This document shows positions 1-64,000 of a DNA stretch of 64,000 bases, piece after piece. Made by a program: the position numbers and the translations under genes. The notes under the pieces are model-generated. The model was not told where the DNA came from, ran no database searches, and was given only the letters and a program-made list of their open reading frames with translations. Each line of letters opens with the position of its first letter. Positions within the stretch are counted from its first letter, which is position 1. The DNA comes from Treponema primitia ZAS-2. Lineage in GTDB: Bacteria > Spirochaetota > Spirochaetia > Treponematales > Breznakiellaceae. The stretch covers positions 62,001 to 126,000 of the forward strand of contig NC_015578.1 of the NCBI RefSeq assembly GCF_000214375.1, given 5' to 3'.

Positions 1-1142
1 CGGAACATCTCTGCAACTAGGGGGTCCGCAGGCCGTTCCGTGGGCCCAAAGGTACTGAAGGGCGCCACAAAGCCCAGCTTTTCGATAACGTTCTTCTTCC
101 CGGCCGGGGTATTGAAGAGCCATTCCAACAGTTTTAGTGACGCTTCCTGGTCCGCCTGAGAAGCCCGGGCGTTCACGCAGATAAAGTTTTCCGTCCCCGT
201 GCAAAGCCCCTGGGTTTCTTCCCCGCTTACACCGGTATAGATAGGCAGAAACTTTACGTCCTCAGGCCGCACCACATTCCCGGCCTCATTGGCGATTTGC
301 CCCCAGCCCCAGTTCCCGTTCTGCACCATGGCCACCTTCCCCAGGGCGAATTCCGACATGGAGTCCCCCACAGTTTTGGAACCAATCATCTTGCGGTCCG
401 TGACAGAGTTGTTGATATAGAGGTCGAAAATGTTCTGATAGTCCTTAGTATAGGTAAGATCGATTTTCTCAAGGTCCCCCACCCCCTTGGCCTTGTACTC
501 ATAGTAGATGGGCAAATTGGCCAGGTGGGTCTGCCATCGCCAGTCCTCCCCGGGGCTGAACGAGGTGGAGGCAAAGACCCCGCCGATTCCCAGGGCAGCC
601 CTGTTTTTCGTCATATCCTCCACCACTGCCTTCAGGGTGGCGAAGTTTTTGATCTCCCCGGCGCTGGAAACATTCACCGCCTTGTTAGGCAGGGCAAAGT
701 ACTTCCGCAGAATGGCATCGTTGTAGATGATGCCGTAGGTCTCCACCGCGTAGGGGATGCCGTACACCCCGTCCCCAGAGCTGACCGCCATGCTCTTGTC
801 CAAGAGCCAGCTATAGAGCCGGGAATCCTTCAGGTCCGCGCAATAGCTGGCCCAAGTTTTATACCCCACCGGCCCGTTGATGTTAAACACCGTAGGGGGT
901 GCGGATTTTGCGATTTCAGAGCGCAGGGTCTGTTCGTAGCCCCCGCTGGCTGCGGTAACCACCTTCATGGGGATCCCGGTTTCGGCGGTAAACTGGGCCG
1001 CCACCTCCTCCCACTGGGTCTGGATTTCCGCCTTAAAGTTGAGCAGGTAGACCGATGGGGCGGTATTCTTTTTCGCGCAGCCTGAGACCAGGACCGCCAG
1101 GACAAGAATGGGTAAGTATCGGAACCCTTTGTTCCTTTTCAT
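1..1142 (-). CDS. Sugar-type ABC transporter substrate-binding lipoprotein (C-terminus cut by window edge)
   Basis: Family 1 extracellular solute-binding protein that would capture a sugar or oligosaccharide for an ABC importer. About 380 codons are visible; the 3' end lies outside the window. The N-terminus is a lipoprotein signal (Lys/Arg, then a hydrophobic stretch ending LVSGC, the lipobox Cys being residue 22), so the protein is probably membrane-anchored. The mature part has typical family features, including QTLRSEIAKSAPPTVF near residue 75 and a Trp-rich NGNWGWG ligand-cleft segment. The start is set by GGAGG about 6 nt upstream of the ATG. Permease genes are not in the window, so the substrate cannot be named. 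Confidence 0.9.
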   Translation of the reverse strand, partial: MKRNKGFRYLPILVLAVLVSGCAKKNTAPSVYLLNFKAEIQTQWEEVAAQFTAETGIPMKVVTAASGGYEQTLRSEIAKSAPPTVFNINGPVGYKTWASYCADLKDSRLYSWLLDKSMAVSSGDGVYGIPYAVETYGIIYNDAILRKYFALPNKAVNVSSAGEIKNFATLKAVVEDMTKNRAALGIGGVFASTSFSPGEDWRWQTHLANLPIYYEYKAKGVGDLEKIDLTYTKDYQNIFDLYINNSVTDRKMIGSKTVGDSMSEFALGKVAMVQNGNWGWGQIANEAGNVVRPEDVKFLPIYTGVSGEETQGLCTGTENFICVNARASQADQEASLKLLEWLFNTPAGKKNVIEKLGFVAPFSTFGPTERPADPLVAEMF

Positions 1143-1169
1143 ATAATTCCTCCAGAATATATTATTTAT

Positions 1170-1204
1170 AGTATAATCATCTTACTTAGGGCTTAATTTG
1201 TCAA
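1170..1204 (-). promoter_or_regulatory. Probable sigma-70 promoter of the sugar-binding lipoprotein gene
   Basis: On the minus strand a perfect TTGACA (complement 1199-1204) is followed after 17 nt by GATGAT (complement 1176-1181). A better -10 match, TATACT, lies directly after it (complement 1170-1175) but 23 nt from that -35. Either could serve; the site is 30-60 nt upstream of the start codon. Confidence 0.45.
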
Positions 1205-1339
1205 TGAAAGGGTAAATATGTCAAATGAAACTTCGTATTTTTACGATATGTAAGAAGGGCTAAGCTTCCAGATCGACAGCCCCGCAAGATTTTCCCCAGC
1301 CCCTAGCTTCAAGCCGCGCCCTCATGCTACCCTTTGCCT

Positions 1340-2566
1340 ATGAATGTAGTCGTTATGGGCGCCCAGTGGGGTGATGAGGGAAAGGGTAAAATCGTGGATT
1401 ATCTGGCCAATGAGGCCCAGATAATCGTCCGTTTTGCCGGCGGAGCCAATGCCGGGCATACTATCGTCATTGGACAGGAGCAATATGCGCTCCATTTGAT
1501 CCCCTCGGGTATATTGTACCCGGATAAAATGGTGATCCTTGGCGCGGGGATGGTTATCGACCCGGTGGCCCTGTTTAGCGAGCTTAAAATGCTCCGGGAT
1601 CGGGGAATTGATACCACCGGGCGGGTTTTTATTTCCGACCGGGCCCACCTGGTGCTGCCCCGGTACATTCAGATTGATAAGGACCGGGATTTGGCCCGGA
1701 AAAAGCCTATCGGCACCACCGGGCGGGGTATCGGGATCACCTATTCCATGAAGAGCGACCGAGACGGCATTCGCATTGCCGACCTGGAGTGGAAAGAAAA
1801 GATGGAGGAACTGGAGCCGGCGGACCGGAATTTCCTGGCCCCCTATGTAGAACAGCTCAAGGGTATGTCCATCGATCTTTCCGCCTACATGGTACACCAC
1901 AAAAATGCCCAGATTTTGTTTGAAGGCGCCCAGGGTGCCCTTTTGGACCTGGACCTGGGAACCTACCCCTACGTGTCTAGCGGCATGTCCTCTGCCGCCG
2001 GGGCTGCTATCGGCGGCTGCATAGGCCCCCGCCGGCTGGACAAGGTGCTGGGGGTATTCAAGGCCTATTCCACCCGGGTCGGCAACGGCCCCTTCCCCAG
2101 CGAATTCGACCCGGACTCGGAGGACGAGCTTTGCCGCTTTGTCCGTGAAACCGGCCGGGAATACGGGGTCACCACTGGCCGCCCCCGGCGCTGCGGATAT
2201 CTGGACTTGGTGGCTTTGCGCTACGCCTGCCTGACCAACTCCATTGATTCCCTGGTGATGACCCACCTGGACGTATACGACACCCTGGATGAAATCAAGG
2301 CTTGCATTGCCTACCGCATTGATGACCGGATGGATGAAAATTTTCCCGCCTCCGTGGAGGCCCTGAACAAGGCCGTGCCGGTGCTTCGCAGCTTTACGGG
2401 CTGGAAAAAATCACTCGCCAATGCCCTGACCTATGATGAATTCCCCACTTCGGCAATGGAGTATATTGAGTTTATAGAACGGTTTTGCGAGACCCCCATT
2501 GATATCGTTTCTGTGGGCTATGACCGCAAGGAAACTATTATACGAAAGAGCCCGTGGGCTAAATAA
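1340..2566 (+). CDS. purA: Adenylosuccinate synthetase
   Basis: Joins IMP and aspartate using GTP to make adenylosuccinate, the first committed step to AMP, in the cytoplasm. The 408-residue protein begins MNVVVMGAQWGDEGKGK, with the glycine-rich GDEGKGK loop at residues 11-17. It also carries GGANAGHT, IGTTGRGIG and RPRRCGYLDL, all diagnostic of PurA, and is slightly shorter than the usual 425-435 residues. The ATG at 1340 gives the canonical N-terminus; a TTG two codons upstream is possible but no good Shine-Dalgarno sequence is visible for either. guaA follows 79 nt downstream on the same strand, so both branches of purine synthesis from IMP are side by side. Confidence 0.96.
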   Translation: MNVVVMGAQWGDEGKGKIVDYLANEAQIIVRFAGGANAGHTIVIGQEQYALHLIPSGILYPDKMVILGAGMVIDPVALFSELKMLRDRGIDTTGRVFISDRAHLVLPRYIQIDKDRDLARKKPIGTTGRGIGITYSMKSDRDGIRIADLEWKEKMEELEPADRNFLAPYVEQLKGMSIDLSAYMVHHKNAQILFEGAQGALLDLDLGTYPYVSSGMSSAAGAAIGGCIGPRRLDKVLGVFKAYSTRVGNGPFPSEFDPDSEDELCRFVRETGREYGVTTGRPRRCGYLDLVALRYACLTNSIDSLVMTHLDVYDTLDEIKACIAYRIDDRMDENFPASVEALNKAVPVLRSFTGWKKSLANALTYDEFPTSAMEYIEFIERFCETPIDIVSVGYDRKETIIRKSPWAK

Positions 2567-2594
2567 AAAATCTTCAAATTTTTTATTTAGCCCA
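2555..2594 (+). terminator. Perfect 17-bp hairpin overlapping the purA stop codon
   Basis: Two 17-nt arms, 2555-2571 and 2578-2594, are perfect inverted complements (TGGGCTAAATAAAAAAT) around a 6-nt loop. The left arm contains the last purA codons and the TAA stop. A/U runs in both arms would let it terminate or attenuate in either direction, or protect the 3' end of the purA message before guaA. Confidence 0.6.
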
Positions 2595-2645
2595 TTGGAG
2601 TTTTTCATACTGAAAAACTCTACAGTGAAATAGGCGGATGATATT

Positions 2646-4319
2646 ATGGATAAAATACTTATTTTAGATTTTGGCAGCCAGACCACCCAGCTCATCGGAC
2701 GGCGTATCCGGGACCTGGGGGTCTATACAGAGATCATCCCCGGGGACGCGGTTCTCACCGATACTATTCTTGCAGGAAGCGAAGGCAGCGTACTGAGGGG
2801 CATCATTCTTTCAGGTTCCCCCGAATCGGTCTATACCCAGGAAGGCGCCGTGCCGGACAAAAAGGTCTATACTTCCGGCCTTCCCCTGCTGGGGATCTGT
2901 TACGGCCTTCAGCGCATGACAGCTGATCACGGTGGCCTGGTGGAGCCTTTGCCCAAGCGGGAGTATGGCAGGATAGGGGTAACAGTCAGGAATGAGGAAG
3001 ATACTGCGGGGAAGGGGCTTATTCGGCGCTTTCTTACGGGGTTCGATAAGGCTATCCCCCTGGAAAAAATTGTTGAGGGGGCGCCGGGTACTTTGCAAGA
3101 TCAGCCCTGTACCATTACTGCCTGGATGAGCCACGGGGATACCCTTACCCGGCTGGCCCCGGGGTTTCGGGAATACGGCGTCAGTGACACCGGCTACCCC
3201 GCAGTGGCAGCCCACGGAGAAAAACCCTGGTTCGGGCTCCAGTTCCACCCCGAGGTAACCCATACCGAGCGGGGCCTGGAGATACTCGCAGCTTTTGTGT
3301 TCGGGATTTGTGGTTGCAAAAAAAGCTGGACCATGGAACAGTACGTAGAAGAACTCGGCGATGCCCTCCGGAAACGGGTGGAAGCAAACCCGGTGTTGCT
3401 CCTTATTTCCGGCGGGGTCGATTCCACTGTGGCGGGTGCGCTGCTCCTCAAAACCCTGAAACCGGACCTGGTCCACCTCATGTATATGGACACCGGCCTC
3501 ATGCGCAAAGATGAAACAAAAACCGTTTCTACCGCCCTGGAAAAACTCGGGGCAAAACATCTGCATATTATTCACTGTGAGGAAGAATTTCTCTCTGCCC
3601 TGAAAGGTCTTGAGGACCCGGAGGCGAAACGCAAAGCCATCGGGGATCTGTTCATCACCATCCAGGAGCGTGAGGTGAAGCGGCTGGGCCTGCCGGATTC
3701 CTACTTCCTCGCCCAAGGCACCCTCTACACGGACCTTATTGAAAGTGGCAAGGGGGTAGGCAAAAAGGCCCATCTGATCAAGAGCCACCACAATGTGGGA
3801 AGTCCCCTGGTAGACGCCAAGCGCAAGGCCGGCCGGATCATTGAACCCCTGGACCGGCTCTACAAAGACGAAGTCCGCCAACTGGGCCGTATTCTGGGCA
3901 TAGACGAGGAGGTGGTCCTCCGGCACCCCTTCCCCGGGCCTGGCCTGGCGGTGCGTATCCTGGGAGAAGTAACCCAGGAAAAGTGTGACATACTCCGGGA
4001 AGCGGACGCCATCTATATTGAAGAATTAAAGAGCCGCCTCTCCCCTGAGGGCAAACGGCTCTACGATGAGATATGGCAGGCCTTCGCGGTACTCCTCCCC
4101 ATACGCTCCGTAGGCGTGGCTGGGGATGTCCGCAAATACGGCTGGGTCCTCGCTCTGCGGGCCATAGTCAGCGCCGACGGCATGACCGCCGATGTGTACC
4201 CATTCCAGATAAAAGACCTGCTGGAAATTTCCACCCGCATCACTAATACTGTTAAAGACATAGGCCGGGTAAGCTACGATATTTCCTCCAAGCCCCCGGC
4301 GACCATTGAATGGGAGTAG
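2646..4319 (+). CDS. guaA: GMP synthase (glutamine-hydrolysing)
   Basis: Converts XMP to GMP using glutamine and ATP. Residues 1-220 are a class I glutamine amidotransferase domain with the nucleophile Cys85 in GICYGLQR and the partner His201/Glu203 in HPEVTHTE. The ATP pyrophosphatase domain starts near residue 245 with the P-loop SGGVDST (255-261), and the C-terminal dimerisation domain ends in the conserved KPPATIEWE. At 557 residues it exceeds the usual 510-525; part of the excess is an insertion around residues 115-150 of the amidotransferase domain. All catalytic residues seen are intact. It follows purA on the same strand and ends just before the toxin-antitoxin region. Confidence 0.96.
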   Translation: MDKILILDFGSQTTQLIGRRIRDLGVYTEIIPGDAVLTDTILAGSEGSVLRGIILSGSPESVYTQEGAVPDKKVYTSGLPLLGICYGLQRMTADHGGLVEPLPKREYGRIGVTVRNEEDTAGKGLIRRFLTGFDKAIPLEKIVEGAPGTLQDQPCTITAWMSHGDTLTRLAPGFREYGVSDTGYPAVAAHGEKPWFGLQFHPEVTHTERGLEILAAFVFGICGCKKSWTMEQYVEELGDALRKRVEANPVLLLISGGVDSTVAGALLLKTLKPDLVHLMYMDTGLMRKDETKTVSTALEKLGAKHLHIIHCEEEFLSALKGLEDPEAKRKAIGDLFITIQEREVKRLGLPDSYFLAQGTLYTDLIESGKGVGKKAHLIKSHHNVGSPLVDAKRKAGRIIEPLDRLYKDEVRQLGRILGIDEEVVLRHPFPGPGLAVRILGEVTQEKCDILREADAIYIEELKSRLSPEGKRLYDEIWQAFAVLLPIRSVGVAGDVRKYGWVLALRAIVSADGMTADVYPFQIKDLLEISTRITNTVKDIGRVSYDISSKPPATIEWE

Positions 4320-4384
4320 AATCCTACACAACGGACCTTGCAGCAAGCGAGGTTCCTGGGTGCAAATTTCCAAAATTTTACTGA

Positions 4385-4513
4385 ATTTTACCTATTTTGA
4401 GATATTGCGCTATTTGTTTGTGGTATAAAGAATTAGGTAGGGTTTCGAAATTTGCTGGAGTAGACAGAAATAGCTATTATGGTGAGTGGGATCACCGTTG
4501 CAGCAAGGCCTGA
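4385..4513 (+). pseudogene. Short open frame, possible remnant of a helix-turn-helix protein
   Basis: A 42-codon frame without an ATG lies between guaA and the first toxin-antitoxin pair. It reads through a stretch resembling a small helix-turn-helix (WYKELGRVSKFAGVDRNSYY) and ends at TGA. It could be the tail of a decayed DNA-binding or transposase gene, but I do not recognise the family. The rest of 4320-4540 shows nothing clear. Confidence 0.25.
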
Positions 4514-4542
4514 GACTGCTCAGAGAAAGCGACATACCATAT

Positions 4543-4573
4543 ACTTGACAAGTTGACAAAATAGAGCGATACT
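4543..4573 (+). promoter_or_regulatory. Promoter and operator of the first Phd/PIN module, probably leaderless
   Basis: TTGACA (4545-4550), a 17-nt spacer and GATACT (4568-4573) lie only 6 nt before the antitoxin ATG at 4580. No Shine-Dalgarno sequence precedes that ATG, so transcription should start at or next to the start codon. An inverted repeat ACTTG-A-CAAGT (4543-4553) covers the -35 and is a likely antitoxin operator. The same geometry and operator core occur upstream of the related antitoxin at 26050. Confidence 0.6.
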
Positions 4574-4579
4574 AAACAT

Positions 4580-4819
4580 ATGAAAGCAATGCCGGTTGGG
4601 GAAGTTAAAACGCACTTTTCAGAGGTCCTTGAAGAAGTGAGGCAGGGAAGCACGGTGGGGATTTTATACGGCAGGGCCAAAAAACCGGTCGCTATGATTG
4701 TCCCGTACGTTGAAGAAAAAGTTAAAAAGAGGAAAATAGGAATTTTGGACGGAAAGATGACCGTGAAATTTATGCCCGATTTTGAAATGACCGTAGAAGA
4801 ATTGCTCGCTGTAAAATGA
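4580..4819 (+). CDS. Phd/YefM-family antitoxin
   Basis: Small antitoxin of 79 residues that should bind and neutralise the PIN toxin encoded directly downstream and repress its own promoter. The N-terminal half has the Phd/YefM pattern (MKAMPVGEVKTHFSEVLEEV), a DNA-binding and dimerisation fold. The C-terminal third, rich in Lys and then acidic residues, is the probable toxin-binding tail. Its TGA overlaps the toxin ATG by 4 nt (ATGA), implying coupled translation. It resembles the antitoxin at 25811-26050 in sequence, length and promoter. Confidence 0.85.
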   Translation: MKAMPVGEVKTHFSEVLEEVRQGSTVGILYGRAKKPVAMIVPYVEEKVKKRKIGILDGKMTVKFMPDFEMTVEELLAVK

Positions 4820-5217
4820 AATTACTGCTGGATTCCCATACGCTCCTATGGTCTATAGGGAAAAGCGATGAGTTATCAAAAAAAGTTATACAGGAACTGG
4901 AAGATACTAATAATGATATTTTAGTAAGCGCCGTATCATTATGGGAACTGGCATTAAAACAGAGCATTGGGAAATTAGTTCTTAGCTCTTTTGATATAAA
5001 AGATATTCCCTATTATTGCAAAAAGATGGGCTTTGAACTGATACCGTTAAATCCTGTGGAAGCATTGGAAAGCTTTGCCTTAGCGCAAAAAGAAAAACAT
5101 AAGGATCCATTCGACCGGATGCTGATTTATCAATGCATACGCAATAACTATATATTTGTAAGCCGCGATACCAAGAATGAATTATATAAAAAAGATGGAT
5201 TAAAATATATTTGGTAG
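4816..5217 (+). CDS. PIN-domain toxin (VapC-like)
   Basis: A 133-residue PIN-domain protein, most likely an RNase toxin controlled by the preceding antitoxin. The acidic metal-binding residues expected for the fold are visible: Asp6 in LLLDSHTLLW, Glu44 in SLWEL, and Asp97/Asp100 in HKDPFDR. This motif set matches the group of PIN toxins paired with Phd-type rather than AbrB-type antitoxins. The start overlaps the antitoxin stop by 4 nt. It is homologous to the toxin at 25419-25814 on the other side of the polysaccharide locus. The RNA target is unknown. Confidence 0.87.
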   Translation: MKLLLDSHTLLWSIGKSDELSKKVIQELEDTNNDILVSAVSLWELALKQSIGKLVLSSFDIKDIPYYCKKMGFELIPLNPVEALESFALAQKEKHKDPFDRMLIYQCIRNNYIFVSRDTKNELYKKDGLKYIW

Positions 5218-5264
5218 AATCGTTCTGACTTATGCAGAAAGTATCTATATCGTGGAAAGGTTGC

Positions 5265-6143
5265 TCAAGGGGTGATGCGCAGCTTTTCTTGTGAAAGGGA
5301 AATGAAAAAATCCTTGCTCCATAAGTCCAGTGGGCGGGTGTCCCTGATAAAAGGGAGCACATCGTTTTTTATCTGCTTATAATCAACCGATGAAAAGCGG
5401 TCTGTTAGCAAGCGGAGTATATCTTTTAGGGCGAGAGGCTCCGGCCCGGCCCAGTGCCCGCCCTGGCGTATGCCGGCTTCTAAGTACCGGCGATTGACCG
5501 GGATGCCCTTTGAAAGGTACCAGAGGTAGTCGTAAAAATCACGGCCCTTGGCGCGGGATTTCCAGGAGCGGTACAGGAGCGCGTGAAGTTTGCCCGCGAA
5601 AAGCGATGGAAGGTCAAAGAGCCGGACCGAATAGGGGATCGGCATAAGGCCATATTTGACTTCGTAGCCAGCGCCCGGGTAGGGGTTCGTATCAACTTCA
5701 AATTTGACCTTAATCAGTTCATTTGGGGGAACACCGGGAACCGGCGGGGTGATGGAACCTATCTTTAAAAGATGAAGCAGGGTTCCCCCTTTAATAAAGG
5801 CTGACTGAACGGCGGTGTCAGTCACCTTTTCTTTCGTTTCTACGGTCATGTCAAAACCGTATGATCCCAGCTCGTCCCAGACAGCGTTCAGATAGAGACC
5901 TAAGTCAAAGGATGAGTCCGGTTCCATAAGACTGAAATCCAGATCTTCGGAAAAACGGTCGAGCTGGTGAAAGATACGGAGGGCCGTTCCTCCATAGAAA
6001 GCAGCGTGGGTAAAAAAATGGGCGCGGTCAAGGGCTGCCAGGGTGATTTCCTGAATAATCTCCTTGAGGGCGTCCCGGCGTTCTTCGGTAGTAGTACAAT
6101 GGTACTGCTCAAACATTATTTGTACCGGTGATTTGGTGTTCAT
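5265..6143 (-). CDS. AbiEii-family nucleotidyltransferase toxin
   Basis: A 292-residue nucleotidyltransferase of the AbiEii/AbiGii type, the toxin of a type IV toxin-antitoxin and abortive-infection system. The nucleotidyltransferase signature is intact: GGTAL at residues 51-55, then SEDLDF at 65-70 with the paired acidic residues. The ATG at 6143 overlaps the stop of the upstream AbiEi gene by 4 nt, which fixes this start over a longer reading with extra residues. AbiE toxins are known to bind GTP and transfer nucleotides; the substrate here is not readable from sequence. It converges with the PIN toxin gene that ends at 5217. Confidence 0.88.
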   Translation of the reverse strand: MNTKSPVQIMFEQYHCTTTEERRDALKEIIQEITLAALDRAHFFTHAAFYGGTALRIFHQLDRFSEDLDFSLMEPDSSFDLGLYLNAVWDELGSYGFDMTVETKEKVTDTAVQSAFIKGGTLLHLLKIGSITPPVPGVPPNELIKVKFEVDTNPYPGAGYEVKYGLMPIPYSVRLFDLPSLFAGKLHALLYRSWKSRAKGRDFYDYLWYLSKGIPVNRRYLEAGIRQGGHWAGPEPLALKDILRLLTDRFSSVDYKQIKNDVLPFIRDTRPLDLWSKDFFISLSQEKLRITP

Positions 6144-6730
6144 TGGTATACTTCCTTGCCCAGCCAATCGGCCAGGGCCAGCAGTGATTTTCTGCGGTAG
6201 AGCGGAGCAATCCAGCGGATAAAGGCGCCATCCAGATTGCGGAGATCTTGGCGATCAATGCGCCAGTCCTCTAGGAGCAGGGACCCCATATCGTTCAGGG
6301 AAGTAATTAACGGATTTTTATAGACCATATCGCAGAGGGCCTTTTCCGGCGAAGCGATAAGATAGGGCAATCCCGCCTCTTCCCGCACGGTAATGCCATA
6401 GGGATACACCGTAGGGGGAAGATAGAAATACCGGAATTCCCCCAGAGGAGTGCGGAACACCTTGTCCTTGTTTTTATTGAAGCTTGCGGATGTTACCACC
6501 CGTACCCGTTCAGGGATAAGGCCTGCATTGGCCAGGGCGTACTGAAAGGAAATATAGGAAGGTCCGTAGAGCAGCGGGGCAATAGGCGGGTGGGGAGTTG
6601 CGGGATCGTCCACAAAGAGGCCTTTCCGCAACTGTACCAGGGCGCCGGCCTTTAAAAGCCGGGTAAGCCGCGCTTGGGGGGAAGCATAGCCTGCGAGTTC
6701 ATCCATAACCATCAAATGGGTCTTAATCAT
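6140..6730 (-). CDS. AbiEi-family antitoxin and transcriptional regulator
   Basis: Partner of the downstream nucleotidyltransferase. The 196-residue protein has an N-terminal winged-helix type segment (residues 1-50, ending LVQLRKGLFV) and a C-terminal AbiEi-like domain with SPEKALCDMVYK. In characterised AbiE systems the AbiEi protein binds inverted repeats in its promoter and represses the operon. The start at 6730 follows GGAG by 5-6 nt; a longer reading to 6823 lacks a ribosome-binding site. Two matching palindromes lie upstream (6798-6850). The stop overlaps the toxin start by 4 nt. Confidence 0.85.
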   Translation of the reverse strand: MIKTHLMVMDELAGYASPQARLTRLLKAGALVQLRKGLFVDDPATPHPPIAPLLYGPSYISFQYALANAGLIPERVRVVTSASFNKNKDKVFRTPLGEFRYFYLPPTVYPYGITVREEAGLPYLIASPEKALCDMVYKNPLITSLNDMGSLLLEDWRIDRQDLRNLDGAFIRWIAPLYRRKSLLALADWLGKEVYQ

Positions 6731-6749
6731 TGTATCTCCGGTAAGTACA

Positions 6750-6778
6750 AATATACGATACTTTCTGGAGATAAACAA
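6750..6778 (-). promoter_or_regulatory. Candidate promoter of the AbiE operon
   Basis: On the minus strand TTGTTT (complement 6773-6778) is followed after 17 nt by TATATT (complement 6750-6755), about 20 nt upstream of the AbiEi start codon. Its -35 begins some 20 nt downstream of the nearest palindrome. Confidence 0.45.
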
Positions 6779-6797
6779 GGGATAAAAACACAAAATT

Positions 6798-6850
6798 TCG
6801 ATATATCGAGAATATTCAAGCAATCACGAGAAAATCCTCGATATATCGAG
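6798..6850. promoter_or_regulatory. Two CGATATATCG palindromes, probable AbiEi operators
   Basis: TCGATATATCGAG occurs at 6798-6810 and again at 6838-6850, a direct repeat of a palindrome with centres 40 bp apart, close to four helical turns. The second copy extends to a perfect 14-bp palindrome (6837-6850). They sit between the divergent abiE and vapBC units. AbiEi proteins are known to bind paired repeats upstream of their own genes, so this is the expected place for them. Confidence 0.6.
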
Positions 6851-6881
6851 AAACCTAAAGAAATTGGCCAAGCTGCGGCCC

Positions 6882-6910
6882 TTGACTTTGTATACACACC
6901 TGTATATACT
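6882..6910 (+). promoter_or_regulatory. Promoter of the VapBC module with overlapping inverted repeat
   Basis: TTGACT (6882-6887), 17 nt, TATACT (6905-6910): a near-consensus sigma-70 promoter. TATACA (6891-6896) and TGTATA (6901-6906) form an inverted repeat with a 4-nt gap across the -10, a likely VapB/VapBC binding site. Confidence 0.65.
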
Positions 6911-6932
6911 AAATAATACAGGCGGTGGTACA

Positions 6933-7157
6933 ATGCAAATGACGAAGGTTTTTAAAAGCGGAAATAGCCAGGCAATACGTATTCCCAAGGAATATCAAGT
7001 TGATGAAGATGAGCTATGTATCAATAAAATTGGCAATACAATAGTCCTTTTCCCGAAAAATGATCCATGGGAATTATTTAAGAAAAGCCTAACTGAATTT
7101 TCAGATGATTTTCTTTTTGATGGGAGAAATCAACCTCCGATGCAGAAGCGTTTTTAG
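6933..7157 (+). CDS. vapB: VapB/VagC-type antitoxin (AbrB-like)
   Basis: A 74-residue antitoxin of the AbrB/SpoVT swapped-hairpin class. It starts MQMTKVFKSGNSQAIRIPKE, the classic VagC/VapB DNA-binding hairpin, and ends with an acidic and aromatic tail (residues 42-65) suited to toxin binding. The ATG at 6933 follows GGCGG; an upstream frame extension lacks homology. The stop is 4 nt before the toxin start. Distinct in family from the two Phd-type antitoxins, so the modules are not simple duplicates. Confidence 0.88.
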   Translation: MQMTKVFKSGNSQAIRIPKEYQVDEDELCINKIGNTIVLFPKNDPWELFKKSLTEFSDDFLFDGRNQPPMQKRF

Positions 7158-7161
7158 TATC

Positions 7162-7557
7162 GTGTATTTATTAGATACTAATATTTGCATTTATATAATT
7201 AATAAACGGCCGCAAAAGATCATAGAGAAAATTAGTCTGCATGAACCTGCAGAGATAAAAATATCGGCTGTATCAATAGCTGAAATGGAATATGGGGCTG
7301 CCAAAAGCGCCTATCCTGAAAAAAACAGAAATGCCTTACGGGATTTTTTAATATCATTTGAAATAATCCCTTTTGATCTTAAGGATGCAGAGATTTACGG
7401 AATAATACGAGCCGAGTTGGAACGGAATGGAGAAGTTATAGGTCCCTATGACATGCAGCTTGCTTCCCAGGCTTTAAGCCGGGATTATATTTTTGTAACA
7501 AATAATATTCAGGAATTCCAGAGAATTAAAAAACTTAAATTAGAGAATTGGGTATAA
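7162..7557 (+). CDS. vapC: VapC PIN-domain ribonuclease toxin
   Basis: A 131-residue PIN toxin starting at GTG (7162), which gives the canonical N-terminus MYLLDTNICIYI. Catalytic acidic residues are visible: Asp5, Glu41 in SIAEMEYG, and Asp97 in GPYDMQLA, with TNN near residue 114. Related VapC proteins cut initiator tRNA or the sarcin-ricin loop; which applies here is unknown. The start codon lies 4 nt after the vapB stop and must be translated by reinitiation or coupling, since no separate ribosome-binding site is evident. Longer readings upstream would overlap vapB. Confidence 0.88.
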   Translation: MYLLDTNICIYIINKRPQKIIEKISLHEPAEIKISAVSIAEMEYGAAKSAYPEKNRNALRDFLISFEIIPFDLKDAEIYGIIRAELERNGEVIGPYDMQLASQALSRDYIFVTNNIQEFQRIKKLKLENWV

Positions 7558-7852
7558 ACCGCAGAATCTTATTCAGGCCTCGGGTCTAACTTAAAAACGA
7601 CAAAGAAAATTCGAAAGGAATTGCCTGAATTAGTGATGTTTTTCCCGATGAAGAGCCTGATTTTCCTGATAAAATCGTCCCGGTTTATGCAGAATATGTC
7701 ATCCATATCTAGTGTTTCTCCTTAATGGATATAGTTTACTCGGTATATCGGGTAAATGAATATCCCATAAAAGACTATATGTTGACACATATTTATCATG
7801 ATTCAAATTGGTTAATAATAAAAGCAACAAAATAGAGTTGTGTGGAGTTTCT
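7558..7852. other. Intergenic stretch with possible decayed coding remnants
   Basis: Between vapC and uxs. A plus-strand frame ending near 7713 (ISDVFPDEEPDFPDKIVPVY) is interrupted by stops and looks like the tail of a decayed small gene. A minus-strand 45-codon frame (about 7705 to 7571) has AAGGAG upstream but no recognisable product. A TTGACA occurs at 7782-7787 without a convincing -10. Nothing here is certain. Confidence 0.3.
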
Positions 7853-8815
7853 ATGAGCAGGAAAGATCAGTATGCTCTTAATACCCGTGCGCTTGTTACA
7901 GGTGGGGCAGGATTTTTAGGTAGCCATCTGTGCGAACGATTAATCAAAGAAAAGTACGATGTTCTTTGTCTGGATAATTTTTTTACCGGGCAAAAACGTA
8001 ATATTGAGCATCTTATGGGGAATTCATATTTTGAGCTTGTTCGGCACGATGTAACGTTTCCCTATTACGCAGAGATTGACCAGATATATAATTTTGCCTG
8101 TCCCGCAAGCCCACCACATTACCAGTACGATCCGGTCCAGACAACCAAGACCAGTGTGCATGGAGCTATCAATATGCTGGGCTTGGCGAAACGTACCGGG
8201 GCGCGTATCCTCCAAGCATCGACCAGTGAAGTATATGGCGATCCGGTAGTACACCCACAAGTTGAATCTTACTGGGGGAATGTTAACCCCATCGGAATCC
8301 GGTCCTGCTATGACGAGGGGAAACGATGTGCTGAAACCCTGTTTTTTGATTATCACCGGCAGCATCAGGTTGAAATAAAAGTAGTCCGAATTTTTAATAC
8401 CTATGGGCCGCGTATGCATCCCAATGATGGCAGGGTTGTAAGCAATTTTATCATGCAGGCGCTCCGGGGAGATAACATAACGATATACGGTGATGGTAGT
8501 CAGACCCGGTCGTTTTGTTATGTGGATGATTTGATAGAAGCTATTGTCCAGATGATGAAGACGCCCGCAGACTTTACCGGCCCGGTAAACATTGGAAATC
8601 CCGGAGAATTCTCTATGCTGGAGCTTGCGGAGACCATTTTATCCCTCACCGGGAGCAAGTCCAAAATTATATATCAGCCACTACCATCGGATGATCCAAA
8701 GCAACGGAAACCTAATATCGCCTTGGCAAAAGAAAAGCTGAATTGGGAGCCAAAGATTCATTTGCGGGATGGATTAAAAGAGACGATTGCATATTTTGAG
8801 GGACAGATCAAATAA
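7853..8815 (+). CDS. uxs: UDP-glucuronate decarboxylase (UDP-xylose synthase)
   Basis: Extended short-chain dehydrogenase that converts UDP-glucuronate to UDP-xylose with NAD. The NAD-binding signature [11 protein letters not shown] lies at residues 15-25. STSEVYGDP and the catalytic YDEGK (Tyr-x3-Lys), together with [11 protein letters not shown] and [12 protein letters not shown], match bacterial UXS closely. The start at 7853 has GGAG 5 nt upstream; a TTG start at 7808 would add 15 residues. It is the first gene of the polysaccharide locus and supplies a nucleotide-sugar donor for it. Its codon use and GC resemble the chromosome rather than the AT-rich genes that follow. Confidence 0.92.
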
Positions 8816-8858
8816 CATATAATGTTAAATTTTGTAAAATTACGATGGCGGAAAATAA

Positions 8859-10220
8859 TTGCAAATTGATCGAAAAGATGTTTTGTGGAATTATGCTGCT
8901 ACATTCTTACAAATAGCAGCGCAACTTATACTTTTCCCATTTATTTTACGTATTTTACCTCAGGAAACAATAGCAATTTGGACTATTTTCTCAACAATTA
9001 TTATTTTAATTAATTTATTGGATTTTGGTTTTAATCCTTCATTTACTCGCAATGTAGCTTATGTGTTTAGCGGTGTAAAGGCTTTAAAGACAAATGGCTT
9101 TTCTGTTGTTGACACTGGGCAAACAACAGATGTTGACTATAAACTACTGAAAGACCTTATTACTGTCATGCGTTTATTTTATTCATGCGTATCAGTAATT
9201 CTTTTTTTTATTCTAACCACAATAGGAACATATTATATTTATACTGTTCTAAAAACATATATCGGTAACCAAACTGAAGTATATATAGCTTGGTTTATAT
9301 TGTGCTGCATAAATGCTTACTCCTTCTTTACCCTCTATTATGATTCCCTCTTACAAGGAAGAGGTTTAATAAAACGGTCAAAACAAATAGGGATTATAGG
9401 GCAGTCTTCATACTTGATTGTTGCAATAATTTTAATATTATCAGGATTTGGCCTTATTGCTATTGTTAGCGCACAGGCGGTATCAATTATCATTCGGAGA
9501 GTTTTATCGTATAATTCATTTTATACTGCGGATATCAGGCTTAATTTACATAATATAGTTAATCAAACACAGCGAGGTATTCTGAAGGCAATTTATCCGA
9601 ATGCGATTAAAATTGGTATAAATAGTATAGGTGGCTTTTTGATTAATAGATCGCCTGTAGTTATTGGATCGCTTTATCTATCGCTGGATTTCATTGCTTC
9701 TTATGGTATAACGACACAGATTATTGGAGTTATTTCGTCATTGGCGAGTGTTTATTTTTCAACTTACTTGGTACAAATAATGCACTATCGAGTACAGAAT
9801 AATATGGATGAAATAAAACATATCTATTTCAAGAGTTGCTTGTTATTCCTTATTATGTATATTTTTGGTGGACTGGTTCTTATATTTTTGGGTAATTTTA
9901 TGTTAGATATAATAATTAAAAGCAAGACACCTCTTTTGTCACAACGATTTATTATTATATTATTGATTTCAGGTTTATTGGAAGCAAATACGAGTATTGC
10001 TGGTAATATATTGCTTACAAAAAATGAAGTTCCATTTTTTAAAGCGGGACTGATTTCTGGAATTTGTATATTAATTCTACTTCTTGCTCTTTTTAAATAT
10101 ACTAATTTAGGAGTATGGAGCATAATTTTTGCGCCTTGTGTTGTACAGTGTTGTTACTCATATTGGAAATGGCCTTTGAAGGCATATAGAGAATTAAACG
10201 TTAGTCAAGTGAGACATTAG
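8859..10220 (+). CDS. wzx: Wzx-type polysaccharide flippase
   Basis: Integral membrane protein of 453 residues with about 12-14 hydrophobic helices along its whole length, typical of the MATE/Wzx superfamily that flips lipid-linked repeat units across the inner membrane. The N-terminal RKDVLWNYAATFLQIAAQL and the early LLDFGFNPSFTRNVAY segment fit O-antigen flippases. The best start is TTG at 8859, with GGCGGA about 6 nt upstream; an ATG at 8845 is out of frame. It ends directly against the next gene. The sequence becomes sharply AT-rich from here. Confidence 0.85.
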   Translation: MQIDRKDVLWNYAATFLQIAAQLILFPFILRILPQETIAIWTIFSTIIILINLLDFGFNPSFTRNVAYVFSGVKALKTNGFSVVDTGQTTDVDYKLLKDLITVMRLFYSCVSVILFFILTTIGTYYIYTVLKTYIGNQTEVYIAWFILCCINAYSFFTLYYDSLLQGRGLIKRSKQIGIIGQSSYLIVAIILILSGFGLIAIVSAQAVSIIIRRVLSYNSFYTADIRLNLHNIVNQTQRGILKAIYPNAIKIGINSIGGFLINRSPVVIGSLYLSLDFIASYGITTQIIGVISSLASVYFSTYLVQIMHYRVQNNMDEIKHIYFKSCLLFLIMYIFGGLVLIFLGNFMLDIIIKSKTPLLSQRFIIILLISGLLEANTSIAGNILLTKNEVPFFKAGLISGICILILLLALFKYTNLGVWSIIFAPCVVQCCYSYWKWPLKAYRELNVSQVRH

Positions 10221-11042
10221 ATGAAAAAAAAAATAATTACTGCTATGCGAATCATTTATAGTAAAATAAATAAAGATATATTTTATTTTAAAGAATTCGG
10301 CTTAAAAAATTTACTTCGTGCAAAGGGTCGCCATGTTGCTTTTCCCTGTTTGATAGAGGTAAAGCGGACAGATTGCAAGTATCCATTTTGGCTTAGAGAA
10401 CCCTCAACAGATGTTTCTATGTATTCACAAATATTTATTAATTTCGAGTATGATTTTGCCATAGAGAAAGAACCGGAAGTAATTATTGATGCAGGAGCAA
10501 ATATAGGGTTAGCTTCTATTTATTTTGCAAATAAATACCGACAGGCTAAAATTATTGCTATAGAACCGGAAAAGAATAATTTTGAGTTATTGCTAAAAAA
10601 TACAGCACAATATACAAACATTATACCTATTCAAGCAGCATTATGGAATTTGGATGGTAAAATTGATATATTGGATTCAGGATTGGGTGAATGTGGATAT
10701 ATGGCTTCAGATAAAAGTATAAATACGGTTTTAAAAACACCATCTGTGCGCTATGTTCAACAGGTTACATCAGTTACAATAAAAAAAATTGTTAAAGAAT
10801 ATCAATTAGACAGAATTGATATTCTTAAAATGGATATAGAGGGATCTGAAAAAGAAGTTTTCAGTAATTCTGTTGAATGGATAGATAAAGTAAAATCAAT
10901 TATTATTGAATTACATGAATATATGAAAAGTGGATGCAATAGGATATTTTATAATTACACAAACGACTTTGATAATGAATGGCAACAGGGAGAAAATGTT
11001 TTCTTATCAAAAGGTCATTATCTTAAAAAGATTTCCAGGTAA
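10221..11042 (+). CDS. FkbM-family methyltransferase
   Basis: SAM-dependent methyltransferase of the FkbM type, probably O-methylating a sugar hydroxyl of the surface polysaccharide. The SAM-binding motif EVIIDAGANIGLASIYF starts near residue 85, followed by IIAIEPEKNN, and the later DILKMDIEGSEKEV is the second family hallmark. The ATG follows the flippase stop with no gap. Unlike the two methyltransferase frames at 11096 and 16488 this one is intact. Confidence 0.88.
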   Translation: MKKKIITAMRIIYSKINKDIFYFKEFGLKNLLRAKGRHVAFPCLIEVKRTDCKYPFWLREPSTDVSMYSQIFINFEYDFAIEKEPEVIIDAGANIGLASIYFANKYRQAKIIAIEPEKNNFELLLKNTAQYTNIIPIQAALWNLDGKIDILDSGLGECGYMASDKSINTVLKTPSVRYVQQVTSVTIKKIVKEYQLDRIDILKMDIEGSEKEVFSNSVEWIDKVKSIIIELHEYMKSGCNRIFYNYTNDFDNEWQQGENVFLSKGHYLKKISR

Positions 11043-11095
11043 ATAATATGCTATTAGTTTTAATTATAGATGGCATAGGATGATTAATATAAAAA

Positions 11096-11990
11096 ATGAT
11101 GTTGGGTATATTCACAAGATTATTTAAAAAGAATTGGCCAAACATTTATCGACGCATAAAATTAATAAAGGCGTCCGGTAAAGGGGATGCGCTTATTCCG
11201 GATTATCCAATTGAACATTTTTATTCTCCATTTGCAACAATGAATGAGATAAAGGAATATGAAAGCTATTTACCGCTTGAAATTCAAGGCATTGATTTAA
11301 ATGATAAAGTTCAATTAGAATTATTATCTATATTTGATTCATTTTATAGGGAATTACCTTTCAGGGATGAAAAGACCGAAGGATTAAGATATTATTTTAA
11401 AAATGATCATTATTCTTATTCTGATGCTATATTTACGATATTTGAAACCACAAAAGTTAATAGAAGTTGGTTCTGGTTTTTCATCCTGTGTGACCCTGAA
11501 TGCCAATGAAATATATTTCAAAAATAAATTTTATTGTACCTTTATTGAGCCATTTCCTGATAGATTAAAATCATTGACAGGGGATTCATCCGATATAGAA
11601 ATACTTGAATTAAAATTACAGGATATTCCATTAAAATTATTTACGCAATTAGGGGAAAATGGCATTTAATTTATTGATTCAACGCATGTTTCCAAATTTA
11701 ATAGCGATGTAAATTATATTATTCATAACATATTGTCTTTACTGCAAAAAGGTGTGTATATCCACTTCCACGATATATTTTATCCATTTGAATATCCAAA
11801 AGAATGGCTGCTTGAGGGAAGAGCATGGAATGAACAATATATATTAAGGGCCTTCTTGGAATATAATAGCAATTTTAAAATAGTACTATTTAATACATAT
11901 TTAGAATTGATGTATGAAAAAGAATTAGTGGAAAAGTTTCCCCAAATTTATAAGCAAACTGGTGGAAGTCTTTGGATAAAAAAAATATAA
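11096..11990 (+). pseudogene. Decayed class I SAM methyltransferase (one frameshift, one nonsense codon)
   Basis: Three consecutive pieces of one methyltransferase. The first frame runs from ATG 11096 and loses homology near 11430. The continuation in the next frame carries the SAM motif LIEVGSGFSSCV and runs to an in-frame TAA at 11667-11669. The same frame then resumes with IDSTHVSKF and HFHDIFYPFEYP up to 11990. Restoring one frameshift and one sense codon would give about 298 residues. With two separate lesions, true decay is more likely than sequencing error. It lies between the FkbM gene and a glycosyltransferase. Confidence 0.8.
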
Positions 11991-12015
11991 AATTAGTTTT
12001 AAAAAGAAAATCAGT

Positions 12016-13029
12016 ATGCCATTAGTATCGGTTATAATGCCTGTCTATAATGCTGAAATATTTGTCAGAGAAACTATAGACAGTATTTTAAATCAAACAT
12101 TTCATGATTTTGAATTTATTATTATTGATGATGCCAGCAGTGATTCTTCGCCGGATATTATCAAATCTTATAATGATCCGAGAATTAGATTTTATAAAAA
12201 TGAAAAAAATATTGGTTATGTCGCCAATCTTAATAGAATGATTGATTTGGCGCAGGGTAAATTTATTGCCCGCCAAGATAATGATGATATCTCACATCCT
12301 GACAGATTAAAAAAACAAGTTGCTTTTTTGCAAAAATATGAAAATGTAGGCGTTTGCGGATCCTATGTACAATTAATAGGTACAAAGAAAGGATTATTTA
12401 AACGACCTATAAGAGATAAGGATATCCGGGCAAGGCTTTTGTTTTTTTGTCCTATGGTGCATCCTTCTGTGATGATGAGGGCATCCCTTTTTAAACAGGG
12501 AATAAAATATGACGAGGAATTAAGTCCAGCTGAAGACTATAACCTGTGGTTTGAAATATCAAAAATGACAAAAATAGCAAATATACCAAGGGTATTACTG
12601 TATTATAGATTGCACGATAATAGTGTAAGTAACTTAAAGCAAGATATTCAAACAAATATAAGCGATGCTATTAGACATAAAATAATAGAATACTCATTAT
12701 CAATTAGACTGACTGAGGAAGAAAAACGTGTTCATGATCTAGTTGTACGCCCACATACTATTAGTTATAACGACTTAATTTTATTGCAAGAATGGTTGAT
12801 GCATCTTCAAGCGTTAAGTATTAAAAGCAATTATTATAATACAAAGGCTGTAAAGAATGCAATTTTTGAAGCCTGGTCTGGTGTTTGCAGAAATAACAGT
12901 ATAATAAATCCGTTTCAAATGTTATGTTTTTATTATAATTCTACTTTTTTTAATATGCATAAAATATTTATAATTCAATCTCTTAAAACAACAATAAAAA
13001 TACTATTTAAGATGGTAAAAAATATATGA
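12016..13029 (+). CDS. Family 2 glycosyltransferase
   Basis: GT-A fold inverting glycosyltransferase of 337 residues. The N-terminus reads SVIMPVYNAEIFVRETI, followed by IIIDDASSDSS and the metal-binding RQDNDDISHPDR, then a conserved acceptor-site segment (ELSPAEDYNLW). It would add one sugar to the lipid-linked repeat unit at the cytoplasmic face of the inner membrane. The last 60 residues are basic and hydrophobic, consistent with membrane association. The stop overlaps the next start by 4 nt. Donor sugar cannot be inferred. Confidence 0.9.
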   Translation: MPLVSVIMPVYNAEIFVRETIDSILNQTFHDFEFIIIDDASSDSSPDIIKSYNDPRIRFYKNEKNIGYVANLNRMIDLAQGKFIARQDNDDISHPDRLKKQVAFLQKYENVGVCGSYVQLIGTKKGLFKRPIRDKDIRARLLFFCPMVHPSVMMRASLFKQGIKYDEELSPAEDYNLWFEISKMTKIANIPRVLLYYRLHDNSVSNLKQDIQTNISDAIRHKIIEYSLSIRLTEEEKRVHDLVVRPHTISYNDLILLQEWLMHLQALSIKSNYYNTKAVKNAIFEAWSGVCRNNSIINPFQMLCFYYNSTFFNMHKIFIIQSLKTTIKILFKMVKNI

Positions 13030-13928
13030 AAAAGAAGATATATATTGCTGGTTGTGGTGGAATGTTAGGGGAGGCTTTTTATGGGCAATACAAGGATAAG
13101 TATACTCTTAAATGTACTGATAAGGATGTAAATGCCAACTGGCTCAGTTTCCTTGATTTTCGTGATTTAAAGGAATATCGAAACCAAGTCAAAGAATTTG
13201 CGCCCGATTATCTGTTTCATTTAGGTGCTTATACTGATTTAGAATTTTGTGAAAAAAACCCGGAAGACACCTATGCAACTAATACTATATCGGTTGAAAA
13301 TGCAGTATATATTGCCAATGAATTGAATATTCCTCTTTTGTATATTTCAACTGCGGGTATTTTTGACGGCAAAAAAGATTTGTATGATGATTGGGATGTG
13401 CCTAATCCCCTTGGTGTATATGCCCGTTCAAAATATATAGGGGAACGATTTGTAGTAGAAAACGCAAACCGTTTTTTGGTTTGTCGTGCAGGTTGGATGA
13501 TGGGTGCAGGTCCAGGCAAGGATAAAAAATTTATTCAAAAGCTGATGAAACAGTTAAAAGATGGCAAAAAAGAACTTTTTATTGTAAATGATAAAGATGG
13601 AACCCCCACATATACTCATGACTTTGCAAAAAATGTAATGCTTTTGCTGGAAAATGAATATTGGGGATTGTATAATATGGTTTGTGGAGGACAAACAAGT
13701 CGCTATGATGTTGCTGTAGAGCTTTTAAAAATATTGAATTTAAATGATGTTGTCAAGTTAACCGCCGTTTCTTCTGATTATTTTAAAGAAACGTATTTTG
13801 CTGCTAGACCGCCGTCGGAACGCCTTTTAAATCAAAAATTAAATATTCGCAATATTAATGTAATGCGAGATTGGCGTATTGCCTTAAAGGAATATGTAAA
13901 TATTTATTATAAAGATTATTTATTCTAA
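13026..13928 (+). CDS. RmlD-like NAD(P)-dependent sugar nucleotide reductase
   Basis: Extended SDR of the dTDP-4-dehydrorhamnose reductase family, 300 residues. The dinucleotide-binding loop is GCGGMLG near residues 9-15, followed by APDYLFHLGAYTDLEFCE and ISTAGIFDGKK, with the catalytic YARSK (Tyr-x3-Lys). These are RmlD-type motifs, but rmlA, rmlB and rmlC are not nearby. It may reduce another 4-keto sugar nucleotide, or rhamnose precursors may be made from genes elsewhere. The ATG overlaps the preceding stop by 4 nt. Confidence 0.82.
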   Translation: MKKKIYIAGCGGMLGEAFYGQYKDKYTLKCTDKDVNANWLSFLDFRDLKEYRNQVKEFAPDYLFHLGAYTDLEFCEKNPEDTYATNTISVENAVYIANELNIPLLYISTAGIFDGKKDLYDDWDVPNPLGVYARSKYIGERFVVENANRFLVCRAGWMMGAGPGKDKKFIQKLMKQLKDGKKELFIVNDKDGTPTYTHDFAKNVMLLLENEYWGLYNMVCGGQTSRYDVAVELLKILNLNDVVKLTAVSSDYFKETYFAARPPSERLLNQKLNIRNINVMRDWRIALKEYVNIYYKDYLF

Positions 13929-13938
13929 AAGTATCAAA

Positions 13939-15114
13939 ATGATTTATATAATTTTTATAGTAATTCTTTTTATATTTTCTTTAGTTGAAATTATTGAATT
14001 TGGAAATAATATCTTATATAAAAAAGATGATAAAATATTTTTTATTCTATTTTCGTTTTTTATGATAAGTTTGTCAGCCCTTAGATATAAAACTGGAGGT
14101 GATTGGTATCATTATATTCCTTATTTTGATAATATAAAAAAGACTTATAATCCTTTGTTCGATATGGAATATGGATATTTTCTGTTAAACGTTATCTTTA
14201 AGCATACATTTAATAATTATTTTATAATGCAGTTTTTCCTTGAGCTGTTTTGTGGAATCTGTGTTTATCATCATATCTATAAGTATTCTACACACCCTGT
14301 TTTTTCATTATTTTTATACTTTTTTTGGATGTATTTTTCTTTAGATATGGCACTTAATCGTCAGTATTTAGCAGTGGCAATTGTTTTATGTGGCTATAAA
14401 TATATACAGAAAAAAAAATTTTTTTCATATTTACTTATAATTATTATTGCTATGCAATTTCACAGCAGTGCATTTGCCTGTATAGTAATTTATTTTTTTA
14501 ATAAACAATTGCCAACATATTTAGTTTGCCTTGTATTCTTATTTTCTGTTTGTATAGGATTTTGGGGACATGAAATAACCTTAAGTGCTTTGAAATTAGT
14601 TTATCCATTTATGCCGCTAAGATTTTCTAGCATGATAGACTTGTATCTAAAATCAAGTATACATACTGGAGTAATAGAAGCTAATACGGGACTTGGTGTT
14701 ATTATGATATTATTAATAGCAGGCATAATAGTATTTCTAAACAGTAGAAAGAAAATGAATCCTATGTTCTTTAATAGTTTTCTTGTATTATTTTTAGTCA
14801 ATCGTTCTGGTGTAGGAATTTTGGGACGCTTCAATTGCTATTTTTATCTAATTGGAGGTGGTTTATTTTCTTATAATATTCTTTTAGACAATGACTTCTT
14901 CAAAAAGATATTTTCAATAAAGTACATATATTTCGTATTGGTGTTATCATATTTTGTATTTACCTTTTATAAAGGCACTTTATTTGTAAGGCACTATAAT
15001 TGGCCTCCAATGTGGGATCTATTTGTGCCATATCATATTGTTTTTTCTTCAGTTGATGAACCTGGTCGTGAAACCTTAGGCTTATTGTTAACTAGAGGAG
15101 TATTTAATAGATAG
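13939..15114 (+). CDS. EpsG/Wzy-like polysaccharide polymerase
   Basis: A 391-residue membrane protein with about ten hydrophobic helices. The periplasmic-facing segment after the second helix (SALRYKTGGDWYHYIPYFD) is characteristic of the EpsG family, which joins repeat units into polymer. The fifth helix region contains ALNRQYLAVAIVLCGY and MQFHSSAFACIVIYF, also EpsG-like. With Wzx and Wzz in the same locus this supports a Wzy-dependent pathway. Very AT-rich. Assignment rests on topology and a few motifs, so an EpsG-like protein with another role is possible. Confidence 0.8.
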   Translation: MIYIIFIVILFIFSLVEIIEFGNNILYKKDDKIFFILFSFFMISLSALRYKTGGDWYHYIPYFDNIKKTYNPLFDMEYGYFLLNVIFKHTFNNYFIMQFFLELFCGICVYHHIYKYSTHPVFSLFLYFFWMYFSLDMALNRQYLAVAIVLCGYKYIQKKKFFSYLLIIIIAMQFHSSAFACIVIYFFNKQLPTYLVCLVFLFSVCIGFWGHEITLSALKLVYPFMPLRFSSMIDLYLKSSIHTGVIEANTGLGVIMILLIAGIIVFLNSRKKMNPMFFNSFLVLFLVNRSGVGILGRFNCYFYLIGGGLFSYNILLDNDFFKKIFSIKYIYFVLVLSYFVFTFYKGTLFVRHYNWPPMWDLFVPYHIVFSSVDEPGRETLGLLLTRGVFNR

Positions 15115-15214
15115 AATGAAGTATGAAACTGAAAACTGTTCTAATACTAAAATATTTCTGTAAAAACCAAGTTAAGTTTAGCGGTTAATTAAAATAGTAA
15201 AAGGATAATATTTA

Positions 15215-16372
15215 ATGAAAAAAATATTATATATTGCAACAGGTAATCCATTTGTTCGATCCGGGGAGGGGTTGGCTACGATTGCTTATTATAATGCATT
15301 AATGAGTATTTTTAATAATAATATTGATATAATAATGGGTCTGGAAGCTATCGATAAACATAAAAACAAGAATAATTATTTTGGCGCACCAAGAAGAAAT
15401 AAACTATATGCCAGTATAGCTTTAATTTTTGGACATTTGCATCGAAATAAAAAATATGTCTATTTGCATCTGCAAAAATATAAAGATCAATATATGTGGT
15501 GTATAATAAATGGAGGTATATATGCAGGTGATATGATAGATTATATTAAGTCTATGGGTATTAAAACTATTGTTATTCACCATAATTATGAAAGAGAATA
15601 CAGTGTAGATAATCGAACCATAACGTCTTTTGGTGGGTTATTTCCGTATTATATTATACGAAATGAAAAAAATGCTTATTTGAAAGCTGATTTAAATATG
15701 TTTCTAACTAAATCTGATATGAAGTTATTTGAAGAAAATTATGGTGTTTGTAACGGTGAAATAAATTTACTTGGAGTTTTTGAGCCAACTATTGAAAATA
15801 TTCCAATGGTAGTACAAAAACAGAGTTTAGTGCCAAGTATAGTAATTACCGGAACATTAGGTAGTGTTCAAACGGAACATGGCATTCGTAATTTTTACAA
15901 ATATTACTATCAAACCTTAATAAAAATTTGTCCTATGGCAAAAATAGTGATTGCAGGAAGGAATCCAACAAAAAAAATTAAAGATATTGAAAAAAATTCA
16001 AATAATCGAATTAAAATTATTTCTAATCCTGATAATATTGAAGATATAATCCAGTCTGCTTCGATTTATTATTGTCCTATAGATATTGGCGGTGGTTTAA
16101 AGTTAAGAGTAATGGATGGTTTAAGGCAGGGCTTGCCTGTCTTGGTTCATGAAGTATCATCAAGAGGGTATGATGTTTTTTTTGGGAAGCCATATTTTAA
16201 AATTTATAATGATTATGAAACGTTTAAGGAAGGGTTTTCGAGTCTTGTTAGGATGTATGGTAATAATGAAATTGATAATAAACAAATACAAAATGATTAT
16301 GTTGAATATTATAGTTTCAAAGCAGGTTGTATAAGGCTAGAAAAGGCTTTGTATATTTTGAAAAATGAATAG
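15215..16372 (+). CDS. Family 4-like glycosyltransferase
   Basis: GT-B type glycosyltransferase of 385 residues. The N-terminal domain opens MKKILYIATGNPFVRSGEG, and the C-terminal domain contains SIVITGTLGS and IDIGGGLKLRVMDGLRQGLP, the region equivalent to the donor-binding GGxxxK..EA.A.G motif of GT4 enzymes. The exact EX7E pattern is not present. It presumably adds a sugar to the repeat unit. A 100-nt gap precedes it, containing no clear promoter. Confidence 0.82.
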   Translation: MKKILYIATGNPFVRSGEGLATIAYYNALMSIFNNNIDIIMGLEAIDKHKNKNNYFGAPRRNKLYASIALIFGHLHRNKKYVYLHLQKYKDQYMWCIINGGIYAGDMIDYIKSMGIKTIVIHHNYEREYSVDNRTITSFGGLFPYYIIRNEKNAYLKADLNMFLTKSDMKLFEENYGVCNGEINLLGVFEPTIENIPMVVQKQSLVPSIVITGTLGSVQTEHGIRNFYKYYYQTLIKICPMAKIVIAGRNPTKKIKDIEKNSNNRIKIISNPDNIEDIIQSASIYYCPIDIGGGLKLRVMDGLRQGLPVLVHEVSSRGYDVFFGKPYFKIYNDYETFKEGFSSLVRMYGNNEIDNKQIQNDYVEYYSFKAGCIRLEKALYILKNE

Positions 16373-16487
16373 AATCCTCTACAAGAATATAAAAAAATTA
16401 TAAATGAATTAAGAGTATTTGAGTCCGGATGGAGTTAAAAGAATTTGTGTTACTATGATGATAAAATACTTGACACAAGGATATTTT

Positions 16488-17132
16488 ATGAGAAAAATGA
16501 ACAAACAACAAACAATCTATTTACAATATGGCTGCGGCTCATCCGCGCCAATAAATTGGTTGAATTATGACGCCTCTCCGATGATTATATTGCAAAAAAT
16601 ACCGGGTATTGGATTAATGATACAAAAAATAAGAAATGTATCATTCGATAAAAATGTAAAATATGGTGATATTGTTAAAGGAATTCAAAAATATAATAAT
16701 TCATGTGATGCTGTATATTGTTCACATGTATTGGAACATTTGACCTATTAAGAATGCCTAATAGCAATACAAAACACTTATTCCCTGCTAAAGGACGGTG
16801 GGGTCTTTCGATTATTAATGCCAGATTTAAAAGAAATGTGTGAAGAGTATATGTCGGGAAGAATGGATCCCGAAGCATCAATTAAATTTATAAAGTATTC
16901 TGGATTATGTATAGAAAAGAAGAGGAGATTTTTCGATAGAATAATTAGTGTATTCAGTAATTCCAGGCACAACTGGCTTTGGGATTACAAATCCACCGAA
17001 ATGATATTAAAAAGAGCCGGGTTTAAAGGCATTCGGGCCTGTAATTATCACGATTCAAGTATTAAAGCCTTTGAAATCGTCGAAAACGCCGACCGTTTTA
17101 AGAATTGCTTGGCAATAGAAGCAATAAAGTAA
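16488..17132 (+). pseudogene. Methyltransferase interrupted by an in-frame TAA
   Basis: A type 11 SAM methyltransferase of about 214 codons whose reading frame is intact except for TAA at 16749-16751. Before it lie LQYGCGSSAPINWLNYD (SAM-binding region) and DAVYCSHVLEHLTY. After it the same frame continues with ECLIAIQNTYSLLKDGG and RLLMPDLKEMCEEYM to the natural end. Homologues usually have Glu or another residue at this point, so one substitution (for example GAA to TAA) explains the break. A short C-terminal product could start at ATG 16818, but it would lack the SAM site. Confidence 0.78.
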
Positions 17133-17150
17133 TTTAAAGGATGAAGATAA

Positions 17151-18074
17151 ATGCCGATTAATTTTAATCGATCTCCGCATGAAGCACCCGTGTTATTTTT
17201 GGTTTTTAATCGACTGGAAACTACAAAAAAAGTTTTTGAATCAATTCGGGAGAAAAAACCATTGCATTTATATATTGCTAGTGATGGACCTCGAAATGAT
17301 CATATGGGTGAAGATGAAGTAGTTCAATCAGTGCGTGATTATGTACTAAATAATATAGACTGGGATTGTAAAATAGAAAAACTTTTTAGAGATACTAATC
17401 TTGGTTGTGGAAAGGCAATAAGTTCCGCTATAACATGGTTTTTTGAAAATGAAGAAAAAGGAATAATATTAGAAGATGATTGTTTGCCAAATCAGAGTTT
17501 TTTTTCATACTGCGAAGAATTACTTGAATATTACAAAAATGACACACGCATATTTGTAATTAGTGGGAGAAATAATAGTGGTATATGGAATCAGGATCGA
17601 TATGACTATTTCTTCTCAAAGACGCCGTTTATTTGGGGGTGGGCAACATGGGCACGGGCATGGAAATATTATGATATTAATATGTCCGACATTGACGAAT
17701 TTATTAAATATAATAATTTTGTGAGGTTTCTTGGGAAAAAACTGGGTCCTAGATGCCAGAATATTATTTATAATAGAATTATGACAGAAAGAGTAGATAC
17801 TTGGGATTATCAGTGGAGCTATACGCTTTATAAAAACAATGGTTTGGCATGTATTCCATCGAAAAATATGATTAAAAATATAGGAAAGAATTTAAATGCA
17901 ACTCATCGTACAATAATAAAAAAAGAAGAACCAAAAATTTATGAACTATCATTTCCACTCAAAAAAAATAATTTTGTAATTGCAGATGGTATATTTGATA
18001 AATCTTTTTGGGAATATAATACTCTTGTTTTCCGTATAGTTAGAAAAATTATTAAATTTATTTTTAAAATATAA
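17151..18074 (+). CDS. Glycosyltransferase (GT-A fold, hemolysin-activation/GNT-I-like)
   Basis: A 307-residue nucleotide-diphospho-sugar transferase. It begins APVLFLVFNRLETTKKVFES and contains LYIASDGPRND, the metal-binding ILEDDCLPN near residue 105, and WGWATWARAWKYYD, all typical of this family of surface-polysaccharide glycosyltransferases. It probably acts on the repeat unit in the cytoplasm. The gene starts 18 nt after the interrupted methyltransferase and shares its AT-rich composition. Confidence 0.85.
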   Translation: MPINFNRSPHEAPVLFLVFNRLETTKKVFESIREKKPLHLYIASDGPRNDHMGEDEVVQSVRDYVLNNIDWDCKIEKLFRDTNLGCGKAISSAITWFFENEEKGIILEDDCLPNQSFFSYCEELLEYYKNDTRIFVISGRNNSGIWNQDRYDYFFSKTPFIWGWATWARAWKYYDINMSDIDEFIKYNNFVRFLGKKLGPRCQNIIYNRIMTERVDTWDYQWSYTLYKNNGLACIPSKNMIKNIGKNLNATHRTIIKKEEPKIYELSFPLKKNNFVIADGIFDKSFWEYNTLVFRIVRKIIKFIFKI

Positions 18075-18145
18075 ATTAAGAAAATATCAGTCCTAAGAAC
18101 TGCAAAAAGATCACAAGTCAATATATATTTATAGAGATATTTTAA

Positions 18146-19249
18146 ATGAAAGGTACAATAGTTGTAAATGCTTCTGCTTTAAGAATTGGCGGTGCATTAA
18201 CGATTTTATATCAGTTTATTGCCGCATTGCCCGATGATGATTATCAATATATTGTGTTTGTCCATAAATCAATAGAGAACTTACAGTTTAAATTAAATTT
18301 AAGAATTATATATGTTGATAAATCTTCCCCTATTAAAAGGGTATTATGGGATGCGTTTGGTTTAAGAAACTGGTTGAAGCTTAATAATATAATACCTATT
18401 GCTTCAGTATCTTTGCAAAATACAAGTTTTCGAATTAATAATGACTGCCCTAATTTTATTTATTTTCATCAACTGATTCCATTATATCCGTACAAATGGA
18501 CTGCCCTTTCTTATGAACAGATAAAACGATTTTTTGTTAACAAAATATTATATAAATATTTTGTTAAAAGATATTTTGATGAATTTACAGAAATATTTGT
18601 TCAGCTTAAATGTACAAAGGATGCTTTTGTTAAAACATTTAAATTCAATCAAAATAGAGTTCATATTATATATCCCTCGATTTATCTTCCCGAACCAGTT
18701 AATAAAAGTGGTCTGTTTATAGATAACCAAAAGTTAAATATTTTTTTCCCTGCTACTCCTTATTCATATAAAAATCATTCTATACTAATAAAAACTTTCA
18801 AATATATTGATATTTTATTAAAAAAGAAAATTACTTTATATTTAACATGTTCTCCAAAAGAAATACATAATCCATATTCATTTAAAAATATTGATATTAT
18901 TTTTCTTGGTACCTTAAAACATAGTGAAGTAGTTTGCCTTTATACAAAATTAGATGTTTTGGTATTTCCTAGTTTTTTGGAATCATTTGGATTACCGCTA
19001 ATAGAAGCAGCTTCATTTGGACTACCAATAATTGCATCGGATCTACCTTATGCCAGAGAGGTATTGAAAGACTATAGTGGGGCAACATTTGTCAAATACA
19101 ATGATTATCATAAATGGGGGAAAGAGCTTTTAAGATTAAGTTTTGAACCAAAGAATAAATATAAATCATTAAAAATAGATGAAAAAAAATCATGGAATGA
19201 ATTATATAAAATTATAGAAAAAAAAATATGCAATTATAATGCAAAATGA
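18146..19249 (+). CDS. Family 4 glycosyltransferase
   Basis: Retaining GT-B glycosyltransferase of 367 residues. The C-terminal donor-binding domain contains PSFLESFGLPLIEAASFGLP, which includes the ESFGLPLIE form of the EX7E motif, and then IIASDLPYAREVL. The N-terminus (VVNASALRIGGALTIL) is a typical acceptor-domain start. The next gene starts 4 nt after its stop. Confidence 0.88.
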   Translation: MKGTIVVNASALRIGGALTILYQFIAALPDDDYQYIVFVHKSIENLQFKLNLRIIYVDKSSPIKRVLWDAFGLRNWLKLNNIIPIASVSLQNTSFRINNDCPNFIYFHQLIPLYPYKWTALSYEQIKRFFVNKILYKYFVKRYFDEFTEIFVQLKCTKDAFVKTFKFNQNRVHIIYPSIYLPEPVNKSGLFIDNQKLNIFFPATPYSYKNHSILIKTFKYIDILLKKKITLYLTCSPKEIHNPYSFKNIDIIFLGTLKHSEVVCLYTKLDVLVFPSFLESFGLPLIEAASFGLPIIASDLPYAREVLKDYSGATFVKYNDYHKWGKELLRLSFEPKNKYKSLKIDEKKSWNELYKIIEKKICNYNAK

Positions 19250-19252
19250 TAA

Positions 19253-20020
19253 ATGAAAATATCAATAATAACTGTCTGTTATAATAGCGAATCTACTATT
19301 CGTGATACATTTGAGTCTGTATTAAAGCAAAATTATCCTGATATCGAATATATTGTAATCGACGGTCAATCAACTGATATGACCGTAACTCTGATAAAGG
19401 AATATGAATGTAAATTTAGGGGTAGGATGAGGTGGATTAGTGAGCATGATAAAGGAATTTATGATGCTATGAATAAAGGCATAAAAATGGCGAGTGATTC
19501 AATTATAGGGATTTTGAATGCTGATGATTTTTATACTTCAAATGATATTCTTGAAATTGTTAATAAAACAATTACAGAAAAGGATGTAGATTCCTGCTTT
19601 GGAAATTTGTTATATATTAAGGATGATAAACCATACCGATATTGGAAATCAGGAAAAAATAGAGCATTTAAATATGGGTGGATGCCTCCGCACCCGACTT
19701 TTTTTGTAAAAAAAAGCATATATGAAAAATATGGATTATACAGATTTGACTGTGGTTTAAACGCAGACTATGAACTAATGCTTCGTTTATTAGATAAAAA
19801 TAAAATATCGACGATTTGGATAGATAAAACATTTGTATATATGCGTGCCGGCGGAAGTAGTAACAATGGAATTAGATCAAGAATAAATGCAGTTATTGAT
19901 GATAAAAATGCATGGGTAGTTAATAAATTGTCAATGCCGTTTTTTGTTTTATTGCTTAAAAAGGCGAGAAAGTTCCCACAGTTTTTTCTATCTATATTTT
20001 ACCGTTTTCATAATGTTTGA
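19253..20020 (+). CDS. Family 2 glycosyltransferase (WcaA/colanic-acid type)
   Basis: Compact 255-residue GT-A enzyme. The signature runs KISIITVCYNSESTIRDTF, YIVIDGQSTDMT and GIYDAMNKGIKMA, then the metal-binding LNADDFY near residue 90 and MPPHPTFFVKKSIYEKYG. This subfamily usually transfers a hexose or deoxyhexose in capsule and O-antigen loci. Last gene of the continuous AT-rich block; normal composition returns with wzz 120 nt downstream. Confidence 0.88.
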   Translation: MKISIITVCYNSESTIRDTFESVLKQNYPDIEYIVIDGQSTDMTVTLIKEYECKFRGRMRWISEHDKGIYDAMNKGIKMASDSIIGILNADDFYTSNDILEIVNKTITEKDVDSCFGNLLYIKDDKPYRYWKSGKNRAFKYGWMPPHPTFFVKKSIYEKYGLYRFDCGLNADYELMLRLLDKNKISTIWIDKTFVYMRAGGSSNNGIRSRINAVIDDKNAWVVNKLSMPFFVLLLKKARKFPQFFLSIFYRFHNV

Positions 20021-20139
20021 TAATTTATGCATATTTAACCAAAAGGGGAACTGATAAATCAAAATGTATATATGCTTGATGCATAAAATCGTAGAAGACA
20101 AATTCCGATGGCCAGTAAAGGAAATCAAATTCACTTGTT

Positions 20140-21168
20140 ATGGCCTTAGAAGAAAATATGGAAAAGATAGAACAAGATAACGAAATCAGTCTTATTGATA
20201 TCTTTGCTCTCCTCTGGCGTCATAAATTTATGATCATCATCATCACACTTATCGCCATGTTCGGTGTAGTTGTATTTGCTGTTCTCTCTCTAGTCCTACC
20301 ATCCGAGACCTCCCCGCTTCCTAACGAGTATACTCCTTCAGCTCATATGCTCATAAATAATACATCTTCATCTAGTGGTGGCATGGCCACTATGCTCAGT
20401 GCCAGCGGCCTTGGTGGGTTGGCTGGCCTTGCTGGAGTGAACACCGGTTCATCCTTCAGTGATCTCGCAATTTATCTTGTCGGTACCAATTCTTTCATGG
20501 ATGCAGTGGTTGAAGAATTCGACTTGGTTACCCGATATAAAATTGAAAAGCCCGATAAGAAAGCAAGGTCTCCCCGGACTGATAGTCGCAAGGTGCTGAA
20601 GAAAAAGCTTATCGCTTCTTATGAAGAAAAAAGCGGTGTTTTTAGCATCAGTTTTACCGATATAGATGCAGCTTTTGCCCAGAAGGTTGTTAACTTCTGC
20701 ATGCACTATCTTGAAGGCTGGTTTAATGAATTGGGAATTGATAAAAATAAACTGGAACGAGAAAATCTGGAACGGAACATCGAAAACACTTTCCAGGAAA
20801 TACAAAACTTGGAACAGGAAAGCCAGAAATTGGGCGTGTCAGTTACCGACGGAAGGACTATCCCATCAATCGCTCTTGAACAACGCCGTATCGCCCTGGA
20901 ATTGGGCGCCCAGCAGCAGGTTTATACCCAGCTTAAAGTTCAGTATGAACTCCTTAAGGTAACCATGGCTAGTGAAAAGCCTGTTTTCCAGGTATTGGAA
21001 ATGGCTGAAATCCCGGATAGGAAATCTGGTCCAAGCCGGGGAGTAATTTGTGCCATCGTTACTTTTGCTGCATGGTTCCTCGCAGTATTCTTGGCATTTG
21101 TGCTAAACGCAATAACTAATATTAAAAGAGATCCAGAAGCTATAGCAAAATTACGAGGCGCATCTTGA
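20140..21168 (+). CDS. Wzz/GumC-like polysaccharide chain-length protein
   Basis: Polysaccharide co-polymerase of 342 residues. It has a first membrane helix at about residues 29-53, a large periplasmic region with a coiled-coil segment (about 195-270) and a second helix near 308-332. The start region DNEISLIDIFALLWRHKFM is the conserved Wzz N-terminal motif, and EIPDRKSGPSRG precedes helix 2 as usual. No cytoplasmic tyrosine-kinase domain follows. ATG 20140 is used here, but ATG 20158 (MEKIEQ) is equally possible. Its stop overlaps the TTG start of the export gene. Confidence 0.88.
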   Translation: MALEENMEKIEQDNEISLIDIFALLWRHKFMIIIITLIAMFGVVVFAVLSLVLPSETSPLPNEYTPSAHMLINNTSSSSGGMATMLSASGLGGLAGLAGVNTGSSFSDLAIYLVGTNSFMDAVVEEFDLVTRYKIEKPDKKARSPRTDSRKVLKKKLIASYEEKSGVFSISFTDIDAAFAQKVVNFCMHYLEGWFNELGIDKNKLERENLERNIENTFQEIQNLEQESQKLGVSVTDGRTIPSIALEQRRIALELGAQQQVYTQLKVQYELLKVTMASEKPVFQVLEMAEIPDRKSGPSRGVICAIVTFAAWFLAVFLAFVLNAITNIKRDPEAIAKLRGAS

Positions 21169-22631
21169 AGCATAGACTGATTGCTCTCTGTTTTTTACTT
21201 ATTATTATCCTCTTGAGAGTTTTTGCGCAGGAGTTAAATGCCTCTGAAGTAAAGGAATCTGATGCGTTAAGCCGATTTGCCCAGGTGGCCCTCTCCAGCT
21301 CCGATTACCGGGTTACCGCCGGGGATATCTATACTCTTCAGTATGCTGCTGGTACTGTCCCAGTGGTTTATAAGATCGTTGTGGATTCCAGTTATCGTAT
21401 CAATGTTTCTAATCTTGGGATTATTAATGTTGCGGGAAAAAGTTATCAGCAACTTAAGACTGATGTAGAAGGCATTGTTACCAACAACTACCCATTAAGC
21501 GGGGTTCAGTTGGTCCTCACCGAACCGGCGTCATTCCGGGTTCGGGTTACTGGGGAGGTGCAGAATTCCCAAGAAATTGTAACTTGGGCCTTAGCTCGGC
21601 TCTCTGGTCTTTTGAATATAGATAACCGTACCCCTTATTCCTCCCTCAGAGATGTGTCGGTACGTTCTCAGAATGGTCAAATCCGGACTTACGACCTCTT
21701 TAAGGCCCAACGTTTCGGTGATATGACCCAAGACCCATATGTTCGCCCAGGAGATGTGATTACGGTGAGCCATGCTACCCGTGTGGTCACTGTGGCTGGG
21801 GAGGTAGAGCGCCCTGGGATTTATCAGTTGTTACCTGGGGAAAGTCTCCGGGAATTGATTGGCTATTATGCCAATGGACTCTCTCCAATAGCAGATCCTA
21901 CCCGGATAGAACTGGTGCGGCAAGTGGAAAGTGCCGTCGATTCAGGGGATAAAATTTACCTGACTCGTGATGCTATTGACTCAGGCTATCCTCTGCAGCA
22001 TCTGGATGCAATCAGGATTCCTTCGATAATTGAGCTGATTCCGGTGATGTTCGTGGAAGGGGCGGTCCGGTTAACTGAGGAAGGTGATGAACTAAGCACC
22101 GCTACCCGGCTAACGGTTCGGTTTACTGTGGGGGAAAATTATGCATCCCTGGTACAGCGAAACCAAGCCTGGTTCTCGGCTATTTCAGACACCAAAAATG
22201 CCTACCTCATACGAGGCGTTGCACGTATTCCCCTTAACTTGAACCCTATGCTCTACGATTCATCTTACCGTAGTCAGTACTTTGTTGAGCATAACGATAC
22301 ATTGATTATCCCGTTCCGGCAGTATTTTGTAACTGTATCCGGTGCGGTCCATTCGCCGGGGCGTTTTCCCTATATTCCGGATCGGTCCTGGGACTACTAT
22401 ATCGGTCTGGCCGGGGGGTTCCTTCCGGAACGGAACTCCCATAAGATAGTAGATATTATAGACTTTGCTGGGAATAAGCTGACGAAGAAAGATATTATTA
22501 CACCAGAGACGAATATCACTGCCCGGGCGAACAGTGGATTATATTATTTTAACCAATATGCGCCGGTGATTACTACCGTATTATCTGTTGTTTCTACCTT
22601 TATTACTATTACATTGCTTATTTCGCAATAA
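21165..22631 (+). CDS. Wza-like polysaccharide export protein with SLBB domains
   Basis: A 488-residue secreted protein likely to form or feed the outer-membrane export channel. It has a signal peptide (residues 1-22, cleavage near VFAQ), a Poly_export region at about 45-130 (YRVTAGDIYTLQY, INVSNLGIINVAGKSY), and SLBB-like repeats (VTVAGEVERPGIYQL; VTVSGAVHSPGRFPY). A C-terminal hydrophobic helix follows. The TTG start forms a TTGA overlap with the wzz stop, and GAGG lies 7 nt upstream. No lipobox is evident, unlike E. coli Wza. Composition matches the chromosome. Confidence 0.88.
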   Translation: MKHRLIALCFLLIIILLRVFAQELNASEVKESDALSRFAQVALSSSDYRVTAGDIYTLQYAAGTVPVVYKIVVDSSYRINVSNLGIINVAGKSYQQLKTDVEGIVTNNYPLSGVQLVLTEPASFRVRVTGEVQNSQEIVTWALARLSGLLNIDNRTPYSSLRDVSVRSQNGQIRTYDLFKAQRFGDMTQDPYVRPGDVITVSHATRVVTVAGEVERPGIYQLLPGESLRELIGYYANGLSPIADPTRIELVRQVESAVDSGDKIYLTRDAIDSGYPLQHLDAIRIPSIIELIPVMFVEGAVRLTEEGDELSTATRLTVRFTVGENYASLVQRNQAWFSAISDTKNAYLIRGVARIPLNLNPMLYDSSYRSQYFVEHNDTLIIPFRQYFVTVSGAVHSPGRFPYIPDRSWDYYIGLAGGFLPERNSHKIVDIIDFAGNKLTKKDIITPETNITARANSGLYYFNQYAPVITTVLSVVSTFITITLLISQ

Positions 22632-22720
22632 GTATGATTTATATATATAAGCTGTTTTAAGATTAAGATACGGTTCATATTTGCGGATGAAGAGTGTGAT
22701 AAGGAGTTTGACAAAAGGGT

Positions 22721-23575
22721 ATGAATAATTCAATAACAAATTTTAATGATATTTTGAAAGATGAAAGGGCAAAATTTTATTTGAATTGTGTAAATAATAT
22801 AATTAAAGAAAAAACATCAAAAATATTAGTTTGCGGTGGTGGGGTTTTAGACAAAGCTATATTTGAAGCATTGAATTTTAAATATGTGACTATCTCAAAT
22901 CTTGATACACGAATGAATGAAAATGAATATTTTCCCTTTAATTGGAAATTTGAAGATGCCGCATCTCTGTCTTTTGAGAATGAATCATTTGGCTTTGTAG
23001 TTATTCATGCGGCAATCCATCATGCCTCTTCGCCTCACAAGGTTCTAACAGAAATGTATCGTGTATCAAAGATTGGAATCTTAGCATTTGAATCAAGAGA
23101 TTCCTTAACTATGCGTATATTAGAAAAATTAAAATTAACACAAACCTATGAACATACTGCCGTATTTTACAATGATTGTAAATATGGCGGTGTCAATAAC
23201 ACAGAAATACCTAATTATATATATAGATGGACGGAGAGGGAAATTGAAAAAACCATACAATCATATTCGCCATATTTTAAACATAAATATATTTATAGAT
23301 ATGGTACTGCCTTCCCATGTACGCCTGAATTACAGAGAATAGGGTGGTTTAAATATTGTTTTTTAAAAATTATACGCCCACTCTCCTTTATTTTTTTTAA
23401 ATTATTTCCTAAACAGCAAAATCAATTTTCATTCTATGTTGAAAAACAAAATGTAAAAGAATCACTTTTCCCATGGCTTGTTATTGATGAAAATAAAAAT
23501 ATAATATTTAACAGGGAATGGGGCAAAAAAAATTATAAAAAAACACCGGAGATATCTAATGTTTTTAATAATTAA
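22721..23575 (+). CDS. Class I SAM-dependent methyltransferase
   Basis: A 284-residue methyltransferase of the type 11 group. SAM-binding features are ILVCGGGVLDKAIFEAL near residue 38 and the acidic ISNLDTRMNE. The post-motif SFENESFGFVVIHAAIHHASSPHKVL is typical of small-molecule methyltransferases. It overlaps the next gene by 17 nt and shares the AT-rich composition of the glycosyltransferase block, although wzz and wza separate them. Likely substrate: a sugar or lipid-linked intermediate, by context only. Confidence 0.8.
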   Translation: MNNSITNFNDILKDERAKFYLNCVNNIIKEKTSKILVCGGGVLDKAIFEALNFKYVTISNLDTRMNENEYFPFNWKFEDAASLSFENESFGFVVIHAAIHHASSPHKVLTEMYRVSKIGILAFESRDSLTMRILEKLKLTQTYEHTAVFYNDCKYGGVNNTEIPNYIYRWTEREIEKTIQSYSPYFKHKYIYRYGTAFPCTPELQRIGWFKYCFLKIIRPLSFIFFKLFPKQQNQFSFYVEKQNVKESLFPWLVIDENKNIIFNREWGKKNYKKTPEISNVFNN

Positions 23576-25334
23576 TTCGTTTATTGCAGTGCTACCGCTG
23601 TTTGTTTATGTTCTAATAATAAGAAAAATGTCTATAATAAAAACATTAGGGATATTATATATTGGGGGCAATGCATTTTTTCTATGTATGTATACCCTTT
23701 ATTATGTTCTTGTTTCTGCGACAACGTTAGATCCTTCAAATAGTTTAATTTTAATCTCTCAGAGACTTTCGCTTAAATATATAGTTGTCTCATGTTTTTT
23801 AGGTATATGTGGTATATTATTATATAGTATATTGATTCATAATAATATCATTTCCATAAAAAAAAGAAAATGTGGAAGCATTTATATATCGTTTTTTTGT
23901 ACATTGTTGATAATTAATTTGACATTACATTATTCTTCAGTGTTCGGAATTAATGCTATTGCGGCGTTACATTTTCATATTATACAGCCAATAAATGAAA
24001 TCAATTTTGTAATGGTAAAACAATTTGTTATATTGCCATTTATTAGTACGGTACTAATGTTTGTGGTTTTTTTTATACTATCTTCTATTAGATTAAATAT
24101 CAGTTTTTTTATGATTACGATTTCAAAATCAATAAAAAAAATATGTTCTATAACTATATCTATTATAATGCCGATTATTGCCCTTGTGTTTGCAGCATTT
24201 CAAATTGGTCTACCACAATATTTACGGACCTTAGATTTGCCTCCATCAAGTTTTTATGAGAATAATTATATTGACCCGGTAAATATAAAAATTTCTTTTC
24301 CTGAGAAGAAACGAAATCTAATTGTAATATTTGTAGAATCTCTTGAGATAGGTTTTTTACCTTACGAACTTGGAGGAGGTTTTTCAGAAAATCTTGTTCC
24401 TGAAATAAAATATCTTATAGAAAATAATATTAGTTTTAGCAATAGTGAAAATTTTGGTGGTTCAAACCAAGTAAATGGAACCGGATGGACAATGGCGGGC
24501 ATTTTATCCCAATTGAACGGGGTACCAATTGCTCCTTCATTTGGCGGTCATTCGTTGGGCTATTATTTTGCCGATACATTTATGCCCGGTGCATATGGTG
24601 TAGGAGATATACTAAATTCCAATGGATATAAACAATATTTGATATGTGGTGCTGATGCGAATTTTTCAGATAAAGATAAGTATTATCTAACCCATAAAGA
24701 TTCTATAATATATGATTACAAATATTTTCAGGAGAATAAATTTATTTCAAAATTTTATAAAGTATGGTGGGGTATTGAAGATAGAAAATTATATTCATTT
24801 GCCAAGGAATTAATCTCAAAAAATATAGAAAATGACGAGCCATTTTTTCTTACAATAGAGACAGCAGACACGCACCCAATTGATGGATATCTTGATAAAA
24901 ATGCTGAAAGAAATTATGACTCTCAGTTTAAGAATGTATTACATGATATGAGCAAGCAACTAAATGATTTTATTTCATGGTTAAAGCAGCAAGCATTTTA
25001 TAAAAACACAACAATTGTAGTATTGGGAGACCATTTGTATATGGATGATACTGTTTTTGACACAGTCCCGTCAGAGAGGCATCCTATAAACATATTTATC
25101 AACTCCCTGCTTGATGATACCTATTCTAAAAATAGGCAATTTACCAGTTTTGATATTTTTCCGCTGGTTATCGGATCAATAGGCGGAGAGTATAGTGAAA
25201 AGGGGTTGGGGCTTGGACGTTCAATAAATACCAGTGAGAGAAGTTTGCTGGAAGAATTTGGTGATATACAATTACTCAACAATGAGCTTAGCCTAAAATC
25301 CATACTATATAATGAATTAGTAGGGATTAATTGA
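23559..25334 (+). CDS. LtaS/MdoB-type membrane sulfatase-fold phosphoglycerol transferase
   Basis: A 591-residue membrane protein: about six hydrophobic helices (residues 1-215) followed by an extracytoplasmic alkaline-phosphatase/sulfatase domain. Features of that domain are NLIVIFVESLE near residue 252, the probable Thr nucleophile in VNGTGWTMAGIL, LTIETADTHP and the metal-binding GDHLYMDD. Proteins of this design transfer phosphoglycerol or phosphoethanolamine to sugars, or make lipoteichoic-type polymers. Here it most likely decorates the surface glycan. It starts inside the preceding methyltransferase gene and is the last gene of the locus. Confidence 0.82.
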   Translation: MFLIINSFIAVLPLFVYVLIIRKMSIIKTLGILYIGGNAFFLCMYTLYYVLVSATTLDPSNSLILISQRLSLKYIVVSCFLGICGILLYSILIHNNIISIKKRKCGSIYISFFCTLLIINLTLHYSSVFGINAIAALHFHIIQPINEINFVMVKQFVILPFISTVLMFVVFFILSSIRLNISFFMITISKSIKKICSITISIIMPIIALVFAAFQIGLPQYLRTLDLPPSSFYENNYIDPVNIKISFPEKKRNLIVIFVESLEIGFLPYELGGGFSENLVPEIKYLIENNISFSNSENFGGSNQVNGTGWTMAGILSQLNGVPIAPSFGGHSLGYYFADTFMPGAYGVGDILNSNGYKQYLICGADANFSDKDKYYLTHKDSIIYDYKYFQENKFISKFYKVWWGIEDRKLYSFAKELISKNIENDEPFFLTIETADTHPIDGYLDKNAERNYDSQFKNVLHDMSKQLNDFISWLKQQAFYKNTTIVVLGDHLYMDDTVFDTVPSERHPINIFINSLLDDTYSKNRQFTSFDIFPLVIGSIGGEYSEKGLGLGRSINTSERSLLEEFGDIQLLNNELSLKSILYNELVGIN

Positions 25335-25354
25335 AACTATAGTAAATTGGAGTT

Positions 25355-25405
25355 GTTTTTATTTCTCCCAAGAATGACATTTTTCTGAAAAACGTCATAA
25401 TAAAC
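25355..25405. repeat. 51-bp direct repeat, copy A
   Basis: Matches 26841-26891 at 45 of 51 positions without gaps and in the same orientation. It contains an imperfect hairpin, ATGACATTTTT (25374-25384) against AAAAACGTCAT (25389-25399). It lies between the convergent sulfatase-fold gene and the PIN toxin gene, so it may act as a two-way terminator. Confidence 0.75.
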
Positions 25406-25418
25406 TAGATTTTTTCGT

Positions 25419-25814
25419 TTAGTTTACTGTTCGTAATCCGTCATTTTTATATTCATTGATTGATCCATCAACGGTTATTAAGACAAAATCATTTCTTATT
25501 GCTTCCCATACTAAAAACCTGTCAAACGGATCTTTATGGTGTAATGGTAAATGATAATTTGTGATTATGTCCGGATTATTTATTTCTTTGCATAAATAAT
25601 AACTATTATCCAATTCTTCAAAGAATTCTTCCGGCTTTAGTCCTTTTAGGTCTAATTTTTTTAATGAGTACTTTATAGAAATTTCCCATAAATTTATTGG
25701 GCTATAGTATATATCATTATTTTCATCCAATAATATTATCTTAACATTTTTAGATAGTTGTTCCGGTTCAATAAATGACCATAATAGAATGTGGGTATCT
25801 ACAAGATATTTCAT
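25419..25814 (-). CDS. PIN-domain toxin (VapC-like)
   Basis: A 131-residue PIN protein homologous to the toxin at 4816-5217. Shared features are the N-terminal DTHILLW (Asp6), NLWE (Glu44) and HHKDPFDR (Asp95/Asp98), all putative metal ligands of an RNase active site. Its start overlaps the stop of the Phd antitoxin by 4 nt. The two related modules sit at opposite ends of the polysaccharide locus in opposite orientation. Confidence 0.87.
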   Translation of the reverse strand: MKYLVDTHILLWSFIEPEQLSKNVKIILLDENNDIYYSPINLWEISIKYSLKKLDLKGLKPEEFFEELDNSYYLCKEINNPDIITNYHLPLHHKDPFDRFLVWEAIRNDFVLITVDGSINEYKNDGLRTVN

Positions 25815-26050
25815 GGGTTTATAAATTCTTCCGTGCTTATACTGAAATCTTTAGAAAAAGTTACTTTTGCCCTATGTTTTAAGGTGCCTAATTCTCTTTT
25901 TTTTGATTTCTTCCATTGTTCATACGGAATGATTACGGCAATAGTCTCTTTCTTTTTGCCATAACAAATAGCTACCTCATTGCCCAGTTCGACATCTTTT
26001 AATACTGCGGAAAAATGATTTTTAGCTTCTGCTAACGGTAGAATTTTCAT
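25811..26050 (-). CDS. Phd/YefM-family antitoxin
   Basis: A 79-residue antitoxin, the same length as the related protein at 4580-4819 and clearly homologous (MKILPLAEAKNHFSAVL against MKAMPVGEVKTHFSEVL). An ATG two codons upstream (26056) is possible. However, the promoter -10 ends at 26057, which puts the expected transcription start at the ATG at 26050, so that start is chosen. No Shine-Dalgarno sequence is present, so the message is probably leaderless. It should repress its own promoter and neutralise the toxin encoded downstream. Confidence 0.82.
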   Translation of the reverse strand: MKILPLAEAKNHFSAVLKDVELGNEVAICYGKKKETIAVIIPYEQWKKSKKRELGTLKHRAKVTFSKDFSISTEEFINP

Positions 26051-26056
26051 ATCCAC

Positions 26057-26087
26057 AATATAGCCTATTTGTCCAACTTGGTCAAGT
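26057..26087 (-). promoter_or_regulatory. Promoter and operator of the second Phd/PIN module, probably leaderless
   Basis: On the minus strand TTGACC (complement 26080-26085), 17 nt, TATATT (complement 26057-26062), then 6 nt to the ATG at 26050. An inverted repeat ACTTG-GT-CAAGT (26076-26087) covers the -35. Spacer length, distance to the ATG and operator core match the module at 4543-4580. Confidence 0.6.
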
Positions 26088-26098
26088 AAAATTGGGTG

Positions 26099-26127
26099 TT
26101 GACAATTGTGAGACGATAGTGTATTAT
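26099..26127 (+). promoter_or_regulatory. Promoter of the Phd/PIN pair at 26147
   Basis: TTGACA (26099-26104), 17 nt, TATTAT (26122-26127), followed by AGAGG and a GTG start at 26147. It is divergent from the promoter at 26057-26087, with only 11 nt between the two -35 regions apart from the operator. Confidence 0.65.
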
Positions 26128-26146
26128 TTAACGCAAGAGGTTAATT

Positions 26147-26434
26147 GTGAAATTTATATCCGTAAGGGATTTTAGAACATCTTCTGCCAATATCTGGAAA
26201 ACATTGCCGGAGGAACAGGAAATGGTAATAACAAACAATGGAAAGCCGATTGCATTATTAACCCCCTTGAATGATAAGAACCTTGAAAACACCCTTGCTT
26301 CACTGCGGCAGGCTAAGGCAATTAATGCCGTAAAATTAATTCAGCAAGAATCTGTGGCAAAGGGACTGGATAGGACAACCATGGGAGAGATAGACGAAGA
26401 AATTAAAAAAATCAGGAAAGAATCAAAAAGATGA
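26147..26434 (+). CDS. Phd-like antitoxin
   Basis: A 95-residue protein of the Phd/YefM superfamily. The N-terminal 45 residues (MKFISVRDFRTSSANIWKTL, then EMVITNNGKPIALLTPL) are the DNA-binding and dimerisation core with the usual NNGKPxA turn. The charged helical C-terminus (ISKE-like, Lys/Glu-rich) is the likely toxin-binding part. GTG start at 26147 with AGAGG upstream. Its stop overlaps the toxin ATG by 4 nt. Confidence 0.83.
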   Translation: MKFISVRDFRTSSANIWKTLPEEQEMVITNNGKPIALLTPLNDKNLENTLASLRQAKAINAVKLIQQESVAKGLDRTTMGEIDEEIKKIRKESKR

Positions 26435-26814
26435 AACTTGTCCTGGATACGAACATAATCGTTTCAGCATTTTTAAACCCCATGGGAATCCCCGGAGAAA
26501 TACTTTCAATGGTATTAGCAAAGAAAATAAAAATATGTTATGACAATAAAATTTTTGCGGAATATACAGAAGTCCTGACCAGATCAAAATTTAACTTTAA
26601 TAAAGAACTGGTTAATGATTTTTTGGAATTTATAAAAATCTATGGCGAATATGTATTGGCTGAACCGCAAAACATAGTATTTATAGATGAAGACGATAAA
26701 ATATTTTACGATGTATTAAAAAGCAGTAATGCAGATTACATTATAACGGGCAATAAGAAACATTATCCTAAAGATAGAAGTATTGTATCTCCAAAAGAAT
26801 TTAAAGAAAAGTGA
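26431..26814 (+). CDS. PIN-domain toxin of the COG1569 type
   Basis: A 127-residue PIN protein of the group annotated as putative toxin component, PIN family. It begins MKLVLDTNIIVSAFLNP (Asp6), has Glu in AEYTEVL near residue 45 and acidic residues in DEDDKIFYDVL, and ends in ITGNKKHYP, typical of this group. It is only distantly related to the other two PIN toxins in the window, so this is a separate acquisition. Copy B of the 51-bp repeat follows 26 nt after its stop. Confidence 0.85.
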   Translation: MKLVLDTNIIVSAFLNPMGIPGEILSMVLAKKIKICYDNKIFAEYTEVLTRSKFNFNKELVNDFLEFIKIYGEYVLAEPQNIVFIDEDDKIFYDVLKSSNADYIITGNKKHYPKDRSIVSPKEFKEK

Positions 26815-26840
26815 CTATCTGGGAGATATGACCGAGGCCG

Positions 26841-26891
26841 GTTTTTATTTCCCTCAAGAATGACATATTTCATAAAAATGTCATAATAAAC
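26841..26891. repeat. 51-bp direct repeat, copy B
   Basis: Same orientation and length as 25355-25405, differing at six positions. It keeps the potential hairpin between ATGACATATTT and AAAAATGTCAT. Together the copies bracket exactly the two toxin-antitoxin pairs (about 1.4 kb). Confidence 0.75.
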
Positions 26892-26914
26892 CTGTTCCAT
26901 CCAGGACTCTCCCC

Positions 26915-26970
26915 TTCCATTATGATTGAAACTTTCCCTAAAACACGGTATACTTTCAATCATGATGGAA
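26915..26970 (+). promoter_or_regulatory. Consensus promoter inside a 17-bp inverted repeat
   Basis: TTGAAA (26926-26931), 17 nt, TATACT (26949-26954). Inverted arms 26915-26931 and 26954-26970 match at 16 of 17 positions; the left arm contains the -35 and the right arm contains two ATG codons (26962 and 26965). This is a tightly repressible promoter with a probably leaderless start, feeding a gene that now looks broken. Confidence 0.6.
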
Positions 26971-27097
26971 TCTATTCCGAAATACACGGAACCTTCCGCT
27001 GGATATCGCCAAACTTGTTGAACAGGCAGTGTATCTGTTCTTCATTCAAAGGGGCTTTGCTGTTACTGTCGGAAAAATAAACGCTATGGAACTGTAG
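26962..27097 (+). pseudogene. Remnant of a small regulated gene
   Basis: The frame from ATG 26962 (MMESIPKYTEPSAGYRQTC) stops after 19 codons. A second frame overlapping it from about 26985 reads LPLDIAKLVEQAVYLFFIQRG and runs to TAG at 27095-27097. One frameshift would join them into a protein of about 45 residues. The family is not recognised; the self-overlapping operator suggests an antitoxin or autoregulator. Nothing else was found in 26892-27155. Confidence 0.4.
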
Positions 27098-27155
27098 ATC
27101 TGGCTATATATTCCAATCTCTTTTCAATGCCTATGCCTATCCCTTTCACTCAAAC

Positions 27156-28346
27156 TTATGGGTTTACGATAGTTTCAAAGACGAACTTGCCGCCTTTTAC
27201 GCTTTTGATGAAGGCGCTCTTGGTGGCGTCTCCATTGGCGTCCAGGGTGACTGTTCCGGTGGCGCCTACAAATCCGGTGGTTTTGGCGATGGCGTCCCGT
27301 ATGGCCTGGGGATCAAGCGAGCCGGCCCGCTTGATGGCATCCAGGGCGACCAGGTAGCCGTCATATCCCAGGGCGGTGACCGCCACGGGGTCTCTGCCGC
27401 CGTTCCGGGCGCGGTATTCCTTGAGGAAACTTTCCGCTACCGGGGAAGCGGTGTATACGGCGGCGAAGAAGGTGGAGAACACCACCCCTTCAACGGATTC
27501 CCGGCCTAGGTCGATGAATTCTGGGGCCTCCCATGTATCACCGCCGATGATGGGTACAGTAATTCCCATCGCCCGGGCCTGTTTGATCATCAGGGCGGAT
27601 TCGGTGTAGTTCCCCGGGGCAAAAATTATTTCAGGGTTCAGGGATATAATGCTGGTAAGCTGGGCAGTGAAATCCCGGTCACCGGTATTGTAGTTAACTG
27701 TGGTCAGGATGGCGTTGGGGTTCCTGGTGAGGAGCTTGAAGTTGTCGGAGAAGAATCTTGCCAATCCTACGGAGTAATCGCTGGAAACCTCCTGAACGAT
27801 AACGGCGTTTTTGGCTTTGCGGTTATTGAAGGCGTAGTTGGACATGACTGTGCCCTGGAAGGGCTCGATGAAGCATATTCGGAAGTAATAGTCGTTTCCG
27901 GCAGTAACCAGGGGGTTGGTACAGGAAATTCCTATTGCGGGGATTCTTGCACCCTTGATGATTTCCCCGGCGGCTATGGACATGGAGGAACCATAGGAGC
28001 CCAGGATTAGATGGGCCTTATCCCTATCAATAAGCCGCTGAACCGCGTTTACCGCTTCAACTTTATCGGATTTGTTATCCTCCATGACCAATTCTACCCT
28101 GTAGGTTCTTCCGCCCACTTCGACGGTGGGGAAAAGTTCATTGGCAAGGCGTATTCCTTCCACTTCCATGGCCCCGCCGGCTGCGTAGGCCCCGGTTATG
28201 GGTTCAAAAATCCCGATACGAATTACATCCCCAGCGGGTTCGCTAGCCCCTCCGGCGAAAACAGGCAGCGCCATAAGCGTCATGAGCAGAGCTATGATCA
28301 GTACTGCGGGAAGCTTCGCTGGAACTACCTTTACAGCTTTTCTCAT
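27156..28346 (-). CDS. LivK-like periplasmic ligand-binding protein
   Basis: Type I periplasmic binding protein of 396 residues, related to the branched-chain amino-acid and amide binding proteins of ABC importers. It has a signal sequence (residues 1-35, ALMTLMALPVFAGGASEPAG) and then IRIGIFEPITGAYAAGG, ILGSYGSSMSIAAGEI and IPAIGISCTNP in the expected order. The start is fixed by AAGGAGGAG 5 nt before the ATG. No permease or ATPase genes follow; instead it lies 100 nt downstream of a diguanylate cyclase and a hybrid kinase on the same strand. It may feed a ligand signal or serve a transporter encoded elsewhere. Confidence 0.88.
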   Translation of the reverse strand: MRKAVKVVPAKLPAVLIIALLMTLMALPVFAGGASEPAGDVIRIGIFEPITGAYAAGGAMEVEGIRLANELFPTVEVGGRTYRVELVMEDNKSDKVEAVNAVQRLIDRDKAHLILGSYGSSMSIAAGEIIKGARIPAIGISCTNPLVTAGNDYYFRICFIEPFQGTVMSNYAFNNRKAKNAVIVQEVSSDYSVGLARFFSDNFKLLTRNPNAILTTVNYNTGDRDFTAQLTSIISLNPEIIFAPGNYTESALMIKQARAMGITVPIIGGDTWEAPEFIDLGRESVEGVVFSTFFAAVYTASPVAESFLKEYRARNGGRDPVAVTALGYDGYLVALDAIKRAGSLDPQAIRDAIAKTTGFVGATGTVTLDANGDATKSAFIKSVKGGKFVFETIVNP

Positions 28347-28445
28347 AATCTCCTCCTTGAATAGGTGATGGTAAGTCATTTCTATTATGCAATAATGACC
28401 CTGTAATGGCAAGGTGAGTGGAAAAGAAATAAAGGAAGGCTCTGC

Positions 28446-29513
28446 TTAGTCTTTTCTCTTCATTTGCAGTTTCCGGGCGTACATGTTCTTATCTGCCTGG
28501 TTGATCAGATCCTCCATGGTGGTTTTTCCGAGGCTTCCCAGCACATGCCCTGCGGCGTAACTGATCTTTTCCAGCTCGTTGACGCAGATGCTGTTCCGGG
28601 CGACTATCCGGCTGTTAAGCCTGGACAGATAGGATTCCGCCGCCGCGTCATTGGCGTTCTGAAAAATCGCCAAAAATTCATCCCCGCCGTAGCGTCCCAC
28701 AAAGTCAGATTCCCGAACTTCGCTTTTCAGAAACTGGGCAAAGTCTTTGATGATCTTGTCTCCCCCCTTGTGGCCAAAGAAATCGTTGGTCAGCTTGAGG
28801 TTGTTCATATCAAACATGATCACCACGATATCCTTTTCCGGCGGATATGTTTTCAGTTTGTTAATAAGCCTTTCACAACTCGCCCGGTTTTCAATCCCCG
28901 TGAGGGGATCAATGTAGGCGATGGCGTTCAAGGCCGCCAGTTTTCTCTGTATCCTGAGGGAACGCAGAAAGCAGGCCATGCTGATAATAATTAGGAGGAA
29001 GAAGCACCCTATGGCAGCTATAAGGGAGATGAGGCTCCGGCGCAACACCTTTTCTGAATACCGTTCTGCGGAAAATACCGTGTCATTTACCAGGCTAAAA
29101 TAATCCTGGCTTAAATCGTAGAGGGGCATAGTGTCCTCTTTCTGGCGTATATCCTGGATTTGATTTTTCAGACGGCTCCAGTATTCCTGTACCTGCCGCA
29201 TATGGTTCAGGAAATCCCTATCCGGCAGGACGATAAGATCGTGCTGGTCGGTTTGTTCGTCGGTGTACAGTTCCGTTACTATGGAATCAAGCCGGGCGAT
29301 CAGAGCGTCGTTGGGGTGACCCAAAAGTTCTTCCTTAACTAGTTTCTGGGTTGCCCCCCGGACTATGCCCACATAGTTTATTACCCGGGCGTTACCGTGT
29401 AGTTTTTTAATAGAAGACAGTGAAAGAAAGCTGACAAAGACAAAAAGAAATACCATTACGACAATTACTATGTATTCATTTTTAATTTTTCTTTTTTTTA
29501 CCTGAATGTCCAT
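28446..29513 (-). CDS. Membrane diguanylate cyclase (GGDEF) with NarX/PilJ-like sensor
   Basis: A 355-residue protein with a membrane helix at 14-34, a periplasmic helical domain to about 172, a second helix near 175-195 and a GGDEF domain from about 210 to the end. The GGDEF site is intact (GRYGGDEFLAIF), so it should make cyclic di-GMP. The periplasmic start INYVGIVRGATQKLVK resembles the NarX/PilJ sensor helix. No EAL domain. The gene begins 32 nt inside the hybrid kinase gene, implying co-translation. The ligand is unknown. Confidence 0.9.
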   Translation of the reverse strand: MDIQVKKRKIKNEYIVIVVMVFLFVFVSFLSLSSIKKLHGNARVINYVGIVRGATQKLVKEELLGHPNDALIARLDSIVTELYTDEQTDQHDLIVLPDRDFLNHMRQVQEYWSRLKNQIQDIRQKEDTMPLYDLSQDYFSLVNDTVFSAERYSEKVLRRSLISLIAAIGCFFLLIIISMACFLRSLRIQRKLAALNAIAYIDPLTGIENRASCERLINKLKTYPPEKDIVVIMFDMNNLKLTNDFFGHKGGDKIIKDFAQFLKSEVRESDFVGRYGGDEFLAIFQNANDAAAESYLSRLNSRIVARNSICVNELEKISYAAGHVLGSLGKTTMEDLINQADKNMYARKLQMKRKD

Positions 29514-30903
29514 TTGAATCCCCCATTATTTTCTGCATGGTATGAAAGGCTTTGTCGATGTCCACGGGTTTTCCGATATGTCCATTCATTCCGGCGTCAT
29601 GGACTTTTTGTATATCTTCTTTCATAACATTCGCTGTCATGGCAATTATGCTGATTGTCAGCGCGTCACTACGCTTGCTTTGGCGTATCTTGATGGTGGC
29701 TTCACAGCCATCAAGCACGGGCATCTGCATATCCATCAATATTAAATCGTAATATCCTTCCGGAGATTTCATGAACATGTCCACTGCCTCCTGACCGTTT
29801 TCTGCGGTTTCCATTTCCGCCCCGGTAACGCCCATGAGTTCTATACAGATTTCTCGGTTGATATCGATATCGTCCACGATGAGGAAACGTTTGCCTCTAA
29901 AATCAGGGTTATCCGCCGAATCATCTTCATTCTTTGGCTGTTTTCCCGATTCCTGGGATTTAACCCGGATAGTAAAACTAAAGACGCTGCCCTTGCCGCC
30001 CTCACTTTGAAGTTCAATTTCTCCGCCCATCATTTCTACGATATTCTTTGAGATTACCAGCCCCAGGCCGGTTCCGCCGAAATTGGTGTTAATCCCGGCA
30101 TTGGCCTGGACAAAGGGGGTAAAGAGTTTTTTGGCTTGTTCGCTCTCAATGCCGATCCCCGAATCGCTTACGGTAAAACGGTAGACCCCTTCATTGCCCA
30201 TATGGAGCAATTCTTCGACGACAAGATCGATCCGTCCCCCCTGGGGGGTAAATTTAAGGGCATTGCTCAGGAGGTTTATCAGTACCTGGTTAAGTCGCAG
30301 TGCATCGGTGATGATGCCTTCATTTTTAATATTCTGCAGTTCCGCATTGAAGCTGATTTCTTTATCGGTCATTCGGGATTTGAACATGGAAAGGATGAAG
30401 TCCATGTTCTGGGTAAGAGAGATGAGACTTTCATCCAGGGTGAGTTTTCCTGCTTCAATTTTTGAAAAATCCAATATGTCATTGACGATCCCCAGCAGGT
30501 GGTTCGAGTTGTCTTCTATTTTCTGGAGACAGTCCAGTACCCGGTCTCCTGCAGCGTCGTCGGGAAGCTGTTCATCCTGGAAGCAGCTTTTGGCAATCAG
30601 GGTCATGCCGATGATGGCGTTCATGGGGGTGCGGATCTCGTGACTCATCCGAGAAAGGAAATCACCCTTGGCCCGGCTCATGTTGGCCATGTTTTCCATC
30701 AACACATTGAGGCTTTCGGCGATTTTTCGGAAATCAGAATCACCTAAAGCTTCGATCCGTTCGTCCAGGTAACCCTGAGACGCCCGGGTAGAAAATCTGC
30801 TGACCTGTTTCATCCGCTTATGGGACACCCACTTAAATCGTACAAGGAAGGCCGAGAGTATCACTATGCAAGCAAAGGCTGAAGCCAGTAAATAATAGTA
30901 CAT
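29482..30903 (-). CDS. Hybrid sensor histidine kinase with C-terminal receiver
   Basis: A 473-residue kinase. Residues 3-23 form a single N-terminal membrane helix, followed by a short linker, HisKA with FLSRMSHEIRTPMNAIIGM, an ATPase domain (LINLLSNALKFTP, DSGIGIE, GTGLGL) and a receiver with the phospho-acceptor in LILMDMQMPVLDG. It has no recognisable periplasmic or PAS sensor domain, so input probably comes through a partner. The overlapping diguanylate cyclase, which has a periplasmic sensor, is the obvious one. A separate output regulator is not adjacent. Confidence 0.9.
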   Translation of the reverse strand: MYYYLLASAFACIVILSAFLVRFKWVSHKRMKQVSRFSTRASQGYLDERIEALGDSDFRKIAESLNVLMENMANMSRAKGDFLSRMSHEIRTPMNAIIGMTLIAKSCFQDEQLPDDAAGDRVLDCLQKIEDNSNHLLGIVNDILDFSKIEAGKLTLDESLISLTQNMDFILSMFKSRMTDKEISFNAELQNIKNEGIITDALRLNQVLINLLSNALKFTPQGGRIDLVVEELLHMGNEGVYRFTVSDSGIGIESEQAKKLFTPFVQANAGINTNFGGTGLGLVISKNIVEMMGGEIELQSEGGKGSVFSFTIRVKSQESGKQPKNEDDSADNPDFRGKRFLIVDDIDINREICIELMGVTGAEMETAENGQEAVDMFMKSPEGYYDLILMDMQMPVLDGCEATIKIRQSKRSDALTISIIAMTANVMKEDIQKVHDAGMNGHIGKPVDIDKAFHTMQKIMGDSNGHSGKKKKN

Positions 30904-30920
30904 TTAATCCTTAGAACATC

Positions 30921-31436
30921 CTATTTTCTGAAATTCAAAAAGGCGTTTATTGCCCGCCTTGTTGAATCAAAGGCTAAATCCTCCTGTTTTATTTCGAATG
31001 GGTTTACAAAAAGTACACCCCCAATTTCATGCTCCTCCAGTTTAAAATCCCCGGGCTTGAGTCCCGGCGCGGTGATGGTAAAGAAGAGGTCGCAGGTATT
31101 ATAGGTAATGTTTTTATAGGGGTAGATATTGGGGAAGGAGGCGAAGAGGACTAAGTCCGGTCCCGGGTCCCAGCTGATTTCCTCCAGGCACTCCCGGCGC
31201 AGCCCTTCGATGGCCCCTTCCCCGGGGTTTATGAAGCCCCCGGGGAGGTCCAGTTTTCCTTTGGCGGGGTCCTTGGCCCGGATCAAAAGGGCGATTTCCG
31301 TCCCGGTGCTGATGACACAGCCTGCGGCGGCGGCGGTGTTATGGTAGAAGGTAAACCCGCAGTCCGGGCAAAAAGATTTTTTGCCTTCTTTGAATTGTAT
31401 ATTCTGTGAACTGCAGTCAGGACAATATCTGAACAT
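30921..31436 (-). CDS. Nudix hydrolase with N-terminal zinc ribbon
   Basis: A 171-residue enzyme. Cys5/Cys8 and Cys23/Cys26 form a zinc ribbon, and the Nudix box GFINPGEGAIEGLRRECLEEI follows the GX5EX7REUXEE pattern, although Ser replaces the usual glycine in the final GU. Zinc-ribbon Nudix proteins include NADH pyrophosphatase (NudC) relatives and ADP-ribose hydrolases; the substrate cannot be fixed. The start codon is separated by 46 nt from the divergent thioesterase gene. Confidence 0.87.
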   Translation of the reverse strand: MFRYCPDCSSQNIQFKEGKKSFCPDCGFTFYHNTAAAAGCVISTGTEIALLIRAKDPAKGKLDLPGGFINPGEGAIEGLRRECLEEISWDPGPDLVLFASFPNIYPYKNITYNTCDLFFTITAPGLKPGDFKLEEHEIGGVLFVNPFEIKQEDLAFDSTRRAINAFLNFRK

Positions 31437-31482
31437 GGCAACCTCGTTGAACCTTACTTCTCTATATTATATAATAAGCGGC

Positions 31483-31890
31483 ATGATTTGTGAATGTTTT
31501 TTAACCGTTCGTACCTACGAATGTGATAGTAATGGGCATGTAAACAACGCTAACTACCTGAACTACCTGGAATACGCCAGGTATGAGCTGCTCAAGTCCG
31601 TAGGCTTTGATTACCCTTCTATGGTAAAGGCGGGCTACGGTGTCTATGTTGCCCGGGTTGAGATCGATTACAAAAAATCCGCCTGGGCGGAGGATGAACT
31701 TCTCATCCGCTCTTGGCCCATCAAGAAAGGCGCGGTAAGCGGCGTCATCGCCCAGTGCATACTCCGGGGGGAGGAGATCATCGCCGAAGCAAAGGTCACC
31801 TGGGCCTTTGTGGACTCCAAGGGCGTTCCTACCCGGATTCCGCCTCAGTGGGATATGCCCGGACTCAGGCCGGAAAAACCCCAACCTTAG
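31483..31890 (+). CDS. 4HBT-family acyl-CoA thioesterase
   Basis: A 135-residue hot-dog fold thioesterase of the YbgC/FadM type. The signature TYECDSNGHVNNANYLNYLE contains the catalytic Asp and the conserved GHVNNxxY, and VEIDYKKSAWAEDELLI is the next conserved strand. It would hydrolyse acyl-CoA or acyl-ACP in the cytoplasm. ATG 31483 is used; an upstream frame extension overlaps the divergent Nudix gene and lacks homology. Its end abuts the converging transglutaminase gene (4 nt apart). Confidence 0.86.
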   Translation: MICECFLTVRTYECDSNGHVNNANYLNYLEYARYELLKSVGFDYPSMVKAGYGVYVARVEIDYKKSAWAEDELLIRSWPIKKGAVSGVIAQCILRGEEIIAEAKVTWAFVDSKGVPTRIPPQWDMPGLRPEKPQP

Positions 31891-31894
31891 GGAT

Positions 31895-34800
31895 TCATCT
31901 TACCGAAAAAGCCGTTCCCGCCAGGGTGCGGGCAAATTCCGCCAGGTCCTTCCTGGACAGGCTGGGTAGGGGGATGGAGCGCTGCCAGACCTTTGTTCCC
32001 CGGCCACCATCGTAGAGTTCGCAGTGAATTTCTGCGGCCTCGGTGGTGGTGAGCTTTAGGATGAAACGGGGAGGGATGGCTTCGTCGCTTGGCTTAACCG
32101 GCTCCAGGCCAGCCTTGGGGAGGATCTTGCGGAGGGCGCGGTCCAGGCGGCGGGTATCTGCGGCAGAATCGGGCGAAGCGTCCAGGGTCAGTTCTACCGG
32201 AAGCTTTAAGCCATTTTGGCGGATAGCGCCCCGGTTGAGGGCATAGAGCCGTTCGGTGGTGTCCCGCAGTTCCGTCCGGCGGGAGAGGCCGGTGGAAAGT
32301 TTAGCTAAATCGGCGTAGGTGTCGGCTATCATGTCCCGTTCCCAGATGGGGTCGAAATTGTCGATGGACTGGCGGAGCAGGTCCCGGTTTTTCAGGAGGG
32401 CCCCTAATTCCTCATCGTAGGAATAGGCCGCCTGGGGTATTTGGGCGACTTCGGCGTCCCGGGCCAGGACAAGGTAGGCCTGGGCCCGGCGGGGATAGGC
32501 TTCAAAGGCGTTGTAGTACTGGATCAGGGCGTCCTGGCGCAATTCACCCGGGGCCTGGGGATCCGCCCGATAGGCGTCTGCCGCAAGGAGGCTGTACTTC
32601 CGGAACAGGTGACGATGGACCGCGGATTGGAAGCGGTAGTAGCCGGCCCGGGCCAGATGGTTGAAGCGATTCCGGATGCCGGTCCAGGGGGTCAGGGTTT
32701 CGGTTTTTCCAAGACCCTCGTAGGTATACCAGAGTATCTGATGGATATCCCGTTTATACCGGACCGGATCGATGCCGTAGTTTATCATCCACGATAAATC
32801 CCGGCTGCCTAAACAATCTTCTGCGTAAAGCCGGGCTTCCTCCAGGCGGCCGGCAATTTGAAAAGCCTGGGCCATGTTGATCTTGGACAGGGGGGAGTTG
32901 TCGCTTTCGTAGGCTTCCTGATAATCAGCGAAGGTTCGGGGGAAGTCCAGCCGGTGAAGGTAGAGTTCGCCTCGGGAAAGCCACCCCGATGAACGGTTCT
33001 GGGCTGCCAGGGAAGCGTTGGTCCGGTCAAGGGCCTCGGTAAAATGGTAGAACCGGGCTTCCAGGAGGGAGAGGTTGTAGTGGGCCACCGAGGCGAAGCG
33101 CATGTCCCCTGCCCGTTCGCCCCCGGCTATGGCTTCCAGGTACCACTTTTTAGCATCCTCATAATAGAACATTTCTGAATAAATGGTTCCCAGGGTCATG
33201 GCAAAATCCGGGCTGTGGCCCAGCCGTTCCTGGGCGTCTATGAGAAGCCGCTCCCCTTCATTCAGTCGGTGAAGCTTATAGTAATTCCAGGCTAGGTTGC
33301 CGATGGCCTCCTGTTGATCCGGGTACAGGGCCAAAAGCCGTTCCAGGTATTCCACTGCTGCTACGGTTTCATTCAGGTATCCTGTAGTCTGGGCCATCTG
33401 GTAAAGCAGTTCCCTGTCCTTGGGGTCTATGGCTTCCGCCTTCCGGTATACGTCCCAGGCCAGGCCGTAGAGGCTGCGGCTATCATAAAGCCGGCCCAGG
33501 GACCAGGGGAAACGGAAGTCATTCGGGTAAAGTTCCATCCCCTGTGAGTAAAGCTCGATAGCCCGCTCCCAGAATTCCGCCTGTTCGGCATCCATAGCTT
33601 TCCCATACAGGACGCTTGCAGGGCTCCCTTCTCCGTCAATAAACTGGGCCTGGACCCCATCGCCACTTAAGGCAATCAACAATATGACAAGCAGCCCAAA
33701 AAGGTGACTGTCACCTTTTTTCCTTTTTATTAGGGCCAGGGGTGGGCAGAGCCAGGCTAGGATGCGCCGGGAACGGGGTATACGCCTGGCATATTCGGCG
33801 GAAAAGGCCCGGTACAGGTCTGCGAAGGGCAGCCACTGTTCCGGACGGTAGTCTGGGGCATACCGGGCGGCGGCTACACCCTGGTAGAGACCGTACACCC
33901 CGGGGATGGCTTGTTCCAAGCCCTGGGCCCATTCGGCTTCCCCGGTTCGGGGATCCCGTTTATAGCCTGCCAGACGGAGCCTGCGCAGGGTATGGGCCCA
34001 GAGGAGCCCCGTCTTTTTCCGGGGGAATTTCTGCCCGGTCAGGAAGGAAAGCCAGAGGAGACCTGAGCGTATGCTTAGAAAGACGAGACAGACAAGGAGT
34101 ATTCCCAGGGGAATCCAGTAGCGGCCAAGGAAATGGCGGACATTCCGGCCCAGGGCGCCCAAGGCGGAGGATGAAGCGCTGTCATCGGCCCCTTCCTTAG
34201 GAGAAAGCCGGGAGCGGTTTTCCAGGATCTCCCGCATGAGCCGTTCAAACAGGTCCTGGGGGACCCCGGATGAAAAGCGGAATTCCTCATCCTCCGCCAG
34301 GGTCACCGAGGTTGGGTCGTATTCAATCCAGCCATATCCGGGGAAGCGTACCTCTACCCAGGCATGGGCCATATCGGAACGGACGGGGTAGTAATTAAAC
34401 GTATTTGTTTCGGGATCAAGGTAAAAACCAGCCGCCACCCGGGCGGGTATGCCCAGGGAGCGGAGCATCAGGGTCATGGCAAAGGCGTAGTAGGAACAGT
34501 AGCCCCGCTTAGCATCAAAGAGGAAGTAACCCAGTTGATCCCCGTCCGGGGCTATCCCCGGTTTGAGACTATACCGGTAGTCCCCGTATTTCAGGGTTTC
34601 ATAGATGAGCTCCACCTTTTCCCAATAGGAATCAAGCCCCTCGGTGAGTTCCCGGGCATGGGCGGCGATAGGTCCGTTTTCGCCGTATTCGGTGTACCAG
34701 GCGTACTCCTCCGGGCTTAGGCCCAGGAGTTCAGGCAGGGTTTTGCCATCCGCCGGGATAAACTTGCCTTGAGCGGAAAAGGTTCCCGCCACAGAATCCG

Positions 34801-35914
34801 CCATTTCAAAGGGGAAGACGTCGCTGGCATAACTGCGTACCCCATAGGCGGAACTGAAGGAGGATGCGTCCCAACTGTCAAAGGGAAGTATTTCTACAGG
34901 CTCTTTCATGGCAATCAGGGCGGAAGAATCGAAGTTTACTAAAAAATATTCCTGATTTGTTTCCCGAAAATTGATGATAGGCTCCGTATCCAGAAGGATC
35001 CGCCGGTCCGGCAGCCGCTGGGGCTGGGCCGCCTCATCGATAGTTTCGTGACGGTAGAATCCCTGCTTGGGATTGTACCCGGAAAGCACAAAACGCCTGA
35101 GGAAGATATGATCATCCTCAGGGTCCTTGCGGACGATAAAGGCCAGATCATCGTTCATGCTGATTTCACTTTCTAATCTGAGGACCTGGGAAAAATCAAA
35201 GTGGAACAGGTTCGGTTCCAGGAGCCCGCCCCCCTTGCCCACCGCACCCTCTTGGGAAGGCCGGATCAGGAGTATGCCCCCCAGGCAGACCAGGATGAAC
35301 AGCACCGCGCCTCCCAGGATACCCTCCCGCTTCCGCAGCTTGTATTCCGGGGGCAGGGATAATATGAAGGCAAGCATCTGTAAAAAGAGTATGCCTGCAA
35401 AAAGGGCAATCATCAGAACCGGCCAGCGGTAAGCTTCCAGGTCCGAACTCCGTATGATCGAGTACAGTATCAGGATGAGCAGATCCGCGCACAGGATTTC
35501 CCCCCGGAGGAAGCGCCGGGACCGTGCGGCAAAATAACTGGTGATTGCTGCCCAATAAAAGGGGAACAATGATACAAAGTTGTTCCGATCCAGGTTGAGG
35601 AGCAGGGAATCCAGTTGTATGGCGCCGACGCCTATCCCCTGACTGGGGGTGAAAAACCGGGGCAGGGCGATGGCAATCCGGGTAATCCAGGGTATGAGAA
35701 TAAGTATCGCCAAAGCGGGAAGGGCCCGGACCTTTTTCCCCCCCAGGATAAAGGCTGCCGCAAAGGCACAGCCCAAGGCCGCCGCATAGACCGGGGTATC
35801 CGCCAAATCCGCCGCCAGCAGCCGGAATTGCCAGAGTATGGCAAAGAGGGCCAGGGACCGGAGGACCAGGGCCGCCGCCTTGGGGGCGATGTTAGAGCCG
35901 GATTTGCCGGGCAT
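31895..35914 (-). CDS. Transglutaminase-like membrane protein fused to a TPR-repeat protein
   Basis: A 1339-residue protein in two parts. Residues 1-730 are TgpA-like: about seven N-terminal membrane helices, an extracytoplasmic transglutaminase core with Cys near 471 (KRGYCSYYA), His near 517 (AHAWVEV) and Asp near 532 (EYDPT), and a later helix near 635. Residues 732-760 look like a second signal sequence (GLLVILLIALSGDGVQAQ), after which TPR-like helical repeats run from about 765 to 1200. The start at 35914 has GGAGGGGG upstream and overlaps the DUF58 gene by 23 nt. The fusion point coincides with a 23-bp palindrome. With MoxR and DUF58 it probably forms an envelope complex. Confidence 0.88.
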   Translation of the reverse strand: MPGKSGSNIAPKAAALVLRSLALFAILWQFRLLAADLADTPVYAAALGCAFAAAFILGGKKVRALPALAILILIPWITRIAIALPRFFTPSQGIGVGAIQLDSLLLNLDRNNFVSLFPFYWAAITSYFAARSRRFLRGEILCADLLILILYSIIRSSDLEAYRWPVLMIALFAGILFLQMLAFILSLPPEYKLRKREGILGGAVLFILVCLGGILLIRPSQEGAVGKGGGLLEPNLFHFDFSQVLRLESEISMNDDLAFIVRKDPEDDHIFLRRFVLSGYNPKQGFYRHETIDEAAQPQRLPDRRILLDTEPIINFRETNQEYFLVNFDSSALIAMKEPVEILPFDSWDASSFSSAYGVRSYASDVFPFEMADSVAGTFSAQGKFIPADGKTLPELLGLSPEEYAWYTEYGENGPIAAHARELTEGLDSYWEKVELIYETLKYGDYRYSLKPGIAPDGDQLGYFLFDAKRGYCSYYAFAMTLMLRSLGIPARVAAGFYLDPETNTFNYYPVRSDMAHAWVEVRFPGYGWIEYDPTSVTLAEDEEFRFSSGVPQDLFERLMREILENRSRLSPKEGADDSASSSALGALGRNVRHFLGRYWIPLGILLVCLVFLSIRSGLLWLSFLTGQKFPRKKTGLLWAHTLRRLRLAGYKRDPRTGEAEWAQGLEQAIPGVYGLYQGVAAARYAPDYRPEQWLPFADLYRAFSAEYARRIPRSRRILAWLCPPLALIKRKKGDSHLFGLLVILLIALSGDGVQAQFIDGEGSPASVLYGKAMDAEQAEFWERAIELYSQGMELYPNDFRFPWSLGRLYDSRSLYGLAWDVYRKAEAIDPKDRELLYQMAQTTGYLNETVAAVEYLERLLALYPDQQEAIGNLAWNYYKLHRLNEGERLLIDAQERLGHSPDFAMTLGTIYSEMFYYEDAKKWYLEAIAGGERAGDMRFASVAHYNLSLLEARFYHFTEALDRTNASLAAQNRSSGWLSRGELYLHRLDFPRTFADYQEAYESDNSPLSKINMAQAFQIAGRLEEARLYAEDCLGSRDLSWMINYGIDPVRYKRDIHQILWYTYEGLGKTETLTPWTGIRNRFNHLARAGYYRFQSAVHRHLFRKYSLLAADAYRADPQAPGELRQDALIQYYNAFEAYPRRAQAYLVLARDAEVAQIPQAAYSYDEELGALLKNRDLLRQSIDNFDPIWERDMIADTYADLAKLSTGLSRRTELRDTTERLYALNRGAIRQNGLKLPVELTLDASPDSAADTRRLDRALRKILPKAGLEPVKPSDEAIPPRFILKLTTTEAAEIHCELYDGGRGTKVWQRSIPLPSLSRKDLAEFARTLAGTAFSVR
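33698..33720. repeat. 23-bp perfect palindrome at the domain junction of the fusion gene
   Basis: Arms AAAAAGGTGAC (33698-33708) and GTCACCTTTTT (33710-33720) flank a single T. On the coding strand it encodes Lys-Lys-Gly-Asp-Ser-His-Leu-Phe directly before the internal signal-like segment. Such palindromes are often dispersed repeats in bacteria; no second copy was noticed in this window. Confidence 0.7.
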
Positions 35915-37085
35915 GGATCCCCCCCCTCCGGTTATAGGCCTGCACACAGGCTTCGGCGGCCTCCTCCAAGTTTTCCTCATGAAGGAACGCCAAGTCCAAG
36001 CCCTGCCCTGCCCTGCCGCGCTCCTTCAGAAAACGGTCTAGGGCGCCGGCATCAGCCTCAGTCCGGGGCAAGGCCAGAATCAGCAGCCCCCGGTCTGCCG
36101 GCGGAACCGGCAAGTCCGCGGAGTTTCCTCCGGAGGCTGCCGGATAGGCCAGCGCTTCCGCCAGTTCCGGACCTTGCCCTTCAATCATAATGCTGCCGGT
36201 ATAGCCCAGGGAGATTTCCATGCCCCGGAGCTGATATTCCAGGACAATCGCCAGGGCGTTCTCACAGAGCAGATCCACACCCCGCCGGCCTGCAGCGGGA
36301 TCGTAGAGGGCCGGGTCCGCCAGGGTATCTATCAGTATGGTCAGCCTGGAATGGGGGGGCGGCTCCGGCTCCCCTTCCCGGACAAAGAGCTCGCTGGAGG
36401 GGGCATGGCCGTAGAGCTTCCAGTTGATCCGCCGGGGATCGTCCCCAGGCATATAGGGCCGGTGGTCGATAAGGTTGTCTGTGCGCTGATAGTGGACATT
36501 CTGGCGCTGGGAGTCCCCGCCGGAGTGGATATATACCGGTATGGGCTCAGACGCCGCTCCGGGGAGGGCCAAAAGCCGCACTTCCTTTTCCTGGGGGATG
36601 GGAAGGTACAGGGTAAAAAACCCCAGAATATCTCCTATAAATAGCCGATCTAAAGGGCCATAATAGGCTCCCCGTTCAGGGACCGGGAAAGAGGAGTATT
36701 CACCCTTCAGATCCGGATCAAAAAGGTGGTGAATCTCCCGGCCGTCACGGGTTCCGAGCCGCAGTTCGTAGCGTATGAGTATGCCTGGCAGGCGAAAAAA
36801 CCGGCGGCTCCCGGCTTTATCCCGGTTGAGGGTCAATTCCCCGGTTCCACCAGCGGGGATACTGCGGTTCAGTATGCGGGCTGAAAGGAGCCGGACCCGC
36901 TTCCGGTATAGCCCCCCCAGAATGAAGGCGGCGACGAGGAAATAGATCAGGGCCCCAAGAAATACGGCGCCCACCAAAGTCAGGGCGAGTTCCTTCCGCA
37001 GGGCTCCCACTGCAAGGGCCAGAACGGTCAGACCGAACAGGGAGGCCCCCAGGTCAGAGGGTCTTGATCCTGTCGATTCGCGCAA
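35892..37085 (-). CDS. DUF58 protein of the MoxR cluster
   Basis: A 397-residue protein with two N-terminal hydrophobic helices (about 12-60) and a DUF58/von Willebrand-like region. The family motif YMPGDDPRRINWKLYGHA lies near residue 215, followed by LTILIDTLADP. DUF58 proteins partner MoxR ATPases in envelope maturation, metal insertion or stress tolerance. The TTG start at 37085 has GGGAG about 6 nt upstream and overlaps moxR by 32 nt. The 3' end overlaps the transglutaminase-TPR gene, so all three are translationally linked. Confidence 0.87.
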   Translation of the reverse strand: MRESTGSRPSDLGASLFGLTVLALAVGALRKELALTLVGAVFLGALIYFLVAAFILGGLYRKRVRLLSARILNRSIPAGGTGELTLNRDKAGSRRFFRLPGILIRYELRLGTRDGREIHHLFDPDLKGEYSSFPVPERGAYYGPLDRLFIGDILGFFTLYLPIPQEKEVRLLALPGAASEPIPVYIHSGGDSQRQNVHYQRTDNLIDHRPYMPGDDPRRINWKLYGHAPSSELFVREGEPEPPPHSRLTILIDTLADPALYDPAAGRRGVDLLCENALAIVLEYQLRGMEISLGYTGSIMIEGQGPELAEALAYPAASGGNSADLPVPPADRGLLILALPRTEADAGALDRFLKERGRAGQGLDLAFLHEENLEEAAEACVQAYNRRGGIHARQIRL

Positions 37086-38004
37086 GGCAGATCTCCCGAA
37101 TAAGCTTTTCCCCGTTTCCGATCCGGGGGTCCCGGAGTTTCAGCCGGTGGGCCAGTACCGGCGCCCCCAGGGCCACCAAGTCTTCGTCAATAACAAAGTC
37201 CCGGCCCCGGACCAATGCTAAAGCTTTTACCGCTTCCAGCAGGTGAAGGGCCGCCCGGGGTGAGGCCCCCAGGAGGAAGCCCCGGTGGGTGCGGGTATCC
37301 CGGACCGTGTCGGCGATGGCCTCCTTCAGGGAACGGTGACAGAAAACCGCTTCCGCCGCCTGTTGAGCTGCCAAGAAATCTTCCATAGTGAGCGCAGGTT
37401 CAAGATCATTGAGAGCGTGTTCAGAAGGGTTGTCCTCCAAGATTGACAGTTCCGCATCCCGGTCAGGGTAACCCAGGGAGAGGCGCATCATGAACCGGTC
37501 CAGCTGGGCGGCAGGCAGGGGAAAAGTCCCCTCGCTTTCAATGGGGTTCTGGGTGGCTATGACAAAAAAGGGCAGCGGCGGGTAGTGGGTGGAGGCGCCG
37601 ATAGTTACCTGCCGTTCCGCCATTACTTCCAGCAGGGCGGACTGTACTTTGGGAGTGGTCCGGTTGATTTCATCGGCCAGCACGATATTAGCCAGCACCG
37701 GCCCGGGGACAAAGCGGAAGGAGCGGCTTTCAGGGTCAAACACGTCCACCCCGGTAATATCATAGGGAAGCAGATCCGGGGTAAACTGGATACGCTTAAA
37801 CAGCAGCGGCTTGCCGTCTGCACCGGCGATGAGCTTTGCCACGGTTTTTGCCACCGTAGTTTTGCCCAAACCAGGATAATCTTCTATTAATACATGTCCT
37901 TTGGCGAGGATCGCCGCAGTGAGCAGTTCCAGAAAGGAGCCTTTCCCCCGGATAATCCGCCCAGCCCCGGCAATCAGGGCTTCCGCCGCTTGTTCAGGTT
38001 TCAT
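37054..38004 (-). CDS. MoxR-type AAA+ ATPase
   Basis: A 316-residue chaperone-like ATPase. Walker A is GLGKTT (residues 45-50), Walker B IVLADEINR, and sensor 1 lies in VIATQNPIESEGTFPLPAAQLDRF, a stretch nearly invariant in MoxR proteins. It is first in the three-gene unit with DUF58 and the transglutaminase-TPR protein. Its role is probably to remodel or activate the DUF58 partner at the cytoplasmic side of the membrane. Confidence 0.93.
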   Translation of the reverse strand: MKPEQAAEALIAGAGRIIRGKGSFLELLTAAILAKGHVLIEDYPGLGKTTVAKTVAKLIAGADGKPLLFKRIQFTPDLLPYDITGVDVFDPESRSFRFVPGPVLANIVLADEINRTTPKVQSALLEVMAERQVTIGASTHYPPLPFFVIATQNPIESEGTFPLPAAQLDRFMMRLSLGYPDRDAELSILEDNPSEHALNDLEPALTMEDFLAAQQAAEAVFCHRSLKEAIADTVRDTRTHRGFLLGASPRAALHLLEAVKALALVRGRDFVIDEDLVALGAPVLAHRLKLRDPRIGNGEKLIREICLARIDRIKTL

Positions 38005-38169
38005 ATAAAGTTTAGCATACCATACATTGGGGAATGATTGGAAGTCAGAACAAAGGCTAAACTAATATCGGAAAATCATAGAAAAAGTTGAGAAATTTAT
38101 GGGCAAAATCGCATTAATTGACGATAATTATCATGGTAGACTAAAAATAACTGGCGGGTTAGTAACCAA

Positions 38170-39258
38170 ATGAAAAAGCTATTATGTGTAACAATTTGTT
38201 TCTTCTCGGCTGTCCTGGTATTTTCCCAAAACAGAGCAGATACCACGATATTTGTTGAACCCGTGACAGGCGGGAGCCGGGCGGACCAATCCTTCTTTGA
38301 GGAAAACGTCAAGATGGAAGTTTCCGCAGCGGGGTACACCATCATTGACGATCTCCTGGATGCTATTTACTCGGTTAGCAGTTCCTTAGCTCCGGAAGAT
38401 GATGGGAATGTGCTGAGCATTACCCTGAGCAGCGTGAGAGAAGGGCGGGAATTGGTTGCCCAGGAGTTGTTTTATACCCGGGTAGAAGAATCCTATGAAC
38501 AGCTACCGTTCCTGGTCTGGCAGATGATGGCTAATGCCCCCTTTCTTGTTTCCGAAGCCCCTCCCCCGGTGGTGATTGCCCCCCCTTCCGATACCTCGGA
38601 AAACAATTCCGGCCGTATAGCCAATATCGTTAACCTGGTTAACGCGGTTCCGGATGATGATTCTTGGAAGCATAAGTGGATATACTTGGGCGGGAAGATC
38701 GGCTTGTCCCCCCGTCTGTATAGTCCCAGTGGGGATGATTTTGATGTCTGGACTTTTACCGGTGAAGCAGGGGTAGATGCGGGAATACATGTTGTTAATT
38801 TTCTGACTATTCAGACGGAAGCAATTTTCAGTCTGGACAATGCTGAATTTTCTTCCTTAAAGGCTGCATCCGCCGATGGGACAGTGGCTGCGGGAGCGAA
38901 GGGCAAATATACAACTCCCCTGTTCACCATTCCCTTTCTGGTTAAGGGGGTAATAAAGCCCGGGACTTCCTACCTTGTTGAACCTTATGGGGGGATATAT
39001 ACAACCATCGCCCTCACTGAAGACAGTAAGCCTTCCCCGTTAGGCTGGTGCGCCGGTTTGGACTTTGGGATTAAATCCGGAGCGGGTATCCTGGTGTTTG
39101 ATATGCGGTTCAATATGGACCTCTTGAATAACACTACGGTCAAGGATAAGCGGGTTGAGTATCAGCGGTATGTCATTTCCGTTACCGCCGGGTTCAGAAC
39201 AGGGTTCATGAACCGGAGGCAGGGTGTCAACCGGCTGAGAGGCGCAAGGTTTAACTAG
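38170..39258 (+). CDS. Secreted, probably outer-membrane beta-barrel protein
   Basis: A 362-residue protein with a signal peptide (MKKLLCVTICFFSAVLVFSQ, cleavage near residue 20). Residues 25-115 look like a soluble domain (predicted GTPase-like or TolB-type amino-terminal region seen in several Treponema proteins). From about 175 on, alternating aromatic/glycine strands (KWIYLGGKIGLSPRLY, AGVDAGIHVVNFLTIQTEA, YVISVTAGFRTGF) suggest an OmpA/OmpW-like beta-barrel. Function is unknown. A weak promoter (TTGACG at 38118, TAAAAA at 38142) may precede it. Confidence 0.75.
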   Translation: MKKLLCVTICFFSAVLVFSQNRADTTIFVEPVTGGSRADQSFFEENVKMEVSAAGYTIIDDLLDAIYSVSSSLAPEDDGNVLSITLSSVREGRELVAQELFYTRVEESYEQLPFLVWQMMANAPFLVSEAPPPVVIAPPSDTSENNSGRIANIVNLVNAVPDDDSWKHKWIYLGGKIGLSPRLYSPSGDDFDVWTFTGEAGVDAGIHVVNFLTIQTEAIFSLDNAEFSSLKAASADGTVAAGAKGKYTTPLFTIPFLVKGVIKPGTSYLVEPYGGIYTTIALTEDSKPSPLGWCAGLDFGIKSGAGILVFDMRFNMDLLNNTTVKDKRVEYQRYVISVTAGFRTGFMNRRQGVNRLRGARFN

Positions 39259-39267
39259 GTGTTGTTT

Positions 39268-39297
39268 GCCCCGGGGGCCGTGTCCTTGGGGCGTTTT
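39268..39297 (+). terminator. Possible terminator after the barrel-protein gene
   Basis: GCCCC (39268-39272) can pair with GGGGC (39288-39292), followed by GTTTT. The stem is short and the loop long, so the call is weak. Confidence 0.35.
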
Positions 39298-39420
39298 AAT
39301 TCGTATTTATGGGCATGATACCCCTGCTTGTGGCGGGATATGTTGATTTAATAATACGGAACTATTGACCGATAAATATACAGTATACCCAGGGAAGGGT
39401 ATTAACTTGTGAGGTATAAA

Positions 39421-40164
39421 ATGAAACGGATTTTTACGGTACTTTTGCTGGGTATGATGATCACAGGATTCTGTGCTGCACAAGCCCAAATCCGGAATTT
39501 CAGGCAGCGGGGATCTGCAACAGGAACTCTGGATTCAGATGGGCTTACCGCAGCCCACCCTAGCTTGCCCATCGGTACCACTATAAAGCTAACCAATACC
39601 GAAACCAATCAGGAAGTCACCGCCACTGTTACAGGGCGTATACAAACATCGGTGGACCGCATAGTGGATCTGTCCCGTGCGGCGGCCGATGCAATTGGCA
39701 TACCTGCGGATGGTTCAATCCCGATCCTTCTGGAAAGAGTGACCGTTGTGGCTGCACCGCCTCCGCCGCCTGAGCCGGAACCGGTGGTGATTGTTGAGGC
39801 CGAGCCTGAGCCGGAACCAGAGCCTCCGGCAATCGTGGCAGCGCCGCCGCCGCCCCCTCCGCCTCCCCCACCGCCGCCACCCAGACCGGTGGTCAAGCCT
39901 CCCGCCAGGATCATACCCCGTATGCCTGAGCCAGGCAGCACCGCCATATTCCGCGTGCAGGCAGGGTCCTACCGGCTGCCCTTACATGCCAAAGAGGCCT
40001 TTGATCGCCTGGTAGCGGCGGGCTTCCACCCCTACTTTGAACGGTTTGAGGACTATATCCGGGTGGTAATTCCCGGCGTGCCTGCGGCCTATATACCCTG
40101 GATAGCCCAGCGTTTAGGCAACCTGGATGTTACGGAAGCCTGGATTAGGCCTGAGAGTTATTAA
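39421..40164 (+). CDS. RlpA-like protein: degenerate DPBB domain, proline-rich linker and SPOR-like domain
   Basis: A 247-residue envelope protein. After a signal peptide (1-22), residues 30-95 match the RlpA double-psi barrel (LTAAHPSLPIGT, VDRIVDLSRAAADAIGI). Residues 112-165 are a Pro/Glu-rich spacer with long proline runs, and 176-247 resemble a SPOR domain (FRVQAGSYRLPLHAKEAFDRL) that binds denuded peptidoglycan. The usual NDRGPF stretch holding a catalytic Asp is replaced by VTGRIQTS, and the region of the catalytic Glu is shortened, so it may bind rather than cut glycan. Start chosen from GAGG 6 nt before ATG 39421. Confidence 0.82.
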   Translation: MKRIFTVLLLGMMITGFCAAQAQIRNFRQRGSATGTLDSDGLTAAHPSLPIGTTIKLTNTETNQEVTATVTGRIQTSVDRIVDLSRAAADAIGIPADGSIPILLERVTVVAAPPPPPEPEPVVIVEAEPEPEPEPPAIVAAPPPPPPPPPPPPPRPVVKPPARIIPRMPEPGSTAIFRVQAGSYRLPLHAKEAFDRLVAAGFHPYFERFEDYIRVVIPGVPAAYIPWIAQRLGNLDVTEAWIRPESY

Positions 40165-40179
40165 TACTTGCTTTTAGTG

Positions 40180-40209
40180 AAAAGGCCCCGCAAAATAGCG
40201 GGGCCTTTT
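40180..40209 (+). terminator. Rho-independent terminator after the RlpA-like gene
   Basis: A 12-bp perfect stem AAAAGGCCCCGC (40180-40191) with GCGGGGCCTTTT (40198-40209), loop AAAATA, ending in a U tract. Strong and potentially bidirectional. Confidence 0.9.
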
Positions 40210-40300
40210 CTTTCAGAGCTTATTTGAGGGGAAAACAGGCGGAATTTTCAAATTTTTGTGTTTTATTACTCTATTAATCAACTATTTTTTTCCTAATCTC

Positions 40301-40479
40301 TTGACCCTGGGGGGTAAATATTATATCTTTTAACTTGATGAAGCGGTTATTTAGACGAGCCTTTACATCAGTGTTTTGCAATCAGTCTAAAATTTGTTAA
40401 GCAGCATAGCTAATGCAACAACCGTTTTGTCTTTGCCTCCCGGGTTTCTTCACCTCCTTTTCCCGGGGGGCTTTTTTTT
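40301..40479 (+). ncRNA. Candidate small structured RNA ending in a strong terminator
   Basis: A gene-free 350-nt gap between two terminators. TTGACC (40301-40306) and TATATC (40322-40327) could be a promoter with a short 15-nt spacer. Downstream are the pairings TTTAGAC (40350-40356) with GTCTAAA (40385-40391), and TTGTT..GCAT (40394-40407) with ATGC..AACAA (40413-40421), then the terminator at 40435-40479. There is no ORF. No known RNA family was recognised; a transcript of about 145 nt is inferred. The acyl-CoA synthetase promoter lies beyond it, so it is not a leader. Confidence 0.4.
40435..40479 (+). terminator. Strong rho-independent terminator without an upstream gene
   Basis: GCCTCCCGGG (40435-40444) pairs with CCCGGGGGGC (40462-40471), 10 bp with one G-U, followed by eight T residues. 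The nearest upstream gene already has its own terminator at 40180-40209, so this one must end a different transcript. Confidence 0.8.
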
Positions 40480-40487
40480 GCCCGAAA

Positions 40488-40542
40488 ATGACAAATTGGC
40501 AAATAGTGTCATCTTGACATTGCATATGAAAGGGGGTATACT
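40488..40542 (+). promoter_or_regulatory. Consensus promoter of the acyl-CoA synthetase gene with upstream dyad
   Basis: TTGACA (40514-40519), 17 nt, TATACT (40537-40542): essentially consensus sigma-70. Immediately upstream ATGACA (40488-40493) and TGTCAT (40507-40512) form an inverted repeat with a 13-nt gap, a plausible regulator site. Confidence 0.8.
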
Positions 40543-40563
40543 ATCTCCGGAGTTATTGTTTTT

Positions 40564-42477
40564 ATGGAACAAACCCTTCCTCTTATGCTTCGGGAACGCG
40601 TCCGGGCTATTCCAGCCGTTGGGGCTCAGTATGCGAAGGATGCCTCCGGGCATTTTCAGCCCAAGACCTATCAGCAATTTTATGATGAGATTCGCCATGT
40701 GGCAGCCGGGCTTTTGGAGCTTGGGGCTAAGCGGGGGGATCATATCGGTATTATTTCGGACAATCGCCAGGAATGGCTGGTGAGCGATTTTGCGGTGCTG
40801 TCTATAGGCGCCGCGGACGTACCCCGGGGCTGCGATTCCCTGGAACAGGAAATTGCCTATATTCTGGGATTTACTGACTGTACCATCAGTTTTGTGGAAA
40901 ACCAGAAGCAGATAACCAAGATACTCGCCCGCAGGGAGGAATTGCCCCTGCTTAAAACCCTTATTAGCTATGACACAGTTGATGAAAAGACCCTGGAAGC
41001 GGTAAAGGCTGGGGGGCTCTCTGTCTGCCTGTACGAAGAATTACTGAAAATGGGGGAAAAGCGTCATTCCCAAAACCCTGAAGAGATAGATGCGGAAATG
41101 AATAAGGGCCAAGGGGAAGATCTGGCGACCATCATCTTTACTTCCGGCACTACCGGGATACCCAAGGGTGTTATGCTGACCCACAGGAATTTTCTGGTTC
41201 AGCAGCCCTCGTTCCGCCTGGTGTTCGAGACAAAGACCGGGGATATCTGGCTTTCGGTTTTGCCGGTATGGCATGTTTTTGAGCGGTCTATAGAGTACGT
41301 TATTTTTTACCTGGGCAACGGCATTGCCTATTCTAAGCCCATATCTTCGGTGCTGCTACCGGATTTCCAGAACATACGCCCACAGTGGATGGTCAGCGTT
41401 CCCCGGGTCTGGGAATCCATCATGGACTGGACCAACCGGAATGTAAAACAGCAGGGCTGGTTTTGGAAAAACTGGTTTAATTTTTTTGTCAATTTAGGGA
41501 TCATGTACAATTACTTTCGGGACCTGACTTTTGGCCTACTCCCCAATTTTCACGGGCGGATCCGTGTCCTGGACGCAATTATCGGCTTTTTCCCCTGGGT
41601 CTTGCTCTGTCCGGCCCGGGGCCTTGCCTGGCTGTTGGTGTTCCGGCGGGTAAAGAAGCGGCTTGGCGGGCGGTTCAGGGCGGGCATTTCCGGCGGGGGC
41701 AGCCTACCCGTGAAGGTGGACCTCTTTTTTAACGCTGTGGGCCTGCGGCTTCAGGAAGGCTACGGCCTTACGGAGACATCGCCCATTGTGGCGGTTCGCC
41801 GGTACAAGGCTGCCCGGCGGAATACCGTGGGACAGGTCCTCTTGGACACCGAATGCAGGATCGTGGACAATAAGGGTGCTATCCTGCAGCCGGGGAACAA
41901 CGGGCATCTCCAGGTACGGGGGGGCCAGGTCATGAAGGGCTATTACCGGAAGCCCGAGGAAACCGCCAAGGTGCTGTTCGACGATGGCTGGATTGAAACC
42001 GGGGATATTGCCATGATGACCTACGACAATGAGGTGCGGATCACCGGCCGGGCCAAGGACACCATAGTACTCCGGGGCGGTGAAAACGTGGAGCCTATTC
42101 CCATAGAGCTTAAGATCCAGGAAAGCCCCTGGGTTGCCCAGTGCATGGTGGTCGGTCAGGACCAAAAGTACCTGGCAGCCCTGATCGTCCCGGTCCAGGA
42201 AGCGATTATGGGCTTTGCGGAGGAAAACAACATCCCCATTGTGGACTACGATCTGCTCCTGCAGCAGCCGGAAATAAATGAACTGATAGCCAATGATGTT
42301 TTCCAACTGGTGAGCCCCCAGGCAGGGTTTAAGCCCTTTGAGCGGATCTTTAAGTTCAGGCTTATTCCTAAGCCCTTTGCAGTGGGAGTTGAGCTGACCG
42401 GCAAGATGGAGCTGATACGCCAAAAGATTTCCGCAAACTACAGCAGGGAAATTGCGAACCTGTTTAAGGGCAAATGA
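40564..42477 (+). CDS. Long-chain acyl-CoA synthetase (AMP-forming)
   Basis: A 637-residue ligase that activates fatty acids with ATP and CoA. The AMP-binding P-loop IIFTSGTTGIPKGVMLTHRN starts near residue 190. LQEGYGLTETSPIV, DGWIETGD and the hinge region ITGRAKDTIVLRGGENVEP follow in order, as in the FACS family common in spirochaetes. Internal hydrophobic segments (around 330-365) suggest membrane association. Start at ATG 40564 with GGAG upstream. An acyltransferase gene follows in convergent orientation, and both act in phospholipid synthesis from exogenous fatty acids. Confidence 0.93.
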   Translation: MEQTLPLMLRERVRAIPAVGAQYAKDASGHFQPKTYQQFYDEIRHVAAGLLELGAKRGDHIGIISDNRQEWLVSDFAVLSIGAADVPRGCDSLEQEIAYILGFTDCTISFVENQKQITKILARREELPLLKTLISYDTVDEKTLEAVKAGGLSVCLYEELLKMGEKRHSQNPEEIDAEMNKGQGEDLATIIFTSGTTGIPKGVMLTHRNFLVQQPSFRLVFETKTGDIWLSVLPVWHVFERSIEYVIFYLGNGIAYSKPISSVLLPDFQNIRPQWMVSVPRVWESIMDWTNRNVKQQGWFWKNWFNFFVNLGIMYNYFRDLTFGLLPNFHGRIRVLDAIIGFFPWVLLCPARGLAWLLVFRRVKKRLGGRFRAGISGGGSLPVKVDLFFNAVGLRLQEGYGLTETSPIVAVRRYKAARRNTVGQVLLDTECRIVDNKGAILQPGNNGHLQVRGGQVMKGYYRKPEETAKVLFDDGWIETGDIAMMTYDNEVRITGRAKDTIVLRGGENVEPIPIELKIQESPWVAQCMVVGQDQKYLAALIVPVQEAIMGFAEENNIPIVDYDLLLQQPEINELIANDVFQLVSPQAGFKPFERIFKFRLIPKPFAVGVELTGKMELIRQKISANYSREIANLFKGK

Positions 42478-42530
42478 GCCTTCGCGGGGCAAGCCCCACC
42501 GGGGTATTAAACCAGACTCACGAATAAAAG

Positions 42531-43418
42531 TTATTTTTTCAGATATCCTTGCCGGTCCGCCTCGCCGGCAATGTGCATTTCTTCCAGCCTTTCCATGATC
42601 GTATCCACCACGGCTTGCTTCTTGTCCTCTACCCCGGCAGCTTCGGCTACGGCCCGGGCGGCACTGCGGAATTCGGCGCAGGAGAGGACCGGCCCTGCGG
42701 TGTAGCGCACCACATCTTCGCTGACGAAATCATCCATCATGTCACCCGGGCTGACGTGGAGGACTTCTCCATTTATGGCTACCATGCACATATATTCAAA
42801 GGATTTTATATAGGAATCAATTTCCCGGACACCCTTCTTGGTTTGGGGATCCCAGGGCCGGTACCGGGTTCCGGAAGGGAAGACCAGGATCAGTTTGCCC
42901 TTCACCTTAATATCGCTCAAGGCTTTCATGGCGGCCCGGTTGATGCCGTTACTGCGGACTAGTTCGGCCCGGTCCTTTACAGGGTCCAGGTGGGACAGTG
43001 AACGGCTGGGATAAATGACCAGCCGGGTATGGGCGCCGGTGAAGGCCGCCACCACCGGGTTTTCTTCGTTAAGCTTGATCCCCGCAATGGCTACCAGGGC
43101 ATCGGCGATGGCTTTGCCCGGGTCCGGTTCCTTCTGTAAAAGATAATGGAAGGCTGACAGATCCATATTGCTGTAATGTTCCACAAAGAGGAGGCAGGAA
43201 TGGCCGGCGTTGGCCTTTTCCAGCAGTTCCTTCAGGTGCTCAAAGCCGGAGATACCCGAACCGGGCAGGACCAGGGTTTCCACCATCTTATGCAGAAAGG
43301 GCAGGACATTCTGGTCCCCTTCCTGGTAGACATCCTGTTCGGTCACCACCGTAGAGACTTTTGAAAGCCGTACCGCTTTCTGTATTTGTTCCTTGAATTT
43401 CCCGCTTAGTGTTTCCAT
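42531..43418 (-). CDS. Glycerol-phosphate/lysophosphatidate-type acyltransferase
   Basis: A 295-residue PlsB/PlsC-superfamily acyltransferase. The catalytic HX4D motif is in FVEHYSNMD near residues 82-88, and LVFPSGTRYRPWDP corresponds to the substrate-binding block that follows in glycerol-3-phosphate acyltransferases. No membrane helix is obvious. The start at 43418 is set by GGGGAGAAG and overlaps the peptidase T stop codon by one base (TAATG). It probably uses the acyl-CoA made by the neighbouring synthetase. Confidence 0.85.
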   Translation of the reverse strand: METLSGKFKEQIQKAVRLSKVSTVVTEQDVYQEGDQNVLPFLHKMVETLVLPGSGISGFEHLKELLEKANAGHSCLLFVEHYSNMDLSAFHYLLQKEPDPGKAIADALVAIAGIKLNEENPVVAAFTGAHTRLVIYPSRSLSHLDPVKDRAELVRSNGINRAAMKALSDIKVKGKLILVFPSGTRYRPWDPQTKKGVREIDSYIKSFEYMCMVAINGEVLHVSPGDMMDDFVSEDVVRYTAGPVLSCAEFRSAARAVAEAAGVEDKKQAVVDTIMERLEEMHIAGEADRQGYLKK

Positions 43419-44680
43419 TATACTTCTCCCCAGCTCCGTATTAGTTCGATCACCAGTTTGCAAGCCGCGATCATCTCGGAGACCGCCGCCCATTCGGTGC
43501 GGCTGTGCCAGTTCCGGCCCCCGGTAAAGATATTGGGGGTGGGTATCCCCAGCTCTGTAAGCCGTGAACCATCGGTGCCGCCCCGTATAGGCTTAAGATA
43601 GGATTCGATTCCCAGATTAGAGGCTGCTTTTTGAAGTATTTCCAGCACTTCCGGCCGGGCGTCAATTTTTTTCTTCATGTTAAGATACTGGAGATCCGTA
43701 TTCATAGTGATTGACCCTCCGGGGAACTGGGCCTGTACTGCAGGTAAAAAAGATTCCAGAGCCGCAATCCGCCGCTCTATGCCGGATTGTTCAAAGTCCC
43801 GGATATTAATTTTCAGGGAAGCGCTTTCCGGATTGCCTGTAATTTCCATGGGGTAGTAGTAACCGTAATAGCCATCGGTAGCTTCCGGGCTCTCCGACCG
43901 GGGGAGCATAGTGGCGAAGGAAGCCGCCATGAGGACTGCATTGGCCATGATCCCCCGGGCATAGCCGGGATGTATGGCCTTCCCTTGAAAATTAACCGTT
44001 GTGACATAGGCGTTAAAACATTCAAGCTCAAGCTCACCCCAGGGGCCGCCATCCAGGGTATAGCAGGCAGCAGATTTGATGCGCTCCAGGGGAAATTCCG
44101 GAAGGCCCTTGCCGGTTTCTTCGTCCGGGGTAAAGATAATTTCCACCGGCCCGTGGGGAATCTCCGGGTGGGAAAGGAGCCATTCCAGGGCGCCCATAAT
44201 TTCCGCAATGCCCGCCTTGTCATCCGCCCCCAGGAGGGTGGAGCCGTCGGTGTGAATAATGGCCTTCCCCTTCTGAGCGGCAAGGGAGGTGTCCTCTTTT
44301 GGGTCAAGAACATTGGTGCCGGTTAGTTGTATTTTTTGCCCATCGTAGTTTTTAACCAATTGGGGCTTAACATCCTTGCCCGAGACATCCGAGGCGGTAT
44401 CCAGGTGGGCCAAAAATCCCACAGTCTGTCGGGATTCCCTGCCCGGGCTGGGGGGCAGCCGGGCTATGACATAGCAATGATCCGTTAGGTCTACGTCCGT
44501 AAGCCCAAGACCCCGCAGTTCTTCAGCCAGGGCTTTTGCCAGGTCCCATTGGCCGGGGGTAGAAGGGGTTTCCTTAACATTGGGATCGCTGGTGGTCCAG
44601 TACCGGACATATTTCAGAAAACGGGGTATCACCAGCTCCGAGAGCCGGGAATCGTCGATATCGCTGATTTTGGTAGCCAT
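43418..44680 (-). CDS. pepT: Peptidase T (tripeptide aminopeptidase)
   Basis: M20 family zinc aminopeptidase of 420 residues releasing the N-terminal residue of tripeptides in the cytoplasm. Metal-binding motifs are VGFLAHLDT near residue 88, LLGADDKAG and FTPDEETGKG; the C-terminal RGGTDGSRLT and NIFTGGRNWHSRTEW are PepT hallmarks. ATG 44680 gives the usual N-terminus; an ATG six codons upstream is possible, and neither has a good ribosome-binding site. Translation of the acyltransferase gene is coupled to its stop. Confidence 0.92.
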   Translation of the reverse strand: MATKISDIDDSRLSELVIPRFLKYVRYWTTSDPNVKETPSTPGQWDLAKALAEELRGLGLTDVDLTDHCYVIARLPPSPGRESRQTVGFLAHLDTASDVSGKDVKPQLVKNYDGQKIQLTGTNVLDPKEDTSLAAQKGKAIIHTDGSTLLGADDKAGIAEIMGALEWLLSHPEIPHGPVEIIFTPDEETGKGLPEFPLERIKSAACYTLDGGPWGELELECFNAYVTTVNFQGKAIHPGYARGIMANAVLMAASFATMLPRSESPEATDGYYGYYYPMEITGNPESASLKINIRDFEQSGIERRIAALESFLPAVQAQFPGGSITMNTDLQYLNMKKKIDARPEVLEILQKAASNLGIESYLKPIRGGTDGSRLTELGIPTPNIFTGGRNWHSRTEWAAVSEMIAACKLVIELIRSWGEV

Positions 44681-44691
44681 AGGGGGGTAGT

Positions 44692-44713
44692 ATACCATTC
44701 ACGGGAATGGTAT
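44692..44713. promoter_or_regulatory. Inverted repeat at the pepT start
   Basis: ATACCATTC (44692-44700) and GAATGGTAT (44705-44713) are perfect 9-bp arms around ACGG. The repeat lies at the pepT translation start, so it could be an operator or an mRNA hairpin hiding the start. Confidence 0.4.
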
Positions 44714-44818
44714 GCAAAGTACCTGAATTTGTCGCATCAGCCATTGGCCGCAGTTGCAGTTATTTTTTCCGGACACGCCGACACAATACGGCAGCGATAT
44801 TATAAACTTTTGTGAAAC

Positions 44819-44891
44819 TGTCGTAGTTTTCACGACATACAGGCACTATTAAAAGCCATATCTTATTAAACATAAGTATATTATAATATAC
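44819..44891 (+). promoter_or_regulatory. Upstream region of the ABC/radical SAM operon: hairpin, -10 and palindrome
   Basis: TGTCGT (44819-44824) and ACGACA (44832-44837) form a perfect small hairpin. Downstream a TATAAT (44882-44887) lies inside a perfect 16-bp palindrome GTATATTATAATATAC (44876-44891), 55 nt before the first start codon. No good -35 was found at 16-18 nt, so an activator may be required or the palindrome may be a repressor site. Confidence 0.45.
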
Positions 44892-44945
44892 ACTGGATAC
44901 CTTGAGTTCTATCGAAAAAGCAGGATCTGAGAAGAGGGAGAAAGT

Positions 44946-45845
44946 ATGCCTAGACAAAGGGCGATAAAAATTCAGTCAAAAGGCCTCAATATGAGTTTTG
45001 TGCTGAGACCTCAAAAAAAAGGCAAAATTGGTGGACCGGATCTGCCAGGGAGTTTTATCGCACTGAAGGATGTGAATCTTGAGGTCCTGGAAGGCGAATT
45101 TATGGTACTGGTGGGACCCAGCGGATGTGGAAAGACTACTTTTTTGCACTTGCTGGGAGGACTGGAAAGAGCAACCGGCGGTGCCATTTATATCGACGGT
45201 AAACCCATAAACGGGCCTGGGCTTGACCGGGGTATAGTGTTTCAACAATATGCCCTCCTGCCATGGAAAACAGCTTTGGGAAATGTAGAATTCGGCCTGG
45301 AAGTTAAAAAGGTAGCTAAAAAGGAACGAATAGCAATTGCAAAACGTTACCTTACCTTGGTGGGGTTAGATGGTTTTGAGGATAGGTATCCCCACGAACT
45401 TTCAGGTGGAATGAAGCAGCGGGTCGCTATTGCCCGGAGCCTGGCCTATGACCCGGATATACTCCTCATGGATGAACCTTTTGCGGCTCTGGACGCACAG
45501 ACTCGCGAAACCCTGCAGGATGAATTGTTACGCATTTGGGAAACTACCGGAAAAACTATCGTGTTTATAACCCATTCTATTGATGAAGCGGTCTATCTGG
45601 GACAACGGGTAGCAATAATGACAAGTAAACCAGGGAGAATCAAGCAGGTTGTAGATATATCATTACCCTCTTCACGGCAGGATATTGACGATTTGCGGTC
45701 GGACCCTGAATTTGTACGGATTCGGCATATAGTTTGGGAATTATTGCGAGAGGAAGTTAAAAAAGCTCAAAGTGAGAAGATCCAAAAGGGGCTGGAAAAA
45801 AATAATGGAATAGATCTTACGGTCAACTTGAAAGAGGTTGTTTAA
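44946..45845 (+). CDS. ABC transporter ATP-binding protein (nitrate/taurine type)
   Basis: A 299-residue ATPase of the NrtD/SsuB/TauB group. Walker A is GPSGCGKTT near residue 55, the Q-loop FQQYALLPWKTA is characteristic of this group, the signature is LSGGMKQR, Walker B is ILLMDEP, and the H-loop is in FITHSIDEA. The extra N-terminal 25 residues are not conserved. GGGAG precedes the ATG. It energises import through the permease encoded directly after it. First gene of a five-gene operon ending with a radical SAM enzyme and a flavin-type protein. Confidence 0.93.
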   Translation: MPRQRAIKIQSKGLNMSFVLRPQKKGKIGGPDLPGSFIALKDVNLEVLEGEFMVLVGPSGCGKTTFLHLLGGLERATGGAIYIDGKPINGPGLDRGIVFQQYALLPWKTALGNVEFGLEVKKVAKKERIAIAKRYLTLVGLDGFEDRYPHELSGGMKQRVAIARSLAYDPDILLMDEPFAALDAQTRETLQDELLRIWETTGKTIVFITHSIDEAVYLGQRVAIMTSKPGRIKQVVDISLPSSRQDIDDLRSDPEFVRIRHIVWELLREEVKKAQSEKIQKGLEKNNGIDLTVNLKEVV

Positions 45846-45846
45846 A

Positions 45847-46683
45847 ATGAGTGAAATAATCCTGGAAGCGGTCACAGACAAGTGTGATAACAAGGTGGGA
45901 AGTATAAAAAAAAATATTGATCCCTTTGTGTGGGTTATTATAAAAAGGATACTCCTCTTAAGCTTATTAATAAGCGCTTGGGAGATTGCACCCCGTAAGG
46001 ACTGGGTAGATCATACCTTCCTCCCTCCCTTGTCCTTGATCCTAGCTGAATTTAAAAAAATGATAATGTCAGGAGCCCTTTGGCGCCATGTATCTATCAG
46101 CCTTTTTAGATCAATTGCAGGTTTTTCCATAGCCATAGGAATTGGGATACCTCTGGGACTGGTTATAGGCTGGTATAAAACCATGTCTGATCTGCTTACC
46201 CTACCCATTGAGGTATTCAGAAATACCTCTGCCCTGGCGATGTTACCTGTTTTTATGTTATTTATGGGGATAGGAGAGGCGTCCAAGTTTACCATTGTAG
46301 CCTTTGCCTGTCTCTGGCCTATTATCTTGAATACCATCAGTGGAATAAAAAATGTGGATCCTCTGCTCATCATGCTGGCCAGATCCATGGGACTGACCAA
46401 TGCGGTTATGTTTCGAAAAATCATCATACCTGCGGCTATACCCTCCATATTTACAGGGCTGCGGATTTCATCTGCAGCGGCAGTGTTGGTGATTATCGCC
46501 GCCGAAATGGTGGGCGCTAAATCCGGTTTGGGCTATCTCATCACCAATGCTCAATACAGTTTCATGATACCCCGGATGTACGTTGGGATTCTTACCACCA
46601 TGATATTGGGAGTATCAATAAATTATCTGATTTTAGGAATCGAAAACAAATTTACCTCATGGAAACCAAAATCTAGTCCATAA
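45847..46683 (+). CDS. ABC transporter permease (nitrate/sulfonate/taurine type)
   Basis: A 278-residue inner-membrane permease with about six helices. The cytoplasmic EAA loop reads ARSMGLTNAVMFRKIIIPAAIP, and AWEIAPRKDWVDHTFLPP near the N-terminus is typical of the SsuC/TauC group. The ATG at 45847 has GAGG 9 nt upstream; a TTG at 45838 would overlap the ATPase stop. Only one permease is encoded, so it would act as a homodimer. Confidence 0.92.
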   Translation: MSEIILEAVTDKCDNKVGSIKKNIDPFVWVIIKRILLLSLLISAWEIAPRKDWVDHTFLPPLSLILAEFKKMIMSGALWRHVSISLFRSIAGFSIAIGIGIPLGLVIGWYKTMSDLLTLPIEVFRNTSALAMLPVFMLFMGIGEASKFTIVAFACLWPIILNTISGIKNVDPLLIMLARSMGLTNAVMFRKIIIPAAIPSIFTGLRISSAAAVLVIIAAEMVGAKSGLGYLITNAQYSFMIPRMYVGILTTMILGVSINYLILGIENKFTSWKPKSSP

Positions 46684-46748
46684 AGGATAGTCCTAAACTG
46701 TTAAAAGACAGTTATGACATATATTTTTCAAAAGGAGAAAACAGAATA

Positions 46749-47810
46749 ATGGTTTTTAGGAAACAAATAGGAATCTACTTAGCAGGTATGGCCTCAGTTT
46801 TTTTCGTTCTTGGATGCGGAAATAGCGGAACCAATAAACCGGCGGTCAATACACAAAACGCTGCTGTAGACCAGTATGAGACGCTTGAAATAAGGTACCA
46901 GGGAAGCCCTGGTATGGTACAGCCCTTTGAGTTGGCCGAAGATCTTGGGTACCTGGAACCTTTAAAGCTGGTTTATGTTGGGAGTGGCGGCGGTGGGCCG
47001 CAGTCTTTGCAGACTCTACAAACAAATCAAATCGATCTTGGTGGGTCCCACATGACCGGAATTATTAACTTGCTTGCATCGGAGGCTGATCCCGCTAATG
47101 GAAAATTGATAAGCATCATTGGTTCCCTTGGCAGTGATGAAAAGACGACCACTGGTTTATATGCTTTGGAAAGCAGCGGTATCCGAACCCCACGGGATCT
47201 TATCGGCAAGATAATAGGTTTAAATAGTTTCGGCGCCGCATCTGAGGCTTTTATCAAAAAATATCTTACTAACGGAGGACTTAGCCCTGCGGAGATAGAA
47301 CAGGTACAGCTTGTACTTGTCCCTGCCATGAATGCTGAACAGGCCCTGCGCTCAAAACAAATTCATGGGGCTACCCTGAACGGACAAACAAAAGAAAAAG
47401 CGGTAGCCGGCGGCGGGCTTTGGGAATTGAGCACCGATGTGGCAACCTTTGGGCCCACGGTTTCCAATATCAGTACCGTTACCAAAGAATTTGCAAAGAA
47501 TAATCCTAATACAACCAGAAAACTGGTAGAGGGCATAGCGACGGCTATAGAATGGTCCAAGAATAACCCACTGGATGTGGTTGTTGCCCGGTTGAGGAAC
47601 ATTATGGAAAAAAGAAATCGGGAGGAGGATCCGGCTGTAATGAATTATTGGAAGGGTTTTGGCATTGCCAGCGAGGGGGGGCTCATGTCTGAGCAGGATG
47701 CTCAGTTGTGGATAGACTGGCTCGTGACTTTGGGAAATGTAAAGGAGGGGCAAATAAAACCTGCCCACTTGTTTACCAATGAATATAATCCCTATTACAA
47801 GGGCAAATAA
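46749..47810 (+). CDS. NMT1/TauA-like ABC substrate-binding lipoprotein
   Basis: A 353-residue binding protein with a lipoprotein signal ending FVLGC (Cys23). Family features of the NMT1/THI5/SsuA group follow: LEIRYQGSPGMVQPFELAEDLGYLEPLKLVYVG, then QTLQTNQIDLGGSH, and GKIIGLNSFGAASEAFIKKYL. Relatives bind sulfonates, nitrate, thiamine precursors, riboflavin or aromatic compounds, so the ligand cannot be read from family alone. It probably binds the substrate of the radical SAM enzyme encoded 14 nt further on. AAAGGAG lies upstream of the start. Confidence 0.9.
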   Translation: MVFRKQIGIYLAGMASVFFVLGCGNSGTNKPAVNTQNAAVDQYETLEIRYQGSPGMVQPFELAEDLGYLEPLKLVYVGSGGGGPQSLQTLQTNQIDLGGSHMTGIINLLASEADPANGKLISIIGSLGSDEKTTTGLYALESSGIRTPRDLIGKIIGLNSFGAASEAFIKKYLTNGGLSPAEIEQVQLVLVPAMNAEQALRSKQIHGATLNGQTKEKAVAGGGLWELSTDVATFGPTVSNISTVTKEFAKNNPNTTRKLVEGIATAIEWSKNNPLDVVVARLRNIMEKRNREEDPAVMNYWKGFGIASEGGLMSEQDAQLWIDWLVTLGNVKEGQIKPAHLFTNEYNPYYKGK

Positions 47811-47824
47811 ACAAAGGAGAAAAA

Positions 47825-49102
47825 ATGAATTTAGAAAATGCAAGTTCTGTTTTGAAGGATACCGCTGAACGTTTTCAGGATATTCCGCCGACCATTTTAT
47901 TCAAAACCGATGCTTCCCTGCGGGGGATCAGGGCGACCGATAGTGCGGAGGTGTTGGCGCTAAAAAATGGCTATCTCTTTGAGACTACAAATGGAGGAAA
48001 GAAAAAATACATCCTTGATGGATTTTTTACCAGCGATGGATTGAATCTTGAAAAGCCGAGATTCCCCGGAGAAAGTTCCCAGTCGAAGGATCAGGATATA
48101 CGCCTTGAAGGCAGTTCCCCCTATGTCCTAGATACAATTGATGATCAGTTTTGGATCTTTGAAAACAATAAACCGGTAGAACAGGTATTTCTTTCCAGTT
48201 ATGCAGAATATTATGGAAAAAAAACCAGTCGCGGAACCCCTATGGAAGAGGTGGTTTCCGTCGTTCCCAATGGCTGCCTTACGGTTGATGTCTATGGATA
48301 TTGTCATTTTTGGAAAGAGGGAATTCCCTGTAAGTATTGCAGTTTGGTTGGGGATTATATTAAGGGTGGTTCAAAACAAACAGAAGAAAGTTTGCAGGAT
48401 ATAACGGAGACCATAACAGAAGCGCTGAAAGAAAAAGGCCGTTGGCAGGGATTCCGGGTTACCGCAGGGTCCGATCCCAGGGGAGAAACACCCTATGATT
48501 ATGAGGCCGATGAATACCTCAAGGTTATGGGAGCGATAGAAAGGGGAGCTGGTACCAAAGATCTTAACTGCCGGCTTGTGGTAAGCGCTCTGGGTAAAGA
48601 ACATTGGAAAAAACTCAAAGCCGCAGGGGTATCCGCAGTGGAGCCTCACCTTGAGGTATGGGATCGAAAAATGTTTGCTGAAATTTGTCCGGGAAAGAAT
48701 AAATACAACGGGTATGATTATTGGTGGGATAGCGCCCTTAATGCGGTGGAAATATATGGAAGGGGCAATGTATGTAATCAAGTGGTAGGGGGCGCTGAAT
48801 TGGCAAAACCCTATGGATTTAAAACTATTGAAGAGGGTCTGGAATCTACCTTGACGGGTGCCGAAATTATGGCCCAGCATGGGGTTAGTACTACCCTCTG
48901 TGTATTATGGGTCCGAAAGCCATCGGTGTTTTATCGGGAAGGGCAGACTCCTCCGTCATTGGAATATTATGCCCGCCTTACCAGGGGTTTATATGAACTG
49001 CGTAAAAAATATCATATCCCGGTTGGTTTTAATGATTATCGTCGTTGCGGTCATGTGGATTCTTCCCTTAGCCGTCTTGATTACCCCTACATAACTGTTT
49101 AA
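47825..49102 (+). CDS. Radical SAM protein with an expanded cysteine motif
   Basis: A 425-residue protein. The probable [4Fe-4S] site is around residues 151-172, where cysteines follow the pattern C-x8-C-x8-C-x2-C (Cys151, Cys160, Cys169, Cys172); the last pair, CKYC, has the aromatic residue typical of radical SAM enzymes. Downstream, GFRVTAGSDPRG, VSALGKEHWKKLKAAGVSAVEPHLEVWD and VCNQVVGGAEL fit the beta strands of a partial TIM barrel. The first 130 residues match nothing I recognise. AAGGAG precedes the ATG. Reaction unknown; context points to processing of the imported compound with the flavin-type protein next door. Confidence 0.82.
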   Translation: MNLENASSVLKDTAERFQDIPPTILFKTDASLRGIRATDSAEVLALKNGYLFETTNGGKKKYILDGFFTSDGLNLEKPRFPGESSQSKDQDIRLEGSSPYVLDTIDDQFWIFENNKPVEQVFLSSYAEYYGKKTSRGTPMEEVVSVVPNGCLTVDVYGYCHFWKEGIPCKYCSLVGDYIKGGSKQTEESLQDITETITEALKEKGRWQGFRVTAGSDPRGETPYDYEADEYLKVMGAIERGAGTKDLNCRLVVSALGKEHWKKLKAAGVSAVEPHLEVWDRKMFAEICPGKNKYNGYDYWWDSALNAVEIYGRGNVCNQVVGGAELAKPYGFKTIEEGLESTLTGAEIMAQHGVSTTLCVLWVRKPSVFYREGQTPPSLEYYARLTRGLYELRKKYHIPVGFNDYRRCGHVDSSLSRLDYPYITV

Positions 49103-49116
49103 GGAGTTTTATAAAA

Positions 49117-49602
49117 ATGAGTATATTGACACGGGAAATTATTGATCTGATTCAAAGTGACAAATCGATCAAAATAATAGCCACCACTGATGAACAGGGG
49201 AGTCCCCATGCGGTTGCGAGAGAGGATTTTCTGGTATTGGATGATGGTCTTATTGTATTTGCGGAATGGCGGGAATCTTCCCGTACAAACAGTAATTTGG
49301 TCCGGGCTATTTATTTTGGCAATTATGTATCTTTGTCGGTCTTTAATGACCGGGGACATTCCTTCCAGATTAAGGTAAAGCCTGTTCGTTTTGATTTTTA
49401 TAGCCCCCTGTTTAAGCAGTTTTTTGCAGCCATAAGGAAAAAACGCGGAGATGATTCGGATATTACCGGACTATGGTACCTGGCTCCGGTTGATATTAGA
49501 AATGAAAACCCGGAGATTCGGAAGAAAGAAGAAGATGTTTTACATCCCCATTTCCGATATCTGGACCGATCAAGTATCAGGCCGGGGGTGAATTCCTTGT
49601 AA
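49117..49602 (+). CDS. Pyridoxamine-phosphate-oxidase-like (FMN split-barrel) protein
   Basis: A 161-residue protein of the PNPOx-like split-barrel superfamily, usually binding FMN or F420. The N-terminal strands IKIIATTDEQGSPHAVAREDFLVLDDGLIVFAEW follow the family pattern (small-molecule-binding beta barrel), with a later FQIKVKPVRFDFYS strand. It is shorter than true PdxH and lacks its C-terminal motif, so it is unlikely to make pyridoxal phosphate. It starts 14 nt after the radical SAM gene and closes the operon, suggesting a redox partner or a second enzymatic step. Confidence 0.75.
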   Translation: MSILTREIIDLIQSDKSIKIIATTDEQGSPHAVAREDFLVLDDGLIVFAEWRESSRTNSNLVRAIYFGNYVSLSVFNDRGHSFQIKVKPVRFDFYSPLFKQFFAAIRKKRGDDSDITGLWYLAPVDIRNENPEIRKKEEDVLHPHFRYLDRSSIRPGVNSL

Positions 49603-49616
49603 ATCAAGTACTGTAA

Positions 49617-49712
49617 CCAATCGGCCAAATTCTCAATATAGGGGAAAATTCCATTCTGGATGATGATATACAACAGGCCCAATCGGCCCTGTTTGCCGGG
49701 GAAGACTGGTAA
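49617..49712 (+). pseudogene. C-terminal remnant of a MazE-type antitoxin
   Basis: An open frame of 31 codons with no start codon, preceded in frame by TAA (49614-49616). It reads IGQILNIGENSILDDDIQQA and ends SALFAGEDW, the typical acidic tail of antitoxins paired with MazF/PemK toxins. Its stop overlaps the toxin ATG by one base (TAATG), as in intact pairs. The DNA-binding half is missing. Confidence 0.65.
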
Positions 49713-50056
49713 TGGTTCGGGGTGAAATCTGGTGGACGGAATTGCCGCCGCCCAGGGGATCGGAGCCGGCAAAACGGCGGCCTGTTCTGGTTATCCAGGG
49801 GGACACCTATAACCGCAGCGCCCTTAGTACGGTAATTTGCGCAGTCCTTACTTCAAACCTGGAACTTGCCAAGGCGCCCCCAAATTTTCTATTGGAGAAG
49901 GCTGTTTCCGGTCTGGAAAAAACATCTGCTATTAATTTTTCCCAGATTTTCACGATTGATAAATCCTATCTTTTAGAACAGGTTTCCATGCTTCCCAAAA
50001 GTGTTATGGAAAAAATCAATGCGGGGATAAAGCAGATATTTGAACTTCCGGAATAA
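49712..50056 (+). CDS. MazF/PemK-family endoribonuclease toxin
   Basis: A 114-residue toxin. It starts MVRGEIWWTELPPPRGSEPAKRRPVLVIQ, the canonical MazF N-terminus including the RRPVLV strand, and keeps TVICAVLTSN and SAINFSQIFTIDKSYL. It should cleave mRNA at short motifs. The antitoxin upstream is reduced to its C-terminal tail, so the gene is either silent, inactive, or controlled by an antitoxin from another locus. It converges with tsaD. Confidence 0.86.
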   Translation: MVRGEIWWTELPPPRGSEPAKRRPVLVIQGDTYNRSALSTVICAVLTSNLELAKAPPNFLLEKAVSGLEKTSAINFSQIFTIDKSYLLEQVSMLPKSVMEKINAGIKQIFELPE

Positions 50057-50091
50057 GAGCTGTTTACCTTAACAGCCGAACAGAATTGCTG

Positions 50092-51150
50092 TCAGGGATA
50101 TTTTTTCTTAAACCCCTGTACCCGGGCGGAAGCAACCACATTTAGCGGCGAGCGATCCCCCCGGGCGAGGTATTGATAGCCGATGCCGGCGATCATGGCG
50201 CCGTTGTCCCCGCAGAATTCCAGAGGCGGGAAGATGCAGCGCAGCTCGGTCTTTTCTGCGAGCCGCGCCCGGAGCAGGGAGTTTGCCGCCACCCCGCCGC
50301 CGGCTACGATGGTGGTCAACCCCGTGTCCTCAGCGGCCCGGAGGAGGCTGCGGAGTAGTATTTCTACCGCAGTTTTCTGGAACGAGGCGGCGATATCTTC
50401 GGGCCGCGAGGCGGGGGTCGCGCCGTCCGGGGCTGATGCGGCTTTGGAATTGCGGAACTGGTTCAACTGGTTAATCACCGCGGTTTTGAGTCCCGAGTAG
50501 GAGAGGTCGTAGGGGTGGTCCCCCTTGTGGAGGCTGGGCATGGGGAAATGGAAGGCATCGGGATTCCCGGTTTTTGCGAGCCGGTCGATGTAGGCACCCC
50601 CGGGGTAGCCGAAGCCGTAGTATTTGGACACCTTGTCAAAGGCTTCACCCACCGCATCGTCGATGGTGGTCCCCAGGACGGTGATGTCGTCAAAATTCTC
50701 TACCCTGCAAATGATGCTGTGCCCGCCTGAAACCAGGAGTCCTAAAAAGGGGTAATCAACTTGCTGCACTGTTTCCCCGGTTAAAGAAAGACGGGGGGCG
50801 TAGAGGTGGGCTAGCATATGGTTTATGGCGATAAAGGGGAGCTTCCGCGCCCAGGCAAAGGCTTTGGCAAAACTGAGGCCCACCAGGAGGGACCCCAGCA
50901 GCCCCGGGTGGGCGGTGGCGGCAACCCCATCAATGTCTGCGGGGCTGAGGCTTGCCTTTTCCAGGGCTTCCTGCACTACCCCGTAGATCCATTCGGTATG
51001 CATACGGCTGGCTATTTCCGGGACCACCCCGTTGTACTTGGCGTGAAAAGGGATCTGGGTGGCTACCACATTGGAGAGTACCCGTTCCCCATCCTCCACT
51101 ACCGCTGCGGCGCATTCGTCACAGGAGGATTCAATACCAAGAACCTTCAT
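50092..51150 (-). CDS. tsaD: tRNA N6-adenosine threonylcarbamoyltransferase
   Basis: Transfers the threonylcarbamoyl group to A37 of ANN-decoding tRNAs, an essential step of t6A synthesis with TsaB/TsaE. The 352-residue protein begins MKVLGIESSCDECAAAVVED and carries the metal-binding H111-x3-H115 in INHMLAHLYAP. Other signatures are LLVSGGHS, YPGGAYIDRLA, LSYSGLKTAV and FCGDNGAMIAGIG. ATG 51150 or the adjacent GTG 51153 may start it; both lie within the 3' end of the upstream deacetylase gene. Confidence 0.95.
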   Translation of the reverse strand: MKVLGIESSCDECAAAVVEDGERVLSNVVATQIPFHAKYNGVVPEIASRMHTEWIYGVVQEALEKASLSPADIDGVAATAHPGLLGSLLVGLSFAKAFAWARKLPFIAINHMLAHLYAPRLSLTGETVQQVDYPFLGLLVSGGHSIICRVENFDDITVLGTTIDDAVGEAFDKVSKYYGFGYPGGAYIDRLAKTGNPDAFHFPMPSLHKGDHPYDLSYSGLKTAVINQLNQFRNSKAASAPDGATPASRPEDIAASFQKTAVEILLRSLLRAAEDTGLTTIVAGGGVAANSLLRARLAEKTELRCIFPPLEFCGDNGAMIAGIGYQYLARGDRSPLNVVASARVQGFKKKYP

Positions 51151-52240
51151 CACCGATTCCCATCACGAGCCGGGAAATGGTTGTCAGGGAGAAGCCCCTT
51201 TCTACCAGCTCCGGGTACAGTTCCATCAGGGTGGAGGCAAGTTCCTGGGACCAGGTATGGCCGATCAAAACCGCGCTTCCTTTTTGCTCCGCTTTTTTCA
51301 TTCCCTCTTCCATTGACCGGATCATAGCCGCCTTTTCCTGTATGTTGTCAATAAACACGTCCCGTTCTCCTATTTTTATGCCCATCTGCTTTGCCAACCC
51401 AGGCGCGGCGGTATTTGCGGTGGTCTTTGAATCTAAAAAATATATGCCATATTCACGGCAGATGGCAAGTACGGTTTCCATTGCCTCCGGGTCCAGGGAA
51501 ACCTTGGAGCCCTGATGGTTGTTCATCCCCGCAATAGGCCCAATTTCAGCGATGTTTTTTTCAATAATAGCCCGTATCTCCCGGGGGTTCATGCCGCTGT
51601 AGATAGCCCCGGGGCCCGGGTCCTGGCCTCCCAGGGCTTCCATGGGCTGGTGGAGAAAAACCTCCTTCCCCGCCGCCCGGATGCGCAGAGCCGCTTCGGC
51701 AGAATGGGGCAGCCCCGGCAGCACCGCGATGGTCAGGGCACCGGGAAACCGCAGAAAGGGGTCCAGCTCCCAAAGGTTGTTCCCGGCATCATCGATCACG
51801 AAAGCCAGGGTTCCCAGGTGCACCGGCGCAGGTCTTGAGGGAGCGGCGGAAGGGGTGAGCGGCGCCGCAGGAAGCGCCGGTTCTGCGGGAGACTTCGACG
51901 GAAGCACCGGCGCCGGATTGAACGGCGAGGGCGCCTCCGGGTTGTGGCTGTCAGGCGCCGCCGGCGGAGATTGCCGGGGCAGAGTAGGAGTATCCGCCGT
52001 AGGATTCCGCGGCCTGGTTTGGAGCGCTACAGGGTTGGTCAGTAATAGGATGAGAAAAACCAGCCCCGCAGCAGCGATAATAGCCGCCGCTGCCAGGATT
52101 GCAGAGAGGCTGGATTTTTTAGCTTTCTTTTTTCGAGCTGTGCTGCGGGAATTGCCCCGGGGTTCCCGTGTTTTTTTTCGCCCGGATTTTGTTGATTGTT
52201 TTCGCTTAGCCGGCCCAGGCTTTCTAGGAATTTTCCCCAC
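51131..52240 (-). CDS. Divergent polysaccharide deacetylase (YibQ/DUF610 type)
   Basis: A 369-residue membrane-anchored protein. The N-terminus is very basic (residues 1-45), followed by a membrane helix near 46-70, a Pro/Ala-rich linker to about 140 and a deacetylase-fold domain. That domain contains LAFVIDDAGNNLWEL, FLHQPMEALGG, GMNNHQGSKVS and FLDSKTTANT, the residues expected for this divergent family. Substrate unknown, presumably a cell-wall or surface glycan. GTG start at 52240; AGGAG lies about 14 nt upstream, farther than usual. Its mRNA leader may include the long C run (G tract) at 52449-52469. Confidence 0.85.
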   Translation of the reverse strand: MGKIPRKPGPAKRKQSTKSGRKKTREPRGNSRSTARKKKAKKSSLSAILAAAAIIAAAGLVFLILLLTNPVALQTRPRNPTADTPTLPRQSPPAAPDSHNPEAPSPFNPAPVLPSKSPAEPALPAAPLTPSAAPSRPAPVHLGTLAFVIDDAGNNLWELDPFLRFPGALTIAVLPGLPHSAEAALRIRAAGKEVFLHQPMEALGGQDPGPGAIYSGMNPREIRAIIEKNIAEIGPIAGMNNHQGSKVSLDPEAMETVLAICREYGIYFLDSKTTANTAAPGLAKQMGIKIGERDVFIDNIQEKAAMIRSMEEGMKKAEQKGSAVLIGHTWSQELASTLMELYPELVERGFSLTTISRLVMGIGDEGSWY

Positions 52241-52448
52241 AAACCAGAAGATACTCCTTAATAGGCGCCTAGGTCAACGCATATTAACCAATCCAGTTTA
52301 CCCAGAACAATGTATAACAATAGTTTTACGGTAGATATACAGGGATAGAGGCAGGGGCGGGAGGGGAATAGCCCTGCCCCCTGTCTCTGGAATTCCCTGC
52401 TGGAGGAGACCTACTGGGCTCCGCAAGCAGACTCTACAGGTTAGGGTC

Positions 52449-52469
52449 GGGGGGGGGGGGGGGGGGGGG
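52449..52469. repeat. Homopolymer tract of 21 G
   Basis: An uninterrupted run of 21 G (C on the minus strand) in the 293-nt gap between the sigma-factor gene and the deacetylase gene. Tracts of this length slip readily at replication. The rest of the gap holds no convincing gene; a weak minus-strand promoter (TTGTTC, 17 nt, TTAATA) can be drawn near 52270-52300. Confidence 0.95.
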
Positions 52470-52533
52470 AATTGCCTGCTCGACCCGGTCAGTAACCCAA
52501 TATAGTCATCATAAACAGAATTGTTAATGCAAG

Positions 52534-53388
52534 CTATATTGCTTCCAGATACATACAAGTTTTCAATTCCTCCGCATGAGGCTGCATTTTTTTCAAGGCT
52601 CGCAGTTCAATTTGCCGCACAGTTTCTGTGGAGATGCCCATCTTATCGCCTATTGACTTGAGGGTAGGCCGTTCCCCGCCGTTGAGCTGGTAGCGATCCA
52701 GGAGTATGCTTTTTTCCCGGTCCTTGAGACGGTTCAGAAATCGGATAGTTTCGAGCCGGGAAGATTTTTTCATGAACGCCCGTTCGGGACTGTAGGTAAA
52801 ATCCTCCTGAAGATCCGCCACGGTTATTGATTCATCGGTTCCGGCATCCATATCCAGGGAGATCAGACTACTGGTCATACGCAGGATGAATTCGATTTCC
52901 TCAACCGGAATTCCAATTTCTATTGCAAGATCATTACTGGTAGGCTTGTGCATCAGAGTCTGACTGAGGGAATGATAGGCCCGTTGGATTCTTTTCAGCA
53001 GCAGTTCCTTCCGGTGGGGCAACCGTATAGCCCGACGCTTGTTGGTCAGAGAACGGGTGATGGATTGGCGGATCCACCAGCAGGCATAGGTTGAGAAGCG
53101 AACCTGCTTCTTATGATCGTATTTTTCTGCCGCATGCATAAGTCCGAGGTTTCCTTCCTGAATGATATCCATGAAGGGCATATCCGAGGTCATATAGGAA
53201 CGGGCGATTTTTACCACCAGTCGCAGATTGGCCTCAATAAGCCGGTTGCGGGCGGCGTCATCCCCTTGCTGTATTCTTTTTGATAATTCCAGCTCTTCTT
53301 CGAAACTCAAAAGGGGAATCCCTTTGATCTGATCAAAGTAGGTTTGTAACGCATTTTCAGATTGGCTGGTAAGTTGTTTCTTTTCCAT
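52534..53388 (-). CDS. Sigma-70 family RNA polymerase sigma factor (RpoD/RpoS-like, group 1/2)
   Basis: A 284-residue sigma factor lacking region 1.1. Region 1.2/2 includes ALQTYFDQIKGIPLLSFEEE, RLVVKIARSY, DIIQEGNLGLMHAAEKYD and FSTYACWWIRQSITRSL. Region 3 follows, and the region 4 helix-turn-helix is LKSIGDKMGISTETVRQIEL. The conserved core-binding and -10 recognition residues make it a group 2 (RpoS-like) rather than an ECF factor. It lies just upstream of the deacetylase gene and downstream of the sigma-54 regulator pair. Confidence 0.9.
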   Translation of the reverse strand: MEKKQLTSQSENALQTYFDQIKGIPLLSFEEELELSKRIQQGDDAARNRLIEANLRLVVKIARSYMTSDMPFMDIIQEGNLGLMHAAEKYDHKKQVRFSTYACWWIRQSITRSLTNKRRAIRLPHRKELLLKRIQRAYHSLSQTLMHKPTSNDLAIEIGIPVEEIEFILRMTSSLISLDMDAGTDESITVADLQEDFTYSPERAFMKKSSRLETIRFLNRLKDREKSILLDRYQLNGGERPTLKSIGDKMGISTETVRQIELRALKKMQPHAEELKTCMYLEAI

Positions 53389-53567
53389 AATAACCTCGCA
53401 CTATATACAAGCATAAATCGTGCCAAGTAATTGTATTAATAAAAGAAAATTAGCTAATTCTTTCTACAATAAGGAATTAAATTTAACAGCAAATTTTTTT
53501 TAAGAAAAATTTTGCCTTTTTAGTATGAAATAACATACCTTTTAGCAATAATGGTGTATGAAAAATG

Positions 53568-54983
53568 TTACTCCAATTTATAAGCTTTGATTTTATTGAT
53601 GATGGTTTTTCGGCTGATTCCCAGCAAAGAGGCTGCTCTGGTCCGGTTCCCCTCTGTGCTGGCAAGGGCATTTCGTATAGCTTCCCGTTCAACGCTTTCA
53701 AGGGAGGAAACGCCGTTCTCCGTTTCATTACCGTTATGGCTGTTTATCCGGATTTCACTGTCCCCAGGGTCTCCCTGCGGGGCCGGAACCCCGGTGTCAT
53801 CGGTCTCGGCGGTATGTACCGGGCCTCTACCGGGGCGGCGTAGATCGATGTCCTTTGGGGTGATGGTTCCACCTTCACCGTAAATAAGGGCCCGTTCCAG
53901 GATGTTTTCCAATTCCCGCACATTGCCCGGAAAGGGGTAGCCCCGGAGTTTTTCTGTGGCCCCCTGGGAAAGAGCGGGAAGGTGGCGCCCCATGCGGGAA
54001 CTGAGTTTTTTCAACAAGTATTCCGCCAGAAGAAGTATGTCTTCCGGATGTTCCCGCAGGGGCGGAATTGTCAGGCGGAATACGTTGAGTCGGTAATAGA
54101 GGTCTTCCCGAAAGTGGTTTTCCCGGACCAAGGTCTCAATATCCCGGTTGGTGGCGGAGATGATCCGGGCATTGACGGGGATGTCGTCGTTGCCACCCAG
54201 GCGGCGGATCTTCCGTTCCTGAAGCACCCGCAGGAGTTTGACCTGGAGGGGCATGGGCATTTCGCCCACCTCGTCCAGGAAGAGGGTGCCCCTGCCGGCA
54301 AGCTCAAAGAGGCCTTGTTTCCTGGCGGCGGCCCCGGTAAAGGCGCCCTTTTCGTGACCGAAAAGCTCGCTCTCCATGAGCCCCTCGTGGATGCCGCCTA
54401 TGTTTACCGCCGCAAAGGGCTCCGGGGCATAGCCGCTGCGCCGGTGTATCTCCCGGGCAGCCACCTCCTTGCCGGAGCCACTTTCACCGGTGATCAGCAC
54501 CGTAACGTCCGAGACGGCGATCTTATCTATTTGGGCGGATAGTTCCCGCATTGCCGGGCTGTTTCCAATCAGGGAATTTTCCCCGGCTCCGGCGCGATCC
54601 TCCGTTTCCTGGCGGTTTTCCCGGCGCTTGTTTTCAACCAGCTGCCGGAGTTTGATAATCAGCTCCGCAGGATCAAAGGGCTTTACCAGGTAGTCCCTGG
54701 CCCCGGATTTCAGGGCCGTCACTGCATCGGCGATCTGCCCGTGGGCGGAGATCATGATCACCGGGGAGAGTATGCCCCGGCTCTGGATCCATGCAAGCAC
54801 TTCCTGGCCGCTCATCCCAGGCAGCTTGAGGTCCAGGATTACCGCGTCAAAGGCTTCCCGTTCCAGGCAGCGGAGCGCCGATTCTCCGGTTTCCGCGGCG
54901 GTTGAATCTATTTGTTCAAGGTTTAAATATTTTTTCAGGGACTCCCGGATGTTCCGTTCATCGTCTACTATTAATACTTTCAT
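53568..54983 (-). CDS. NtrC-family sigma-54-dependent response regulator
   Basis: A 471-residue activator. Residues 1-120 form a receiver with the phospho-acceptor in VILDLKLPGMSG. The AAA+ domain has Walker A GESGSGKE, the sigma-54-contacting GAFTGA loop and Walker B TLFLDEVGE. The C-terminal Fis-type helix-turn-helix (NRTRAASLLGISRKTIINKI) binds DNA. It overlaps the kinase gene by 4 nt (ATGA), so the two form a two-component pair. The likely target is the sigma-54 promoter at 56639-56654 upstream of the divergent secreted-protein gene. Confidence 0.94.
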   Translation of the reverse strand: MKVLIVDDERNIRESLKKYLNLEQIDSTAAETGESALRCLEREAFDAVILDLKLPGMSGQEVLAWIQSRGILSPVIMISAHGQIADAVTALKSGARDYLVKPFDPAELIIKLRQLVENKRRENRQETEDRAGAGENSLIGNSPAMRELSAQIDKIAVSDVTVLITGESGSGKEVAAREIHRRSGYAPEPFAAVNIGGIHEGLMESELFGHEKGAFTGAAARKQGLFELAGRGTLFLDEVGEMPMPLQVKLLRVLQERKIRRLGGNDDIPVNARIISATNRDIETLVRENHFREDLYYRLNVFRLTIPPLREHPEDILLLAEYLLKKLSSRMGRHLPALSQGATEKLRGYPFPGNVRELENILERALIYGEGGTITPKDIDLRRPGRGPVHTAETDDTGVPAPQGDPGDSEIRINSHNGNETENGVSSLESVEREAIRNALASTEGNRTRAASLLGISRKTIINKIKAYKLE

Positions 54984-56329
54984 GATGCCCTCTCTGTTGT
55001 TTGTTCTTTGTATTCTTTCAGGGTAACCGAAACTACGGTTCCGCCCCCTTCCCGGTTTTCAACTTTGATGGTCCCCCCGGCGGCTTCCACAAAGCGCTTG
55101 CTGATGGAAAGGCCGATGCCGGTGCCGGTACTTTTACTGGTAAAAAATGGATCGAACACCCGTTCCAGATCCTTCTCTGCTATGCCGCCGCCCCGGTCAT
55201 AGATACTGATGGTCAGGCTGGTTTCACCGCTGGAATTGCCTTCGCCGATCCGCGTTATAGAAGCGGTGATAGCCGCATCGGGGCTTCCGCTTTCCAGGGC
55301 GTTTCTGAGTATATTTTCAAAGACCGAACGGGCCCTTTCACTGTCCATAAGGACAAACCCATTCTGAACAGAATTTTCATCAATACTATTTCTGCCCAGG
55401 AGTCTGATTGATATTTCACTAAGCACAGTAACACTATTTATTGGTACAGGATGCCCTTCGGCTTCCCGGAGATAATCATTGATGCGGTAGCTCAGGGCGG
55501 AAAGGCGGTCAATTTCTTCGTTGATAATTCCCAGTTCTTCCTTCCCCTTGTCGGGGAATATTTTTGTCAGTATTCCTGTTTGGAGTCGGATGGAGAGGAG
55601 GGGATTTTTTATTTCGTGGGCCAGGGTGCTTGCGGCGGTTCCCAGGACTACCAGATTCTGCTGGGCTTCGATACGGTCCCGGTATTCCCGGTTGCGGAGG
55701 TACAGCCCCCGGACAAAGAAAATTAGCGCCAAAAGGGCCAGTTCGGTAAGGGGAAAGAATACTGCGGTCAGTGTCCGGTTTCGCCAGTAGGCTTTGTGGT
55801 CTATATCAATGTAGATGTACTTGCTCCGGGCAAGGTAGTTGAAGAAACCTGGCAAAGGCTGGGGGATTTTTTCGCGGTGGTCATTACGGTTCTTGTTCGT
55901 TTCCTGGTTGCGCGGGGGAGGCTGGGGGGCGGGCATCCACCCGGTTTGGAGTATGAATTTTACCCGGGACCCCCGTTTGTCCGGAATGGTGTAGCGGCCG
56001 TTTTTGACGGCCCTCAGATTCTGCAGCCCGCTTTCATCAAACACCGGGGGTACTGTCCCCCAGTAATAGGACAGGGTGAGATCTTCCCCATAAATACCAA
56101 ACCCGGCGATCCGTTCCATAAGAACCGGGGAAGACTCAATGGCGGAACCAAAATCGTCATAGGTTCTGAGGCTGGTAAAGAGCAGGTTAAAGAGCTGCTC
56201 ATTATCGTTGTCCCGAATAAGCCGGGCCCGGTCCCGCATCCCCAGGATGATAAAAACCGTGAGAGCCGAAAAGAGGGCCCAGCAAAGCAAGGCTGCTATA
56301 AAGGAGGATGTCCGTTGAGAAATTTTCAT
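54980..56329 (-). CDS. Membrane sensor histidine kinase
   Basis: A 449-residue kinase with helices at about 11-32 and 195-215 enclosing a periplasmic domain of some 160 residues. HisKA follows with STLAHEIKNPLLSIRLQTG, then the ATPase domain with VFENILRNALESG, DRGGGIAEKDL and GTGIGLSISKRFVEAAGG. The AHEIKNPL form of the H-box is typical of kinases that pair with NtrC-type regulators, such as ZraS. Start at 56329 with AGGGG upstream; longer readings have no homology. Ligand unknown. Confidence 0.92.
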   Translation of the reverse strand: MKISQRTSSFIAALLCWALFSALTVFIILGMRDRARLIRDNDNEQLFNLLFTSLRTYDDFGSAIESSPVLMERIAGFGIYGEDLTLSYYWGTVPPVFDESGLQNLRAVKNGRYTIPDKRGSRVKFILQTGWMPAPQPPPRNQETNKNRNDHREKIPQPLPGFFNYLARSKYIYIDIDHKAYWRNRTLTAVFFPLTELALLALIFFVRGLYLRNREYRDRIEAQQNLVVLGTAASTLAHEIKNPLLSIRLQTGILTKIFPDKGKEELGIINEEIDRLSALSYRINDYLREAEGHPVPINSVTVLSEISIRLLGRNSIDENSVQNGFVLMDSERARSVFENILRNALESGSPDAAITASITRIGEGNSSGETSLTISIYDRGGGIAEKDLERVFDPFFTSKSTGTGIGLSISKRFVEAAGGTIKVENREGGGTVVSVTLKEYKEQTTERAS

Positions 56330-56638
56330 GTATTTTGTCCCCTTCCTTTCATTATATCGGCGCCGCCTGGATGTCCAGGGTAGTTTTCCCGGTTTTCTAC
56401 TCCTGGTATATATTAAGCAAGAATCATGCCAAGGACAGGGACGGGCTAAAACAGGCGGGTATAGTACTCCGGACACCGTGTTTATTCGTCATCGTGGAGC
56501 GGAACTGTATAAAATTTACCCATTCCTGGTCAACAATATATAATATTTACGCAGTCCGGTGTACTCTTCCAGTAAAATTTCGTGCCCCGTCGGTCTATGC
56601 TGGAACGATGACCGGAATATGCACAAGCTGTTCTGATG

Positions 56639-56654
56639 TGGCACGGTTTTTGCT
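56639..56654 (+). promoter_or_regulatory. Sigma-54 promoter (exact -24/-12 match)
   Basis: TGGCACG, 4 nt, TTGCT: the GG (56640-56641) and GC (56652-56653) are separated by 10 nt, the obligatory spacing. Transcription should start near 56665, just before the GGAGG of the gene at 56677. Activation would need an NtrC-type protein, and one is encoded in the divergent operon. Confidence 0.85.
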
Positions 56655-56676
56655 ATATATAAGCGTGGAGGCTTAT

Positions 56677-57177
56677 ATGAAACGAATGATTAGTATGTTG
56701 GCGGTGATGTTCTGCCTTGCCGGAACCCTTTTTGCCCAAAATCAGGGACCCCGTGGCGCGGGTAGCCGGGAAGCGCCTGTAACTCTTACGGTCAGTGGAA
56801 CCCTGGAACTTATTAATGGGAATATCGGCCTGAAAGAGGGGGATACCACCTATTATGTATTCGGCCTGGACAGGCTTATCGGTTTTGTGGACGGATTAAA
56901 GGAAGGTGCGGCAGTAACCCTGGAAGGAAGGGCTTTCCCCGCTCCCCGGCAGCCGAATTTCAAGGTTTTGGCGGTTTCCAAGCTTAGTTTTAACGGGAAA
57001 GACTATGAGGGGTTGGCCCCATTTTTCGGGGAGTTCGGTCCCGGTTTCGGTCCGGGGACTATGCCCCAGGGGGATACACGCAATTGGGGTTCATCGAACA
57101 GGAGACCATCGACTCGGAGCCGGAGAGAAGGCTGGGGACAGCCCTGGAATCGTTCGGGACCGCATCACCGGAACTGA
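56677..57177 (+). CDS. Small secreted protein under a sigma-54 promoter
   Basis: A 166-residue protein with a signal peptide (MKRMISMLAVMFCLAGTLFA, cleavage before QNQ). The central part (about 35-110) is a compact beta-rich segment (TLTVSGTLELINGNIGLKEG, GAAVTLEGRAF) resembling small periplasmic OB-like domains of treponemes. The last 35 residues are rich in Arg, Trp and Ser and end in HH. GGAGG is 5 nt before the ATG. By position and regulation it parallels ZraP, the periplasmic product controlled by ZraSR, but sequence similarity to ZraP is not evident. Confidence 0.75.
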   Translation: MKRMISMLAVMFCLAGTLFAQNQGPRGAGSREAPVTLTVSGTLELINGNIGLKEGDTTYYVFGLDRLIGFVDGLKEGAAVTLEGRAFPAPRQPNFKVLAVSKLSFNGKDYEGLAPFFGEFGPGFGPGTMPQGDTRNWGSSNRRPSTRSRREGWGQPWNRSGPHHRN

Positions 57178-57197
57178 GTAGAATTTATACAAAGGCG

Positions 57198-57230
57198 ATA
57201 GAAGGCGTGTAATTATTGCACGTCTTCTAT
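57198..57230 (+). terminator. Hairpin after the sigma-54-controlled gene
   Basis: Twelve-base arms ATAGAAGGCGTG (57198-57209) and CACGTCTTCTAT (57219-57230) pair with one G-U; a modest U-containing stretch follows. Probable terminator. Confidence 0.6.
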
Positions 57231-57307
57231 CACCAACTTTTGTCATCATCCCTTATCTTCCCAATTTCCCCATTATGGTATATATTCACCAAGACAAGGA
57301 AGATCGC

Positions 57308-57856
57308 ATGCAAGATAATCTGGCCCAGATACCGGGCAGAATTAAGGAACTTCGGGAAATCATGGAAATTAGCGCCATGGACATGGCTGCGGACATTGAT
57401 GTTCCCTATGAGACCTATTCCCGGTACGAATCCGGGGAATTGGACATCCCCATCAGTGTTCTCTATAAAGTGGCCAACCGCCTGGAGACAGATACCACGG
57501 TGCTTCTGACCGGGGAGGACCCCAGAATGGACACCGCCGGAGTATGCAGGGCCGGGAAGGGCGTCCAAATAGAGCGGTATCCGGGGTATGAGTTTTCAAG
57601 CCTGGCCTATAATTTCAAAGGCCGGACCATGGAACCCCTCCTGGTGTCCCTAGACCCCAACAAGAAGACTGCCGCGCCGGTAACCCATTCCGGACAGGAG
57701 TTCAACTATGTGCTTGAAGGGGTAGTTAAGGTAACGGTCAATAAACGAGAGTACCTCCTGGAAGCGGGGGACTCCATCTACTTTAACGCCCTGCTTCCCC
57801 ACGCCCAGAGCGCGGTTAAGGTTCCCTCAAAATTTATTACAATTATACAGGAATGA
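57308..57856 (+). CDS. XRE-family regulator with C-terminal cupin domain
   Basis: A 182-residue transcription factor. Residues 5-65 are an XRE helix-turn-helix (IPGRIKELREIMEISAMDMA, YETYSRYESGELDIPI). Residues 105-180 are a cupin barrel with THSGQEFNYVLEGVVKVTVN and LPHAQSAVK that probably senses a small ligand. The ATG at 57308 has AGGAAG upstream. An acyl-CoA synthetase gene follows after one base; this pairing recurs in anaerobes, and the regulator most likely controls that operon in response to an acid or its CoA ester. Confidence 0.88.
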   Translation: MQDNLAQIPGRIKELREIMEISAMDMAADIDVPYETYSRYESGELDIPISVLYKVANRLETDTTVLLTGEDPRMDTAGVCRAGKGVQIERYPGYEFSSLAYNFKGRTMEPLLVSLDPNKKTAAPVTHSGQEFNYVLEGVVKVTVNKREYLLEAGDSIYFNALLPHAQSAVKVPSKFITIIQE

Positions 57857-57857
57857 T

Positions 57858-59570
57858 ATGAACGAGATACTGTCCAAATATTGTCCCCGGATAGAATTTG
57901 AAAGCTATGAGGATTTCTATCGGAATTATACCTGCCGGGTCCCGGAAAATTTTAACTTCGCCTACGATGTGGTTGATGAATGGGCGCGGATTAAACCGGA
58001 TAAGACGGCCCTAGTCTGGACCAACGATGCGGGAGATATGGCGTCCTTTACCTTTGCTGATATGAAGCGCCTGAGCGATAAGGCCGCCAATGTCCTTCTT
58101 GCCCAGGGCATCGTAAAAGGTGATGTGGTCATGCTCATCCTCAAGCAGCGCCCCGAGGTATGGGTACTGATGATCGCCCTGATGAAGATCGGCGCGGTCT
58201 GTATCCCCGGCACCTATCAGCTTACCCAAAAGGATATTGTATACCGCTGTAATATTGCCGAGGTTAAGTTACTGATACATGTGGACGATCCGGATCTGCT
58301 TAAAAACATCAAGGGCGCTTTGCCGGAATGTACTTTCCTTAAAAAAACCGCCGTGGTGGGGACCCAAATCCCAGAAGGTTGTATTGATATGCGGGCGGAG
58401 ATCGACAAGGCCTCCGCAGAGTTTACCCGACCCACAGGTTCCGCAGGGACCCAAAACACGGACCATATGCTGATCTACTTTTCCTCGGGAACCACCGGGA
58501 TGCCCAAGATGGTACTCCACAACTACACCCTTCCCTTGGGGCATATCGTTACTGCCAAGTACTGGCAATGCGTGGAGGATGATGGGATACATTTGACCCA
58601 GACCGATTCGGGGTGGGCCAAATTCGCCTGGGGCAAGATCTACGGTCAGTGGATCTGCGGCGCGGCCATAGGCGCCTACGATACGGAGAAGTTTACCCCC
58701 CAGGGCATACTCGCCGCTCTGGGCCGTCTGCGCCCGCTTACCTTTTGCGCCACCGCCACGATTTTCCGGTTCCTCATCAAGGAGGATCTTTCGGGGAATG
58801 ATTTTAGCTATATCAAACACGCCTCCGTTGCCGGAGAACCCCTAAGCCCCGAGGTGTACCACAAGCTTAAGGAACTTACGGGCATGGAACTTAGGGAAGG
58901 GTTCGGCCAGTCGGAAACTTCGGTAATGGCCGCCACATTCAAGTGGCTGCCGGTAAAACCCGGTTCCATGGGGAAGCCCTCGCCCCTTTTCGGCCTCAAC
59001 CTGCTGGACGAAAACGGAAAGCCCTGCGACGACGGCATCGTCGGGAATATCAGTATTACTAACGGCGGGGATAATCCGCCGCCGGGATTGTTTACCGGCT
59101 ATTGGAAGGACGAGGAGATCACCCGGAACTGCTGGTACGACGGGGTCTACCACACCGGGGACATGGCCTGGCATGACGGCGACGGCTACTACTGGTTCGT
59201 GGGCAGGAACGACGATGTGATAAAATGCTCCGGGTACCGTATCGGGCCCTTTGAAGTGGAAAGCGCCCTGATGGAACACCCCTCGGTGCTGGAATGCGCG
59301 GTCACCGCCGCTCCGGACCCTAACAGGGGCCAGGTGGTTAAGGCCACCATCGTGTTAGCCCGGGGCTTTACCGGGTCGGATGAACTAAAGCGGGAACTGC
59401 AAAACCATGTAAAACGGGTTACTGCTCCCTACAAGTACCCCCGGATTGTGGAATTTGTTGATGAACTGCCAAAAACCGTCAGCGGGAAGATCCAGCGGAA
59501 CATGATACGGAAGAAGGATGCATCGGAATTTCCCTCGTCGGAACCCACACAGTCTCCGGCAAAGGGTTAA
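57858..59570 (+). CDS. AMP-forming acyl-CoA synthetase (acetyl/medium-chain type)
   Basis: A 570-residue adenylate-forming ligase. The P-loop LIYFSSGTTGMPKMVLHNY starts near residue 205. LREGFGQSETSVM, VYHTGDMAWHDGDGY and the hinge FVGRNDDVIKCSGYRIGPFEVE follow, with the catalytic Lys in KTVSGKIQRNMIRKK at the C-terminus. The motif set fits acetate or medium-chain acyl-CoA synthetases (MACS) rather than long-chain ones. It is 1 nt from the XRE-cupin gene and 6 nt from the PHP gene, so the three are one operon. The acid substrate is unknown. Confidence 0.92.
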   Translation: MNEILSKYCPRIEFESYEDFYRNYTCRVPENFNFAYDVVDEWARIKPDKTALVWTNDAGDMASFTFADMKRLSDKAANVLLAQGIVKGDVVMLILKQRPEVWVLMIALMKIGAVCIPGTYQLTQKDIVYRCNIAEVKLLIHVDDPDLLKNIKGALPECTFLKKTAVVGTQIPEGCIDMRAEIDKASAEFTRPTGSAGTQNTDHMLIYFSSGTTGMPKMVLHNYTLPLGHIVTAKYWQCVEDDGIHLTQTDSGWAKFAWGKIYGQWICGAAIGAYDTEKFTPQGILAALGRLRPLTFCATATIFRFLIKEDLSGNDFSYIKHASVAGEPLSPEVYHKLKELTGMELREGFGQSETSVMAATFKWLPVKPGSMGKPSPLFGLNLLDENGKPCDDGIVGNISITNGGDNPPPGLFTGYWKDEEITRNCWYDGVYHTGDMAWHDGDGYYWFVGRNDDVIKCSGYRIGPFEVESALMEHPSVLECAVTAAPDPNRGQVVKATIVLARGFTGSDELKRELQNHVKRVTAPYKYPRIVEFVDELPKTVSGKIQRNMIRKKDASEFPSSEPTQSPAKG

Positions 59571-59576
59571 ATCCCG

Positions 59577-60371
59577 GTGCAGTATCTGTATGAAACCCAC
59601 CTACACACGGTTCAATCCAGTTCCTGCGGAGAATCTGATGGCCGCTCCTATATCCGGGGATATAAGGATTTGGGTTATACCGGCATTATCGTGACGGATC
59701 ATTTTTTTAACGGGAACAGCGCCATCAACCGTCATCTTCCCTGGCGGGAATGGGTAAACCGTTTCTGCCAGGGCTATGAGGATACCCTGGATGAAGGGGA
59801 AAAACAGGGGCTTGATGTATTTTTCGGCTGGGAAGAAACTTTTGAAGGGGATGATTACCTTATCTACGGACTGGATAAGGATTGGCTCCTGGATCATCCT
59901 GAAGCGGCCCGCTGGACCCGGCTGGAACAGTTTAACGAAGTACGCCGATACGGCGGCTGCGTGGTTCAGGCCCATCCCTTCCGGCATGTGTACTATATTG
60001 ATACTGTTCATTTATCTACCGGCTGTGTAGACGCCGTGGAGGCCGCCAATGCCGGTAATGCCTCCCCTGCCTACGATGCCGCAGCCAAACGTTACGCCGG
60101 GAAACTGGGCCTCCCGGTTACCGCCGGATCGGATATCCATAACTGCAAGCAAATCAAAGCCGGTCAAATTTTCGGGGTTTATCTGGATAAAAAACTGGAT
60201 ACTATCCAGGATTATGTAAGGGCAATTAGGGAGCATACCATAACAGGATTACGGATACCCCAGGGGCGTTGTGATTTTTTTAATAAAAAAGACATCACCC
60301 TCCCGGTGGATATCCGGGATGCCGACGACCGGAGCACCAGGCAGAGTCTATGGGATTTTCTGGAACGGTAA
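59577..60371 (+). CDS. PHP-domain metal-dependent phosphoesterase
   Basis: A 264-residue PHP protein with the metal-binding residues in ETHLHTVQSS (His8, His10), VTDHF, GWEETFEGDDYLIYG, VVQAHPFRH and AGSDIHNC. Such proteins hydrolyse phosphate esters such as nucleotide or histidinol phosphates; the substrate here is open. GTG start at 59577, 6 nt after the ligase stop. The genetic link with the XRE-cupin regulator and ligase is unexpected. Confidence 0.85.
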   Translation: MQYLYETHLHTVQSSSCGESDGRSYIRGYKDLGYTGIIVTDHFFNGNSAINRHLPWREWVNRFCQGYEDTLDEGEKQGLDVFFGWEETFEGDDYLIYGLDKDWLLDHPEAARWTRLEQFNEVRRYGGCVVQAHPFRHVYYIDTVHLSTGCVDAVEAANAGNASPAYDAAAKRYAGKLGLPVTAGSDIHNCKQIKAGQIFGVYLDKKLDTIQDYVRAIREHTITGLRIPQGRCDFFNKKDITLPVDIRDADDRSTRQSLWDFLER

Positions 60372-60393
60372 ATTCCTACCGTCCCTTGTCTGT

Positions 60394-61269
60394 TCAACCC
60401 AGTTGCTTTGACCGCTTGTAGGCCGCTTCCACGGCGTTTATCACTGTGCCCCGGAACCTGCCGTTTTCCAGGGCGGCTACTCCGGCTATGGTGGTCCCAG
60501 CGGGGGAGGTTACCATGTCCTTGAGTTCCCCCGGATGTTTGCCCGTTTCCTTAACCATGGCGGCAGCGCCCAGAACCGTCTGGGCGGCATAGCGCAGGGC
60601 CTTGTCCCGGGGCAGCCCGGCCTGAACCCCACCATCCGCCAGGGCTTCAATGAACAGGTACACGAAGGCCGGCCCGGAACCGGAGAGGCCGGTTACCGCA
60701 TCCATATAACTTTCATCAATACGATCCACAATTCCTGTGGAACTGAGTAAGCGTTCCAGTTCCGCCAGGGTTTCCTCCGGGACCTGGGGTGAAGCGGCCA
60801 TGGCGATGACCCCCTGGGAGATAAGGGCTGGGGTATTTGGCATGATCCGCACCACCGGCACAGGTTTGGTCAGCGCCGGATTTGCCTCGGCCCAGTCGGG
60901 GCCCATGAGTTTGGCCGTGCTGCCCACATCCAGGAGGATCTGGATTTTCCTGATGGTCCATCCCGCAGCCATGGAGACCAGGATCGCCGGCTTCTTCTCC
61001 TCGATCCGCATTTGCAAAGCCGGGGCAATCTCTTCCAGAACCGTCCCTAGCACCTGGGGCTTTACGGCAAGAAAGACAAACTCCGCATCTTTAACCGCAT
61101 CATAGTTGGAGGGGAACACCCTGGCCCCAATTTCATCCGCCAGGGCTTGGGCTTTTTCCTGATTCGGGTCGGTAAAGCTGATATTTTCGCCCCCGATGAT
61201 TTTAACGGCCCCTTTCATCAGGGCGCTTCCCATATTGCCGCTGCCTATACAGGCGATAGTTATAGCCAT
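60394..61269 (-). CDS. proC: Pyrroline-5-carboxylate reductase
   Basis: Last step of proline synthesis, reducing pyrroline-5-carboxylate with NAD(P)H. The 291-residue protein has the N-terminal dinucleotide motif CIGSGNMGSALMKG and VRIMPNTPALISQG. The C-terminal signature GLSGSGPAFVYLFIEALADG and MVTSPAGTTIAG are also present. GAGGAAAC precedes ATG 61269; a longer reading is not supported. It ends 23 nt from the convergent PHP gene. Confidence 0.95.
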   Translation of the reverse strand: MAITIACIGSGNMGSALMKGAVKIIGGENISFTDPNQEKAQALADEIGARVFPSNYDAVKDAEFVFLAVKPQVLGTVLEEIAPALQMRIEEKKPAILVSMAAGWTIRKIQILLDVGSTAKLMGPDWAEANPALTKPVPVVRIMPNTPALISQGVIAMAASPQVPEETLAELERLLSSTGIVDRIDESYMDAVTGLSGSGPAFVYLFIEALADGGVQAGLPRDKALRYAAQTVLGAAAMVKETGKHPGELKDMVTSPAGTTIAGVAALENGRFRGTVINAVEAAYKRSKQLG

Positions 61270-61346
61270 GTTTGTTTCCTCAGTATTCAGGATAACTCTA
61301 TTAAAACACAATTGCGGAATTTATTGAAGTATTTGCGAACTGGTTT

Positions 61347-63155
61347 TTACACCATGAATCCGATATTGCCAGGTTTTTCCTTTTCCAGCTGCTCTTCCTT
61401 GCAGAAGGAGATGATCTTTTCCATCTGGGGATTACTGCCGGAAAGGGCCTGTTCCATAACCCATTTTCTGGCAACGTTTTCTATCTGTCCACCTGAAAAT
61501 TCAAAAAGGTCCGCAAGGATCTCCATATCCGGCTCTGAAAGTTCGGGGATCATGGAATGCCAGATAGAAAGGCGGTTTGGGCGATCCGGTTTGTGGAATT
61601 CAATCTTAAAGAGGAAGCGCCGTTCAAAGGCCTTGTCCAGATTGATGGTCATGTTGGTGGTGGCGATCAGGATGCCCTTCAGATCCTCCATTTCCTCAAG
61701 GATGATATTCTGCATAGAATTCCACATCCGCTCCACCGAGGGGTTATGGGGGGTAAGCTCCATACGTTTTGAGATAAGGCCGTCGGCTTCATTAAAGAGC
61801 AATATGGGCGCAGTTTTAGTATTTTTTACTACTGAGCGGTAGTGATCAAACTGATCCTTGATGTTTTTTTCGCTCTCCCCCACATAGGCGCCTATAATAT
61901 GGGGAATATCGACCTTCATGATGTCCCGTTTTGTTTCCCGGGCAATCTGAAAAGCCGTTTCGGTCTTGCCGGTTCCGGGCCCGCCGGAAAAAAGGCAGAC
62001 AAAGCCCGTCCGCATCTTCTTGTCGGCCAGCCGCTTGCAGACCGCCCGGTAGCTGTCTCCCTGGAGTATGGAACTGAGTTTGTTCACCTGCTCCGTCTCA
62101 GGGCCGTTATAGAACATTTTCCGGGACTGTATGGTCTTGTATCTGATGAGATCGTTTTCTTTCCGCCCGTCTCTCCGGTCCCGTTTTTGTTTAAGCTTCA
62201 GTTCGCCCAGGAGTTCCCGTTTAGCCTTGTCGGTAAGGCAGAAGGTGGCGCTGTCCGGAGAAGCGGGGGACGCATCTTCATCGGTGGTTTCCTTCCCGAT
62301 CAACCGCTTTTTTATCAGCTTATGAGAACCATCCAAAAGGGACCGCAGCATTTTTTTGGAGGAGGCCTTTTCGTCATAGAGTTCCATAACCGGCTCTAGC
62401 CAGATGTTATCGTTGTTGTAATAGGCAAAGTTGTAACAAAAATATATGAGCAATGTCAGGTTTTCATCCGACAGGGCGTATTCTTTTATTTTTTGGGAAA
62501 AACGCAGATGTGGATTCTGATCAATCAGGGACTTTAATTCCACCGCAAGAAAGTTAAAGGTAAATTCTTCATTACTACGCTGATCAAAGAGGGTCTCCGC
62601 TATTACCAGCAATTCCGTCAGGGGAATATCCCGGTGTTCGGCGGGTTTAAAAGGTTCGCCCCGTATCAAAGCTTCCATGAGATCCTTCGGAACACTGATA
62701 TAGGGCGACCCTTCGGTTCTGTGATAACGGATGAGTTTTTTACTTTCCAGCGCTTTAAGGTCATCCTGGTATTGGAAAAACTCCAATTTACCGCAGTTGA
62801 TACCCGTGGCTAAATCGCTCATGGTGATACTGTGGTCATCATAGCGGACCAGGCACAGAGAGAACAGGGCTGCCTGAATCGGAGTGACGGCGAATTCCTG
62901 GATTACCGGTTCCAGATGGTCCTTGAGGGTCTCTAAACTATGCTCGTTCAAGCCTTCTTCAGCGATGTGTTCCGCCAGCTTAGTGATGTGTTTCAGTAAA
63001 TGAATATTTCCTTTATCGCCGGGGTTATTTTTTTCCCTGGCTGACCGCGTTTTGCCGGAACCGGATGTCTTGGCGGAAGATGACGGAGGGCCGCCTGCAG
63101 CAAGTTCCGGCTCTGCTTTCTGGAGATTGTTTAAGTCCTGGGTCAATTCGGCCAT
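61347..63155 (-). CDS. Large AAA+ ATPase with variant Walker B
   Basis: A 602-residue cytoplasmic protein. Residues 1-60 are polar and low-complexity, 60-360 are helical without a recognised domain (a winged-helix-like part around 100-165 is possible), and 400-550 are a classical AAA domain. In that domain Walker A is SGGPGTGKTE, Walker B reads ILLFNEADGL with Asn in place of Asp, sensor 1 is IATTN and the arginine-finger region is FERRFLFKIEF. The order resembles ATPases annotated only as ATP-binding protein in spirochaetes. Substrate unknown; possibly a remodelling chaperone. Confidence 0.85.
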   Translation of the reverse strand: MAELTQDLNNLQKAEPELAAGGPPSSSAKTSGSGKTRSAREKNNPGDKGNIHLLKHITKLAEHIAEEGLNEHSLETLKDHLEPVIQEFAVTPIQAALFSLCLVRYDDHSITMSDLATGINCGKLEFFQYQDDLKALESKKLIRYHRTEGSPYISVPKDLMEALIRGEPFKPAEHRDIPLTELLVIAETLFDQRSNEEFTFNFLAVELKSLIDQNPHLRFSQKIKEYALSDENLTLLIYFCYNFAYYNNDNIWLEPVMELYDEKASSKKMLRSLLDGSHKLIKKRLIGKETTDEDASPASPDSATFCLTDKAKRELLGELKLKQKRDRRDGRKENDLIRYKTIQSRKMFYNGPETEQVNKLSSILQGDSYRAVCKRLADKKMRTGFVCLFSGGPGTGKTETAFQIARETKRDIMKVDIPHIIGAYVGESEKNIKDQFDHYRSVVKNTKTAPILLFNEADGLISKRMELTPHNPSVERMWNSMQNIILEEMEDLKGILIATTNMTINLDKAFERRFLFKIEFHKPDRPNRLSIWHSMIPELSEPDMEILADLFEFSGGQIENVARKWVMEQALSGSNPQMEKIISFCKEEQLEKEKPGNIGFMV

Positions 63156-63293
63156 TTTCTTTCCTTATATAATATAAACTAAGCGGAAATGGGGATAAAA
63201 TCAACCCAAGAATACATTGTATGGGGCTTTCTAAGAGTGCAAGAAATACTCCCGGTGTAGGCATAGTTTCTGAGAAAAATGTAAAAGCGATGC

Positions 63294-63322
63294 TTGACAA
63301 AATCATATACTTTTGTTAAAAT
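63294..63322 (+). promoter_or_regulatory. Promoter of the TRL lipoprotein gene
   Basis: TTGACA (63294-63299), 17 nt, TAAAAT (63317-63322), about 48 nt upstream of the start codon. Near-consensus, so the gene is probably well expressed. Confidence 0.75.
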
Positions 63323-63369
63323 TGACAAAATTCGTCGTGGGACGTTAAACCTATTAAGGAGGTTTCTTT

Positions 63370-63654
63370 ATGAAGAAACTTATCGCAGTGATGGCTCTTG
63401 TGGCTGTTTGTTTTTTTGCCGTTGGTTGTGCTTCAATAACCAGCCCTGTGGGTGCTACTACTAACCCGGTTGGTAGTAAAGTAGGACAAGCTTCCGGAAA
63501 AGTCTGGTTTGGTGCATTTGGACGTGCTGATGCCGGGATACAGGCAGCGGCAAGCAATGGTGGGATCAAAAACATTTCAACCATTGACTATACCACGAAG
63601 CTTGGTCTTCTTGGTCTCTGGGTTGAGTATGAGGCAACTGTAACAGGCGAATAA
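63370..63654 (+). CDS. TRL-family lipoprotein
   Basis: A 94-residue lipoprotein with signal peptide ending FAVGC (Cys20). The mature part SITSPVGATTNPVGSKVGQASG, then WFGAFGRADAGIQAAASNGGIKNISTIDY, is the TRL (tRNA-associated locus-like) domain, common in multiple copies in treponemes and leptospires. Function unknown. AAGGAGG lies upstream of the ATG. A second lipoprotein gene follows on the same strand. Confidence 0.9.
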   Translation: MKKLIAVMALVAVCFFAVGCASITSPVGATTNPVGSKVGQASGKVWFGAFGRADAGIQAAASNGGIKNISTIDYTTKLGLLGLWVEYEATVTGE

Positions 63655-63664
63655 GCCCTTAGGC

Positions 63665-63703
63665 GCTGGGTGTTAGAATGTAATCATTGTAACACTCGGC
63701 CTT
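63665..63703 (+). other. Hairpin between the two lipoprotein genes
   Basis: GTGTTA and TAACAC pair, extended outward by mixed Watson-Crick and G-U pairs (GCTGG with CTCGG-type bases). With no U tract after it, it is more likely an mRNA-stability or attenuation structure than a terminator. Confidence 0.35.
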
Positions 63704-63717
63704 AAGAAGCCTAATAT

Positions 63718-64000
63718 ATGAAGAGACTCCTGCTCTTTTTAATCCCATTTTTTATTATGTCTTGTGTTTCGCGGCCTCAAATAAAACTATATAATTTAAA
63801 TAGTGGTGTAAATATGTATTTTTTCCCTGCATCAACATGGGTTGGAAAAAATATAAAAATGGATATTGATTTTAATTTTAAAAATGATGCCAATATTGAA
63901 ACTATTTGTAATATTAATATAAGCCAAAAGAGGAAATTACCCAGCGGGCTGTCTTCCATATCGTTAAATGCTGATTCTATTGACTATCCCTTGTATAATA
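63718..64000 (+). CDS. Lipoprotein, cut by the window edge
   Basis: An open frame running off the end, 94 codons visible. It starts MKRLLLFLIPFFIMSCVSRP, a lipoprotein signal with the lipobox Cys at residue 16, and continues with a beta-rich, Asn-rich sequence (FPASTWVGKNIKMDIDFNF). No family recognised. The base composition is more AT-rich than upstream. The lack of a clear Shine-Dalgarno sequence leaves the start slightly uncertain. Confidence 0.7.
   Translation, partial: MKRLLLFLIPFFIMSCVSRPQIKLYNLNSGVNMYFFPASTWVGKNIKMDIDFNFKNDANIETICNINISQKRKLPSGLSSISLNADSIDYPLYN

Follow-up and report, generated by a model that had tools for sequence, protein, structure and literature searches.

The window analysed here is a 64,000-nucleotide stretch of the Treponema primitia ZAS-2 chromosome, in which five open-reading frames, all on the + strand, form an operon for an ABC importer, a variant radical SAM enzyme and a predicted FMN-type split-barrel protein (Table 1). 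Their order and spacing were confirmed, with gaps of 1, 65, 14 and 14 nt, and the gaps are exactly those of the initial annotation, which had described five frames on one strand separated by 1–65 nt. As a PepT-like gene (43418–44698) diverges upstream and a separate PemK-like gene starts downstream at 49712, the operon is a bounded unit. The permease start is the ATG at 45847, with an alternative TTG at 45838. Scans of the operon and eight loci gave no riboswitch at threshold, and promoter and terminator scans were at chance level.

Table 1. Genes of the operon, with positions in the window and the matches used to name them
Feature	Position	Strand	Basis
ABC importer ATPase (TauB/SsuB/NtrCD type)	44946..45845	+	PF00005; NCBIfam TauB best
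ABC importer permease (SsuC/TauC type)	45847..46683	+	PF00528; NCBIfam SsuC best
NMT1/SsuA-type substrate-binding lipoprotein	46749..47810	+	PF09084
Variant radical SAM enzyme, CX8CX2C	47825..49102	+	NF045502
Predicted FMN-type split-barrel (PNPOx-like) protein	49117..49602	+	AF2 model and Foldseek

Judged by its sequence, the importer belongs with the SsuABC/TauABC/NrtABC systems. Its ABC_tran, BPD_transp_1 and NMT1 domains all exceed the Pfam cut-offs (the binding lipoprotein scores 51.9 bits for PF09084, cut-off 20.5), the top NCBIfam match of the ATPase is TauB (255 bits, under the equivalog cut-off of 357), that of the permease is SsuC (143 bits, under 347) and the lipoprotein scores 45.8 bits for SsuA_fam, under the cut-off of 163.5; none of the A, B and C subunits in the window reaches the SsuABC/TauABC equivalog or subfamily cut-offs. 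The binding protein is a diverged NMT1 protein, and the closest relative found for it, at 45% identity, belongs to a cluster of MetY, radical SAM, PNPOx and ABC genes (L082) that lies 7.5 kb from a sulfite reductase.

The radical SAM protein scores 26.6 bits for the Pfam domain, under the cut-off of 29.5, and 180 bits for the NCBIfam model NF045502 “variant_rSAM”, above its cut-off of 125, with CX8CX2C (Cys160, Cys169 and Cys172) as the conserved variant cluster motif. NF045502 is, however, a generic domain model with no assigned function, to which the window protein belongs only distantly: members linked to nitrogenase-like (NFL) genes score ~450 bits (450 at L016). Among 121 homologues the first cysteine spacing is X8 in 90 and X9–10 in 23, the pattern being unmatched in the other 8, and the cysteine of a CPGK motif (Cys288) does not vary across an alignment of 59 sequences. 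The AF2 model (pLDDT 91.7) recovered lipoyl synthase, biotin synthase, ThiH and HydG from the PDB with Foldseek. The MSMEG_0568 family (TIGR04043) belongs to the same wider superfamily, but an MSMEG_0568-type reading was set aside; the protein scores 43.5 bits, far under the cut-off of 303.7, and no matching neighbour genes were seen in the operon. No paper describing the CX8CX2C family was found in the literature searched.

The last gene is predicted with high confidence to encode an FMN-type split barrel, which would bind FMN. Its product reaches 16.7 bits for Pfam PNPOx_N, under the cut-off of 28.1, and the corresponding protein at locus L069 passes it with 28.2 bits; the AF2 model has a pLDDT of 93.4, and Foldseek matched it in the PDB to HupZ (E 2.5e-07), a Desulfovibrio FMN-binding protein and the prenyl-FMN maturase PhdC. 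The split-barrel family has 59 members, and GxPH, ESSxTN and HLDR motifs are conserved.

A single-sequence scan of a genome contig collection gave no relatives, and a three-row alignment scan of the same collection gave 70 loci, of which one duplicates L014, leaving 69; this sample is uneven, with many termite-gut MAGs, and the locus census used profiles built for this analysis. A split-barrel gene lies ≤1.5 kb from the radical SAM gene in 54 of the 69 loci, a substrate-binding protein or permease gene ≤6 kb away in 48, and both together in 35. The radical SAM and split-barrel genes share a strand in 60 of 60 cases, with a median gap of 3 nt. In a tree of 121 proteins, the partner-bearing radical SAMs form one clade of 80 (SH-aLRT 90, and 100 for 79 members), and by the tree labels a partner lies ≤1.5 kb away in 62 of these 80; outside the clade this holds for 1 of 41 only, L100_7193, which has a clade member directly on the other side of its split-barrel gene. 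The pairing of radical SAM and split-barrel genes is not accidental, and the co-occurrence search proposed with the initial annotation found the pair in at least 11 phyla, as labelled on the tree. The other groups of the tree are Leptospira-type singletons and paralogues linked to NFL or other transporter genes; the singletons, a separate clade without a split-barrel gene, were left out of the inference of function. Matches in the plasmid collection were all distant radical SAMs, of the MSMEG_0568 type or others. Two loci (L016, L017) combine a radical SAM gene, an SsuABC-type importer and NFL genes, adjoining CysDN/PAPS reductase. IsrB-like enzymes and those of the window type thus seem to represent separate branches within a single superfamily.

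The neighbours of these relatives point to sulfonate sulfur. In a Campylobacterota locus (L061) the module lies beside an SsuD which exceeds its equivalog cut-off (544 bits against 518), SsuD profile matches adjoin it at five further loci (L067, L068, L078, L104, L110), of which L068 has, next to SsuD, a binding protein over the SsuA_fam cut-off, and TauD/TfdA-family genes adjoin it in Myxococcota (L065, L066, L081). In seven loci, mostly of Bacillota, MetK (methionine adenosyltransferase) is encoded no more than ~1.3 kb from the radical SAM gene, and in L093 the distance is ~5 kb; such an adjacency would fit SAM as a consumed co-substrate. A MetY-type (O-acetylhomoserine) sulfhydrylase and an AsrC-like siroheme sulfite reductase occur at L069, L082 and L103. 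ThiF is also present among the sulfur-assimilation genes at relatives' loci. In the genomes that carry L069 (G340, a Pseudobutyrivibrio MAG) and L082 (G344, a Family XIII MAG), a sulfite reductase is encoded inside the module cluster or close to it and neither PF01507 nor PF01747 was detected, in MAGs that may be incomplete; this combination suggests that the sulfite for the reductase comes from an organic source.

The substrate class is less certain for the window operon than for the whole family, because its nearest relatives apart from L047 are importer-less and their neighbours say little on sulfur. Of the 13 members of its radical SAM subclade, two have the importer, namely the window and L047 (60%), which is among its nearest relatives by radical SAM; the Nitrospirota, Elusimicrobiota and Chloroflexota members carry radical SAM and PNPOx genes with no SsuABC/TauABC-type importer nearby and no obvious sulfur genes, their neighbours being ResB, LuxE-like genes and genes of unclear role. 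Homologues of the radical SAM gene in unrelated contexts, which the initial annotation had named as evidence against its proposal, occur only in other clades of the superfamily and, in part, among these importer-less members.

We consider it probable (about 0.58) that the operon is a sulfur-scavenging module which imports a sulfonate, cleaves its C–S bond with the radical SAM enzyme, employs the flavin-type protein as electron partner and feeds the sulfite into assimilation. The best reading of the module is desulfonation for sulfur assimilation independent of both nitrogenase-like enzymes and oxygen, with the substrate and chemistry put forward as presumptive. The initial annotation had likewise taken the imported compound as the presumed radical SAM substrate and the flavin-type protein as a likely electron supplier or second step, and this fits all of the comparative evidence. 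In the proposed mechanism, the SsuABC/TauABC-like importer would take up an organosulfonate, SAM bound at the CX8CX2C [4Fe-4S] cluster would be reductively cleaved to a 5'-deoxyadenosyl radical, and abstraction of a hydrogen adjacent to the sulfonate would activate it for beta-scission or elimination, breaking the C–S bond and expelling sulfite. The split-barrel protein would balance the reaction by donating an electron, either to the cluster or to a departing sulfite radical, or by accepting one, and the sulfite would be reduced by the siroheme sulfite reductase of the cell and assimilated. Alternatively, the sulfonate may undergo radical oxidation to a labile carbonyl species, the electrons passing to FMN. 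More tentatively, at rather less than even odds, the pair could be a two-protein desulfonase independent of O2 and of nitrogenase-like enzymes, in which the CX8CX2C radical SAM enzyme itself cleaves the sulfonate C–S bond, served by an FMN split-barrel protein as its own electron partner; present in at least 11 phyla, it would be the anaerobic counterpart of SsuED/TauD.

The sulfur-scavenging role would also be kept if the pair were an in-trans accessory of IsrHDK, as IsrB is. In Rhodobacter capsulatus, the nitrogenase-like IsrHDK, the radical SAM protein IsrB (rcc02237) and SsuCAB are all required, by genetic evidence, for anaerobic use of isethionate sulfur (Morimoto et al., PMC11423573); the assay host of that study was R. 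sphaeroides, which cannot use isethionate. IsrHDK-type NFL genes are indeed present on the window's chromosome, at 28.5–32.2 kb and distant from the radical SAM operon, with Cys12/37/100 in the K subunit and one conserved Cys (76) in the relevant region of D, which match the Cys12/37/99 and Cys74 of the IsrBHDK paper (PMC11423573), and the module adjoins NFL genes at L086 and L100. These are, however, the only 2 of 69 loci with NFL genes nearby, the radical SAMs of NFL clusters are a different clade, and in G340 (a possibly incomplete MAG) and G342, which both carry the module, no PF00148 protein was found by a search that was positive in four control genomes. As to INDEPENDENCE from NFL, the pair need not work with a nitrogenase-like enzyme, because these two genomes lack a detected PF00148 protein and NFL genes accompany so few loci; we regard the accessory role as quite unlikely. 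A search of 337 genomes of one class around G339 for IsrB-like proteins returned none and was uninformative.

SsuABC-type importers carry diverse organosulfur compounds, and arylsulfotransferases flank a paralogous three-radical-SAM cluster in the same genome (L012), so that the substrate might be a sulfate ester, sulfone or thioether which releases sulfate, sulfinate or thiol in place of sulfite; this is unlikely, given that the SsuD and TauD neighbours are both sulfite-releasing and that sulfite reductase is adjacent. Of the three substrate classes allowed by the initial annotation, the neighbouring genes favour the sulfonate, and no thiamin or aromatic genes were seen at the examined loci. 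That the importer takes up a vitamin precursor or an aromatic, as NMT1-type systems can, for a radical SAM conversion unconnected to sulfur is improbable, and the nearest relative of the binding protein sits with MetY and sulfite reductase (L082), although the window protein is NMT1 by Pfam and under the SsuA cut-off, and the importer-less subclade members show no obvious sulfur genes. A role in anaerobic use of haem, as known for the radical SAM protein HutW and the split-barrel proteins HutZ/HupZ, was set aside as highly improbable: in the PDB the split-barrel model is nearest in fold to HupZ and FMN-binding proteins, with HutZ at rank 39 among the matches, but HutW/ChuW are HemN-type proteins with CX3CX2C where the window enzyme has CX8CX2C, the importer is of the SsuABC/TauABC type and not a haem importer, and no haem genes were seen at the examined loci.

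The ways in which anaerobes release sulfonate sulfur for assimilation are known only in part. If the sulfonate-scavenging reading is true, the widespread pairing of a radical SAM enzyme and a flavin protein, together with an importer of the sulfonate type, would add another anaerobic route, and would explain sulfite reductases in gut anaerobes without sulfate reduction genes. If the radical SAM enzyme acts without a nitrogenase-like partner, IsrB may itself be catalytic and not an activator.

The literature searched yielded no paper that brings together radical SAM, PNPOx and sulfonate, and to that extent the view of the initial annotation that no pathway with this exact combination has been described stands, though it had missed a close relative, IsrBHDK with SsuABC (PMC11423573). 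The aerobic SsuED and TauD systems likely perform the same overall task, the release of sulfite from sulfonates after SsuABC/TauABC import, and SsuD or TauD genes adjoin the module in some relatives, but they need O2, whereas the window pair is expected to work without it. Isethionate sulfite-lyase IslAB resembles the proposed pair in radical-based C–S cleavage with sulfite release, but IslA is a glycyl radical enzyme (PMC6386719), and the window operon holds no such gene. Of the known systems, IsrBHDK with SsuCAB of R. capsulatus comes closest; IsrBHDK is presented, next to Xsc and IslAB, as a third desulfurising enzyme that works without oxygen (PMC11423573). Both have an SsuABC-type importer and a radical SAM protein, apparently from the NF045502 superfamily to which the NFL-linked radical SAMs of L016 and L017 belong, and the anaerobic use of sulfonate sulfur shown there is presumed for the window operon. 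On the tree, where NFL-linked relatives stand in for R. capsulatus IsrB, the window's radical SAM clade is separate from these, and whereas IsrB works with nitrogenase-like HDK, the window operon and most of its relatives are without these genes beside the radical SAM gene, the operon having a predicted FMN-type split-barrel partner in place of the nitrogenase-like one.

The radical SAM superfamily NF045502, to which the enzyme of the window operon belongs, also occurs as tandem paralogues: three in L012, where genes for four SsuA-like binding proteins, one ATPase and one permease are interspersed among them and arylsulfotransferases follow, and three in L013, where an Opp/Dpp-like transporter adjoins. 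In genome G339 the reading frame of a second radical SAM copy is continuous only across one in-frame TGA, which may reflect a frameshift, decay or recoding. Leptospira-type spirochaetes (L018-L046) carry a single-copy family of ~440 aa from the same superfamily, with neither a transporter nor a split-barrel gene in these neighbourhoods. Threonine synthase lies immediately 3' of the radical SAM gene in the Campylobacterota loci L053, L055, L058, L060, L063, L087 and L088. Downstream of the window operon, the PemK/MazF-like gene follows a sequence in which perhaps no more than the 3' part of an antitoxin frame is present.

Coordinates of the features, in the numbering of each locus
Locus	Position	Feature
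L012	7038-16622	radical SAM/SsuA-like cluster
L013	8292-17908	tandem radical SAM genes
L139	G339:C66:170557-171615	second radical SAM copy
Window	49603-50056	PemK/MazF-like gene and the sequence ahead of it
L130	8897-12368	733-aa ORF, NifK-like gene
L131	7912-11396	nitrogenase-like H-D-K set
L129 (chromosome 20.5-40 kb)	3751-13657	sulfate importer to sulfite reductase

L131 holds a further nitrogenase-like H-D-K set. The first part of the L130 ORF resembles a nitrogenase iron protein, and a NifD-like domain seems to follow in the same frame; together with the adjoining NifK-like gene, the ORF has apparent corrinoid-salvage genes on one side and an apparent iron/B12-type ABC importer on the other. 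On the window's own chromosome, L129 unites in a single stretch a sulfate-type ABC importer, PAPS reductase, CysD, CysN, nitrogenase-like HDK, ThiF and sulfite reductase; its HDK subunits have cysteines of the type of Isr, the Rhodobacter capsulatus isethionate system (PMC11423573), and the stretch is apparently an Isr and assimilatory sulfate reduction locus.
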